DNA of 64,000 bases, from the NCBI GenBank assembly GCA_026120035.1, contig JALRME010000004.1, positions 62,001 to 126,000 on the forward strand, read 5' to 3'. The notes beneath the pieces are model-generated. The model ran no database searches and was not told the origin of the DNA. It was given only the letters and a program-made list of their open reading frames with translations. Position 1 is the stretch's first letter. The number at the start of each line of letters is the position of its first letter. Positions 1 through 64,000 of the stretch are shown piece by piece. A program made the position numbers and the translations under genes. The DNA comes from Coleophoma eucalyptorum (Eukaryota; Ascomycota; Leotiomycetes; Helotiales; Dermateaceae).

Positions 1-3000
1 TGGACAGTTTTCGGCTGCATTTCTGAGCTTATACCCAAGAGTGACAGGGACAGTTTAAGATATTCTATCCCAATTGTCGTGAACAGTTGGTTGCCCTCTA
101 GCGCATTTGACTGGTATGGAGCAGATTTGTCGTTTGTAAGGAAATCTTTCACTGTTCGATGGAGGAGATGAAGGCCTCCAGTCTCAGTAGTTGTCTCGAG
201 ATCCGAGTCAAGGACGATAGTGCCGACAGCAGTTGAGATTCTAGTCCATGCCTTTACCTCGATAAACCCGCCACAGTGGCTCATCATATACTGCTCGATG
301 ACTTTCAGATTGGAAATCGGTCTCCGATTTTTATTTAAATCCGTCTCGTTTGTCTCCATCTTACCCCTCAAGCTCAGAACCAGATCTGCATCTTGGAATT
401 CGCGAGTGTTCAGCGCTCGCTCTGTAAACGAAACCAGCTTCAGCCAATGCTTCCCGAGCTCAACATCCGCCTCGCTAGCAGCTGTAAGTCGTTGGATGAT
501 AATAGCGTAGAGGTCCTCAATGTTGGCCTGCGGTTTGTCCAGTTCTTGCATCATTGCATTTGGCGTCAGTCCTCGGAGAAGCAGACTCTGAACCTGTTTC
601 AACACCAAGGACACCCAGATGATTACACCCTCTGCATGTTCGATCAGGATATCCCGAAGCCGTTCGATATCAAAATTGGCCCTCTCCATTCTGTCCAGTC
701 TGCCGACTTGTTGGCGAATCTGGATCAGACCTGCTGCAATGATCTTGTCAATATCTGTTGCATTTTCATCTTGCAGTATAATCTTATGACGTTCTTCGAC
801 ATTGCCTACGATTTCCCCATTTGGCCGACTTGCAATGATGACTTTGACAACGATGCCCTCTATTTTCGCGTGGCATGCATCATTGATTAGTGACAGAATT
901 TTGGTCCGGGCAGGATCATTCTCGGACTCATCCATTGCATCTATAAAGAGATATAGCTGTCGCGGGAAGGATTTCAGGCTAATGAGCTTCTCAAATATTG
1001 GCAAGAGATGCTTAAATGACCACGAATCTTCCTCCTCATCAGCAGGATCACGAGCCTTTCGACTCTTTTTTGCCGGCTTGTTTCGTTGTGTACGATACGT
1101 CTGCCGAAACAGTTTAAACAGTCTGACATCTTGCTTGACGATCTGAAAGAGAAGTGAGCGTAGCATTTTCGTATGACTGGCCTCCTTCTCCTCACCCGGG
1201 AATGTTTGAAAGCGATAGAAGAAGCTCCCAACAATCGGCCGGTTCTCATCAGAATGATCAGTCTCAGCGAAAACCTTAGCCCCAATCCCAACAGAGAATG
1301 ACGATACTCGTCCAAGCATGTCAGCGAGATCCTGAAGTTGATACTTTTGGAGAAGTTGCTTCAAAGTGGCGAGGAGTAATGTAGATTTACCACTCCCAGC
1401 TTTTCCTACCAGCCATATGATGCTGCTGTGTGGACTTTTGTCCCATTCAACATACTTCGGGTGTTTCAGCATCCAGTCCCCAGTATACTGCTCCGCAGGA
1501 TCAATTGTCTCCTGTCTAGAATTATACGCTTCGACACTAAGAGACTGCAAGCATTCATTATATTCCGTCATAGGATCGAGAAATGGGAGTCCGCTGAAAG
1601 CTGCTCGAATCGGTGCATAAGGGAGACTTGTTACGAAAACCCTCATGTTTTTGATATTGGAATCGCACAATAGGCGCAGATTCTCCACGAACAAATTCCG
1701 GTCTTCTTCTGGATGGATTTGTTCCAGACTTTCTATCACGAGGCGCACATTCGTATCCGGCTCAGAAGAGATCATACTCCCGAGAGTCTTCCTCGCATCT
1801 TCCCTGCTTAGCACTTGCGTGGTGTCAAGTAGATTCAGAAACTTGTCATGTTGAGCCGTTGGCAAATTTTGAAGCCGAGTTATCATGATATCTGCCAAAA
1901 TATAACGCAAGATGTGATCTGTCGTGTTGAAGCAGACTTGTTTTGCGTCAGGTGTGGGGGCAAAATCGCTGCAAAACACGCGAATGTTCTGCGTCTTACC
2001 AAGATGTGTTGCTTTGATAACCTGTCGTACAATTTCGTCGGATGTGTTCTCAACCAGCTGAGGTCGTTTAACGAGCCAAAGAAATTGAGACTGAGTGCCG
2101 TTCGGCGATTGCCATTCATGCAGCTCAGCTTTTTCAGAAAGCCATTCATCAAAAGTATGATCTCCAGTATTTGATTCCAGCATTCCCACTCGGAGGGACT
2201 TTACAGGTTCACAAATTGTTTTGCACAGTATTTCGATTTCTATATACAGAAAGTCAGCTATACATAAGAAATCACTTCCCCATTGTAATGATAGATATTC
2301 CACAACAACAAAGTGACTTTTTTTTCTTCTTTTTATTTTTTAACAAAATCACATACCTCCATACCTCGGGAATCGCTTTTTAATCACGCCTGGAGCCTGT
2401 TTAATAAGCTTATCAAGTTGGCGTGACAAGTCTATGTAGTCCTGATCTCTTTTGTGCTTGAACTTGACCATCCCTGAGTGATCGGCATGAATAGGGTGCT
2501 GATCACAAAGGTTTTCGTTCCGAGAAATATTGGTTGCAGATGCCTGAGTTACCAGAAGCATTTCATGGCCGGTCCTACTCAGATTACCTAGGAAATTGAC
2601 CTATAGGGAAATTATTAACCCCTAGTGCCCATGATATTTGAATAATACCTACCTTTACTGTTCTCGTGCTCAATCTTTCATAGTAAGATATCACAGGTGA
2701 GTCATCAAACAGGAAAGACTCCAGAAACGATCGGTTGAGGCTCTTGAGGTAATCCGAGGGCTCGGTATCGTTGTCCATAACCAGAGACGTGATGAGGGCA
2801 TAATTCGGCTGTCCCTTGAGCAGAGTTACCAGTTGTTCCTGTCGGATTCCCAGGTTTGGAACACCGAAGAAGATCAATGAATAGCAAGATTTACACAACT
2901 CTGCGTTCTCATTGCTTCCGATATGCGAAGTCTGATTGACCGGCCTCCCTGCAATTACCAACGCTTCTTTAACCAGCAGCCCACCTAAACTATGTGCAAT

Positions 3001-3787
3001 GAATATTATTGGTCTTCTCTTCTCCTACAGATTATTAGTATTCGGTTTCAGGGGCATTAGTAGTAGCCCGAACCTTCTCCTCAGTTCGCGAGCTTTTCAA
3101 CGCTTCCAAAAGTCCCATTGCAAGATCATGGATGGAGCTTTTCGACCTGCTCCGCACAAGAGTGGTATCATAGCCATAAGTGAGAATACGAGCGTTGACT
3201 TTGTTATCTGGAAGGTAGTCGCGTATCCAGACATCTGATTCACCAGGTGATTTCCACGATCCGATCGCGTGGCCCGCAAGGCCCGTGACGGCAACAATAT
3301 CCACAGCGGGATCAGGCGGATAGTAGAGCGTGGTGAGTCCATAGAAGTGGTTGTCAAAGATAACTTCCGTTTCTCGAGCAGCAATTAAAAGTCGGACTCG
3401 AAACTCCGAGGACGCCCTTTTCAGCTTGATGGGCGTCTGCCAGAACGTGACCGTTGCAACGGGGTTGTTAGACGAGCTTTCCGTGAAGGAAAACTGCCGG
3501 ATATTCGAAGTCTTTGGAGAGAGATCATTATGGGCTTTGGTAGCGTGGTATGGAAGTGCTTCTAAGCTGTTCCGTACTTCCTCGTCCATGACATAGCTAG
3601 GTATACCACTTATTCGCCACGTCTGGACTTTAGGCCTGCGCTCGAGTCGCTGCATCCCAAAGAGGAAAAAAAGAATGCTCCCGAATAATAGAGTCAGTAA
3701 GAGAGGTGTCCCCGACTCTAGAAGACCTGTCCTAACGAGCGGCATTGAGGAGGGGTCACTAGCCGTTGCCTGGTCGGTTTGTGCCAT
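1..3787 (-). CDS. NLR-like protein: membrane anchor, alpha/beta hydrolase, degenerate NACHT, intact NACHT (C-terminus beyond window)
   Basis: Four-exon model: 3787-3074, 3024-2653, 2600-2357 and 2257 to the left edge, still open; introns 49, 52 and 99 nt, all in phase. At least 1195 residues. A hydrophobic segment (about 29-44) may anchor it. Residues about 160-360 are a SERAC1/SesB-type alpha/beta hydrolase with nucleophile elbow AHSLGG (Ser250). Residues about 480-650 read like a NACHT module but have no Walker A (KRPQLVENTS stands at its place, about 505) and a weak Walker B (VIESLEQ, about 615). Residues about 690 on are an intact NACHT: Walker A GKAGSGKS (728-735), Walker B YLFIDAMDES (about 880). 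Such proteins are fungal NLRs linked to self/non-self recognition and cell death. The sensor repeats usually found C-terminally would lie outside the window. The first donor (GTTCGG) is unusual, so that junction is less certain. Confidence 0.85.
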
Positions 3788-4786
3788 CTTGACTGCTCAG
3801 TCAGTTAATCAACTCGGCTCTAAGTATCCCGTCGTGATCGTCAATATCGACAGGATGGGGCTTTGCCTGATCCCAAACAAGAGTTGGATCACACCATAAG
3901 GCTGCGTGGGGTTTCTATCATGAGCTTGGCCCGATAAAGCTGATCGGGTTTTCAGCTGTCCAGCCGTACGCCAACATTCGCTTGGTGCCAGCCACTGGTC
4001 ATGTGACTTTACAGTGGAACAGATGCACCAGCAAGAACTTGGTGACATTAACGAGCTGAGTGTCTATTTCTGTAAAGTTTTTATCCCTGCATTTGACAGC
4101 TTGACGCTGTGCCTCTAGTGCCGGAGTTTTGCAGTGCAGTACTGTACAATAGCTCATAATCCCGGGGCGGATCGGCGCGGATCAGCAATAGAGCCTCACA
4201 AAGGAGCGGCGCGTTGATATTTGCTAAGCAAGTTAAAAACAGGTAAGTTTAGCTCGTTGGTGTGGGGTACAACCAGCGAGACAACGACTAATAAATCTGA
4301 TTTTACTCCAGGAATGCCTCTTGGTGACTCTCTAAAAAAGATCCATAGCTTAGATCTGGTTAAAGAGAGTTCCAGTAGATATTCGAATGCAACTGGGACA
4401 TTGGGAATGCTCAAATGCTGTAACTGCTGAGCGCGATCATAATTCCCGAGGTGTTGGTCAAGTCTAGATCATTCCTTTTATCTCTTTTCACAGGCGTGGC
4501 TGGCGTGGCTGAGAAGAGGGACTGTGATTTGAACACCAGAATCACAAAATCACCAATCGTTCGGCCAAGTTTTTGATAGGCGCCCCCTGCTCCTTCAGAA
4601 CCCTCTCCTACATATTCACTCCTGCCAGCTGCCCCTCAACTTGTGGACAAACTTCACTTCAATCTCGTCTTCGTACAAACCGATTCCTATTTTTTGCACA
4701 ACGCTGTCGTTCTGAATAAAGTGACACGTTTCGTCCAATTCTAGACTTGTTCTTTCGCTTCTCCAATCTACTACTAAATAAGTTCA
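3788..4786. other. intergenic region between divergent genes
   Basis: About 1 kb upstream of both the minus-strand NLR and the plus-strand small membrane protein, so it should hold both promoters. The last 200 bases are pyrimidine-rich, common just upstream of fungal start codons. No coding signal or repeat is recognisable. Confidence 0.5.
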
Positions 4787-5584
4787 ATGCCATCGGGAGG
4801 TGTTCCTGTGAGACCTTGTAGTCCAACATTTTTCATGTACGTCGCATTCTAATAATATCAATACTAGTTCACGACCGTATTGATACGGCCGGTTTCTTCT
4901 CCGAGACCGTCCGTAGGATGCCCCTATCCTAAAACAAACGGTGCGCCCGATGCATTGGAAGCTGATTGTTTTCCGGCATCATATCGTGGGGCAAAACTCA
5001 ACCGGAATGCTAGCCCTGAAGACAGAGTCAACCATGGCGTTAGCATTCCAAACACAAGTATAGGAGATTTCCTCTCTCGAGAGCTGTCGCTCGGCAACTT
5101 GGAGAAGGAAGTCCTTGAGAGCGTCAAGAAAGAGGAAATAGATGCACGGTTCTATCGTGGCGAGCTTCATCTTTCCCGACTGGATACGGTCCATCGCCTT
5201 ACTCAATCCCCTCCCTTGACCCCTTACTTCCGCTCCACAGGCCAATATGAAGACCTGTTCCTGGAAAATGTCACCTGGCTCGCGACTGTAACGGTGTTCA
5301 TTGCCTTGGTTTTGACAGCTATGCAGGTTGGCCTCGCCACAGATCAACTAAAGGATAATTCTTCTTTCATGGCGGCCTCGTACGGGTTCACTGTCTTTGC
5401 TATATTAGGACCTCTCGGAGTGTTTGGTTTGGTCCTATTGTTCGCTTTGTATAGCCTTCTGAGAGACTTGCCATACATTCTAAGAATGAAGTCAAAAACA
5501 GAAGTAACGCCTGAAGTTACAACGCCAGTCATATCTGAAGTCACAACTGTATCTAGACCTTTGAGTGATGCGAATCTGGTCTGA
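4787..5584 (+). CDS. hypothetical protein with two transmembrane helices
   Basis: The main open frame has no ATG before its first membrane segment, so an upstream exon is needed. My preferred model starts at 4787 (exon 4787-4807), has a 60-nt intron (GTGAGA...TACTAG, 4808-4867) and continues to 5584, giving 245 residues. A donor at GTACGT near 4837 joined to an acceptor near 4903 is also possible. The first half is polar. Two hydrophobic segments follow: one beginning WLATVTVFIALVL, and one after SYGFTVFAILG running to LLFALYSLL. The tail is rich in Thr/Val/Glu. This is the layout of many uncharacterised fungal two-pass proteins; I cannot assign a family. Confidence 0.6.
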
Positions 5585-7204
5585 AGTTGACACTCAAAGA
5601 TAGGGAAGAAGAGGCCGCGTGGAAGATATAACAAACATTCCAAGCACCATTTTCTAATTAATTTATCAAGGTTTATTAAGGTGACACATATGAATAGGTT
5701 GATTGATTGGTAAAGTGTCGTTATATCATTTTTGAATTCATTTGGCGTGCCACTGTCGCAATCCAGTTTAATATTAAAATTACACAAAAACATAAAAACA
5801 TAAAAACAGTCAGTCAAGCTCTTAGTCGCGAAGACCCACTGTTGGAATACCTCTCATTTCAGCTGTATCAATAACAGTCAAAATGCGTGAGGTAAAATGT
5901 GTATATTTTTCTCTGTTCTAAGTGAGTGTGATGGAGGTCTTATCAATACCTTCATCTGTTTGTAGAACAACCAGAATAGGTATCGATTCATCCTCCGTTC
6001 GTAATGCTACGTAATGTAGGCATCGATCCGACCTCTTGTTCGTAGTACTACGAACGAGTGTTCGATCGAGGTCGAGATCAAGATCCAATAATGATATACC
6101 GACACCCACAATAGATAGATATTTCTTCTGTATAGTAAGTTGCTATCGCAAGCTTCTAAATATGATCGTCGAATTTACCATTAAGAATGTGTTAGAACAT
6201 CGCCCAATTTTGAATACGATGCAGCAATACTTCATACAAGTAAAGCCCGAATCAGATGATACAAAGCAGTGAGAATCTATTTCATAATATTTGTTATATT
6301 TAATAGGTAAGTCACAATAGTAGTAACAGTAGTAGTAATAGTGGTAGTTATAGTGGTAGGTAATTGTTAATTAAACGTGTATAAAACAATTAAAAGTGGT
6401 ACTTATTCTGTGAGACGGTTAACGAGGCCCACCTTTCAGCGTCCAGCATGTGCGCAGATTCAGCGAGGCTTTATATAGGCTGTGTTACGCTACTTTCAAG
6501 CAATTATATTTATGCTGGCTACTGCGGAGGTCGTGGTGCTAGCGAACCTATTCCTGCGGCTCGCCTATTCCGTCATCTATCGACAATCGAGAGTCCAGAT
6601 CAATGGGCGGATGCCTACTTGATGACAGCGGCGTATCGTGTCGCCTCGGAGCAGCAGCACCAACTAGGAAGACCAGTGCCTTGCCGGAGCCAGTGCCTAG
6701 TACCAAAACTACCTGTTCTGCTGACCGTGGACCTAAAACTGCTAGAATCCCCTCCCGCTAACCAGGAACGCGGAATTACAAATCAAGGGAACTATACAAC
6801 TTACCAGCCACGGAGAGCAGGTCAGCCTCAGAATATGCTCCTCTCTTACGAAATTGACCCCGCTTCGACTCATCTAGCATGCGGAGTGATAATGTCTCTG
6901 AATTCCCTCGTGGCCGCAAGAGTCGACCAATCTATATAAACTTGGAGAGATCTAATGTATAGTTATACGCTGATTTATACGTAAGTGACTGCCCATGGAT
7001 ACCCCGGACAGCTGTAAAGTGTACTAGCACTGATATTTTTATATCGCCAGAGTAGTCCAGGAAAGTCCAAAGGGCTATTGTGAGCTAGAATGATGCTTCT
7101 GGGAGACGTAAGTCTTCGCGTAAACTTGTTAGCTATTACTATACAATTATTAATAGAGAGTCTTCTACCTAAAATTATCTCATGGTAGCGTTGAATCCAA
7201 GTCT
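5585..7204. other. AT-rich non-coding stretch
   Basis: Simple-sequence tracts (AAAACAT units near 5787, a palindrome around TCGTAGTACTACGA near 6040, a GTA/TAG microsatellite) and many stops in all frames. One 163-codon open frame at 6448-6939 resembles no family I know and is not called. Confidence 0.5.
6309..6361. repeat. imperfect trinucleotide microsatellite (TAG/GTA units)
   Basis: A run of TAGTAG/TAGTGG units about 50 bases long in non-coding DNA, directly visible. Confidence 0.8.
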
Positions 7205-8142
7205 CTATCTAATTATTGATTTAATTCTTCTTCCCTATTGTCGCTATCATAGTCCTCAAGGTCTTCGTTCGAGTACTTATTATCGTCAAGATTTGAATCC
7301 GTCTCGTAATCAGAATTAGCGCCGCTGTCGGAACTAGCCTCGCTATTGCATTCAGTTCTATCGTCAAAGTCAGATTTGAAATCTCTATCTTCTGATTGAT
7401 CGAAGTGAGGCTGTGTATTTATAAGCTGTTCTAATAGAGTCGACCATATATACTGTATTTGACGTGACTCATTTGACTGAAAGATCATACTGTAGATCTT
7501 ATTGCGAAGGCGCTTAGGTGTTGCCCAGGATCGGAAGACATAGTATATAAACTACTTCTAGATCAATATATATCCAGCTCGACTAGCTTCTGTCCTAAGT
7601 CGTTTGAAGGCCATAGGTCGGAAGTGGCGTTGATGGTACGTTTGTAATCAGCACCGAATTCGGTAATGCGTACGCTCAAGCGTCTTAGTAGCACGCTCGA
7701 ACATCTGATTGACCGCATACATCAGGATCTATAGCTTTGCTTCGTTGGCTTTAGGGCTCTCGACTGAGACATTAGACCAGCGACCAAGGTAGTAGTCATC
7801 GGCTGGACGCTTAGGTGGTAGTAGAGTCGAAGCAGTTAATATATTAAGAGGCCGGTTCTTGAGGAGGGTAGGCCAACACGTATGCTTCAGCCATGGTGTC
7901 GTTTCTTTATCTTCCTTGCACGAGTACTGCTCCTTGCCCTGTTGAATACAGCGAGACTTCTCAAGTAGGCGTTGGTCCTCCCTCTCCTCCTGAGCCAAAA
8001 GTAGCCTATCAATTGTTTCATCTGATACTAGTTGGTCTAAGAGCACCCGAGTTGAAGATGCCATCTCTAGGAACGACGGACGGTATATCATACACCCAAC
8101 TTGATGAACAGATGAGATATTGAAAGACGCAACATCAGGCAA
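7205..8142 (-). pseudogene. decayed coding relic, possibly OrsD-like/DUF3505
   Basis: Three minus-strand pieces read in one direction: 8142-7729, then frames around 7720-7510 interrupted by stops, then 7488-7213. The first contains PWLKHTCWPTLLKNRPLNIL, like the W-x-x-x-T-x-W-P segment of fungal OrsD-like/DUF3505 proteins, which also occur beside telomere-linked helicases. The middle piece (MFERATKTLERT, then a KRF-like stretch broken by stops) fits the same family. The last piece is acidic (DSDNREEEL), like the C-terminal tails of such proteins. The family is inferred from memory of its consensus and is uncertain; that the region is broken is clear. Confidence 0.35.
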
Positions 8143-8544
8143 CGCGGTCCCTGAGAAGGAGATCAGAAAGGAAAGCCTATGGTACAGTAGGAACGGACGC
8201 GATATACATATAGCTATCCAATCAGAAGATGCAAATCAGCTCTTCAAGGGAAATTAAGCAGTAATGTGGATATTGTATGTGGCGCTCCCTTTTCGCTAGA
8301 AGAGATCAGACCAGGGTATACAGCCAATAGGGAGCTCTAGATACGGACTCCAAGTGAAATTAAGAGGTGTTCTCACATGGTAGGCTGCTCTTTCGACGGA
8401 AAAATGCCCCAAATTGACACTCTGGGCCGCTTACAAGGAAAGTGCAGAATCGGAGGACGCCATTGGACCAGAAATAAGCAGATGGTATGTGTTGAGCTCT
8501 TTCCCCAGGAAAGCATGCCGCATACATATGCGTAGGGATATCTC

Positions 8545-8852
8545 CCTTAAGGAGGGCGAAGGGTCTATACGCTACTCGACGAACCCTCTGAAAGATAGCC
8601 TTAAAGCTTATAGAATATAATCCTTAAGGAGGGTAAAGAGCCTAGCCCGGGATATCTATCCCCCTTAAGGGAGAGAGGGAGGGAGGATCCGTACGGAGAA
8701 TCTAATATAATAACGAGCGAGGGACTACTACGTTCTCTTATAGTACTAGCACGGATTGCGGATAGAAGGGTCCGAAGCTCGTCGAATTTATAATACATAG
8801 AGGCAAGGGGTTTCGTCGTCGGCTAGTTGCGTAAGGAATATATTCCTTAAGG
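8545..8852. repeat. four copies of the palindrome CCTTAAGG in a GC-richer patch
   Basis: CCTTAAGG occurs at 8545, 8622, 8663 and 8845. The first three have related flanks (GGAGGG to the right of two, CCC to the left of two). The patch from about 8530 to 9000 is richer in G+C than its surroundings and holds no gene. It may be a decayed repeat; no role is evident. Confidence 0.5.
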
Positions 8853-9049
8853 GCCTGCTACGGTCGGTCGATCGATCGCGCGAGGAGGGGCGATTCCCGG
8901 GGAGGGGGATCGTATCTTGAGGAATATGTTTCTCAGGGCGGGTAGCCCGTGCCATCCCGGGTACGCCACGCGCGCGTGCGGTATCACCAGGTGATACCGC
9001 CGGGCATAGGACTAGAATTCGCATGTCGATTCGTGCCAAATGCCCTTAG

Positions 9050-9478
9050 ATACTCAAGGAGAATGGCCAGGAGCTTTATTACGGCAAAGATTACGACTTA
9101 GTTCCTAGCAAGGACGAGTTCATCCGAGTTGGCACCGTAGGCTACGTGGTTGCATTTAGTGAGATAGTCTATCGGGCACTAGACGCAGTCGACCGACTTC
9201 GAAGCGAGGGCATAGATGTTATCTTATCAACAAGGCGACGCTAAATGTCATCGACGAAGATGCGATACGGACGTATGGATCTTCACCCTTCGTCTTGGTG
9301 GTAGAGTTACTGAACCAGAAGACGGGCCTGGGATCCAAGATGGGCACCTAGCTATTAGAGAGACAACTTTACGCCCAAATATAAATATATTGGAACAAGG
9401 AAGGAGGGATTCAGCGGCTTAGATGAGCAGATATTCCATCAGTGTGTGGATCCACAGAGTATTGTAACGGCCATCTAG
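9050..9478 (+). pseudogene. C-terminal fragment of a transketolase-like gene, frameshifted
   Basis: The frame starting ILKENGQELYYGKDYDL runs into RVGTVGYVVAFSEIVYRALD and DRLRSEGIDV, then shifts and continues as LINKATLNVIDEDAIRTYG and FVLVVELLNQKTGLGSKMGT. There a TAG stands where the family has Trp (GTWLLERGL), and after another shift it goes on with KYKYIGTRKEG and LDEQIFHQ. This is the C-terminal third of the fungal transketolase/dihydroxyacetone-synthase family. The 5' two thirds are absent; the GC-rich repeat patch abuts it instead. At least two frameshifts and two stops: not functional. Confidence 0.75.
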
Positions 9479-9706
9479 AGCCTACTTTAATTAAGGAGTG
9501 GGTTTATAGGAGTGGTACATAGTTTTGTACATTTATGGTCAGTTTTTCTTGGGCGGCGCTACTCGTATAGTTAGCATATACACTATCTTTCAATCCATAA
9601 GGAGTAAGAATATGATTATTTGATCATCAGAATATCATTCTCTTTGTGATGAGTTATTTAAGCTTGAGAATATCTTTTTTATAAACACTCGATCTGATTC
9701 TTTCTA

Positions 9707-11026
9707 CTAAAGCTGCTCGGTTTCAATATCGTATACAAGGGGCTTCTGCCCGATACCCAGCTTCTGCATGTTACAAGAATTATAAACGCCCAATCCTGCA
9801 GTAATAGCAAGCTCGTTCACTCGCAGGCGCCATGCCCCTGTCTTCTTGCGGACATTTCCATTTCGCTCTGCAGCTTCATATATCTCCTTGATCCTGGGTC
9901 GCCTCTTCTCGTCATATTTCTGGAACACTTGTTCTAGTGAGAGGGAAGGATGGTCAAGTAAACGGGAGAGCAAGAACACATCTTCCATCGCCATAGAGAC
10001 TCCCTGGCTAGCATGAGGTGGCATTGCGTGGGCTGCATCTCCAAGTATCAAACAGCGTCCTTTGTGCCATCTTCGACTAAGAGGAAGCCTGAAAATGGGG
10101 TAGAACTTGACCACTTGAGTTTTATCAATAACCCCCCTGAGTATCTCCCCCCACGATCCTTTCACATCATCTAGAACGCCGAGTATTGAGTTCTTGAAAC
10201 TGTCGACTTCCTTTTTCCGATGTTCTTCCCAGCCGTCTCGAGAGTTGCCAGACGTGGGAGCAGGAACTTCGCGGGAAAAGAACCAATACACTCCGTCACC
10301 GGATTTAGTACAGGATGTGACTGCAAAGAGCCCATCGCCTGTCAAAGTCGCGTTAAGTCCGTTGAAAGTGGCCGAAGATACGCTTAGTTCGGAGGATGGG
10401 ATAAGAGAGAACATATTTGATATGCCTGTATATTCGGGTATAACGTCGGGATCCACAAATAGGCTTCGAACACTAGAGTGAATACCGTCGCAGCCAAGTA
10501 ACATGTCGGCTGTATCGGTGGTCCCGTCAGCAAAAGTAGCTGTCACTTCCTGGCCATGCTCGTTGATGCTGGAGAGAGATTTTCCATAATTCACAACAAT
10601 TCCTCTTTGTTCTGCTTCCTCAAGAAAGACGGCCATCAGATCGGCTCTCTTAATTCTTAAATAGCCAAACCCCGTTTTCTCATTACTCCACGATACCATA
10701 TCCATTTGGCCTAGGTCATGGCCTCTTACTGAATGCAACACAAGGTTGGTGGCAGACGATCCCCGAGCTACAAGCTTTTCGTAAATCCCAAGACGGGATA
10801 GAAGTCTTAAACCATTTGGAGGGATGCCAAGTGCGCCTCCAAGAGTCGTAGGCTCATCGCGTACCTCATATACTATAGGCATGATGCGATTTGTCATTTT
10901 CAAAAGCATCGCCATTGCCAGTCCGGTTGGGCCTCCACCTATAATGATGACCTATGGTCCAAAAGTCAGCACTTTGACTGCAATTCCGACAGGCAGGATG
11001 AAGCTTACCCTCTTTACTTCGTTCAT
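9707..11026 (-). CDS. FAD-dependent monooxygenase (PHBH-fold)
   Basis: Exon 1 (11026-11009) encodes MNEVKR; after a 57-nt intron (11008-10952, GTAAGC...CATAG) exon 2 runs 10951-9707; 420 residues. All signatures of class A flavoprotein hydroxylases are present: dinucleotide-binding GGGPTG (11-16), the DG motif in GCDGIHSSVR (about 160) and the GD motif in LGDAAHAMPPHASQG (about 310). Such enzymes use NAD(P)H and O2 to hydroxylate or epoxidise aromatic or polyketide substrates; the substrate cannot be read from sequence. No signal peptide, so presumably cytosolic. It lies head-to-head with a Zn2Cys6 regulator (start 12361) that could control it. Confidence 0.92.
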
Positions 11027-12360
11027 TATACTTTAGGTATCGGTTTTAGATACAGCAGCTCCACCACAGACGTACTAAAAGCTAGTATCGTGATAGTTTA
11101 CGAGTGAGGGGGAAAGAGACGCGTCAAGCTGTGAGTGTTGAAGAGCTGGATGAGTCTTGTAGTTTTCTTAAATAGAATGATTTGATTTCAGTTGCAACGG
11201 GCAGCACATGCTTCTATATACTCCTCAGGAAGAACTTCTCAGTTTTGATTTTCCACGTGATCCCTTCAAAACCACCAAGCCAGTGTACAGCATCGGGAAT
11301 TCTGGTCTGCCGCCACTCGTGTAATGGATCTGGTAAACTTTAATCCAGACCATCGCACAGTGCAGCCAAAGCGTGTCAAAGCAAATGACAATTATGCTCA
11401 TAGAGAAAGCAGCCCTTCATTTCTTTCCTACAGTATGATACAAGTGGACAACTGTCTACTTTGGAGGTCAATCCTAGCTCACCCGAAAACCGACGATTTA
11501 ATATCTCGGGTTTCGGTACTATAGGGAAGTCTGTGCCGAACTTCTCAATCCGAGACGCCACAGATACTACTCTAGAGGGGGTTTGCAGTCAAGACCCGAA
11601 GGGTTTCAACGGCAAGCCTTCAGAACCCCTTCTTATCTACAGCTTTCACGTCTGATAATCGGGGCAGTTTTACACTCTTGAAATTGCACAACTCGGATCT
11701 CGGAGTTTACTTGTTGAACACAATTCGTTGGAGTAAGGTAAGCGGGTCGCAAGTACTCGCCGCTAAAATATGTCGACGAGATTGATTTCTGGGGTGATCT
11801 CAGGTGAGGTCAAATACGAATTATCATATCTACACACTAAATCATTAACTATACCGAGTTACGTCTTCTGAATAGTGCTTCGATCCAAAGCTCCAAATAC
11901 CAACTTCGCTGTCTTGAGTTTTTTGTTTTCTTAGCACGCTTTTCGATCAAAAATACCGTTCCCCTTCACCTATGCGCAAATTTTAGAGCTCTGGGCATGA
12001 AAAGTATTCCTGTGTATACCGCATCGCAAGCTATCTCTGCGGATCATTCCAAGCAGGTCGCAAAAATATATCGTGCGTGTTTCGGCCTCATTAGCGTTGA
12101 AATGGTAGAGCTATTAAGATCTTGTCACTCCCTTCAGCTCGTCAGCTAACTCTTTAAAACGTCCACAATCCTGAGGTTCAAAAACTCGACACATCAGCTC
12201 CAGTCTCGAGAAAGAGATAAAGACCTCTCAACCAGTCACACACGTTGATCTTACCGATCATATTTATATTACCCGGTGTACTTTGGGGGTTACTAGGTTC
12301 CCAATAGAAGTTGACGCTGTGGGTCTAGATCACGAAACTACCTGTTCACAATCAAGAGAT
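11027..12360. other. divergent promoter region between the monooxygenase and a regulator
   Basis: 1.3 kb without a credible gene. Being shared upstream DNA of two divergently transcribed genes, it probably holds both promoters. No specific operator could be picked out. Confidence 0.5.
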
Positions 12361-14115
12361 ATGGCCCGCAAGAAGGACTCAACCATGCCAACACCAGTCA
12401 AATATAACAACAGAATTAGTAATATCAAAGTAAAGACTGGGTGTATTACATGCAAGTATGATTTCGGAAGATTTATCTCTGGAGCTCGTCCTAATGTCAT
12501 TTCTTCCAGAAAACGTCGCATTAAATGTGGCGAGCAAAAACCGAGTTGCGTACAATGCGAACGAAGTCGACGCCAATGCGGTGGTTATGCGCCAATTACC
12601 AAGAGACGATCTATTATAGATAAGGTCCTCGACTTCAAAACCTCACCGATGAACGTTTGTACCATTATAACCGGCTTAATTACGCCAACAAATTATCCTC
12701 CATCTTCTCAGGAACTAAGGTCATTCGAGTACTTCTTGCGCAAGACAGCACCTGCTCTAGGTGGCTGGTTCGATGGTCTCTTCTGGTCCTTTCATTTACC
12801 ACAACTTTCACTAAGCGACATGGCTTTGCGGTATGCCATCATTGCAGTTGCAAGTATGCATGAACAAATGGAATTTACGGGAGATGCCATCGTTAACCAT
12901 TCTATCACGGATGGAACCGAGATGGAAAGAAAACGACTCTATGGTCTGAAGCAATATAATTATGCAATCGGAGTACTCGCTGAACAACTCTGCGATGGGA
13001 CGAGGCCAATCGAAGTGACCCTGGCCTGTTGCATACTACTTATATGCTTCGACTTACTGCGAGGCAACTTAAATACAGCCTTACTTCATTTGCAAAATGG
13101 TCTCCGCATAGCTAAGAGATGGCGAGAGGGTTCGACCACGATATCAGAGGATCTTCCGATACGTGACAACATCGTACGAATATTTGAACATCTTTCGTTT
13201 CAATTGAGTATAACTCAAAAGTCTCTCTCCCATTCGACACTTGCTATTCTGCCTTGGATTATCGACAGCGTAGACGAACCCGAATTCTTGACCTTCTTTA
13301 GTGCTAAGAATTCACTAGACTTGATATCAAGGGAAGCTTTCAAGTTTATCAAAACTGTAGATCAAATCAATCATGGTTCTTCTCTAACACCAGGAAGAAT
13401 AATTCTCGAGAAACAAAGACAAGATCATCGTGATAAACTCTTGTCTTGGGATCGGAAACTTCAGGCATTGCTTGCTAGAAACGCGGCCATAGTGAACGCG
13501 AAGATGCATATGACAGTAGACAGCATGAGAATACTCTACTTAGTATCGCTAATCTGGATCGAAACAATTCTTTCGGATACCGAAACTGCCTTCGATTCGC
13601 ATCTTGACAACTTTGAAGGTATTATCACAATCGCAGAGGCTATATCTGCGAAAGTAGTGGACAGAGTACTAAGTAGAAATCACGGATCTCGCTATTTCTC
13701 ATTGAATATGGGGATCCTTCCCTCAATATACTTTGTAGCTATCAAATGTCGCCATTATACCATTCGCCAACGGGCGCTCGCTCTTCTCAAGCTACTATCT
13801 CCACGAAAAGAAGGGCTGTGGAACTCTCAGATTCTAGCTTCCATTGCAACTCAAGTTATATACTTAGAGACTGGTTATCATGTGTCAATACAACAGACCA
13901 AGGGCTACGATTCCGATTATCCTGCGGAAGACAGAAGGGTCATAGATGTCATGGGAATGTCGAGAGATCTAATGAGCTCTGTTCACTTTGCACAGACGGA
14001 GGCTGATTTCTTGAATAATACATCGGATTCTAGGCAGCAGACTGTTGGGTTTATACGTCGACGCGCAGGGAAGAATGGGAAACTTGATATTAAATACTGT
14101 ATTATTACATGGTGA
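12361..14115 (+). CDS. Zn2Cys6 transcription factor (Fungal_trans_2-like)
   Basis: Exons 12361-12455 and 12510-14115; the 54-nt intron (GTATGA...TTCCAG) splits the zinc cluster, as often in this family. 566 residues. The spliced binuclear cluster is GCITCKKRRIKC followed by CVQCERSRRQC, Cys at 28, 31, 38, 45, 48 and 55 (C2-C6-C6-C2-C6). The remainder is alpha-helical and resembles the Fungal_trans_2 region, e.g. the helix around CCILLICFDLLRGN. The frame is open upstream of 12361 but has no earlier ATG. Expected role: nuclear DNA-binding regulator, possibly of the monooxygenase next door. Confidence 0.9.
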   Translation: MARKKDSTMPTPVKYNNRISNIKVKTGCITCKYDFGRFISGARPNVISSRKRRIKCGEQKPSCVQCERSRRQCGGYAPITKRRSIIDKVLDFKTSPMNVCTIITGLITPTNYPPSSQELRSFEYFLRKTAPALGGWFDGLFWSFHLPQLSLSDMALRYAIIAVASMHEQMEFTGDAIVNHSITDGTEMERKRLYGLKQYNYAIGVLAEQLCDGTRPIEVTLACCILLICFDLLRGNLNTALLHLQNGLRIAKRWREGSTTISEDLPIRDNIVRIFEHLSFQLSITQKSLSHSTLAILPWIIDSVDEPEFLTFFSAKNSLDLISREAFKFIKTVDQINHGSSLTPGRIILEKQRQDHRDKLLSWDRKLQALLARNAAIVNAKMHMTVDSMRILYLVSLIWIETILSDTETAFDSHLDNFEGIITIAEAISAKVVDRVLSRNHGSRYFSLNMGILPSIYFVAIKCRHYTIRQRALALLKLLSPRKEGLWNSQILASIATQVIYLETGYHVSIQQTKGYDSDYPAEDRRVIDVMGMSRDLMSSVHFAQTEADFLNNTSDSRQQTVGFIRRRAGKNGKLDIKYCIITW

Positions 14116-14218
14116 CCGTTACATCTGCTAGCGTTTCATTCTATAGGTCGCCTATAGAGTGAAAAGAAATCCCACTTAGACAAACTTATAGTTCATCACG
14201 CGATTGACTTCCAGTCCC

Positions 14219-16826
14219 TTACATAAAATTATTCCATTCTATTGGATCTCTATAATCCACTATTATATTCTCAAAGAAGTCCATCATATCTATGCCATCT
14301 TGGTACCCTCCATTCATAGAAAATGGCATGTCGCTGATAGGGTAGGCAAGACTTTCTATGCTTGACGGGTCCGATAGTATTTCATCGTCATAGTTTTGTA
14401 CCTGTGTAAATTTCTAGAGTCAGAGTCTATCTTTTTCCACCTAAAGAAATAAGTTGTTTCTAGAGGACATACTGAGATTGACAAGGGAGGACTCTGCGGG
14501 CCCAAGTTAGTCATGTTTGACTGTCCAGATGAACGAGCTATGTTTTCGGTTCCAGCTGCGTTAGCCTTTTCTAAGTCTTGAATATATTGCCGCGCAATGT
14601 GAGCAAAATCTGAAAGGAGAGAGCTAGGTAGGGACCCTCCGGAGGCATATTCCAGAAGGCAAAAATAGCCAGCGGCAACGCCTAGAAGAGAGAGGTTGCT
14701 TTTGGTTTCTGGGTGGGTTGGGTTGTGTATGACAAAGTCGAAAAGGATAAATAAAGCGGAGAGGGGCATTGACCCCAAAACCCTGTCCTCATCAGCGCCA
14801 CAGTTACTCGGTATATAACAAAAGGGGCTTACCAAATTGGGGTATGGGACTCTGCATCGATATATCGTGTCAGCTCAATTGTCACACGAGCAGCGTTTAA
14901 AAGAGCCTCCTTGCTTCTTGATTTTTGATACGACGTGCTGCCAGAGTCGCTATGTAGAGATATCCGGGACAAGGCAATCACGACACTATAATAGTAATAA
15001 TGGATCCTTAGGGAAACAGCCATTGAGTAATTGTCGGCGAAGTTGCCAGGCTGGAAAGGTTCGCCTGGCCGAAATCGTTCCGGGATGGAACCCCTCCAGG
15101 ATTCAAGATCGTCGTTCACAGTATCAATAACTGCATAACATAATTCTACGGAGTTCAAAGTCGCCGTGATTGAAAAGAGCGTCTCGTATGTTCTAGATAT
15201 CAATCGACTAAAGCGGGCCATCGTAAAGAACCAGTCGAAACCTTGAAAGATTGCATCGGGAGTCTCGGGAATAGGAGTTCCAATGTCATAATCAACCAAA
15301 ATCTGATAAACTTAGTAAATTCCATTTTCTATTCCGTTGGATGCGAGAACTCACAGAGGCCCTGCCGCAGGCAAAAGACGCCATTTTCTCCAGGATATAA
15401 ATAACCCAGAATATTCGATGGCACGCGGTCTCGTTCTCGCCATGACATGTAGCTTTATTTAAACCAAGCAATACGGATATTCTAGCCGCCTCAGTGGTTA
15501 ACATGTTTCCGATCTGGAGACAGGATGAATTATTTGCAAATATTGCCTAAAAGAAGTCTTCTTAATCCAAATTATTTGTGATCCAGGTAGCATAACCATA
15601 CCATTGCAGTAATCGCCTTTGGATGTTAGCCATAAAATAGATATGATTGCATATATAAAATTACCTGAATGTTCACTAATCCCTCTTTTGGGACTAAGAT
15701 ATCCGAGAGCAGCCCTAGAGCAACTTCATAGAACTTCCATGCCATTCCTTTTCCCGGGTCAAATGCCCCACCATTCTTGTACTGACATCCGAGTGCAAGC
15801 ACAGTGTGATAGAGTGCTGAAAATGGCCGACTGCCTTGTTTGTGCAAATTCGGTTCGGTACTAAAAGCCTTTTCCTCAAATTCATTTCGATCTAGAAAGG
15901 GGTATAGAGGGTGAACATGGATAAAATATGCTACACGAAACTTTATCGTCAGTAAAAAAGACTTCAAAGGATCTTCCATTCTTGCCTTCCACATATAATT
16001 TAGCAGAATCGACGGATACTTGTAGGGCCGGTGATTGACTACTAGACTTGATTGCTGAGCCGAAAGGGGGATTATTCCGACTCATACGTGAACCAATGAA
16101 AGTAGCGAGAGACTCAACATTATCCCTAAATTTTGTATGGCCAAGGCGTTCTGATATAGAGGAAATTCGCTTTTCAGAGAAGAACGCGAGTCCTGAACTC
16201 CCGACTATGCCAAGTTCAGTACTAAATGTCTTTGAGATTTTGGTTGATGTAAAACATACCATAGTAGTCGTGAGCCTAAATGAAGAGGATATCAGTCCAT
16301 AAACTTTGCACTCTTTGACGGTTCTGACCTTTAGTACTGAGCTTTCATTTCGGGGTCTTCCACCTATACTTCTTTCCTCGAGTAGATGGTCAATGTATAG
16401 CTTCGAAGAAAATGTCCTCAAAGGCTGCTGGACTGATGACGAAAGAGCATCACGTGGTGTCCCATTATCTTCCGTAGAGGGCGATGGTGCTGATTGGGAT
16501 ATAGGGATGCGATCTCGGGACCCCCTCACCCTTCTTTTGGTAAGGCTGAAGTGGCATGGCACATTGCGTTTCTAGAATATGAATGATCAGAACACCGCAC
16601 TCTCTATGTCAGTCATGGTGGGTCTCACGGTACATGCCCTGCATGACGGGGCATCGGGATTGTCTGTCTCTTGACAAATGAGTTCATAGACTGCAACCAG
16701 CTGGAAATTTAGGCCTCTATGGTAAAACTTACTCAAGCAGCGCACCTTGCGGGACTTACAGCCATCACAGGTCTTAGATAATCTCGGCTGCATCGTGTGG
16801 ACATCATCCATTCCGTGCAATATCAT
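14219..16826 (-). CDS. Zn2Cys6 transcription factor with Fungal_trans middle-homology region (9 exons)
   Basis: Exons 16826-16733, 16669-16629, 16571-15986, 15930-15665, 15616-15602, 15546-15355, 15302-14833, 14782-14473 and 14401-14219; all phases agree; 718 residues. Splicing restores the cluster CDGCKSRKVRC ... CRACTKRNVPC (Cys 20, 23, 30, 41, 44, 51), its last Cys coming from the third exon. The middle-homology region begins at the fourth exon with HVHPLYPFLDR and continues through LTTEAARISVLLGLN. Two features stand out: the intron at 15985-15931 begins GCAAGA (GC-AG type), and the fifth exon is only 15 nt (AITAM). The long third exon could hide one more small intron near 16270. It converges on the other regulator (ends 104 bases apart). 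Confidence 0.82.
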
Positions 16827-18528
16827 TCAATTTGTTAAGAGTAAAGGACAGTCGTGAGCAGCGGTGGACTCATTCGACGCGAAACAATCTGCTGTCCGAG
16901 CGCTAGAGAGCGGCGTCCGCCAATTTCCGGAGCCCCCCGGGATTGCACAGCTCTAGCTATGCTGTGTTTAATGGAAGGTAGATAATAATACTCTAATATG
17001 CCAGCGATAAGTTGTGAAAGATACAACAGCTTAGTTAATTCTACAATCGTGTAAGACTTATCTGTCAGCGTGGTAGACACGTGATTGTATATTCATTGAG
17101 AATAGCGTCATTGTTTGATAGAGATACTCTTGAACGGGCCATGCTCGGCGACCAAAGCACAAAAAGACTAACATTCTCAGTAGTGCCAATCACAATATGA
17201 CACGGCTTTCCTGAGCGTTTCTTTCTCGAATAAATTTATTTCTCTTCATCTAGCTTCTCCTCTTTGCCACGGTTGATCAAATGGTTTTAATGTATTGAAG
17301 AGAATTTATAATATAGCTTTGAGGAGCATATAGAAACATCGCTCTTCGACATAACCATTAGGAAGTGTCCTTCTTACATCCGTGTAGGTCAAGTTCATCA
17401 AAATTATGCCGTAGGAAGTACCCTACTTCTATAGCTATAAGAAAGATAACTTAAGAGAGAGGGGATTGGTGGAATATATCGAGCACGTGAAAATGGAGCA
17501 TTGTAGTTGAGTGACTAGAGGCACCGTTGTTGATAGGACACGTTCTATTAGAGTGTGCCTATCATGTATTCTTATGGTTTTATACGTCCATAAAATTATT
17601 CTAAGACTAGTTCTGTGCGTATTGTTGTATACGTGTAAATATCCTCGATTTCACCCCCACGCTATTATCACATTTCCATTAACCTAGGATCTCAATGTCT
17701 AACGCTACAGTGAGACTACAGATCCGATTACCATGGGCGATAGATGTAGTCAGGACTATGAATTGAATCCCGGAAGTTAAGGTATTGGCTCACTTTACTT
17801 GTGGTTCAAATTATTTTGGTTGATCGCACGGCCTTAGGGAAGCACAAGCACAAGGGGTTGGTGGTTAGGCGACGACCTTTTAGGGTTCCACTAGCTCTAC
17901 CAGCGAGAACCGAGTTTTATGCTCAGACGCTCTACGAGCTCTACGACCGAGATCCGAATTTTATGCGTTGGCCTAATCACAAGCTACCGAGACTCGTTCG
18001 TGGTTCGTCTGAAAGTATGACAAAGTCGAGAACAAATCTGATTTATAGTAGAGAAGGCTTTTCTTTCTATTTTACTGCGAGAGATCAGAGAGGCAAGGAA
18101 TTGTATACTACGGCAGATTGACTGATAACCTGAACTTGATTGCCTTTCGATTACTGACTATAATTTGCGTGATATACTTACTGTATTAAGATAACAACTC
18201 ATTCCATTTTAAAAGCCTACCTGTTGATTACGATTCTAGTTAGTAACATGAACTCGGACATCGATATCGCCGTTACCCAAAGCGCATAAATATGCTCATG
18301 AATCATATCCGTGAAGTCCAGTTGAAGGAATATGACTTGCGTCAAATAAACTTTGCAGAGCCCCAATATATCCTTTTTGATCGTCATGATACTTACCGCA
18401 TAAACATGCTCGTAACCTATCCATGAAATCTAGTTTCCGGAATACGACTCGGACTTGGCTTGAATATCATTTCCAGAATCGAGTAGGAAGAAGGAAGAGG
18501 TAGTTCTAAATCCAAGAGATTCCTTTGT
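16827..18528. other. gene-free stretch
   Basis: 1.7 kb of mostly AT-rich DNA. It contains one copy of a dispersed repeat (16992-17042). A 106-codon open frame at 17801-18121 has no ATG near its start, no recognisable domain and no splice context, so I do not call it. Confidence 0.5.
16992..17042. repeat. dispersed repeat, copy A
   Basis: Pairs with 19474-19524: 51 bases with 8 differences, seven of them transitions. Read on the minus strand both copies give a similar peptide (ELTKLLYLS here, ELTELLYLS there), so the repeat may be a relic of coding sequence. Confidence 0.6.
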
Positions 18529-18536
18529 TATATAAA
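18529..18536 (+). promoter_or_regulatory. TATA box of the secreted Cys-rich protein gene
   Basis: TATATAAA lies 148 bases before the ATG at 18677, followed by an (AACTTC)n leader. Position and sequence fit a TATA box of a strongly expressed small secreted protein gene. Confidence 0.5.
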
Positions 18537-18579
18537 GAGCTATATGTTACTGCTTCTTGTACTTTAATCATCAGCATCT

Positions 18580-18632
18580 CAACTTCAACAACTTCAACTT
18601 CAACTTCCACAACTTCAACTTCAACTTCAACA
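18580..18632 (+). repeat. AACTTC hexanucleotide repeat in the 5' leader
   Basis: About eight imperfect AACTTC/AACA units between the TATA box and the start codon. CAA-rich unstructured leaders are common in highly expressed fungal genes; that meaning is inference. Confidence 0.75.
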
Positions 18633-18676
18633 GCCATAACAACTCCAGCAGTTTATAACAGCTCATCACCTTCAAA

Positions 18677-19149
18677 ATGCAATTCAATGCCATCGTCGTT
18701 CTTGCTACTGCCATGGCTGCTTTCATGCCTACAGCCTTAGCCGTTAGCATCTCTATCATTTTCTGTCATGGGACTTTCCACTAATGAATTTGCAGTGCGA
18801 CCCTGCTACTCAGGACTGCTGCTGGGGAGGCAAGGACAATGGTTACTCCGGTTGCAAGAACCAACACAATGATTTCGCTGGCAAATTGACTGGTGCAAAT
18901 GTCTGCTCCTCCGACGCAGAGCTCATGTCTCAATTCTGTTCCAACCATGGTGTCACTGCCGCTCAAGTATGTTTTCCCTTATTCTACTGTACTTCATGGC
19001 TCAAACAATTTACTAATATCAAATTTAGTGTGTATGTATTACCAATTAACTTATATAATTAATTCTGTAGAATATGTATGTACTGACACCTTTATAAGGA
19101 CGCCGATTGCTGCAGTGTTAGCCGCAAGGTCGGCATTTCCTGCCCATAA
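18677..19149 (+). CDS. small secreted cysteine-rich protein
   Basis: Exon 1 (18677-18742) encodes a clean signal peptide, MQFNAIVVLATAMAAFMPTA then LA. Exon 2 (18796-18966) begins CDPATQDCCWGG and ends HGVTAAQ. The last exon (19099-19149) encodes DADCCSVSRKVGISCP and stop. Between them either one 132-nt intron or, my preference, two introns (18967-19028 and 19032-19098) flanking a 3-nt exon TGT (19029-19031) that adds one Cys. That gives 96 residues with ten Cys, an even number suited to disulfides, and the order Q-C-x-A-D-C-C familiar from small secreted Cys-rich proteins. Secreted; function unknown; candidate effector or surface protein. Confidence 0.75.
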
Positions 19150-19959
19150 ATCACGTAAGAATCCTTCTCTATGAATCCACTGTGTGGTTCTATACTTATA
19201 AAGAAATTCTAGTTTACGCATTAACCATCCTTCCTGTTTGGCTCTACTGGGGAGCAGATTAGTCTACTAGTATATTCAACAACTCTCTAGGTATGGTGCG
19301 GTTAGGATTCAAGGTTAAAATTAAACTACTACAGAGCAATCAAATATCTCTCTATAAATGTACATTCCTGCTACGTCATGATTTGGAACCAACCTAATAT
19401 TCTAGAAAAACACTACCCCATACTATAGAAATTATGGATGCATCTTAAACTCTTTGATTATCGCTGAAGTTTCTCTAACATGTCGGCGAAAAGTCGTGAA
19501 AGGTACAACAGCTCAGTCAATTCTTTGATCTGGCAAGAGCATATTAGGTTTGTCAGTTAAAAATGTGACTTATATGTATTGGGATGTTGGTTACATACTA
19601 TTTCCGAGATATATAACTTAATAGCTAATAGCGAATTTCTCGGATATTCGTTACTCCAACCCAAATCTACTACAGGAATGGCTTTCTGTATGCCTCCTCA
19701 TCCATCTAATTTACTACAGCCACTTGACGTCGGCTAGTTTGGCCCTGTAAAGAAAGCAAATGGTCGGCAAATCGAGCATTTGATGCGACAGCAAGACACC
19801 CATAAAGTGAGTCCTGGGAAACTCGGACACTTTTTCTACACAACCAACTTAGAACCTTCATAATTTCTATTACTAGCTATAATCAACCATTCTATTATAT
19901 ATAAATAGAAGAGGATATACAAAGGGCTATAATTACCGATTCTAAAGGATATACCTCTT
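19150..19959. other. gene-free stretch with repeat copy B
   Basis: AT-rich, no coding signal. Holds the second copy of the dispersed repeat at 19474-19524. Confidence 0.5.
19474..19524. repeat. dispersed repeat, copy B
   Basis: Partner of 16992-17042, in the same orientation and about 2.5 kb away, on the other side of the secreted protein gene. Seven of the eight differences are C/T or G/A. Confidence 0.6.
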
Positions 19960-20340
19960 GACTAGTATTTCTTGACTAGAACGAGTAGATAGACTTTAAA
20001 TATCCATAGTTATAAGTAGCTATATTAATTTTTAAGCTAGAATCTAAGAAGAGGTTAGATAATGGGCCTCGAATTTTGACTATAGACGGCTATTCAAGCT
20101 ATATTATAGGCGATCTTATTACTCCTTATATAGAGAAAGAGATTAAGCTACTTATTTTACCTCCTTATTACTCCTATTTGCTTTAGCTACTCGATATAGG
20201 GGTATACGAGCCAATAAAGCGGTACTATACTTCTGAGGTCGATCGATATTCTTGAGCTAGTATATAGCGAATCTAACGAGTAGAATAGATAGCGTTAGAA
20301 CCTGACCTACCCAGATGTTATAATTAGATTATCCAGTATA
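19960..20340 (+). mobile_element. RIP-decayed relic of a pogo/Fot1-type (DDE_1) transposase
   Basis: Reading through stops, the frame gives PRILTIDGYSSYI, then LILPPYYSYLL, a stop, LLDIGVYEPIKR and later a shadow of the R-x-E-W motif. The living family has the order L-x-L-D-G-H-x-S-H, L-P-P-H-x-S-H-L-L-Q-P-L-D-V-G-V-F. Here both His positions are Tyr (CAC to TAT) and the Gln is TAG, that is C-to-T changes. The 110 bases upstream match the preceding family region with stops. No terminal repeats were identified. Confidence 0.7.
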
Positions 20341-20791
20341 TGTATCACGTGACCCTATGGCCAGCATAAGCGATCATGAGCAGAGTCGGAGGGGTTTTTG
20401 GACCCAGGAAGCATATAAATGGGATATGACATGAAAAGTGGTTTTCTTTCTTCTGTTTCTTCTTATTTTTACTGTGTCCTTCATATGAGACCTATAGGAT
20501 TCGGATCAATATAAGGTTATTGTGCTCCCAAACACTCTATCCTACTTTTGATTTGCATATGTCCTTACAAGGTTATGACATAACACGGTAGGTTCTAGGG
20601 GAGACGGAACAATCGGACGGAAGTACGCAAATTGGCTCGCTTAGCCTTAGTGTATGGAATAGGCCCCCTATTCCAAGATCTATTATATTAGGAGATTAAT
20701 AACAAAGGAATATAATTCTCCAGAAGCCGACTATTGATGAATCAATATTATAACAAATGAAGGTGCTAACTCTACTCGTCCTCCCCTACCC
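20341..20791. other. non-coding stretch downstream of the ankyrin NLR
   Basis: Nothing recognisable. It should contain the 3' end of the minus-strand NLR transcript. Confidence 0.5.
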
Positions 20792-23700
20792 TCACCCCAA
20801 GAACGCCCTCAAATTTCTAAAACTCTTCTTCTTCATATTACCTGGATCCTGTGTCGTAGGTGGGGGCGCAAAAGCCATCGCAGACCCCATAGCTCCATTT
20901 CGTCCCCCGAACATGCCTGACATACCTACACCTATTGAGAGGAAACCTGAGCCTTGGGAAGACTGAGAAAGTGGAGATTGGTTGTGGGGGTTCTGGGGAT
21001 TGTAGGACTGTTGCTGTTGTTGATTGTATTGCTGGGGAAAAAGGATTTGTTGCTGTTGTTGCTGGGATTGACTGTAGGGCGAGGGAGTCAGTGGGGAATT
21101 GGATGAAATTGGGTATTGGCTTGGTTGTTGGTAGGGAGGTTGTTGGTGTTGGGGTAGTGGAGTGGGATTGAATTGTTCTTGCGGTTGATGAGGGGGATTG
21201 GTATATTGCTGAAGATGATGATTTTGTTGTGCATAGGATAGCGCAGGAGTTGTAGATGGATTTATCGATATTTGAGAGAATTGTAGTAGGGGAATATTTG
21301 GTTGTGTTGGTGGTAACACGGGTGTTGGTGGATCTCCATAAGTCTGTTGTTGAGATGGGTGAATTTGGAAGGAGTGCTGCGCTGCTTGATGGTAAGAGTA
21401 AGTTTGAAGACTAGGTTGAGCTGGTTGAGGTACTTGGCAGCTTTGAGGTGTTGGCTGCAATGGACAAAGTGTCTGGGTTGTCATGGTCTGTGGGATTGGT
21501 GTTGGCGTCGGTGAGATGCCATATGCAGCTCCTGTTTGGCTTCGTGACAGCCCTTGAGGTTGGGCAGGATTTGTCGTAGCTTCCGAGATGTGCATCTGCG
21601 GAGTATTCTGAGGTGATTTTGTGATTAAAGGAGGAATTGGCGCAGCAGGGGCGCTAGGTGGAGAGGCCGTAGAGAATACAGGCAATTCCTGAGGACCTGA
21701 CATAACGGGAATCGTCGTTGGTGTAGCCTGAACTTCAGAGGGTTTCTTATGAGGTACACTTGACTCTTGGGTGTCAAAACTCTGCTGCACATTGATCGTC
21801 GGGACTGATGATGGAAGTGACTTTTCATCAGTAGACTGGTATTGTGGATGACTTTGAGTGCTTGATGAAGACGTATACGGCGGTGGTGGAGGCAAGGTGT
21901 CAGATGTATATTGTGGCTGAATTGAGCCTAGCATAGAATCAGCCCTCTCACGATAAAATTGAGCTGGATGAGAAGCTGATGGGACTTGTATCGGTGGGCA
22001 ACTGTAAGACTGGCTCAGATTCTGATAGCTTGTGTTTTGGGTTGTACCTATTAGCTGCTGAGTTCCATAAGGCTGACCCGCATTGAAAGTTGGTTGATTT
22101 TGAGATTTACATGCATATGCAGCTTGAGTTTGATACATTGGCTGTTGGGCAGCATCAAAAGAGTTTCTCTTCACATCTGACTGTGGAACTTCATAACTAA
22201 AGTTGGCTTGTGCCATCGGCTGAGGATAGGGGTTTGGACTCGTGAAAGTAGATGAGGTAGAAGGTCGTCGCAGATGGTGTGGTTCTGTAGCTGCTTCTGT
22301 GGCCAATTGTGCAGCCGCAGCATTAGGATCTTCCTTTGGCTTCCATGGTACCTAAAATAATAAGTCAGTTAAAATTCCAGGAAATGACTGTTCAGAGTCG
22401 TGGTGGAATTTGAATTCAAGTAGGACAACATACATAGCCAGGCAGTCCAAAAGTATCCAATATTCTCAGCATCTCTCTCTGACTTTCCGCTCCTCCATTT
22501 TTGATACTCCTCAAAGTATCACTTGCAGTGAGCCCGTCCTTATTGATGACAAATTTATTCGCACCAAGCGACAACAACAACTCCACAATCTCAGGTTTGA
22601 AATTCCTCGTTGCAAGATGCAACGGTGTCTCTCCTTTATATGATTGGAGGTTGACATTGGATCCATATCTGCACAACATCCGCACAGTAGCCGCCATGCC
22701 ACCATAAGCTGCAAGATGCAGCGCCGTCTTTGTCTTCATCGTAGTAGTGTCGGCTGGCATCCCAAGCTGCAAATAAAATTCAACCACATCCGTCTTTCCC
22801 CTCGAGGCAGCGCAGTGAAATGGCACCCAACCAAAATGCGTCATTGCATATGGATCGGCGTTGTTCTCAAGAAGTAACTTGACGCATTCAAGTTGTCCAG
22901 TCCAGGACGATGCATGTAGTGGTGTCCAATTCTTGGTTGTTGTGGCCCGAACATTGGCATTATATTTCAAGAGCACTTTAATGACGGAAACATGACCGGG
23001 GAGCGCGGCTTCGTGAAGTGCTGTACCTTGCTCTCCCGTATCCTTTGTGATAAGTTTCCATTGGTCCCGGTCAATCGTAAACCCCTCACTCAGAGCACCA
23101 GCAAAATATTTGCCTGTCAACCCTATGGATTTAATGACCCCTACCGGCACAACCTCCTTACTAGATCAATGTTAGTCTACATGACCGAGGGAAACTCTAT
23201 GAGCGTATATCCATTGGACTTACTTGACAGGATAACCATTCTTCGCCAAATATTCCACAATTTTGTCTTGTCCCTTCCTAGCAGCCAACTCAAATATTGT
23301 TTCACCAGTGGCTTCCAATTTTGCACCCATACCATGAAGCAATATAAACATATCTAAATGTCCCATATCAGCCGCATAAGCTAAAGGTGTTGTCCCATGA
23401 TTATCTGTCTTCTCTAGCAATGCTTGATGTTGTCCCGTTTGAGCCAATTGCCTTGCAAGAAATGGCAGATTCAAATAACTTGCCATATGCAGTAAAGTGA
23501 AATATCTCGGTGTAAATGGCCCCCATTTTCCAGTTGTGGCTGGCCAGTATGTATGCCACCAACTTTTCCTAATCTTTGATTCTTTGGCGAAGAATGGTGA
23601 TGCGAGGTTGATTTCTGGACATCTTGCTGCTCTGATATGGTCTGGCCAGAACTCTACTGCGTATGGAAAAAGGGGGGATTGACCGACATGCTTGAAGTAC

Positions 23701-25818
23701 TTGTCTTCTCCGTCTGCGGGTAGAACGGAGCCCTTTGCGAGACATCCTTGTTCTAGGTATTGGAGGCAAAGAGCGGAGATTTCTCCATCAGTTTCTGCGA
23801 TATTTATGTAGAAATGGAATAGCGCTGGATTGGTCTTTACTAGACCGGTTTCATCTGTTAGGAGATCCTTCACAGAGTTATGGTTAACATGGATAGTGTC
23901 ATCTTCGACGGCCAACATGGAGCCACATGCTGCAATTCCTTGAAGAGTCAGTTGTATCGGATCGAACGACTGGAAATTCATAAGTTTCAGAGCTGTGGCG
24001 ACCTCTTGTACCAGTAAGGGTCGACGAGCTGCAAGTACCCATCGTAGAATAGCGATCACAAGTCCAACAAGGTTTGTTGGGATACTGGCAAGAGTGCGGC
24101 AGTATATCTCGTTGACGTTGGTGGGAAGGTGCTCAAGAGCTAGCTCAGCATCTTGTGGTTGATATCTCTTGATCTCTTCGATAGCAAGATCGACCCAAAG
24201 GAAGGTCCCATCTCCAAGATTGATAAGTCTGGTGACAAGGGCACGAAATATGTTCTCTGGTAAAGCCCTTTCAGTGATCAAGTCTCCTGCTCTCTCTTTA
24301 ATATAAATTGCTAGGGACTGGTTCTCATTCATCTCCTCCTCAATCTCTTCCTCAACGTATGTTTCCACCTCTTCAATGACCTTATCAAATACGTATGCAA
24401 TCTGAGATGTAATTTCTGGAAGGGTTTCGGGGATCTGTGTTGATTCAATGGAAGCATGATTGTCTATGTTCGCCACATCAGGCATTTTCCCTGGTAATAT
24501 AAACGTGGCCGAAACTGCTGGTGTCGAAGTTGTTGTTGCCGATGCCACGGAGAGAGGAGCTGGAGCCGTCGCACAATCCAAGTGACTTGCGGCAAAAGGT
24601 GTCGTTATGGCAGACTCTGAGACTGTGGCTGCTGAATAACCATGGTCCGTTGGAATGCCGGATGCAGTGACAGTGCTCTGTTGAACAGATAAGACATCTT
24701 GTGAAACAGCTGAAGGTACTTGTATCGAAATGGAGGATGGAGACCCTTCTGTCGTCGACACAGCTCCTCTCGTCTTTTCCTGACGTAAAGCTTCCCTAGC
24801 AAGACTCGCAAATTTCGTGGTCTTCACAGTCTTTACAGTCTTCTTCCTCGTGAGTTCTGGCTCGCCAGCCTTCTTCGCCACAGAATCCAATCTGATCCTT
24901 GGAAACTTCTCAAGCATCTCCAAAATACATTTTGGCGCTTCTCGACTGATCAACACCATCTGAAGTGATGCTCCCTCTGGCTGTTGCACCGCGGGACTCG
25001 TAGTCCTCCCGTTTCGCAATCCGTATTGTCTCTTTTCTTCCTCGTAGAAATCTGTGATGATATCGAGGAGGTGATAGAGCGAATTCTCACCACATTGGTC
25101 GATGCCGTCGATGATGCAATAGGTTTTACCTACGCTAGGATCGCGGGTCATCTTTTCGAAGGTCCTCCACAGGGATTCTAAAGAGTTCTGACTGAATAAA
25201 GCATCTCTTTGAGATTCGTACTCGGAAAGTAGAACTTTGAGTGCCTGGGGTCGCGCTTTGATGAGAAGAACCATAAGACCTCGAAGGACGGAAACTGCAT
25301 GATTCCGAGTATTGACCTTACTATCACAAAAATAGTAGAGGATAACGAAGTCCTCCGTCCCTTCAAGGTTTGCCTCGAGTTCCCTGATCAAGAAGAGCGC
25401 GAGCGGGGTCTTGCCCATTCCAGTTCCACCTGAAATCCAAAGCAATTGTGAATGTGTATATGATTCTTTCCAAGATTTGAAGCTTGTCGTATTAAGAATC
25501 CATTCAAATACTGAAGTCGTTATTTTCCGGCGTCTGCGTAACAGTCTGTCGATAAATTTTCGATCATCCAAGGGGTTTGTGATACCTTGGTGAAGTGCTG
25601 ATTTACACTTCTCCTCGGTGTCAGAGGCACCTCCTGCTAGGACTGAATCCAAATACTTTATGCTCAGAATTTCGGCATGACTTACCGAAATAGACACCAC
25701 CATAAAAAGCACCATTCGCCATATTACCACTATTGTTGTTATGATAAGCCGCAGATAGTTTCGCCTGGGCACCACTGAAGGCCCCCGAGCTAAACGTATT
25801 GAATGACTGCCTTGACAT
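20792..25818 (-). CDS. NLR receptor: N-terminal amyloid-type motif, NACHT, ankyrin repeats, Pro/Gln-rich tail
   Basis: Exons 25818-25686, 25636-23224, 23160-22434 and 22351-20792; introns 49, 63 and 82 nt with GTAAGT/GTATGT donors; about 1610 residues. The first exon encodes a Ser/Gly/Asn-rich segment with the motif NNSGNMANG (28-36) and then FYGGVYF, directly before the typical NLR linker (K-C-x-x-x-L, N-P-x-x-D). NACHT: Walker A GGTGMGKT (114-121), Walker B YCIIDGIDQC (about 217-226). After NACHT comes a low-complexity Ser/Thr/Ala stretch (about 330-440). Roughly eight ankyrin repeats (about 780-1085) include TALHEAALPGHV and TPLHLATRNFKPE. The last 510 residues are Pro/Gln/Ser-rich with a poly-Gln run, ending in a Gly/Met-rich patch and a basic end. 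Expected role: cytosolic sensor that oligomerises on ligand binding. Divergent from the hydrolase gene at 26637. Confidence 0.88.
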
Positions 25819-26636
25819 TGTGAGTTGATTACGTTTTGTGGCCAGCTGAGAAGAGCCGGCCTCGTCTGAGCGTATAAGTGAGCACTTCTCAGTAAGTCAC
25901 TGAAACTATAAGATCGCTCTCTATCGGAAGACAGCGACTTTGGGAAGATGGTTTAAATCACCAAGGAACAGAAAAAGATGTTGCAAAACGATAGAGAGCA
26001 GTTATCAAAGACTCCCTTCGCGCGATGGCGGAATGAGACTCGAGAGCACGCTCGAAACGGGCTGAGATTCAAGGGGTTGCGGGCAGCATGACCATCGACA
26101 AACCAAGCCTTAGAGTTCTAAAAAGTTCTAGGGTTGAAAACATACCAGCATGTGACAGCTATGTGCTACTCTAAACGTATTGCTCAATCGTACTATAGTG
26201 AATAATCGTCTAGGGCCCGACCCCTGATGTAGCATATGATACTTTTCATATCGCTCGACTTGAGCAAGCCACACTTTGCCATTTTTCAGGTGAGGCTGCT
26301 GAGAAACTTTAACTCTCTGTGCAAGGCACATTTTGCTTTTTTTCTCGGCTGAGGCTACTCAGAAACTCTAACTCCTGCACAAGACGCATTTTCCTTTTTC
26401 TCAGCTGAGACTACTGAGCGGCCTTTGGAGGGTCTAGACTTCTTGGATCGAGAGAGACAGAGTTCCCAACCCTCTCTCCATATTCCACCAAGTGACTCAT
26501 ATGTACGTTCTTAGGTCCTTTTGAGTAAGAAACTTACAGGACAAAACAACTTTGAGCGGTAACAAGCGAATACCGACACGACTCCGCAGACGGGAAGAAT
26601 CGGCGACTTGCGACATTAAATCCTTGATTGTTCACG
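25819..26636. other. bidirectional promoter region of the NLR/hydrolase pair
   Basis: 818 bases between the divergent starts of the NLR (25818) and the hydrolase (26637). It holds a tandem repeat (26268-26418). A shared promoter would keep the two genes co-expressed and co-inherited; that is inference from layout. Confidence 0.6.
26268..26418. repeat. imperfect tandem repeat, about 2.4 copies of a 60-65 bp unit
   Basis: Units begin near 26268, 26331 and 26393 (last one partial). Each has a T-rich tract, then CAG/CGG-CTGAGGCT, then AGAAACT-TAACTC and GCAAGRCRCATTTT. Copies differ by point changes and small gaps. It lies in the shared upstream region of the NLR and its partner hydrolase. Confidence 0.75.
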
Positions 26637-28367
26637 ATGTCGATGTTTCGACGTAAAGAGAAGGCTGTGGGCGAGATGGTGGTTAGATCTGAAAGTTCGG
26701 CCGGGAGAGCAACAGGGTCAGTCTCAATGTCAGTCAGGTCTCTCCAGTATTTCTAACTTACTATGTAGTGCTTCAACTCGTGGCATATACGGCCTAAAGA
26801 ACTGCTATGATCCAGAAGATGCGATTGCAGAGTGAGTCCTCAAAATTCCGAGGCCTCAAGCCGTCAGTCCGAAGAGTATATCTGACAACCTCCAAGCATA
26901 GTCTTCGTCCACGGTCTAACAGGGAATCGTGAATCAACCTGGATAGACAAAGACTCCGGTACATTTTGGCCAGCCCAGCTCCTCCCAAAAGACGTTCCGA
27001 AAGCCCGAATCATGACGTTCGGGTACGATGCAGACATCACCCATTTCTGGGCTATGCCCTCCCAGAATCGCATCGGAGACCACGCCTCAAATCTTGTTAA
27101 TTCGTTGGCGCAATTGAGGGAGAGAACGGAGACTGAAGATAGACCTACATTTTTCATAACTCATAGCTTGGGGGGTCTCGTTTTCGAAGATGCTATGCTG
27201 CTTTCGAAGAACAGCGCCGAAAAGCATATTCGAAGTCTAGTCGAATGCACAAATGGTGTTTGTTTCCTAGGGACACCACATTGTGGTACGTCTACTGCAA
27301 CTTGGGCAAGTATTTTTGGGGGCCTAATAAACACGGTTAAGACTACCAACGTCGATATATTAGATGTGCTACGATCGAATTCCCAAATTCTATCAAGGAT
27401 TTCGAGTCAATTCCACACTATGTTAAGAGGCAATAAAGACCAGGGGAGGGAGATGAAGATTACTTGCTTTTTCGAGGAGGTTCCTGTGAGAGGTGTTGGG
27501 GAGGTGAGTTTTAAGATGAGAGGGAAGTGGCGAGGTGTGTGTTGCTAACATGCTACTAGATTGTTCCGAAGTCCTCGTCGATTCTGCCTGGGTACAATCA
27601 TATAGGGATCCATGCGAACCATATGGATATGACCAAGTTCGCTAGCAACGAAGACCCAGGATATTTGAGTGTATCCACCGAGATTATGAGATGGATTCGA
27701 TCTGTCCAGAGTTCTCCGCAACAGGTTGCTAAAGTAGAACCGGTGGCCTCAACAGACTCGATGCCAAAATTCCATGCTACTGGAAAATTGGCCCCATCCC
27801 AAAACACGAGTACATGGGAGCCAGGATCACGGCCACGGAGTTTGACGCCGTCGAGATCGCTGACAAATAACCCGATATTTCATCCGGGGCCTCCAGAGCT
27901 CTGGCACGAACATAACCAAAGAGGCAATGCGGTACAAAGTCCTCCATTGCAGACACAGGCACCACACTACAACGAACATTTCCAAGGAAGAACATCAGCA
28001 AATGTCTACGTATGTTGTATCTAGCAATGAGATAAAACAATAGCAGCTAAAATTTCAGTGTTTGCAGACTCCTAAAGAATATTCCAGCCCCTCCCAGTCT
28101 CAGCAAGCAGATCAACAATGTGTCCAGTCTTCTAGAAATTATCAAGGACATTCATACGAGGAATTTCGACAGGCTGAGCAACCGTCTCAAGCAGAGTATT
28201 CTGATCAGCAATACCCGCCTCCCTGTCCAGAACAAGTGCCACAACTCCATTCTCAGCCACAAGTTTCATCTATAGCAGTACAGCAAGGCAGTCCGAAATT
28301 TTACAACTATAACAATACTGGAAAGATGGTGAATGGTAGTGTATTCAACGGAAATGTAACATTCTAG
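26637..28367 (+). CDS. SesB-like alpha/beta hydrolase with C-terminal amyloid-type motif
   Basis: Exons 26637-26716, 26769-26831, 26897-27503, 27560-28009 and 28059-28367; introns 49-65 nt in phase; about 502 residues. The splice at 26832-26896 is set by restoring DIVFVHGLTGNRESTW (from residue 48). The domain continues with RIMTFGYDAD and nucleophile elbow THSLGG (Ser138), then FLGTPHCG. These are hallmarks of the SesB/SERAC1-type serine hydrolases found as effectors in fungal NLR clusters. A Pro/Gln/Ser-rich linker (about 300-475) leads to a C-terminal 23-residue segment containing NNTGKMVNG (485-493), which matches NNSGNMANG in the adjacent NLR. Intron 1 has an alternative in-frame GTCAGT donor and the last exon an alternative acceptor at 28067. 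Proposed role: effector activated by NLR-templated amyloid. Confidence 0.87.
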
Positions 28368-29731
28368 AGTTAGAATAAATAGCGACTTCAATATTAAAAC
28401 CACTAACATTAGCAGCCTCTAATTATAGTATAATTAGGGTTTTCCCTGCCGGGCTGGGTGGGACAAGGGTTCTACTTGAGGCTTTGTACAACACTATTAA
28501 TGATCTCTTGCTCATTAATAGGTTTAAAATTGCGGAGTAAGGTTGCAGAAGTATAGTGTATTCGCGCCTGGCTTTTGGATATAATATTTACGCTACCTTC
28601 TGACAATTTCTGTCTGTATACAAGAACTGGATACTAGGAAAGATTGCGCAAAGCTGCATCGTGCAATTTCCGCCTTAGCCATAGTTCTAACGAGGGACGT
28701 AGTCCTTTAGCATTGTATTGAGCATTGACGTGACTTTTACGCCCAAAGCAACAGACAGAAAGGTTTATATCTTCCGAGCTAGACTATGAAAGCGTTCGAG
28801 GCAGACTGCTTCCTGATAATGGCGTTATAACACGCCTGCATACAATTTGCAGACATGGTTAGGTGACCCGCAATCATTTAGTATTTCGAACCATCGTTGC
28901 CCTGAGCCCCCCCCCCCCCCCGTCACATATGAAATGAAGGGGTCATTTGACTCAGGGTGATCAGCGCATGCGAATGTTGTGCAACGAGCGATTGAAAAGA
29001 GGCATGGCTTGCCGTGGCATTTCTTGGCTGTTCTAGCTGATTGGAAGCCCTCTTGTCGTTAGTAGGGGTGGCTTTCAGCTGGATGCATTTTCTCTGGGCG
29101 AGCATGACGGTTGCGTGGGTTGAGGTAAAGGGTAGGTAGTTCAGATGCTAAATTAGTAATTCATTTTACCAGTCCTTTCTTCGGCCCCTTCTTTCGTTGG
29201 TCTATCATTTCGGCGCTTCGATCCCTATAGATCTTAACCCAGCCTAATAATATAATAAGTTACTTACCATTAGAACTTAAGACAAAAGTACTCTAGTGGA
29301 AGGGAACAGGTTTGATCAAAGGCAGGATAGTGGTGTTTCGGAGCACAATAACCTTATTTTGACTAAATTCTATAGATCTCGTACGAAGGACACAAAAACT
29401 ATAGGAAAAAAAAATTATATGAAGGGATAGCGATATAACGAAATGTAATCTTGGCATGGCGAGTGCGGTCCGTGCCAAAATATTCACATGTGGACGGCTG
29501 AAACCTCCTGGACATAGCATCCCTGCCCTGGCCCCTTTTGGACGTCTGATTTATGCCATGAGCTCAAATCAGGTGACTCGGCCTCATTACAATACCAACT
29601 CAAATCCCACTATAACATAACTAAAGACGAGCTAAGAAGGAGGTATTGATCGTAACTAAATGTCTGAAATTGACTTAGGTAGTAGGCTGTCGGTTTCGTG
29701 AAGGATTCTGTAGGTATCGAAACTACATAGC
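28368..29731. other. gene-free stretch
   Basis: No coding or RNA signal recognised. Contains a 15-base C run (28907-28921). Confidence 0.5.
28907..28921. repeat. homopolymer run of 15 C
   Basis: Directly visible. Homopolymer length is prone to sequencing error. Confidence 0.9.
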
Positions 29732-30104
29732 TGTCAGGGACTAATATACGCTTCGCTGGGCCGGAACAAGGTTCTCCCGACCAGCTACACGTTCTACCAT
29801 CCCGTTGTCTCGTCCTCTTCTACTAGTTTAACTTACACTAATATTATAGTAGAAGTACGTAACTAATTTAGATTAAGTTCAAGCATGGAATAAAGGATTG
29901 AAGTTGAGCACGAAGCTTCTTCTATCTATTTGAGAACTTCGTGTTCTCATATACTAACTTGATCTCGCTTATTGAGAGTCGGGAAGTCGATTTTACTGAC
30001 TCTGTGACTCCCACTAAGTAGGATAAGAGTAGATATTTCAAGACTTCCTACCCCCAATTCACATGATACCCTATTCATGTAACATCCAAAGGTGGGATGT
30101 AACA
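29732..30104 (+). mobile_element. possible solo LTR of a Copia-type retrotransposon
   Basis: 373 bases starting TGTCAGGG and ending GGATGTAACA. The start has TATACGCTTCGCTGGGCCGG and the interior GTGACTCCCACTAAG, CAAGACTTCC and ATTCATGTAACATC, as I recall from fungal Copia LTRs with TG...CA ends. No target-site duplication is visible (ATAGC left, TATTT right), and no internal coding region flanks it. The family is from memory and uncertain. Confidence 0.35.
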
Positions 30105-30580
30105 TATTTGTGCCCTTGGACTAATGAGAGATTTTCGTATACACTGTTGAGCCTATTTGAACATAAATCGGTTGATGTATACGCCGTAACGATATTATAG
30201 AAAACTAAATTCATGTGAATATACAGTATCTTAGTTAAAAATAATAATAGATAAATGGCAAGTCCTCCTTATCAATTTCACATGCCAAACGTGTTAATAT
30301 AATGCCTTGTTTGATCTCCAAAATTAATTCCTGTTTCTAAATTGCATGCTTTTCCGGTATACGCTTCTATTGCTCAAACCTCATTTAGCAACAGAAGTTG
30401 TACTTGTAGGTAACGATGCACATGGGTCGCGGAAATACTCTACATTGCAAAGATATGTTGTCCTACTTTGTTATCAGTATCGATAACTTGCTATACAAAA
30501 TTCTAGATTTTTGTTGCTTTCTCTCCATCTCTCGCACAAAACTTAAATGGAAGGGAAAATGAGTCATCGCAATGGGAATC

Positions 30581-30900
30581 TTACACTTTATCGGGACATG
30601 AACATAAACAGTCTGCGCCCTGGCATTTCTTACCATGATTTACACAAGGGTCTCGTATGTATGCAACACAGCAGTTATACTTCGTACCATCTGGGCAGAA
30701 CGCTGTACACGAGCCTTTCTTGCAGATCTGACGCTCCTCTACAGCGTTTCCTAGTAATGCAGACTTGGTTACTTGTTTTATAACTTTTGGCGTGAACTCT
30801 AGATATACCGAAGGGGACACAGGTACGTACTTGAAGTAGAGGGCAAGGTAGCGCTAGTGCTAATGAAAATCGAGGTGATGAATATTCTAGCGAGCTGCAT
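30581..30900 (-). CDS. small secreted cysteine-rich peptide
   Basis: Exon 1 (30900-30831) encodes signal sequence MQLARIFITSIFISTSATLP. An 80-nt intron (30830-30751, GTACGT...ACTAG) precedes exon 2 (30750-30581), starting NAVEERQICKKGSC and ending CLCSCPDKV. The protein has 79 residues; the mature part of about 60 has ten Cys, including a CC pair. The even Cys number, intact signal peptide and clean intron support a real gene. I do not recognise a family. Candidate secreted effector or antimicrobial-type peptide; function unknown. Confidence 0.65.
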
Positions 30901-32018
30901 GTTCGATTGCAAGTTGTATAAAATAGAAGTATTATTAGGCAAAGACTATGAATTCTCCCGTGTTTGGGATCTCTCAGCAACCCCACGGGCTCTTTAAATA
31001 TTCAAGCTGATCTCTAGCGCTCTGTAAAGTTTACCCTACTCAGGAGCTGAGGTGGAATACTCTGGAGCTAAGCACGCTCAGATAAGATTTTGAAGATCGT
31101 GACTGAACCAAGGGCACCAGGAGTAATGTGACTACTGGTTGCATCATAAATATAGAGTTTTAACAAGCACCCGAGAGTTGCCCAGTCTGCCAAGACAGCC
31201 ACACATAGTTGGAAAGCTACTGCCTCGACGGATATAGAATCATGGCTAAAGAATGGAATTTATGCACAGAGACAAAGTGTAATCTCCGGAAGGAGAGAGT
31301 CAAGGGATAAACCCACAAGCTAAGGTTTATGGTCCTAGGTGTGAAGAAGGTAAATTCGTAGATGGTAGTGCCATAAATAAAATAATCGATTGCTTTATGT
31401 TTCTACTACTATAGCATAGATTCTAGAAATGTACCAGATGCTTTAGCAGTATTTCCCAATTGCGACTGCACCTCTATGTACGCAACCTCACTAATAGGGT
31501 TATCTGTATACCCCTCTGCTCCGCTCCTATAGAACATAGCCTGTATCAAATGGCGTCAACCTTAACCCTAACCTCACCTTCTCCACCAAATCCAAGTTGC
31601 TCATAAACCACTTTCAAATGCCACAGCATCTAGCTGTCCCGTTGCAACTCGGTCAAGACAGTTAACTCCGTTATATTCTCCTATCGCTAGTTTTCAAGAT
31701 ACTTAGATATCGTTCGTTGAAACGTGAACTTCTAATCTCGCTTTGGCTTATTATAGTTTAAGCCTAACCGTAGATTTAGGTTTAGTACTTGGAAATGTAT
31801 CTTAAAGCATAGTATAGAACAAGATCCTTCATCACATTGACTGTATTTACAGCAAAGCTTAAATATGTACATCAAAAGGGGCCAAAATCGCCTACTCTAA
31901 CAACATCGTGTATCACAAGCCAGTTACGGCTCTATAGCACGTTCTTCTTAGTAATATCACTTCTACTTGCTGTAGGTCTTCTTGCTAAAGAAAAGTATTA
32001 GCGTTGAAATTAAACACT
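30901..32018. other. gene-free stretch
   Basis: About 1.1 kb with no coding signal. It should contain the promoter of the Cys-rich peptide gene and the 3' end of the AA9 gene. Confidence 0.5.
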
Positions 32019-33252
32019 TCATGCATCACACTCGTCGTCAGCGCTTGTAGTAGCAGCAGCTGACGTTGCCGCGGCTGTAGTTGTCGCAGCAGCCTCAGTG
32101 GCGACAGCAACAGAAGATGCCGCAGCTGTAGTGGCAACAGCTGATGATGCTGCGGCCGTAGTCGTAGCAGCAACAGCAGATGATACCGCGGCAGTAGTCG
32201 TGGCAGCAGCAGCAGATGATGCCGCGGCCGTAGTGGCGGCAGCCGAAGATGCAGCAGCAGTGCCTGAAGCCTCAGCAGTACCATCCTCAGCCACACACAT
32301 GCCATAGTAAGTTTGACCGTCGAGGTTGGCCTTGTGGGAGGTGCAGGCACCGGGCCAGGTAACTTCACCGGCGGCAGTGTAGTTGGTAGGGATGGGGTAG
32401 TAGATATCGATGATCAGACCAGCCTCATAACCAGTGTATTGACCAGGGATACTCGTGACAGGGCTGGGGCTGCCAGCACCGGATCCGGTGACGGACAGCT
32501 GAGCACAACCGATGTAGAATTGGGCACCACCATATGCCTCAGCAGCGTGGAGAGCGACGTGCTCGGCGCGCATAAGGTAGTTTCCGGAGGGAAGGTCCGT
32601 GGGAAGATCGATCGTGAAGTTCTGGATACCACTGCTGCCGGAAGGGTAGGTCGCCCACTGAATACCCTCGGAGTTGATCTCGGAGTAGGTTAGCTCGTAC
32701 ACCTTGAACCTATACAGAAATTAGAGGTCAATTATAACAATATTTCGAAAATCTAGTTTAATCGGAACTTCCTTGATAGACTAGAAAGGATGAGAGTAGA
32801 GATGAGGCTTGACGTACCAGTCACCAGATCCGTCATACGCATTGGCTTCAGTTCCATCAGGAGCCTTGGACATCCAAACGGAAAGAGGACCGGGGTGAGA
32901 GATGGCAGCATTAACGGTAAAGCCAACGTTGTCACCAGGGGCGACAGTGTAAGTCGAGGTCTTGGCCATTGTGGCGGCGTCTGTCAGATAAATCACCTGT
33001 TAGTTGATATTCGCCAGAGTGTAAACGAATTTACGAAGACACTGTGAACATACCCAGACCACCAGAGTTGCAGATCATGTTCTGGGACGTAATGTCTGTG
33101 ATGGGAGAATTCGAGTTGTTCGTTTGACGAACATACTCGTAGGCATCGGTAATGTTGCCATTTACAATCAGTGCCTCGAAGTTGTAATGAGCGAAAGCAG
33201 TTGGCAACAAAGCCGCCGCAGCTATGAGGGTGGAAGCGATGGTGGAACGCAT
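32019..33252 (-). CDS. AA9 lytic polysaccharide monooxygenase
   Basis: Exons 33252-33054, 32980-32818 and 32709-32019; introns 73 and 108 nt; 350 residues. The signal peptide (1-21) ends ALLPTAFA and leaves His22 at the mature N-terminus (HYNFEALIVNG), the first ligand of the copper histidine brace. The second is His95 in SHPGP. The outer-sphere residues of the family are also there: RAEHVALH (His171) and QFYIGC (Gln184, Tyr186). The enzyme would oxidatively cleave cellulose or related glucans outside the cell. No CBM1. From about 257 the chain is an Ala/Thr/Ser-rich repeat tail of some 85 residues, likely O-glycosylated, ending DDECDA. Formerly called GH61. Confidence 0.93.
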
Positions 33253-36200
33253 TTTGGCGATAGATATTCAGTGCCGGTGATAGTAGGGGAGGACCAATTT
33301 GCCAAGGAAAGTGTTCCGTTCGGTTTGATTTTGTTGTTGAAGAGAATGAATGTCCACCAGGGGCAAAAAGAATGAATATCCAATGGATAGGGAAAGAAAG
33401 GACAGACGCAAGCGACTGGAAATGATCGTACAACAATTTCGAAAAATGAGAATATGTTGAAAACAGAAAAATGAAGAGATGGCCGGGCCTCGCAGACCTC
33501 TTGTACATTTCTCCCACGCGATATCGATGCGGCTGTAAACTTAACCCCGGCCAAATTAGCGCCGGAAGGGTCCACCTTTTCAGGGTTCGTATTCACAGTG
33601 AGGCCAGGATGTTCGCGAACCTGAAACAAATCCAATGAACATAAGGTCGGTTTTATTTCGTTTCGCTATACCAGAAACAAAGTTGCTAGGATCTAGATGA
33701 TTGACCGGTTCTATGTTGACTTTTTGCCAGGGATCAGCGCTTCGCCTTTTGTACTCTTGGCATGTACATGAGACGAACTTCGGCGTTTGTAGATTAGAAG
33801 TACGTATGGCTCGACTGCATGATCAGGGGAAAACATCAGGAGAGCATCATTATGGGCTTCGTGATAATGTTGGAGCTAATCAAAACATAGCACATTAGCC
33901 TGGTTTGCTATATCTGCTGCGACAGATGGTACTGCATCGACGCCATTATCTTATTCTCTCTTGATCTTGTGAAGTCGCTTGTATACATCTTGCATGAAAT
34001 TGTAAAAGTGCATTATAATCTTAGATTTGGTAGATTTTAGAACTATATCATAGGATAAATTGATGCGCATTGTTTTGCCACATCCAAAATCGCGGTATAA
34101 ATAGAAACCTCGTGGCAGACCGGCTGGTATTTCCCTTACCGAGGCATAACTACCCTTTGATCAGAACCAGCCAAACAATTACTTCGAAAGCTTGAGAAAC
34201 CTTAATGTTGGATGTATGACGGACGACAACTTCATTCTGACGACTTCGTCGTATAAGTGCTGTAGGTCCTGGTGGCAATGCCAACAGCAGGAGGAAATAG
34301 CACATCAGACCGGGAGAGTCATCCAGAAGCACCATCTCCAGCTCAATGCATGGTTTTAGACACCTCCAAGGACAGTACCAGCAAGGAGCTAATGCCCCTA
34401 GTTGCGCTCACTATCCCCATCAATACATTTTGAAGTTTTGAGTTCTACCAGCAGTGTAAGCAAGTTCAAACGACCCCTACTCAAATACCTGAGAGTGCGC
34501 AATCGCCAATGACGGTATTGGAAGTTTGAGCAGTTGCAACGATGATTGAACCTAGTTCAAACAACGAAAGGTATATCAATTTCACGCCCTATGCTGCATA
34601 CATCTTTCTAGACAGAGGTAAATTCCTGTGTTACAAGCCCAACAAGTCCTGTAGAGGGGCCTTAGAAAGTTTATTCCGTTAGACACAATGAATAGAGAAT
34701 GGAAATTTGACAACGGAGGCTTTTTAAACTGACTTAGTTCTTTCTTGAAACCCGTTGCAAAGGAACCCAGCTCATCATCTCCTGGAGTTTGGTAGAGTAG
34801 TGCAAGAAGTATGAGATTCAGAATCCCAGATATTACCAGCAATGGCCCGGAAAGGCATCTACTATATAAAATCAATTTAGTTGCTGACTCAACGCAAGTT
34901 AGTGTTGGTGTGGTAAAGTGATCATCGTCTATCTATTCGTAAAGTGCAGTATAGTGCAGATATCCTTTTTGTTAAATGAATGGAAGCATCCTCACTACCA
35001 CTCGTTATATATGAATAGTGTTCACTAAACAACACCTTTTTGCATAGGTTAGGGAATGATGATGTGTGCTTCTTTAGCATGGTTTAAGAGAGATTGAGAA
35101 TGGAAATGACGCCGTGAAGAATGCCAAAGGCACTGAATGATCCTGATTGGTTACAGTAAGCAAGAAGCGGAGGTAGAGCCCTCGCAAGATTCACGAAAAC
35201 AGGTCCTCATACAACCCCCTGTATATGTGTATGACTGTACCCCTGGTAAGAGGTATAGGTCGTCACCTGAAAGAGTTACTATTACTGCCCTTAATACCAA
35301 ATTGACGGTTTAAAATTTGTATAGAGCTATAAAATCCGATATTGCTGCGCCATATAAGTAAAACACCAGCGGTACCAATCTAAAGTATTCACGCCTCTCT
35401 CTGGTTCAGGTCTTCAGAAACCTAGCTCATGACTCCTTGACCCCATCGGCTATACTACTCTAGTGCTTACTTCTATAAGTACATGCAGCCCTAGTAGTTG
35501 GGCACATCTCAGCGCCTAAGACCTATCTATAGCAGCTGCATTTCACCCCTTTAACAATCAATAGTTCATTCTTATCTCGAGAACCCAGCTGTGATCACTA
35601 TTATAGAGATAAGTTTAAGAACAAAAACTGGGTATAAGTTAGTCAAAAATATACAGATCTCGAAATTGATTCTGGAATTAGTTCCTTCCATATCTCACAG
35701 ATGTTCCATATTTCTATGCAAAATATAGAAAGATAAGTTTTATAATTTCTTCTACAAGAACTAAGCTTGTTATTTCACTAGCGGAAGATGGATTGAGATA
35801 TACGAACTATAGAGGGGAGTTACTAAGTGAAAAATCTCTAAAATATGAGTAAACCATGTCTATTTTAGGGATATTCCCATCCATTTACTTGGAATACGGG
35901 GCAAACAGGAAAACCAATTGTTTTCCTGCCATCATAATAAAGCTGGAACAAATCAAAGTACGGCCTCGTTGTCGGCAAGGAATTATTACGCGACTAGGAG
36001 GGCAGATCCGCCATGAGTGACAGCCAAGCGGTGTAGGTGGGGTTTGGAACCACAACACAAGCATTATTATGTTTCATCAACTCGCATCGAGATATTTAGC
36101 ATCAAAATTCAAGAGGTATTGGTTATATGATCGTGTCTAGGCTCCTTCAATCGAACGTTCTTTCGTCGTATTGTGAAGATTAATGGTCTAGATTCAAAAG

Positions 36201-38061
36201 TCCTAGTTACACTCCAGCTAAGTGCTTGAGTCCTTACCATATATTTAGAGAGGCACGGTAAGTAAGAGTGACGTAGTTCTGCATGGTATCGTACCGATAC
36301 GTACACCTATCCAGCTTTAGATCTGTAGGTATTTTGCCGATCTTACTCGCAAGTCAACCTCACGTCAAATAGCAATGCCAAGAAAGTACATTGAGAAATT
36401 CCATTCTCAGCCAAGCGGAGAAGATCCTTCGTAAGGTTTTGTAGAAAAAGTTCAAGTAGTGCAGGAGAAAGAACCAATACTATTCGTATATGCTTACAAT
36501 ACTTTTAAACTTGGTGTCCCACGCATGCAAATTACCTGTTAATCAGGTTAAATAATTGCAGGTCGCTTGTCAAAAATTGGCCTCCGCTAGATCTCTGGTA
36601 AATCATTTTAGAGTGCCTTGCTTTCTTCTGAGTCCAACCAAGAAACGGGAATTGTGTGTTACAGGGATGCAATATCTTTATCCCTCTTGCGAATATGATA
36701 TACACTCAAGTGAAACGTCTGTATTCAGTGCGAGTGATAACAAAGACTCGAGACAACCAACCTATCCCCTACATGAGATCAATCTAGGAAGAGCTTCTAT
36801 TACTGATAGCGAAGTATGTTGCCAGAAAGACTGCTGAGGTTCACTTTATAACTATTAACAATTAGAATCCATAGATTGGACTGGTTACAGTAGACCTGAA
36901 ATGGTACAAACGCTACCTTGGAGCGGAGTTAGCTGTCATTAGGGAAGAAGATAAATTGGGCCTTAGATAAGATGGTTGTATCATTGTACATTGATGAGTC
37001 TGCGAGGTGAAGCCCTAGGAAACAAAAGACCGTCTTAGTGATTCTTTGAGATATTATACAATGCACTTCAGGTGACGACCAGGTCCTTTGTGGTGCAATC
37101 GGCTACACACCTTCCCGTTGAACCCTCAACTTCACTGGTTTACAATACAATAGAAGAAGATGGAATACAGAGGTTTGCGCCTTGGGGTTACGAGGGGGTT
37201 ACGATGTGTAGGCGGTTACTGCTTCGAGCCGTCACAGCCGCCTCGCTTAGCTGGCCGCCACCTTTCTCATGAACATATAAGTAGTTAAGTTAGTAGTATA
37301 GTTTAGTGGTACTGAGTAAATGTCATAATTGAAGTCTCTATACTAATCGATACTAGTATCTAAACTTTGCTCGAAATGAATTACAGTATTGGAACGGGTC
37401 GGCTAACGTGTAAGATAGGATAGAAGGCAATTACAAATAGTAACAAAATAGACTCTGTAGCCAAGTAATTTAAGGGCTATGGGCTATGTAAAAAGAAATT
37501 CAAAAATCAGATTTTATAGCCACGAAAGTATTTACGACGCGGTGTAATCAAATAATTACAAATTAGACTCTGTAGCCAAGAAAGTAGTTCTAAAGCGGTG
37601 TAACGGTGGTAGAGACATTCCAAAAGTCTAACATACCTTACTTTGAATCTGTCCTTACAAAGTAGCTATATTCTGTACTTGGCAGTACATACTATAGCGC
37701 AAGCCTATAATTCGTTAGATCATAGGAGCATTAGAAGCTAGATTAGTATGGGCTAGGATGTAGAGACAGGGTGACATGTAGAAGAAGGTTTGGATTATAA
37801 ACATGCAACACTAAATACAGAATACGACTAGTATACATGCCATAATTAATTAAAGCAAAATTTTGTTGATTTAGACTCTTTCAAAGGGATAGTTTGACGT
37901 CGTCTTACTCTGCTAATAAAACCAAATATTGGGCCTTGGGATATAAGATGGTGCTGATTTCTAGTTGAGTCAATCGTATTCTCTCTAACTTCCATATAAC
38001 AAGACCAATTCATATATCTATACCTAAAATACCTTTTCTACAGAACGTCTCTGAAACGATT
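33253..38061. other. 4.8 kb gene desert
   Basis: AT-rich, with no frame that combines an ATG, splice sites and a recognisable motif. One set of local repeats is present (37450-37603). The first 400 bases hold the AA9 promoter. Otherwise I see nothing. Confidence 0.5.
37450..37603. repeat. three related direct repeats (up to 39 bp)
   Basis: Copies at 37450-37465 (short), 37509-37547 and 37565-37603. Consensus AGACTCTGTAGCCAAGAAAG, then a variable part, then GCGGTGTAA. The middle copy differs mainly by C-to-T changes. Confidence 0.65.
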
Positions 38062-38551
38062 ATGTTACTATCAAAAACACGCTTATTGCCTTCCTTGGCC
38101 TTTTAACACTCCTCGTTGACCCTGTCCTCGCAATCCGAGGAGACGCCTGTGGAGCATATGCTTGTGGATCTGCTACCTTCAAATGGGATGGCCCGTATGT
38201 AAACTTTTCAACCGTTTCCTATTCTCATGTGCTGATGCCTACTTCTTGTGATTTAGTACCAGAATCAAGGATATCTCTATGTCCGTTAAGGATAACAACT
38301 GTGATAATCACTATGCGTACATTCAACTGAGAGCCTCTTACCGGGTACCAGGAAATGCCGGCTCCTTCACTAAGGACCTTCTTCGCACGGAAGATCGCCG
38401 AGGCTGCCATGCCACGGGCAATCTGGTCAAATCGTATTCTTCAGGCACGGTAGGAAATAATTACCAGATCCTTGGATTGACAGTCGTTGTATGCCGAGAG
38501 AAATTCGGACCCGATACTTGCTATGAATCACAATACATCACAAATACGTAA
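38062..38551 (+). pseudogene. small secreted protein gene with a broken start codon frame
   Basis: The frame from about 38067 reads TIKNTLIAFLGLLTLLVDPV-LA, a good signal peptide, then IRGDACGAYACGSATFKWDG. A 62-nt intron (38195-38256, GTATGT...TTTAG) joins to TRIKDISMSVKDNNCDN and the chain ends YESQYITNT, about 115 mature residues with six Cys. No ATG lies in this frame: the only nearby ATG (38062) is one base out and stops after 14 codons. Either a one-base indel just after the ATG disabled the gene (or is a sequence error), or an undetected upstream exon supplies the start. Apart from the start the gene looks intact. Confidence 0.6.
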
Positions 38552-40472
38552 ATCAAGTGAAGGGAGAACCAGATAGACGCTCAGAGGGTAGCGGTGCCCC
38601 TGAAAGACGGAAAAAATGACGAGAAACGAAGAAGCGAGGGACATTGAGTCTCTGAAGTCGTTGGAAAGATGCAAGTTTTGATATCGGTACATTTCACTAT
38701 GAGAAGAATCTGCTTCCCCGCACGGGGCGTCCAATCGTTTCAGTCTAAGGCGTGGACCGGCCTTTCTAGGGCGTTTGTCCTACTTTGTTGAAGCAAAGAG
38801 AAGGAAGGGTCGAGAATTTAGTTTAACGTGCACGAGAGTGTGAAAAAGCAATAGCAGGATGTTTTTCACTTCTGCACAATATTGAAGACGTTTGGAATTC
38901 CCTGTTCTGCCTATCTCACCCATTCTGATTAAAGCAGCACGTATCATTTAAATGAGAAAATCTCCTAAAAAAGTACGACAGATGTTATTCTATTGTACAA
39001 AATGTAACAGCATTCATAGTTATTGACATTTAAGTAAATGCCAGCAAGTGACAACCGGAGCTAGAAGTAAGGAAGCATTCCCTTGGGCTTTCCTCAAAAT
39101 GGCAATGATATTCACGGAGATCAAGGAGATAATAGATCTAAGGTTTCCAGAATTCTGTTTTAGTCTATACTCTCAAGGTCTATAACTCCGCGAACGCGGG
39201 GAAAAATGAACTATAATCAGGAGCCTCATTTTTGCCCTCGCAAATTCTCGTCTCTCTCTGGCTTGTTCGCCAGTGTCTTCTCTGGATGTGTTTCTACGAT
39301 TTTAAGATGAGTAGTAATTAGGAACTCGTAGCCTAAACCATGCATTGGATAAGCTTGCAGACCTTAACTTTGACAAAGAGCAATTTATGAACCATTATTT
39401 TTGGGCATAGAAGTAGAAAGATCTGCCGAGCATTGGCAAGAATGAGGGTGGACGGCCTTGGTGGCGTCTTTAGGTTCGGATCTGGACCATAGACCACGGT
39501 CCGCCACTAGAACCTTTGCCATTTTCAAAACACCATATGATTCACGCTAGATCCTTTAAAGAATCAAGACTTTTCTATAGAAGAGATGCAGACGGGTTGC
39601 ACATGCGGAGCCCCTGGTATTTGAAGAACACGTAAAATTGCATCTATATTGTTGGAAGGAATGCATCCCAAATCCATACTTTGACGACAACCACCACCTA
39701 GAAACATCGCCTTTGCATGAAAAATTCAATTGTTGTCGCCTATTTGGTACACAGAACACTCTTTGTAGACAGTACTACACGCATATCATATGCACATCAT
39801 TACTACTAGGCAGCATCATACCAAAGGCACTGGAGGCTCTAGAGGCTTTCAATCCTACAGCTTTTCCTTTCTACATACTACAGGTCTTCTGACATCCAAC
39901 ACAGTATTACATCATCATTTTCAGAATATTTGTGAGCAGACTTCCACATATAGTTTCACACGTACCTTACTTACTTTAGCACCAGTTGCATCAGGCCTTC
40001 AACACTTATTGAACACAATCTTACTAGCGGGGGAAAGATTGATTAAGGGTGGAATAGCAGAGATTCAAGGTCGTAGGGGCTTCCTCCTATGTATTTGACT
40101 TACTAGCAAGTATCAATGATTTTATTTAGCGAATGCCCTGTGTCTTCAACATATCGCTAAAACCTTCTACCAAAATGATCTGGTCGGAGCCCTGCCGCTA
40201 GCCACTCATGGCTGTTGGGTTAAAAATACAGATTAGACAATCACTTTGGAAATAGATCACCTGAATGACAAGGGGTGATAATTGTACTCAGCTCACCCTG
40301 GTTATTGTCATGAATTTCGCAGTCATCATCCTTGCTCACCAAATTCTCTATCATTTCCATGTTTGGGCAAGTGTAAAAGGTACTAAAATGTGACTTGGCA
40401 AGGAGTTGGCTACGTTTTAAGGAAACGCGAACTAAATGCCAAGCTCGTGTCCTTATTCAAGATGGGAAAAAA
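38552..40472. other. gene-free stretch
   Basis: 1.9 kb without recognisable coding or RNA features. Open frames near 39600-40100 have neither motifs nor splice context. Confidence 0.5.
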
Positions 40473-41645
40473 TTATAGTTTTCCCTGGTGTGCCCCTTTG
40501 TTTGTTCGGAATCCTGTCACTGTGCTGCCCCCATCGATCTCGAAGACTCCGCCTGTCATATGTGCAGACCCATAGCTAGTCAGGAACAATACCAGGCCCG
40601 CAAAATCTTCTGGTTTCCCAATACGTCCTGTTGGCTGTCTTGACAGCAGACCCGACAAGGACGTTTCTATTCCAAAGTTGCTCATCCGCGACGGGAAAAC
40701 GCCACTATATGGAGTTACAATTAACAGTCCTGTAAACAGTGTGGTTAGGGTACATTACGGGCAGATGCAGTTTACGTTGATATGTACAGGTGCTAGCTTT
40801 GAAGCTTGTATCTTGGATAGATGGATACATGCTGCCTTAGAGGGCCCGTCTATAATACGGTGGTTGTAAGCAAGGTGTGTGTTTGAAATAAATATAAATA
40901 TAAATGGAAGAATTTCTCGTACAGCTAAAGGGGCCCTGTCCAGGTGCGGATAATCCTCCATCTTCAGTACTCGTTACGTCTCCAGTGCCAATTCCCGCCA
41001 TGGAAGCTATGTTAATAATGCGAGATGGATGGTCAGCAGTTGCCCCCTTTAGCAGAAGTGGCTCTAATCCAACAGTAGCTATGGCGTATCCTGGTGAGTC
41101 TAGTGTGCATGTTATTTACTAAGTAGTACTTACTGTAGAATATGGACTTGACATTAAGAGCCATGATCTTGTCCCATCCACTTTCTGGAAAATCATGGTA
41201 TGAGGCACCCCTACAGTTTTTATAAGTAATCTGAAGGTAGAGCAGGAAATAGCTACTTACCAGGTAGCACCGGAGTTGTTAATTAGAACTGTTAACCGAT
41301 CAACTGTGGCTTTAACCTGCTGAACGAGATTATCACATCCAGCTTTATCCTTCAGATCAGCCACGATAAAACTGCATTTGCCTGGCCCCAGATTATTTAG
41401 CCGATCTATTGTCTATCGTCCAAACATGAGCAATCGGAAAATGGTTTATCTTTTCTTGAATCTGAGTTTATAGGTACCTTTTTGAGCTCGAATTCTTTTC
41501 TACTGGCAATAATGACTCTTGCACCGTTTTGTATAAAGCTCTGAGCGGCCATCTCGCCGAGACCTGATGACCCTCCTGTAATAAGCACTACATGGTTGCG
41601 GAAGTCGAAGAGATTCGCAACAGTCAGGTCGGATTTCGACGTCAT
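40473..41645 (-). CDS. short-chain dehydrogenase/reductase (SDR)
   Basis: Six exons: 41645-41478, 41412-41261, 41210-41134, 41078-40923, 40849-40759 and 40704-40473; five introns of 50-73 nt; all phases agree; 291 residues. Cofactor motif TGGSSGLG (23-30), LINNSGATWG for the NNxG element, INIASMAG with the catalytic Ser region, and catalytic YGPSK (Tyr185, Lys189), followed by ICPGVFPSRM. It resembles fungal SDRs often annotated as RhlG-type 3-oxoacyl reductases; the substrate is unknown and a sugar or polyol is possible. Cytosolic NAD(P)H-dependent oxidoreductase. Confidence 0.9.
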
Positions 41646-42765
41646 CTTGGTTGTCTAGCTTCTTCGATCAATTGCTGAAACATGCGTCACAATCAGAGAT
41701 GCAAATGATGCAGTTGTGAGGTTAATAAATAAATTTCACTATCAGGAAGAACGGAAGTAATGGAGGCTACTCTGCAGTAACCGAAGCAACAAAGCGGGGG
41801 AGAGACATACAAGTAAATGCAATATCGCGTGACATCCTATTTCTATCATGGAATTCAAACCTCGGTACATTTATCCCCGCATCTGCATTTGGTCAATGCC
41901 ACCTACCTCAATGAAATCATATGATCACAACCTCGTTATCTTCGGTGCATTAAGCAAAATTTATTCTTAAGTTGTAAGGAAAGGTGCTCTGTGATAAAAT
42001 GTCACTATTTAGGAAATATCATCTCGAAGATAAAGTAGAGGTCCACTGAAAGTTAACGTTGCGTTGGCTATGATATATTGATCAGTCTTTCAAAACAAAC
42101 TCGCTATCCGTTTGAATAGTTGGCCTGAATTCGGCGTATCAAGCTTCACAGCACTGTAGGAACAAGACGAATAGGGTGAAAGTACTGTATAAATTTATGA
42201 TTCCTAAGGTAGAGTGCCTAACCTCGGCAATAGGTCGGCCAAAGCTGAAACTGAAAGTATATAGCTTAATCGTAAATGCTTCGTGTTAGAACAGAATATG
42301 AATATAATAGCAAGCCTTGTAAAAGGAATACACCTGCTTTATAACATAGCCGTTGCGATTCTTTACTGTACCAGCGATGCGCAGCCAGAGATAAAGTTTC
42401 TCCCGAAAAGACTATGATCACAACAATGTGAGAATAAAGTGAATCTCATACCACTTCGCCTTCATTCTTTAAGCGAAATAAGGAATTTAAGCTCACCATT
42501 TACGTGATTTTGGCCCTATTGTAGTAACGTAATATTACTGTGCCATCCAAAAACAAGAAAATGATACGTAATAATGCGGCGTAGACAGGTAAAACGAAGT
42601 AAAGTCTGTCAAATGATGTCATTTCACTGCCAGGATCGGCCTTGTTTATGATTAGAAATCGATGAAGGTACATACTTATGTGCTGACCATATTGAAACCA
42701 TGAGTACGCGTTGGACGCGATCGCATACAGACATTTTTCAACGCTTTTCAACATACCAGATCGAA
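41646..42765. other. divergent intergenic region
   Basis: 1.1 kb between the SDR and the glycoprotein gene, transcribed away from each other. No motif picked out. Confidence 0.5.
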
Positions 42766-44364
42766 ATGTCATCGTCATTATTGAAGATTCCCGCTATACA
42801 TTGTCGGCAGTTTCTTTGGTCGCATGCATTCACTCTATTTATTTATTTTTCTGCGAATGTATATGCATCCCCAATAGTGTCTTACCCTTATTCAGTCCAA
42901 ACAATACCGTCCTCTTTTCCTGACACTGATAGTTGTATGACCTTTTATAAGAGCGTCAATGCTTCAGGGACCTACTCTCTTGGATCTAGTTTTGCGAATG
43001 AGGAATTCGGGGCTGGTTCTAGTGCCACAGAAGATTTAAGCTGGACAGTCCAGGTAGCTCAGAATGAGATTACTGGAGAGATGGGGACATATAGCTGGTT
43101 GGGCACACCTCCAGGTTCGTCTGCTATCTAAGAGTTTTATTATTTTCATTTCTTGGTCTATATGTTTAAGTAGTTTGATACATCTGGGGTAGAGTGAAAT
43201 GAAATAAGTGCTAATCTTTTGGGTTTCTTTACTTCTAGGAGTCGATTTAAGCTACGGAGGTAATACATACAGTGGCTGTGCAATATTTTTAGGCGGATTA
43301 TCAGAGAGTCTCATAAAACGAGCTCAGACGGACAACGGAAACTGTTCGGTCATGTTTGACAACGACTGCGTTCTTGCGTTAAAGTCCAGCATTCAGACTA
43401 TGGCGCTAGGATCTGTGGCTACATACGCGGAAAACAATACTGCTGGCGAAACCATATCCGACACAGCTCTGTCCAGCGTCTGTAGCAACATTGCTACAAC
43501 TCTTGGTGCCTCAAAATCTCTTCCAAATGAGTGCGAAAAATATTTGGGGCAGTCGTGGGATGATAAAGGCATTAACATCACGTTCACCGATACTGGTTCG
43601 TCTCCCTTCCAAACAAGGTTAATCTTCTTTTCATCCTACCAAGTCAAAGTTGAGTGGTACAATTATTGTACGCAAGTCTAATTCTCGTGAAATACACAGC
43701 TATAACAGGTCCAAATTCGACTACAGACAAAACCTGTAGTTTCAATACCTCGGATACTGATCCCTCCTTCGGTATTCCCGGTTCGAATCTGTCCCTTATT
43801 ACAGAGTATACTACTTCAATAAGCCATGATGTGGCTTTTAATACAATCTACGATGAAGCTGTCAACTTAGTCTATCCTATTCTCACGGTCTTATTTATCC
43901 CTGGAAATGACTCAAATACTAATAACAATACTATTGCAACCACCGGGGAAACCTTTTTGACCTGCGCACGGCCTTTAAACATTACAGCTGGCTCCCGTGT
44001 TCCACCTACCCTCTCATCAACTCTGAAATCGTCTATGAGTACTGGAGAAAAAGCAGGAATTGCCGTAGGAGTTATAACTGGTGTATTATTGATTGCTGGA
44101 ATATGTGCTTGGCTGTTTATCGCGAGACGTAGGAAACAGAAATCTGCAACGCTAGCAAATACCAAAGAGGAAGAGAAGGACGCAGTCCATGAGCTAGATG
44201 CCAAAAAGGCTGAGGTACAGACGCCTATGCTGGATAGCCATCAAATGCATGAGTTGGATGGTGGTTGTTTCAGTCAAGAGATTGATAGCAAGCCATTAGT
44301 CCCAGTGGAGCTACCTGGTAGTGAAGTCAGCCAGTTGGATAGTGTAGAAGTTCATAAGAAGTAG
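42766..44364 (+). CDS. single-pass membrane glycoprotein (function unknown)
   Basis: Exons 42766-43114, 43239-43595 and 43700-44364; introns 124 and 104 nt; 456 residues. Start at 42766 rather than upstream ATGs because it places a signal sequence (AFTLFIYFSANVYA) near the N-terminus. A Cys- and Asn-rich extracellular part with many N-x-S/T sites follows. A single transmembrane helix (IAVGVITGVLLIAGICAWLF) and a basic stop-transfer RRRKQK precede a roughly 85-residue acidic cytosolic tail. Layout recalls fungal wall-sensor or Mid2-like proteins, but I recognise no domain. Both donors are GTTCGTCT, unusual in this window. Confidence 0.78.
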
Positions 44365-45532
44365 GTACGCTCAGCTGTTAACGAATCTGCTTCGATAAAA
44401 AAATGTAAAAGAAGAAATAGAAAGCGAGGCATGCTTTAATATTCACAAGGTCAAAGATATTGAACAGCTGAAGCTGTTGATCCTCCCCAGTTAAAACTCA
44501 TTATAGATGTATCTTTTCAGGTCCTGTCCAATCTCGAATAATATTAGTAACCCTATTAGCAGTAGTTAAGAGGTACGTTGTCTCCTAAAGCTTCAGGCGA
44601 GAGGCATTGTTATACAAAGCAGTAAATTAGCGAGTCTTTCACAGAATGGGGAACTCAGCTCGGGCATCCCAACTTCGTCGCTAACCATGACGAGAATTCT
44701 AACATCCCATCCACCATTCCATGACAACATAGCCACAAAGGAAGAACTTCTAAATGGAGGTGCAAAATATAAGAATAAACTAGGTGGTAGAAGATTTGAA
44801 TTATAATGATGGAAACTCATCAATTCCGGGAGTTTTGGGGATGAAAAAAATCGATCGCGCACTTTCTCACTTAAAGCAACGTTTTGTCTGGCCTACAAGT
44901 GAATCGTCACCTTGGTTCTTATTGAGGAAGCCAGAAGTGGGTTAAAATATCTACCGGTGTGTAATAAAGAACGCTGTGGTGCACTATTGAAAGCAAGTTT
45001 TCAAACTTACCTATAGCTTGCAAACACCGCGAACATAATTACCAGCCATGACCGATGACAGCCGACAAAACTTCTAGTCACGCACTTTTGTCAACCACAA
45101 TGAAAGGCCCTTTTTTAATGGGAATAAGGAATCGGTTATTAAAAAAACGAGTGGTTGCATTCTGAATTGGTGTCGGCATTTGGCTTTTCGTTCACTGGGT
45201 AACATCGAATATTTCCCCGCAATTTCAGTCTTTCAAGGTAGATCAGGATGTTTTACAATCATAGCCATAACGCCTTTCCCCAACCTCAATTGTCGGCAAG
45301 CTCTCCTCACACTTCGCAAACTGTGGGATCTGAGATATGTGGTGCTACGTCGGCAATTGATTTATAAGAAGGCTTCAGTCCTATAAAGTATCGACGAGAT
45401 GAATTCTCTAGACTCCAATACTCTTTAGAACATCCCATTTCCGTTCTCAAATTGGACCTGATTCCCACGCATAACCTTCCACACCCTTTTGTTTGCGTCT
45501 ATAACGTATTGGTGTTGAATTTCGGTTCCATC
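44365..45532. other. gene-free stretch
   Basis: 1.2 kb; nothing recognised. Confidence 0.5.
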
Positions 45533-47217
45533 ATGGTTAATTATATTTCGTTTCTATGTGTGCTTTCAGCGTCTCTATCATCGCTTACTCTTGGTCTCGA
45601 TGTTGGAATGACATCGAGCACACTTGTTCAGCCAACGTTTATCTCGTACTTCAACAATCTATCACCTTCCACTATGGGCGGTATTTTTGCTGTCTTTAGT
45701 ATGTACATGTTTTCTTAATTGCTATTTCTGGTTTCACCAGTTCTGCTGTGAATCACGAACTATAATATAATGTCTTGGTTGATTAATTGCTAGAAAGTAC
45801 TGCAAATGTTGGAATACTGATTGTAGGCCGACTGATTTGCGGCTTTGGAGCGCGACAACTTACCGCTATATTTACTGTCTATGTATCCGAAGTCGCCCCT
45901 CCTTATATCTGAGGTGCATTGGGCGGTTTACAGATGCTCATGATCGAAGTGGCAATTTTCGTCGCTACAGGTGCTGGATATGGATTTTGTGGCAATTTCA
46001 ACTCGGATGCACAATGGCGTGGGCCTCTAGCAGTCCAAGCAATCCCACTCATCATTTTAATTCTCGTGACTTTCTTCCTACCTGAATCTCCGCGGTGACT
46101 TATATCAAAAGGCAAGGAAGAGCAAGCAATGAAGGTTCTGAAGCGACTTCACCAGAAAGCGTCCCGGAGGACCCTTTGTTTTAAGCGAATACCACGAAAT
46201 TATGAATCAACTTGCGGCAGAAAAAGAGCAGCTCCAGCCGACTTGGATGCATATTGCAACCAAACCTTCTTGGCGACGTCGCATTCTATTAGCAATCGGC
46301 TTACAGACCTTCTCTCAACTGACAGGTATCAACTGCGTCCAATACTACGCTGGCAAGCAGGCTCCACTTCACTCTCTTGCTGAGTCAAAGAGAAATAAAA
46401 CATTTGATTTCATTATATGCTAATACTACTTCTGGGGTAAGCCACCATCTATAAGAAACTAGCTTTCGGTACTGCTGGAGCCCTACGCTTAAACCTTATT
46501 TATGGAGCTTTCGGCTTCATCTTCGCGATATTCTGGGTTTTAACTCTTGATCGACTTCGTCGTGTCACTGTGCTTGTTGTTTCTGAACTTTTTATGGGTG
46601 CGGCCCTTCTAGTTCAGGCTGTCAATTCAGCTATATATAGTGACAAAACAAGTGTAAATCACAATACTCTCAATGCCCAAGTAGCCATGTTTTTTGTTTT
46701 CAACTTCTTCTTTATCGCTGGCGGGTATGTACTTCTACATACACCTGTATTTGTGACAGCAGGTGGAGTCTAACACTTGCTTGTACTATATTATCGTGGC
46801 TTATGCCTCCAGAAATGTGTCCAATGGCAATTCGGTAAGTTTCCTGTCTTAGCTATGTATGGTCATGGAACATCTAACAACCCCTTTACCAGTGCCAAAG
46901 CCAACTCTGTATCTGTATCTGTCAATAACTAATCATAATAACAAAAAAAGTGTTCATACGAAGAAGAATGGGTTAAAGATCGTTCCTGGTTATTTGCTGG
47001 TCCACTGCCAAAGTATGTGGCGCCTCAATTCTTTTTAACATTAACTAATAGTGACTGCTGAATTTCTAGCTCCCCGAACTTAGAGTTTACAACTTATCAC
47101 AATCTGTACACACCGGAAAGCACCCAAGAATTTATTCAACCTTGTCCATCACCCTACGAATCTTATGATGGGCCGCACTGGATGATTACCGATCAGGCTG
47201 ACTTATGGAAAATGTAG
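45533..47217 (+). pseudogene. MFS sugar transporter pseudogene
   Basis: The start (ATG 45533) reads VNYISFLCVLSASLSSLTLG and PTFISYFNNLSPSTMGGIFA. After an intron it goes on with GRLICGFGARQLTAIFTVYVS, VAPPYI, a TGA where the family has Arg (x-I-R-G-x-x-G), then GALGGLQMLMIE. Later LPESPR is followed by TGA in place of Trp (E-S-P-R-W-L), then LISKGKEEQA. A frameshift precedes LAIGLQTFSQLTGINCVQYY. The C-terminal part is in pieces and the last readable part ends at 47217. Both nonsense codons are explained by single C-to-T or G-to-A changes. It was a sugar porter of the MFS superfamily. Confidence 0.85.
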
Positions 47218-47751
47218 ACGTCTGATGATAAGGGGCTTATTTTACAGGAATGGAATCCAATATTTTTCCATTCTGCAGGATTAGTGTGACAAATAATTAT
47301 CCAGTGCTTAGAGCCAGCCGCATATGGATTCTAATGGATTGGAATTTCACTGACAATGGATATACATACTTGTCGCTGAGAATCTCAAAATAGAAGTTAT
47401 AAGCTGATCAGATTCGAAGAGCATATTAATCCTACCTAGATAAGCCACTAATATAGTGATAAACTACGTTTGAGTGACATTTGACTTAGAAAATTTGGCT
47501 GGGATGGCGACTGATAATGCTTAACTTCTACCCCGCACTTACAACATGCCGTAGCACACCACTAACCTCCTCGGCATATACGTTATGTCGGTTATAAAAG
47601 TAAGGAACGTTTGAGCACCTTACTTGGTTAATGCAACGTACTTTCATTAATTATGCCTAGATAATCCGTATTTGTCGGCATATGCTAGCGAGCAGCACCC
47701 GACCATTTTGTACTGGTTCTCGCAACACATTGGGTGATCGAGCTAGAGGCG

Positions 47752-50216
47752 ATGAAGCGCATAGCGAGGGCTTGTATTCGGTGCCGAAAGCAGAAGGTAA
47801 AATGTTGTCTGTAAGTTGAATTATTACTAAAGTGTCTCCCCATTGAAGGCTTTCTTAGAGACGAACGGGGCATGGGATACCGATGCTGTTTTCATTATTG
47901 ATTCAAGATATCAATATAACCTCACAAAATCTTGCTAATGTTATGTGTTTCTCTCTAGTGATGCATCTGGTTCTCTTGCTAGCCCGAATCCACCATGTCA
48001 ACGATGTATTCGTGCCAATACTGAATGCGTAATGGCAACATCTAGACGAGATAGACACCGAGGCACTAGACAAACTATTGGTTTGACCGCTGCTGGATCA
48101 CCATCGGGCATAAATGATAGAACAATCCCCCTTGTAGCAACGGAAAGTCAACCAAATGGACCAATTATAAACTCCTTTTTCCCGACAACGTCTGAGGGAG
48201 AAAGTAACCAAATAGAAGATGTGAGGATCGAAAGCAGCGAGTTTGAATGGACGACTATTGAAAGTACATTTGCTTCCGCCAATTGACATAATACATTCGA
48301 TGCACTAAACTTCCTCAACCAGGTTGCCGGAAATGCAAATGAGCCTCCCAAAGATAGCAATTCGCAGAATCTGCCGTACGATGCAGTGAATTTTCGACAG
48401 AACTTCGAGGTTAATGGATCAGAGCTTTACTAACACCATCTAGTTGTTACAGGGGTATTGACTACGGGGCAGGTAGCTAACTTGATTCAAAGGTAAATTA
48501 GTCTTAAAAGCTTAACCAGAAAGTGGCACTCACATAAGGCAACTCTAGATTTGCTACATCCTACCATCCTTGCTACCCAATAACACCCAAAAGAGTTTTA
48601 GATTGCTCGTTTCTAAATGAAACAGTGAATGACTCTCCACATCTTCTCACAGTTATTCTCAATATTGCGACTAGAGACTTAGCTGGTGGCAACCAGGTGC
48701 TGCAAGCTTGCTTGCGGTATATGAACGAGCTTGTTTTAGAGATCTCAGCTGGAAAAAGATGCAAAGTGGAAGCTGTCGAAGCTTTACTTCTTCTAGCTGA
48801 GTGGGAACCACAGAGCTCCACATCCAGTTCAAACGCTATCGGATGCGGTGACGAAGATAATGCTGCATGGATGCATATCGGGATGGCGATAAGATTAGGA
48901 TTTCTACTTAAACTTGATCGAAGTTCTCTTAAGGATGATAGTGAACAGCAAGTGGATACCTATCACCGTGAGCGATTAGCTTGGGCAGGTAGGTTAAGTA
49001 AGAAAGCTTCTGATCTTTGAATCCTCGCTAATAATAATAGCTTGTTATCTATCTGATCGTCAAACCTCCGTAAGAGTGGGAAGAGCCTTCGAGGCCCGAG
49101 ATGTAGATCCAGCAGCTGTGTACGGAAGCTACAGTTTCCCGTCTCTGCAAAGGAAAAGTTTTGCAGATGAAAATCACGCTAGTGTATTGCAAGCGCGCTT
49201 AGAGCTTACACAGATCTTTACCAACGTACACAACGTGTTATACTTGGGCAATGGTGGCACAATGAAAATTGTGTCGACTGGGGACTATGTGAATTAAATC
49301 GATGATTTCTGCGTCTCAATAAATGCTTGGAATAGAGTCTGGGGTAGTTTAACGTGTAAGTAGGTGTTCCGGTAAATGTATGTATACCAAGTTGACTAGA
49401 ACTTATGTTAGGTTCGCCGATGGTCAAAGTGCTGTTGCAATTATCTTATGAGTATCTGAGGCTGTACACAAATTGATACGCTTTTCAATCTACAAACATA
49501 CGTACACTATCCACTGAGTATCAGACCATATCAAATGATGTAGATGGTAGAAGAATTGACGTTGGAACCCTTCCTGACGCAAGGTTCATCTATGAGTCAG
49601 TGGATGCTGCAAAGAACTTGCTTACGATTGTTAATAATTATATTCCTCGAGACACGAGTTTGTGCAAATTTCCAATCAGATATCCTTTGTGACTTATCCA
49701 AATTCAGTCTCTAATCGTTGAGGCTTCTCTTTGAACTAATAATGCCTAGATACTGTGTTAATTCGGCTGTTTTTCTTTATAAGGTCGGCTTCACTATCCC
49801 CTAGAATATTCTCTACTAACTGATGACACTTAAAGGCATGGTCTTTACAAATTCTATCAGGGCCAGAGTAAAGGAGTGTTCGGCAGCTAATTTCTGATAC
49901 TGTACAATGCCTTCGAAAGGATAGCATCCGGCAGTCTGGATTAGGCGTACGGTATGCTCGTTTGCTTGAGCTCCTATGCCAACCTACAGATGAACACAAT
50001 TTTGATAGACAAGACACAACTGCTACTACTGACGTCTCAACACTTCAAGTACCTGCACCTCAACAGGTGTCTAGTAATTTTGCACAAGAATTCTCTTGGC
50101 TAGATTTACAAGCTCTAGGTGATTTATTGTCCGGATTTTCAAGGGTTGAAGCAGGTGTTTGCCTTGGGAACATGGAACAATTTTCACAACCATCTAGGCG
50201 TGCTAGCTTGTCATAG
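47752..50216 (+). pseudogene. Zn2Cys6 transcription factor pseudogene
   Basis: ATG 47752 starts MKRIARACIRCRKQKVKC; after an intron the cluster completes with PPCQRCIRANTEC. The frame then meets TGA after SAN (expected Trp), continues through NTFDALNFLNQVAG to TAA after ELY (expected Gln), and goes on with LTVILNIATRDLAGGN, AWMHIGMAIRLGF and another TAA after GDYVN. The C-terminal part (GVRYARLLELLCQP, SWLDLQALGDLLSG) ends at TAG 50214-50216. Multiple stops, each one transition from a sense codon, plus lost splice sites make it non-functional. It sits downstream of the dead transporter in the same orientation and was probably its regulator. Confidence 0.8.
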
Positions 50217-50860
50217 AATGAGGTGGGATGGCCGACAGAGGGTAACTGATGTCGAATGTGTTAATATTATGAGAATGCTGCATTCTATAACGTGCAAACC
50301 TTTTCTATACTCTTTTGCCTCTTCTGTACGAAAATATTCAATGCTACCGAATTTCAAATTGTTCCGTTGAAAGGTAGAAAGGAGCTGCGGTCTATCCATA
50401 TAACTGGGGCATGGTTAATATCTTCACGAGCTCTATTGAGATTAATCCTTCTAAATTCTGATATTCTAAATAGCGTATCCCATCGACTGCCACGGCTATG
50501 AATTTTATTGTGACAAGGGTTATAGCCAGCTATATTCACGTACATGTCATGAAAAAATAGTGCGACGCTGAAATTCACCTCACCTGTGACAGCCGGTGGG
50601 ATAGCTTAGAGTATCTAAATCTACAAGACTATGCCTATGCTCCATTAGTAGCCCAAAGTTTGCGGGATAGCCATCTTGCAAGGCTGCTTGCACAGAGGTG
50701 CGTAGGCAAAGCAATTGTAAGCATGATGTCTATATTTCCCAAACCAGTTGGTAATGCCTGACGGCATACAGATCTCGCATACTTGCTGTGGGTTTGAGCA
50801 AAACGGGGGCAGCGTTAACGAAGACAAGGCTGCGGTGTTATCGTCATTGACAGATACGTA

Positions 50861-50911
50861 CGAAAAGGGTTATCGAAATTCATGAAAAATGACAAGGGTT
50901 ATTCTGCCGCT
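50861..50911 (+). repeat. left terminal inverted repeat of the Tc1/mariner element
   Basis: Starts CGAAAAGGGTTATCGAAATT and pairs with the right end (52091-52138), which in reverse complement starts CAAAAGGGGGTTGTCGAAAT. Confidence 0.8.
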
Positions 50912-52090
50912 ACACTGAGCCTATTTAGTATGGAGTCTGACTTTAGCTAATCTCTGTGGAATAGAGTCAATAAAGCTATTGATCTCTTTTTGCTGGATCT
51001 CATGGTCCCAGATATCAACTACGACTTCCTTTAACTGTTCAATTGACGAGCCACTATGTGGGTTCCTATTCCTAATCCTCTGTTTTAAGATCCTCCATAT
51101 GTTTTCAATTGGGTTCAGATCCGGAGAGTTAGCTAGCCAGTCAAGGAGAGTATTTATATGATATATAATACGTGTAGCATTATAGAGGCCTTAATTTCCC
51201 TTAGTATTCTTTAGCCTATAGACTCTTGAGCCATCTTCTACGTAGAAATAGCCTTGTCGATATCGATCTTTAAAGATCTCTTGGAGAGGGCCACGGAGAA
51301 TCTAAGCTCGTATTTAGCCCGAGTAAACCCTTCCCTTGACCCTTTGTACAGACAAAATAAAGAGGCGTTTTGAAGTTATATCCAATAGCTGCCCAACACA
51401 TAATTGAGTCTCGGCCAGAGTTAAAGGTAAACTAACCACAATCTAGCCGGTTTCTTTTTCTACGTTTCTATAGGACTTTAACACGCCGGCGTAGGTTTGT
51501 CCTAGCAACTGTCTCGTCGGTATATATACCTTTCCTCTAGTACTCGCTTAGCCGATCCTAATTCTTAATTGAAAATATCCACCGGCGGCGCTTTTGATCC
51601 TTGCTCAGCCACGGCTTCGAGTCTGGAGAATGGTGGTGGTAGCCCCAACGAGCCTAAGCTCGTAACAAGGTAGTATAAGAGGCCTTAATACCATAAGCTT
51701 CTTCTGCGATCTTTTGGAGAGGTAAGATACGTCGATCGTAGTGTCCTATAATCCAGTAGATTATATCTTTGATATAGTCATTTATGACCTTTAAAGGCCG
51801 GCCAAGTTTTTAAGAAGACGATCGAGTCCTTCGTTCTATGCCTTGTCGAAGCCATTTCCAGGCTGTAGATACTGGAATTCCTAGTTCTTTTGCTGGACTT
51901 CGATAAACCATGCTCGACTAGACCAAAGAACCTTGCCTTTCGTGGTGTGTCCCACTTATGGCGGTTGATACCCATTGTAGCTGTAGGTGAAGTTGTCCAT
52001 TGTAACTATCGATGTCGCTGTGGCTATACTATCACCGTCGATATCGATGACGATACAGTGACGATATCGTGTAGGTGGCATAGTAGGAAA

Positions 52091-52138
52091 GGCGGTGAGT
52101 AACCCCTGTTTTTCAAGAATTTCGACAACCCCCTTTTG
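52091..52138 (-). repeat. right terminal inverted repeat of the Tc1/mariner element
   Basis: Reverse complement aligns along about 48 bases with the left end, with a few substitutions and a 2-base gap. Confidence 0.8.
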
Positions 52139-52525
52139 TACGTTGCGCGAGGCGCTTGTGGCACAATCGCTAATTTCTTTGCAAGGAGTATGGTTAAAAA
52201 TTGCTGAAGCTGCTCTAGACCCACGGCTAGGATATAATACCGAAGCTGTTACAAAGAAACAGAGCGAAAACTTTCGAAACTGGATGATGGGCAGTGAGCC
52301 CAGTCACGTGACAGCGAATCGACGACCATGAGATCACGTGATATACCAACTCCCGAGAATGGGGCTCACAGAGTCACAGAAACGTCATTTTTCTTAGGGA
52401 ATCCTGAATTGATTGTGACGTAGCTAAGGCCACCTCGCTTAGCCACCGCTAGGCACGGGATCGCTCGTTTCGAGAAGGGACTAATATATTTCCGTCCAAG
52501 CGACTTTTGGACCCACTATCAGACG

Positions 52526-52535
52526 TATAATAAAA
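52526..52535 (+). promoter_or_regulatory. TATA-like box of the mannitol dehydrogenase gene
   Basis: TATAATAAAA, 96 bases before the ATG at 52622, followed by a C/A-rich leader. Confidence 0.45.
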
Positions 52536-52621
52536 GGATCAATCCTGCAACCAACATAGAAGTCTTAAGCAGTGAACAAAGTATCTAGACCTTTCCTTAT
52601 CTCTAAACACAGTCAATTGCA

Positions 52622-54145
52622 ATGGCGCCAAGCACCGCCGTCAAGCTCAACAACCAAAACATAGCCCTTCTTGTACAGAACGCGGAGCAGAGTCAGAATG
52701 CCATCAAGGTGCCAAGCTTCGATCGGAATGGTGTCAAAGAAGGCATCGTTCACGTTGGCGTCGGCGGCTTCCACAGGGCACATTTAGCCGTGTACATCGA
52801 TGGGCTGATGGGCCAATACGGCGTGCGCGATTGGGCTATCTGCGGCGTGGGCCTCCAGCCCTTCGACGAGAGCATGCGAGACGCCCTGGTACCGCAGGAC
52901 TGTCTGTACACCGTCATTGAGCGTTCAGCTACGGGGAGCAGTGCGCGTGTCATCGGCAGCATCAATTCCTTTTTATATGCGGCTGACAGCCCAGAGGCGG
53001 TTGTCGCTAAGATGGCCCACCCCGACACACATATTGTGTCCATGACCATCACGGAGAGCGGCTACTATTACAACGAAAACACGCATGAGCTGGAATTGGA
53101 GCACCCAGATATCGTTGCTGATCTAGCTAGTGATCTGGTCAAACCACGTACCACGTTTGGATACCTCTTTGCTGCCTTGGCCAGGCGTTATAAGGCCGGA
53201 CTACGACCATTTACAGTCTTGTCGTGCGACAACATGCAGAAGAACGGTACCATCACACGCAACATGCTGCTGACCTTTGCCCGTCATCGTGATCTCAAAA
53301 TCGCCGACTGGATTGAGAAATTAGGTGGATTCCCCAACAGCATGGTTGACCGAATCACGCCACGGACTGGAGAAATCGACAAGTCCAACCTGGCAGAGAC
53401 GTTTGGCATCCAAGATGCGTGGCCCGTGGTGACGGAGCCATTCATGCAATGGGTCGTCGAGGACAGGTTCGCCGACGGGCGGCCGCCTTTTGAGAAGGTC
53501 GGTGTGCAGGTCGTGAGTGACGTCTTGGATGTCGAAAAATTTGAATGCCACAAGCTGCGCCTGCTCAACGCGAGTCACACCGCCATGTCGTACGCCGCAT
53601 TCCTGGGAGGATTCGAGTACGTACACGAGGTGTTGGAAAACCCACTGTTCCACCGGTATATCTACAACATGATGCATCAGGAGGTTAAGCCTCTACTCCC
53701 ATCCATCCCAGGTGTCGACATAGATAAGTACTGCGATAAGCTACTGGAGCGCTTCGCAAATCCTACCATCATGGACCAGATTACCCGTCTTACCCTTAAT
53801 GGCTCCGGCAAGCTGCCGCAGTTCATTATGCCCTCTATTGCCGAGCAGATCATGGCTGGAACCCGCAACTTCCGCCGTCTGACCTTCTGCGTTGCCAGCT
53901 GGTTCCGCTACCTCAACGGCGTTGACGAACATGGCAAGCCCTACTCCATCGACGATCCCATGGCCGAAGATTTAAAGTCTAGGGCGAACAAGGGCGGCGA
54001 TAAGCCGTTCCCCTTGCTCGATGTTGCAAGTCTGTTTGGTGACGACTTGCGTAGCGACAAGACCTTTGTCGATGAGCTTACCAATGCCATGGAGAGTCTC
54101 TATCGTGATGGAGCCATTGCAACGCTGGCTAAGTATGTGGACTAG
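52622..54145 (+). CDS. mannitol 2-dehydrogenase (long-chain polyol dehydrogenase)
   Basis: Single exon, 507 residues, full length for the fungal family. N-terminal VHVGVGGFHRAHLAVYID is the family's cofactor-binding start. Catalytic motif HKLRLLNASHTAMSY (about 310-324) carries the Lys and the Asn-x3-His of the polyol-specific long-chain dehydrogenases. Reaction: D-mannitol + NAD+ to D-fructose + NADH; mannitol is a main fungal carbon store. The coding sequence is noticeably richer in G+C and free of stops, unlike the decayed transporter, regulator and transposon just upstream. The DNA between 52139 and 52621 is its promoter. Confidence 0.95.
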   Translation: MAPSTAVKLNNQNIALLVQNAEQSQNAIKVPSFDRNGVKEGIVHVGVGGFHRAHLAVYIDGLMGQYGVRDWAICGVGLQPFDESMRDALVPQDCLYTVIERSATGSSARVIGSINSFLYAADSPEAVVAKMAHPDTHIVSMTITESGYYYNENTHELELEHPDIVADLASDLVKPRTTFGYLFAALARRYKAGLRPFTVLSCDNMQKNGTITRNMLLTFARHRDLKIADWIEKLGGFPNSMVDRITPRTGEIDKSNLAETFGIQDAWPVVTEPFMQWVVEDRFADGRPPFEKVGVQVVSDVLDVEKFECHKLRLLNASHTAMSYAAFLGGFEYVHEVLENPLFHRYIYNMMHQEVKPLLPSIPGVDIDKYCDKLLERFANPTIMDQITRLTLNGSGKLPQFIMPSIAEQIMAGTRNFRRLTFCVASWFRYLNGVDEHGKPYSIDDPMAEDLKSRANKGGDKPFPLLDVASLFGDDLRSDKTFVDELTNAMESLYRDGAIATLAKYVD

Positions 54146-57100
54146 GCAACGGGATTATTACCGAATAGACTTATAGAATATAGAAGGGAATTTTTAAATG
54201 GATCTATTTACACTAAATCTCTAGAGCAGCGTAGTGTTACAACCTACGCTTGGTGTAACTTACATAACCAGTAGTCTGTTCTCCTAATTAGAAGGTAACT
54301 ACTTAGTATATATAGAGCAGGAAGTTCCAAGTAGATAGGGATAAAAATTTAAAATATATTCTATTGAGATTAGAAATAGTAAGCTAAGTAAGCCAAACTA
54401 CTTTATTTAAGAATTTTTTCCGTTGGAAATCGAGGCTGGAAACTCGCAGGTCAGCCCTATACCTGAGACCATTAAATCTAGCCTCGATATGAAATCATAT
54501 ATATGAGCAAGTTACAGGCGTTTCTGATCATTATTTTGGTGTTTTAAAGAGATATCAGACATGATGAACGCGTAGACAAGTAAAATTCCGGCCGTTCAAA
54601 CGCGGGAGGCTGCACACTTGTGAATATAACCGGCTGCAAATGATTTTGAGTATCCGAATCTTTCTACTACATAAATTGAGATCAAGGAACATTTACAGAT
54701 GTGTTCCTTGCCGTAACACGTTTTGTACTGTGCCTGGCCAATCTACGGGTAAGGCAATATCCGAGAAAGTTTGAACAGCGATGTTTTGAAAGAAACTATG
54801 ATAGCGAGAAATTTAAGGAATGCGATGATTTCATGGGATCTCATCCAAGTAAGTCGATATGGCAAGCTTGAGGTTTTGAACGAGGGGAGAACAACATTTA
54901 GCTATTGAGAAACACCACTCAAACGACGAAATGAGTGACGCCTAATTCAGTGACATCACTAGCAATAATTCTTTTACAGAAGATGATCGAACAATCAAGT
55001 CCCCTTTGATAAGAACTTCATCGGATACTTGGACATCAATGTTGTCTAAATGGCAGCTGTGGAAAAGAACGTGGCGAGACAAGCGAAGTGCTTCCAACTG
55101 GCACAGATCCACATATGCAAAAGCTTAGGTCCGGCCCTAGCCTTGCTCTATTTTTGTCTCTGGAAACTTTGTGGCGAAATAATATGATGATTAAATCTAG
55201 CAAGAGAAGGAAGGCAGATTGATTAGGTTTCGGAACCTAGATGCAGGAGCATCCTAATCCGATACCCGTAATATCGACCATGAGCAGCCTAATCTTCGTT
55301 TAACGTTATAATCCTAGCAAGCTTGCTGAACAGGCGACTAGAGCATAGTTAGGCAGGACCCAGCCTCGCTTCCATGCAAGATTACTACTGTTCCCCACCC
55401 AAATAGAGGCTACTTACAGTATTTATGCTCCACCTATAGTTCTGGTCCACATCTTGAGAAATAGCTTCGTTGAGGGGGTGGAGTAGTAAGAAGTTTATCT
55501 AACCATGATTTTCAGGATCCACAACTCACAGTTAAACCCGTAATCAAGGTATAGCACAATACCGAGTAGCAATCTCTGTTGCATCTTGATCAGTCTAATT
55601 TGCCTCCCAGGAAGTCGAATATGTGTGCCTGCTGAGTTTCTCTTAATTCTATTTCTATCAACCTATACCAGAATACATCTTACCTTTATAATTATTTTTA
55701 TCGTTCCACTACTCCGATCACTCGCTGCGGCAAACTTTTCCAATGTACCTCTCGCCCTTAATGGAATAGACGTCGTTGCAGAAGCGCCCAGATAGTTGTG
55801 CCCAGAATAATGCTAACTTAAGCTGTTACATCGGGTAGACGATCACACAGGAGGTACCATACCATACCATTCGTCCGGTTCGGTGCAATTCTAATAACTA
55901 ATGGCGAGACTACTGGTAGGTATTTTCCGTAAGATGATTCCACGATATAATCATCTTCATCCTCATCTTCATCCTCGTCTTTGGGATCGTCTATCTATCC
56001 ATCTTTGTACGCCCCTTTGTGTTCATCATCATGCTCATGATCATTCTCGCTGGCTTCCTCCTCATCTTTATCTACCTCAGATGGTCCAAAGAAACCTGTA
56101 TCTACTCTAAGTCGGGTTGTGTAGCCACTGCCCTGCCTTGCTATGTAGTCCGGGTTGACAATATTATCCGCAAATGCACTTTGTCGGGTTGTTTTGGTGC
56201 TTGTAGCGGTCATCTGAAGTAGACCTCGATATCAAAATCTAGAAGTTGAGAGAGACATGAGTACTTAAGGGGTCCACCAGGTGACCGTTTGTGACATGAT
56301 CTGTATGGGTGTAGAAGTAATATTTTGAACCTTGTTAGATATGCTACAAAACTATATTACTGAGCTCACGAATTTGTTAGTGCAAAATTTGCTTAAATAA
56401 ACCGAAATTCTGACGCATTCTTAGCTCTCTCTAACCTAGTCCTGTAATCGTTAGGGTCGCCTATAGAGCCAAATCCGGGACCCAAACCGAAAAAGTGGTC
56501 ATACTGATAGCAGATAGATTCATGATCCAAATCCACTTGAGGTTCGTAATCTTGCTAGTCTACTTGGTTAATACATTAGTATTGTAAATTACAGCTGAGT
56601 GATTTTTACATAGATCACCTGACCTCGGATATTATTTGTTCCGCCAAAGTCACGAGAAGAAATAAGCTAAGATGCATTTCCAAATAAATTCTGGATAATT
56701 GTATTGAGTTACTTGAATTCTCATATGTCTACATACAGTTTCAGTGTGCTTTCTTAATCTGTTTTCAAATGCTGTACGTGAATGCACAACTTCAACACCT
56801 GAAGGCCAGGTCGCGTTTTTCTCGGACACGTAAGCCGAGCCGACCGCTCACCCGCGACCACCCACCGATATTGAGACTGCCACCGCCTAAGAGATGCTGG
56901 AGTCGGGACAACAAGTGCCATTATTCTGACGACTGGTTTCGGCTTTTGTTCGCTTTTGGCGCTGTATGTCATGAGGAAGCTGACACTCAACGCTTTTCGC
57001 AACTTGTCAAAGCTAGCTTAATCCAGCCATTCCCAACGCAGCTGCTCGACAGCCTTCTGAGCAAAACCAATAAACGCAATGCTCAACAGGCGGCAACGGC

Positions 57101-57540
57101 TGCAGTTCAGCCACCGGTTTACAAATCCAGATGGTCCCCGAAATGTGGGCGAAGAAAATACCGAGATAAGAGATCCGTCAACTTTTTGATCGAGATCTAT
57201 TGTATATAAAGTGCTGGTCGAAGCGCTACTGAAGGCTACTTATTACTATATTTTCAATTGTGGGCCTCTTAAGACCTCTTCCTCATCGTCGTACTTGAAG
57301 ACCTATTATACTTATCATAACAGCCTTTCCCAGCTATAAGCTCCTACATATCAGTTGAATACAGTTTTCGTTCGTCAAAACGTTCCCCTTACTTTCAAAT
57401 CCGCGTAAGCCGGCGTACGACGAACAGACTGTCAGTTAGCTAACCCACCTTCACCGGAGTTTTTGGGCTTACAGGCTACATAGTAGAGAATTAGCAATAA
57501 TTGTGTATATCGTGATACGAACGAACTCCTCAAAGTCACA
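54146..57540. other. 3.4 kb gene-free stretch
   Basis: AT-rich. Short open frames (e.g. 146 codons at 56769-57209) show no motif or splice context. No transposon or RNA signal recognised. Confidence 0.5.
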
Positions 57541-58453
57541 ATGGATCCCTCATGTAATGAATGCATCAAGGTACGGCCTCAATCTAAACCCCAAGAATGG
57601 CCCATTGACAAACCCTACTTATCGCGTTCCCTAGGGCACCATCCATAAAGGCCTGCCTATTGGCAAGGAAGAAACGATTCACGGCTTGAATACTTACGTA
57701 GTCGGCAACACCACCAACCCGCGGGGTATCATAGTAATGTACTCGGACATCTTCGGCCTACCGCTACCCAACAACAAACTCATTGCCGACGCTTTCGCTA
57801 AAAGCGGCGAATGGCTAGTCTACCTCCCAGACTTCTTTAAGGGCGATCCCGTACGGCTCAAGGTTGCTGATGTTCTAATTCCCGTCGAGACGGCCAAGCA
57901 GTCAGCATTCGCAAAGTATACGGGACTTCTTGCTAGTGCGCCGTCATTCATCATGTGGATGACAAGGCATAAGGTGGAGCCTACTAACAAGATTTGTATG
58001 GATTTCTTGCAAGCGTTAAGACGCGCAACTCCCCGGAGCCAGAAGATCGGGATGGTTGGATTCTGCTGGGGTGGAAAGTACGCAATTCGAGCCGGGTTAG
58101 AGAGTAACATGATCGAGGTTGATGGTGGAAAGGTGCCACTTGTGGATGCCGTGGTAGGCTTACACCCGAGTCATTTAACCATTCCAGATGATGTCGAAAC
58201 TTTGGTCGTGCCTGTTAGCTATGGATGGGGCTTGGAGGACACTGCTGTGAAGATTGAGCAGAAGGATAAGGTGGAGAAGGTCCATACGAATGCTAAAGGG
58301 GCGGGGAGAAAGGTGCCGGAGATGGAGCATAAAGTGTATAAACCTGGGCGGCATGGTTTTGCTGTGCGAGGCAATCCAGATGATCCGCTAGAAAGAGCGT
58401 GCTTGGAGGACTCGGTGACACAAGTCTTGAATTGGTTCGGACGGTGGCTTTAA
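57541..58453 (+). CDS. dienelactone hydrolase family protein
   Basis: Exon 1 (57541-57570) encodes MDPSCNECIK; a 64-nt intron (57571-57634) precedes exon 2 (57635-58453); 282 residues. An alpha/beta hydrolase of the DLH family with the Cys nucleophile in GFCWGG (Cys154), Asp in GLEDTAV (about 212) and His in GRHGFAVRG (about 250). Most fungal homologues are uncharacterised; carboxymethylenebutenolidase activity is assumed from the family. No signal peptide: cytosolic. Confidence 0.92.
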
Positions 58454-59242
58454 TAGAAATTGGGGATTTGGGGGTTCGAAGTAATTATTGCACACAGAAT
58501 GAAATTGTATTTCTTTGTACATCATTCTGATTATGGGACCTTAAATTAGCATGAAGCACTTACCTTCACCCAAAGACTTTGCTTATCTTTTCATATAACT
58601 AGTAATGTAACAGGTTTAAAGCTTTCAATTACCCACAAATCACCAAAGTCTACAAGGTTTCTGCTAGTCATTGATCGGCGTGAAAGGATCCAATACAGTT
58701 CTTCGAGACATTTGAAGTCTTAAGTTCTGAGGTTTGTTATATCCTGTTCCTAGAATAAAGGAGATGGCGCTAATATCTGTCCACTAACAGGTATATCTGA
58801 CGATATTGAACCACGTTAAATCTCAGATGATGTCAAAAAATGGGAACAGCTGAATTGTTTGCATATAAGAAGCATGCTTCAGTTTTTTGAAACAATAAAC
58901 ACCTTTCAAAGAAAATTTTTAAACAAGAAATGCAAGAATAGGACAATAAGAGACTTTTCATTTCAGAAGAATTGCTATCATAATTCTCCATAATCAAATG
59001 TCTATCACTTCTCTGCACAGCTAAGCGGCATTGCCGCAGTTTATGCGTCAGATTGCTGACAGAGGGGGCGGCGAATGCGGCACAGCAAATGCCAAGGCTT
59101 CTTCTTCCCTGTTCAGCCTCGTTATAACACATATCCAATCTAACTAGTCAGTCATTGTTTACGTAGGGGTAAAATATGGTTATTATAAGCGCCAGTCGAT
59201 CCTCTGCCCCATGAACATACTGCGTCCCATTTCTACCCAGCA
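58454..59242. other. intergenic region
   Basis: Nothing recognised apart from the presumed promoter of the downstream membrane protein. Confidence 0.5.
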
Positions 59243-61669
59243 ATGGCAGATGGGTATGGAAGCAATAATGTCCCATTACTCGAATATGTACACACAGGCA
59301 ATCCCACTCCTATCTCCTATACTTCAGTGACTGACTCGGAACAGCAGGGGGGACAAGGAAAGGGTCCAGAAACATCTTCCACCACCACTGGAGACGACCG
59401 AGGAGAAGGTAGCTTTGACCAATATGGCCTACCTATTGAAATGGGAAAGAAAAGAATATTCACGACAACAATTCTTAAAAACTTGAAGAGCAGAAGTCAT
59501 TCTATTATCCAGTCTCTAATCCATCTTCCATCGGTAATCATAAGCGTGGGGGTTTTATCTTTGACTTTTCGACGCGTGTTCTGGGAACCACCTTCATCGG
59601 ACACCAATGCTATCTTAAACGCCTTGCAGTTTGCTGCTCAGCTTCATGGAAGTCTTATAATCATGTCGCTCTCAGCCATGCTGTTGCATCTAGTACATCA
59701 CGACTTGAGCAGCAATAACGGAGTTCCGCTCGGCTTCCTCTCTTCGAGTTTCCAGCTTGGTTCCATCTCGTATTTGTTCCGGAAAGAGTTCACCTCTATG
59801 AGTTCTCGGTATATTGTTACTTTTCTCTTTGCATTCGCGTTGGCCATGCTTTCAGGACCATCATCGGCTATTACCATGATACCACGGCTTCAGTTCTGGT
59901 CTGTAGATAAACTGTGGCTTAACAAAGGCCACGTCGATTTTCACGTATATATTGCGGCGAACGAGACAGGTTTGTACCCATCAACTCTCACGGCTAGCAA
60001 TGCCCCTTCACAATGTTTGGGGTCAAATGCATCAATATTGTCAGAATGTCCTTCATACGGAGCACGAGAATGGGTGTTGGACACTGGATTGTTTAGTGGC
60101 TGGGAGGATGGCCAACCTACCATCAACACGACAATCGACGAAAGTTGGATCAGGTACATGGTAGGTACATCTTCAATGGTCAATATCGGAACACAGAGCG
60201 TATATTTAACGTCAACACTTTCCAACTTCCTCGGCCGTGCCTTATTTGCCTATGAAGCCCTCTTGCAGGACTTCAGGGCAAGCAATCTAGGAATCGACGG
60301 ATCCACCACTATTCAGTCAGAAGAATCTAAGCTCCTAGCACGTTACGACCTCTCCTTTCGTGCTGCTGGCAAGAAAATTGCGACTAGAAAGCCTGTTGTA
60401 GAAATTGAATGCGCTGGTTACGCTTCTAATTCAACGTCGCTCGGCTTTCTTCACGATACCATGGTCTGGCCGCCCTGGCAAGACGAACCAATATATTCCA
60501 CAAAATGGAGTGTTCCGACCTCTGACTATGCTAATCTCTCTATGGACTTGAACTCAACTACCGTCAACTCTAGCTGGGTCGATATTGCACAGTTTGACGG
60601 CATTAAACCCTCTCTTGCAGCGATTTTTGCCACTCCAGAAACGGTTTACCCTTCAGGGTATCACAAATATTCAAACCAATCTCTTTATACCTGCACAATC
60701 GATGCTCGCTGGATGCCTACAAAAGTCTTTACAGATGCTTCTTCGGGTAAAACTGCAGTGTTTGATTTCTTTCCCGATCCCAATGGACCCATTATTGCTG
60801 AGCTTGATGATGGGCCTACCCCGGATTCTATGCCAAGCTTATACATTGCAGAGTCATGGACCAGACTTCTGGATGTCCCATGGATGGATTCGGTATCGTT
60901 TCCGGCACCCACCAACCGCACTATCCTTGATATAGTCGGACAGAAGTGCCTCGAACAAACCTCCTTGTGGAATATTTCGATTCTGGGGACCGCATTCAAC
61001 GATAGTTTAGCCCGTCGTGTGACAACCAACCCAATGAACATGCCTCAATGCCTCCAAGTTTCATTGTCTGTGATTCTGACAGATGCTCTGGCACGCGCCC
61101 AGGACGCCATAAGTACCTACTTTGTGGTGGAGGGCTATGTGCACCCACAGTATCCGTCAATTCCCAGCGATGTTTTCCTCGTGCAAAATCTGTACGATGA
61201 TTATCTGGTACGGTCCGATTCTGTACACGGACGCGTCATGAACATCAGTCAAGCCGACTTTGCAGACCCGAACAAGTTTACGGAGATATACATGCCTACA
61301 TCTCGCTGGGGCTACGGTTACGGCTTTCAAGATTCGAACCTTGTCATTCTTGGCGCTGTGGTCCTTCTTCTCCATGTCGTACTATGTGTCGTGTATGTTG
61401 CCTGGATACTAGGGCTAGGGGAGTATAGAAGCCCAGGCTGGGATAGCCTAGGAGAGCTGGTTTGGATGGCTATGCGGTCTAGCCTTACGAACAATGATTA
61501 CCATGCGATCGATAAGCTGAACAGAAAGGATAAAGTGAAGAAACTATGGACGGACCGTGTTGGTGTGGGAACCATGACAGCGACATTTAGTGACGAGAAT
61601 GGAAATAGCAGCAAGGTGAATAAGAACACAATGGTTTTTAGGAGGGTCACATCGAGACTTGATGATTAA
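59243..61669 (+). CDS. large fungal membrane protein, function unknown
   Basis: Single exon, 808 residues. A hydrophilic N-terminal 90 residues is followed by membrane segments at about 94-110, 133-150 and 189-206, a large region (about 215-695) with many N-x-S/T sites and Trp/Cys residues, probably extracytoplasmic, and a last helix (VILGAVVLLLHVVLCVVYVAW) before a cytosolic tail of roughly 90 residues. Such proteins are frequent in filamentous ascomycetes without a known role. I can give no family name. Confidence 0.85.
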   Translation: MADGYGSNNVPLLEYVHTGNPTPISYTSVTDSEQQGGQGKGPETSSTTTGDDRGEGSFDQYGLPIEMGKKRIFTTTILKNLKSRSHSIIQSLIHLPSVIISVGVLSLTFRRVFWEPPSSDTNAILNALQFAAQLHGSLIIMSLSAMLLHLVHHDLSSNNGVPLGFLSSSFQLGSISYLFRKEFTSMSSRYIVTFLFAFALAMLSGPSSAITMIPRLQFWSVDKLWLNKGHVDFHVYIAANETGLYPSTLTASNAPSQCLGSNASILSECPSYGAREWVLDTGLFSGWEDGQPTINTTIDESWIRYMVGTSSMVNIGTQSVYLTSTLSNFLGRALFAYEALLQDFRASNLGIDGSTTIQSEESKLLARYDLSFRAAGKKIATRKPVVEIECAGYASNSTSLGFLHDTMVWPPWQDEPIYSTKWSVPTSDYANLSMDLNSTTVNSSWVDIAQFDGIKPSLAAIFATPETVYPSGYHKYSNQSLYTCTIDARWMPTKVFTDASSGKTAVFDFFPDPNGPIIAELDDGPTPDSMPSLYIAESWTRLLDVPWMDSVSFPAPTNRTILDIVGQKCLEQTSLWNISILGTAFNDSLARRVTTNPMNMPQCLQVSLSVILTDALARAQDAISTYFVVEGYVHPQYPSIPSDVFLVQNLYDDYLVRSDSVHGRVMNISQADFADPNKFTEIYMPTSRWGYGYGFQDSNLVILGAVVLLLHVVLCVVYVAWILGLGEYRSPGWDSLGELVWMAMRSSLTNNDYHAIDKLNRKDKVKKLWTDRVGVGTMTATFSDENGNSSKVNKNTMVFRRVTSRLDD

Positions 61670-63287
61670 CAGTCAGAGGTATATCAAGATTGAATCATCA
61701 TGCCTCTATTCGGTAAAGCGTAAGAAACTATATCTTACCGCTCCAAATAGTGTGTATACTATATTTGCTGTATTGTGCAAACTTGGTTGCTGAAGGTGAT
61801 CAGTATGACACTTTTTCGTACAGCTTCCAGGGTCTAATTCGTAACTCATAGCTACACATTGTTGGTCATTTTATAATAGTGCACGCATTAGTACAAAAAT
61901 TACCTTGAAAACGCGTTCAAAATCGCGATTCTAATACAATTATATCTTAACTAATGGTGTGATACTACAAACGGAGGAGTATTTTGATGCCGCCCTCCAT
62001 CACATCACATGGACTTAGAAGAATAATTTGCATTATCAAACCACATTCTTACCTGTAAATTATAGTTGAAACTAGGTGTTACCAACAAATATATGGAACT
62101 TATAATTATCGAGATTTTGAACAAAAAGTAAAAGACAGGGGATTATTTTCGCCCTAAATACAGTGCGAGGGAGTACAACGCCACCAGCACCCTCCCTCCC
62201 TAAATAGGTCCCGATTGCCCCCCGAGGAGTATAACTGTAGTTTAAATGATAGCAGCAAGTAACTATTCACTATTTCTCGATGACACGAGATTAGACATAT
62301 TTAGAGGAAATTGCTGGCAAATTCTAAGAACAATTGAATTTTCAAGGTCCATCTTTCACAATACCAATTTAGTGTTAGCCACGACGTTAGATACGATATA
62401 AATCAAAGTCCATCGGGACCGGCACCTTCAAAATCCAAGAGAAACACGTCAGGAGAGAAGGCATCGTTTTAGTGGTTCAGGTACCTACACGGTGGCCGAA
62501 TTTACTGAGATAAGGTTCGCTCCGCTACCTGGAGCAGCAAGCATGTGTTGTTTTGGCCAATGCCCAAGGGACTGAGAGAATACGTGAAATGCTTACCTTC
62601 CATCCCCTCTCATCAAGCATCAGTATCGATATCGGTATCGGTATTAGATCCGGTGTAATGAGATAAGCGGCTAATCCTTCACTTCTTCAGGGCGAACCGA
62701 TTTCCTTATACTCTCTGTACATATATCGTATCGCAGCTAATGCATTGTGCAATCCTCTAGCTAGCCTATGGAATCGATGCAGCTAGGGAATTCATAGCGC
62801 ATCAATTAACTTAAGCAATATCCTGCATGCACGCCATACGCATGCCGACGCATAGGGAAGGTGCTGAATTCCATCCATAGATTCGGCTCCTTTAAGCTCA
62901 CCCCTACACTGGATCCTGGCCCTAACCGGAACCCTGACATAATCCTGATGTCCGGCCAGGCTCCAGTCTTCTGATTGCGATTCTCCTACTCCGACTCTCC
63001 GATCCTCCTACTCCTCCTATCCTTTTTGCCTCACCATACCTCCCCTCTCTTTACTTTACCTAACATTACTTCTATCCTTTTTATTTCTTCCATGATGGCT
63101 CCGGCTCCTACTCCGACTTGACTCCTTTTTTCCTCGTATCCATTTGCATTGACTATCAGCTCCCCATCTACCTGCAATTTGCTACCTGCTTCTTGCTACC
63201 CACTGTCTACCGCCTACTACCCGCTACCTGCTGCCAACTATCTGCAACTTCCAATCCATTCTGCAGACACTAATCACCTGACTTGAT
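61670..63287. other. gene-free stretch with a pyrimidine-rich 3' part
   Basis: Nothing coding. From about 62980 to 63250 the plus strand is strongly C/T-rich with repeated CTAC/CTGC blocks (e.g. CTACCTGCTTCTTGCTACCC), probably the promoter and leader of the downstream regulator. Confidence 0.5.
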
Positions 63288-64000
63288 ATGGCGTCAAACC
63301 TCCATAGCAATGCGGAGAGGCTGACAGAGGTATCTCATGTCCGGGCATGCACCAACTGTGTTCGTGCAAAAGCCAGATGCTCAACGGGTTTGAATGGCCA
63401 GAGTAAATGTGAAAGGTATAGATACCTAATGTGTGAGTATGTCGTTTTATATGGATCCAGTAGTAACCGTTTGTTGGGTAGATGCCATCGTATGAAGAAA
63501 ATCTGTCAGCCGTCGCCTCCTATACGTAGAGACCGCAAAATAAGGCGCCCCGCACATCATGAGACGTCAAAGCTAGAAGCCAAACCAGAAGCCAAACTGG
63601 AAGCCAAACTGGAAGCCAAACTAGACAATATTATTACCTTGTTGAAGTCGACGACAAAGAGCGGGCTCGCCAGTATCAACTCGACTACGGCCAGATCGAG
63701 CTCATCCGCCAACAGTCGTTTAGGCTATAGAGAATACATCGACAGTCAATCCTCAAACATCGACACTACCGTAACCTCCTCTCCTTCCAACCTAACATCT
63801 TTGGACGGCCGTAGTGCTCACCCCGCCCGTCATCCGACTCTAGAGCCCAGTGCGCCAGATTCAGAATTGTTCTTAAATAGATTTCGATTTGATTTTGTCA
63901 AGCATCTCCCGTTCATCATTATACCTTCCTCCATAACAGCTCAGCAGCTTCGCCAAGAACGGCCGTTTCTCTGGCTGTCGATCATGACGGTAGCATCCAA
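63288..64000 (+). CDS. Zn2Cys6 transcription factor, 5' part (cut by window edge)
   Basis: Exon 1 63288-63415 and exon 2 from 63482 on; the 66-nt intron (GTATAG...GGGTAG) splits the zinc cluster: ACTNCVRAKARC ... KCERCHRMKKIC, Cys 21, 24, 31, 41, 44, 51. A basic region and four EAKL/EAKP repeats lead to a likely coiled coil (LDNIITLLKS). The visible 215 residues end at the start of what is probably the Fungal_trans region (RPFLWLSIMTVAS). No termination before the edge. Confidence 0.9.
   Translation, partial: MASNLHSNAERLTEVSHVRACTNCVRAKARCSTGLNGQSKCERYRYLMCEYVVLYGSSSNRLLGRCHRMKKICQPSPPIRRDRKIRRPAHHETSKLEAKPEAKLEAKLEAKLDNIITLLKSTTKSGLASINSTTARSSSSANSRLGYREYIDSQSSNIDTTVTSSPSNLTSLDGRSAHPARHPTLEPSAPDSELFLNRFRFDFVKHLPFIIIPSSITAQQLRQERPFLWLSIMTVAS
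63576..63623 (+). repeat. four tandem 12-bp units GAAGCCAAACTG in coding sequence
   Basis: Units encode E-A-K-P/L; the repeat keeps the reading frame. Confidence 0.85.

Follow-up and report, generated by a model that had tools for sequence, protein, structure and literature searches.

SesB hydrolases belong to the NLR effector classes that are most abundant in ascomycetes (PMC9815663). At the sesA/sesB/het-eN locus of Nectria haematococca (the sigma element), a SesB-type alpha/beta hydrolase is described beside a NACHT-ankyrin NLR, and the het-eN motif, separated from the remaining gene by a 5' intron, had been missed in the first annotation; the sigma motif itself is given as GxGxQFNxx plus GGTQNINT, in three repeats (PMC3321046). 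The PP motif system consists of HELLP, the SBP lipase and the PNT1 NLR, and its effectors are reported to include SesB homologues, with a putative SesB-type lipase (PMC3321046, PMC5485727). Together with the HET-S/NWD2 and HRAM systems, these descriptions provide the precedent for the mechanism considered here (PMC3321046, PMC5485727, PMC9815663).

We analysed a window of 64,000 nucleotides from Coleophoma eucalyptorum that contains an NLR gene and a divergently transcribed hydrolase gene. As at the sesA/sesB/het-eN locus (PMC3321046), NLR and effector share a motif, which the former carries N-terminally and the latter C-terminally. Unlike in the sigma element, this motif is single and unrepeated and lacks the sigma sub-motifs, and no match to SesA is found on the window's contig. 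The pair resembles HET-S/NWD2 and HRAM in that an NLR and an adjoining effector carry a common terminal motif (PMC9815663), but it has one motif and a hydrolase effector in place of HeLo. The logic of an NLR with a neighbouring effector is also that of two recent Ascomycota families, PUASM (PMC9815663) and the GDQN pair (PMC12261475), where the effectors described are PNP_UDP or SesA, whereas in the window the effector is a hydrolase. We consider it likely that the two genes form an NLR–effector module working in trans, of the amyloid-signalling type, with a motif family that is apparently undescribed and tied to one SesB clade.

Gene models and domains of the divergent pair

Gene models were built from open reading frames and GT-AG introns, and the structures listed in Table 1 are backed by frame, splice signals and homology. 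From N- to C-terminus, the NLR comprises the terminal motif, a NACHT/NPHP3_N domain, ankyrin repeats and a Q/P-rich tail. Its first intron is supported by homology because the Stachybotrys orthologue P0127 has an equal motif-to-EExC spacing: the exon join reads motif-F, seven residues, EEKC in the window protein, and motif-F, seven residues, EEEC in the orthologue. A Pfam search of the first 1106 residues places NPHP3_N at residues 88–247, with PF05729 at 18.1 bits, under its own cut-off; no match to an N-terminal effector domain is listed ahead of residue 88. The tail, of about 500 residues, closes with a conserved KKKS terminus.

Table 1. Coordinates of the gene pair and its features within the window
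Feature	Position	Strand	Basis
NLR gene, 1610 aa, 4 exons (25818-25686, 25636-23224, 23160-22434, 22351-20792)	20792..25818	-	gene model
NLR-side motif YHNNNSGNMANGAFYGGVYF, residues 25-44, exon 1	25687..25746	-	gene model, alignments, shuffles, profiles
First intron of NLR, 49 nt, between motif exon and NACHT exon	25637..25685	-	splice signals and homology
NACHT / NPHP3_N nucleotide-binding domain, Walker A GGTGMGKT	25029..25508	-	PF24883, 104.9 bits
Exon 3 of NLR, bulk of the ankyrin repeats	22434..23160	-	PF12796, 143.9 bits
Exon 4 of NLR, low-complexity Q/P-rich tail	20792..22351	-	last 500 aa: 16% Q, 16% P
NLR C-terminus FAPPP...KKKS..NL, also conserved in homologous NLRs	20795..20872	-	sequence comparison
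Intergenic region, 818 bp, separating the two divergent start codons	25819..26636	.	gene models
SesB-like alpha/beta hydrolase gene, 506 aa, 5 exons (26637-26728, 26769-26831, 26897-27503, 27560-28009, 28059-28367)	26637..28367	+	gene model
Nucleophile elbow HSLGG, Ser142; putative partners Glu245 and His275	27162..27176 (elbow)	+	aligned relatives
Hydrolase-side motif PKFYNYNNTGKMVNGSVFNGNVTF, residues 483-506, beyond the low-complexity linker	28293..28364	+	gene model, profiles, shuffles

The hydrolase matches PF05057 (DUF676) at 23.3 bits, with a cut-off of 20.3 bits. Among 39 aligned relatives the catalytic serine and histidine are present in all 39 and the glutamate in 38, with a gap in the remaining one; the serine and histidine are also present in the window protein. 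Judged by sequence and model, the protein is SesB-like, an alpha/beta hydrolase with a serine nucleophile elbow and a catalytic histidine. The fold model used was that of P0001, which is 83% identical to the window hydrolase. A fold search with this model returned generic alpha/beta hydrolases only (thioesterases and monoglyceride lipase, best E 2e-9), with TM-scores by target of 0.43–0.60 among the ten best rows. A low-complexity linker of ~180 residues, modelled with low confidence in P0001, precedes the motif, whose own pLDDT is about 36–49, and we therefore make no structural claim for it.

A motif shared by the two termini

The N-terminal YHNNNSGNMANGAFYGGVYF of the NLR and the C-terminal YNYNNTGKMVNGSVFNGNVTF of the hydrolase are identical in 11 of 21 columns, with one gap. 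The original prediction had placed NNSGNMANG at NLR residues 28–36, where the rebuilt gene model also has it. Its hydrolase counterpart, NNTGKMVNG, is present as predicted, but at residues 489–497 of 506 instead of at 485–493 as the very end of the protein; the residues after it, SVFNGNVTF, can be aligned to the NLR as well. The predicted similarity is real, and the 8 identities over about 21 residues counted at that time were too few.

The motif pair has a local score of 51. Shuffling both sides gives as high a score in 4 of 20,000 trials, and shuffling only the NLR side does so in 2 of 20,000. When 312 NLR segments were compared with 237 hydrolase segments, the best match was that of the two termini, the next scores being 26 and 29. 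The motifs contain 23–25% Asn, 12–23% Gly, 21–23% aromatic and 0–8% charged residues, and the window motif is divergent, its first half being lost in the NLR and the hydrolase alike. Shuffles that score as well as the hydrolase motif number 0, 35 and 1 of 20,000 with the H, N and HN profiles, respectively; for the NLR motif the corresponding numbers are 1,575, 159 and 652 of 20,000. When 2,698 six-frame fragments of the window were searched with a profile built solely from NLR N-termini of other species, the hydrolase C-terminus was the best match and NLR exon 1 the sixth best. The profile of other species' hydrolase C-termini, run on the window's six-frame fragments, also places the hydrolase first (16.5 bits), and the NLR motif 59th (0.4 bits). 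A chance likeness of two low-complexity, Asn/Gly-rich termini would fit the biased composition of both and the weakness of the NLR motif on the hydrolase-side profile, but we judge it very improbable given the rarity of equal scores among the composition shuffles and the presence, in other species, of motifs of this kind at the corresponding ends of both proteins.

No second motif pair was recognized in the genome. A DNA pattern approximating N-[ST]-G-x-M-x-N-G has four matches, two of which are the window pair, and the reversed control pattern has two. Motif profiles run over 46 sequence sources yielded no further copy (best other match 9.1 bits), and other genome matches to the first 255 residues of the NLR are at most 39% identical. 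The genome has 38 SesB-like matches. Inspection by eye in three frames of eleven of these loci (on C6, C46, C55, C17, C13, C80, C45, C37, C61), with C17 barely viewed, revealed no second pair; the candidate at C55 was rejected, since by eye it consists of a patatin-like gene and a SesB-like gene, each continuing into a P-loop domain.

Comparison with described motif classes

A set of 23 motif peptides was tested against Pfam models and published patterns, with HMMER filters that drop most weak matches. The window shares with the sigma element the adjacency of a SesB hydrolase and a NACHT-ankyrin NLR. The sigma sub-motifs and the sigma model PF17106 match none of the 23 peptides, the best score of this model in the window genome is 13.3 bits (cut-off 27.6), and the one sigma-bearing SesB tried is not recognized by the new motif profiles. 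On these results the resemblance to the sigma class suggested in the original prediction is not supported. The motif does look like its own variant, as that prediction proposed, being none of sigma, PP, HET-s or PUASM by the Pfam models and published patterns tested. An assignment to HET-s/HRAM was likewise rejected, as PF11558 matches neither terminus and the effector is a DUF676 protein and not HeLo; nothing in the window genome exceeds the HET-s Pfam cut-off. The PUASM pattern FxGxGxQxxGxGxF occurs in 0 of 23 peptides, and the effector is a hydrolase and not PNP_UDP. The GDQN pattern GxGDQN is also absent from all 23.

By eye, the nearest known class is PP, minus the central glutamine. The motif is similar to PP in length, and the NLR-side orthologues appear to contain an Asn-Gly pseudo-palindrome; two of them, ITGTVNNHGLHMSGNHFSG (P0124) and SGTLHNHGLSLTGNSFQG (P0167), resemble the pattern FxGx(x)NxGLQLxGxNxGxL as given in PMC3321046, where SesB homologues are described as PP effectors. 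A loose h-Q-h-G core is matched by 2 of the 23 peptides. A divergent PP (RHIM-type) motif, instead of a family of its own, is therefore possible, but we find it doubtful. Unlike PP, the window motif family lacks a central Gln (no LQL core), and PF17046 matches 0 of 23 peptides behind the filters mentioned, yet gives 26.2 bits for the P0079 PP stretch; its best score in the window genome is 15.5 bits (cut-off 23.2). The strict PP pattern also matches 0 of 23, though it misses P0079 too. The new profiles score the P0079 stretch, the single PP example used, no better than 263, 630 and 707 of 2,000 shuffles.

In the parts available of the literature on fungal amyloid motifs, the 2025 papers PMC12258605 and PMC12881547 included, we found no published name for the motif. 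It could be class NLR34 or one of the 22 paired motifs of PMC9815663, a paper whose figures and supplements lie outside this comparison.

Recurrence in relatives and proposed mechanism

A consensus of roughly GNxIxGxxxNxGxxxxGNxFxGxVxF ends related hydrolases and starts related NACHT-ankyrin NLRs with annotated N-termini. The pairing expected in related genomes was found in nine further species, where the contigs recorded for hydrolase and NLR have the same length; in three of the nine the locus tags are consecutive. Against the orthologues P0162, P0165 and P0168, the window NLR N-terminus is equalled by 1, 1 and 0 of 5,000 shuffles; compared pairwise with 15 orthologous N-termini, it exceeds 95% of shuffles in 7 of 15 only, and its summed score over all 15 is 576, the best of 3,000 shuffles reaching 575. 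Among 80 hydrolases outside the profile training set, 13 pass both the score and the shuffle tests, including the window protein and P0001. The window hydrolase falls in a 20-row SesB clade (97/96), of which 13 rows are labelled motif-bearing. On the hydrolase tree this label is scattered (16 changes, at least 14 of them forced), to which partial or doubtful C-termini contribute.

For the four same-contig pairs with both termini legible, 2 of 24 permutations do as well as the cognate arrangement; the figures are 2 of 120 for five pairs and 2 of 720 for six pairs, one of them cross-assembly and one cross-species. The own NLR is preferred by 2 of 6 hydrolases only. The original prediction would have been contradicted by relatives devoid of a covarying motif. 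Relatives do show a matching motif, and its covariation species by species is partly shown. The pairing of NLR and hydrolase is well supported, and the forecast of a signalling unit agrees with an NLR lacking an effector domain that adjoins a SesB-like hydrolase, with a common terminal motif and with both genes recurring in relatives. In the best explanation the motif belongs to a family that a single SesB clade shares with its partner NLRs in Pezizomycotina; by the tests made this family is distinct from sigma, HET-s and PUASM, and its likeness to PP is by eye only.

Because related fungi keep the pairing, it is probable that the receptor activates the enzyme by transmitting a protein fold, via a type of tag unrecognized by the known profiles tested. 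The NACHT-ankyrin receptor carries an Asn/Gly/aromatic N-terminal motif of 20–27 residues and no recognized N-terminal effector domain, and in the divergently transcribed hydrolase a matching motif closes the long low-complexity tail. On sensing a trigger, presumably through its ankyrin repeats, the receptor would oligomerize, and the clustered N-terminal motifs would most likely take an amyloid-like beta fold, templating the C-terminal motif of the hydrolase. The hydrolase would then assemble into filaments and become active, probably on lipids or other ester substrates; the likely result would be cell death or an arrest of growth.

The two termini might instead bind by beta-augmentation or as linear motifs, with the NLR recruiting or restraining the hydrolase stoichiometrically and no amyloid involved. 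A single copy of the short motif is seen per protein, and conservation would be expected of such a docking pair as well. Furthermore, the core of the motif differs in length by two residues between partners in Parascedosporium, Fusarium and Colletotrichum, and strict in-register templating would therefore need to accommodate this difference. We nevertheless regard docking as unlikely, since the composition, terminal position and gene-pair layout fit established fungal amyloid-signalling pairs as described in PMC3321046 and PMC9815663, and like-with-like motifs on both partners would favour homotypic assembly.

Returning to amyloid signalling, we lean towards the wider view that the shared element founds a further fungal motif family beside HRAM, PP, sigma, PUASM and GDQN. 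This family would be Q-less and PP-like. It would occur in one SesB clade and in the NACHT-ankyrin receptors that partner it, would span several Pezizomycotina classes, and would evolve as an insulated line of signalling; among the SesB C-termini compared here there would be other Asn/Gly motif types, each distinct from the rest and still awaiting a receptor. Because its genome has no match over the PP, sigma and HET-s Pfam cut-offs, the window pair may be one of the main in-trans lines of this fungus. If this is true, one apparently undescribed SesB-linked motif family would join the few fungal amyloid-signalling classes. Its peptide pairs would then allow us to ask whether NLR lines that run in parallel within one cytoplasm remain insulated, and would provide a test case for a PP/RHIM-like fold working without the central glutamine, as well as a handle on what SesB hydrolases do once switched on.

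Organization of the gene pair

The window (G000:C46:62001-126000) belongs to a 45.3 Mb assembly of 101 contigs. The NLR and the SesB-like hydrolase are divergent genes whose start codons lie 818 bp apart, and exon 1 of the NLR comprises 44 codons. Pfam analysis of the NLR reveals an NPHP3_N/NACHT domain (PF24883, 104.9 bits; PF05729, at 18.1 bits, misses its cut-off), a winged helix slightly below the cut-off (26.5 versus 27) and ankyrin repeats. The hydrolase is composed of a DUF676 domain (23.3 bits, cut-off 20.3), a low-complexity linker of ~180 residues and a C-terminal motif. An AlphaFold2 model of P0001, a relative 83% identical to the window hydrolase, computed with 38 relatives (mean pLDDT 66.3, pTM 0.61), predicts an alpha/beta hydrolase core whose confidence is mostly high, followed by a tail that for the most part scores under 50; comparison of this model with the PDB gave generic alpha/beta hydrolase matches. 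The nucleophile Ser and one His are present in all 39 aligned relatives and the candidate acid Glu in 38, the remaining one having a gap. Among the matches listed, the closest named relatives are from Amylocarpus encephaloides for the hydrolase (partial, 71%) and Hyaloscypha finlandica for the NLR (61%). A run of 15 C lies shortly downstream of the hydrolase (window 28907-28921).

Features of the pair and its ordinary neighbours in the window
Feature	Position	Strand	Remarks
NLR gene	25818 to 20792	minus	four exons, 1610 aa
NLR Q/P-rich C-terminal tail	20795-22351	minus	500 aa, 16% Q, 16% P; ends in FAPPP...KKKS..L element
Hydrolase gene	26637 to 28367	plus	five exons, 506 aa
FAD-binding monooxygenase-like frame	9710-10951	minus	ordinary neighbour
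Zn2Cys6 transcription factor	12175-14112	plus	ordinary neighbour
AA9 LPMO	32022-32720	minus	ordinary neighbour
Mannitol dehydrogenase	52607-54142	plus	ordinary neighbour
Dienelactone hydrolase	57635-58450	plus	ordinary neighbour

Motif at the two termini

The C-terminus of the hydrolase (YNYNNTGKMVNGSVFNGNVTF) and the N-terminus of the NLR (YHNNNSGNMANGAFYGGVYF) are identical in 11 of 21 columns with one gap. Shuffling both sequences reaches their local score of 51 in 4 of 20,000 trials, and shuffling the NLR alone does so in 2 of 20,000; in a scan of 312 NLR and 237 hydrolase segments nothing off the termini comes close (next 26 and 29). Against 151 listed NLR N-termini, the window hydrolase scores best with its own neighbour (53; next 41), while the window NLR scores higher with hydrolase P0068 (58) than with its own partner (53).

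Three profiles, all excluding the window and P0001, were trained on nine hydrolase C-termini (H), on 11 NLR N-termini (N) and on the two sets together (HN). Among 2,698 six-frame window fragments, each profile places the hydrolase C-terminus at the top, and NLR exon 1 ranks 6th (N), 27th (HN) and 59th (H). Of 20,000 own-composition shuffles, 0 (H), 35 (N) and 1 (HN) are as good as the hydrolase, and 1,575, 159 and 652, respectively, as good as the NLR. In alignments with 15 orthologous N-termini, the window NLR scores above 95% of 5,000 shuffles in seven cases and above 99% in three. With P0162, P0165 and P0168, 1, 1 and 0 of 5,000 shuffles are as good (for example, NSGNLFQGRFEGG against NSGNMANGAFYGG); with P0126, P0181 and P0187, more than half are. 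The summed score over the 15 (576) narrowly exceeds the maximum of 3,000 shuffles (575). Given these ranks, shuffle counts and alignments, the hydrolase terminus is by sequence a clear member of the motif family and the NLR terminus a divergent one. Judged by eye, neither window motif retains the I/VxG first half of the consensus.

At the 1% level, nine of 12 relatives kept out of training are recognised by one or more of the profiles; P0069, P0075, P0181 and the paralogue on contig C6 are not. Hydrolase tails could be judged in 89 of 121 rows, the other 32 being fused or tail-less. Score and shuffle criteria are passed by 22 tails, nine of which trained the profile, leaving 13 of 80 others; some of these 13, such as P0093, resemble other motif types by eye, and P0025 fails though very similar to the passing P0024. 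A family-derived pattern, circular in itself but less so in its match positions, occurs at 24 places in 271 proteins: nine start in the first 70 residues, 13 end in the last 20 and two lie elsewhere.

Pairing in relatives and comparison with known motifs

The hydrolase search returned 1,007 proteins, of which the best 120 were listed; the NLR searches gave 40 proteins in one case and the best 120 of 618 in the other, each scoring only the ~8,000 candidates sharing most words. Many of the nearest hydrolases among the matches listed share one C-terminal motif, as in Parascedosporium (GSIVTGTVNNYAGSKMVQGNNFQGPVNF), Fusarium nematophilum (GNVVTGTINNHTGGKIISGNNFQSTVNF) and Cercophora (NNVISGPIYGNGKILQGTFGNVSL). 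The records of the closest listed NLRs (P0121, P0122 and P0123) start at an internal position and lack the N-terminus; other orthologues begin with the motif, as in Lomentospora (GSVITGTVNNHGLHMSGNHFSGPVNI), Parascedosporium (GSVITGTVNNHGLYLSGNNFNGPVNL), F. nematophilum (GNTTTGTLHNRGISLSGNNFQGNVFF) and Stachybotrys (GNRIAGALHNHGVALQGNNIQGAVVF).

The same pairing, which the original prediction proposed to seek in related genomes, is found there. By-eye comparison of the matches listed places hydrolase and NLR on a contig of identical recorded length in nine species, with consecutive locus tags in Cercophora, F. nematophilum and F. falciforme. In several of the nine, a partial or doubtful annotation leaves one terminus missing. 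Both can be read in Parascedosporium, Cercophora and Immersiella, in F. nematophilum across two assemblies and in Colletotrichum across two species. The nine species are among the 19 non-window rows of the window's hydrolase clade, and the other ten have no NLR on an equal contig among the matches listed.

In a tree of 115 hydrolase domains, this 20-row clade (97/96) has 13 rows labelled motif-bearing. Among the unlabelled rows, P0002 and P0004 are partial, the C-termini of P0008, P0012 and P0018 read as mis-annotated (P0008 retains GGNVVSGTVHNYGGGK), P0011 is narrowly under threshold and P0015 shows no motif. The label changes 16 times on the whole tree, as few as in 1 of 500 shuffles, and with 16 changes the tree therefore does not establish a single motif origin. 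Among the 720 permutations of six pairs, 2 score at least as well as the cognate pairing, itself included (five pairs, 2 of 120; four strict pairs, 2 of 24); with grouping by lineage, 12 of 720 do. The own partner is best in five of six columns but only two of six rows (hydrolases).

The motif had been likened to the sigma class. This likeness is not supported: PF17106 and the published sigma pattern each match none of 23 motif peptides, and the new profiles score the sigma stretch of P0115 like noise (1,816, 1,239 and 1,869 of 2,000 shuffles as good). The PP stretch of P0079 is likewise noise-like (263, 630 and 707 of 2,000). PF17046 (PP), PF17106 (sigma) and PF11558 (HET-s) gave no match in the 23 peptides or the window proteins at a limit of E 10, where HMMER filters drop most matches above ~0.1; P0079 is hit by PF17046 with 26.2 bits, and P0115 by PF17106 with 19.4 bits, under the cut-off of that model. 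The published PP, PUASM and GDQN patterns also match none of the 23. By eye, NLR-side members (NHGLSLxGN) resemble the PP pseudo-palindrome, but without its central Gln. Genome-wide, all matches to PP, sigma and HET-s remain below the respective cut-offs, and the four SesA matches lie on contigs other than that of the pair. The available part of PMC9815663 names PP, sigma, HRAM and PNP_UDP-linked families in its effector-side search and describes NLR34 as an unassigned Ascomycota NLR N-terminus class with no neighbouring effector; compared by description rather than by logos, the window family may be NLR34.

Related loci and proposed mechanism

At window 1-3850 (minus strand), ~22 kb from the in-trans pair, a SesB-like hydrolase stretch is followed by a same-strand P-loop NTPase (GKAGSGKS). 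By sequence this looks like an NLR of in-cis (fused) architecture; its hydrolase frame has no Pfam match. Adjoining the window, locus L078 (G000:C46:55800-61999) holds by eye an NLR-like gene that combines an ankyrin frame and a P-loop with a TPR-like frame of 835 aa, the end of which (HIGNTYGDSRVSFE) matches HET-s below threshold (19.9 bits, cut-off 32.2). On another contig, loci L010/L029 (G000:C6, ~6072-7200) contain a SesB relative ending in GNFNTGGGPLYTGTQNAGRDLINGSLSTGSR, by eye another type rich in Asn and Gly that also occurs in Penicillium P0072 and P0104. Hydrolases P0040-P0118 show several mutually distinct Asn/Gly C-terminal types (for example, IHGDV..VNGGQVI.GG, QGGS...VSGGSL.QGN and SGRNVISG.Q.TGGT.NF); these may represent additional signalling motifs.

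Apart from the window NLR itself, the conserved C-terminal element FAPPP...QKKKS..LGGLL or a variant lies by eye at or near the end of 10 of 17 homologous NLRs compared with it; its strict form occurs in five sequences, the window among them. As a guess, it could be a basic anchor or docking site.

Evidence linking SesB to cell death is called indirect in the available part of PMC9815663. By analogy with HET-S/NWD2 and ses/het-eN, from which we infer every step beyond motif sharing, the pair probably works as follows: the ankyrin repeats would bind a ligand, NACHT oligomerisation would follow, the clustered NLR N-terminal motifs would nucleate a beta fold, this fold would template the hydrolase C-terminal motif, and clustering would activate the hydrolase.
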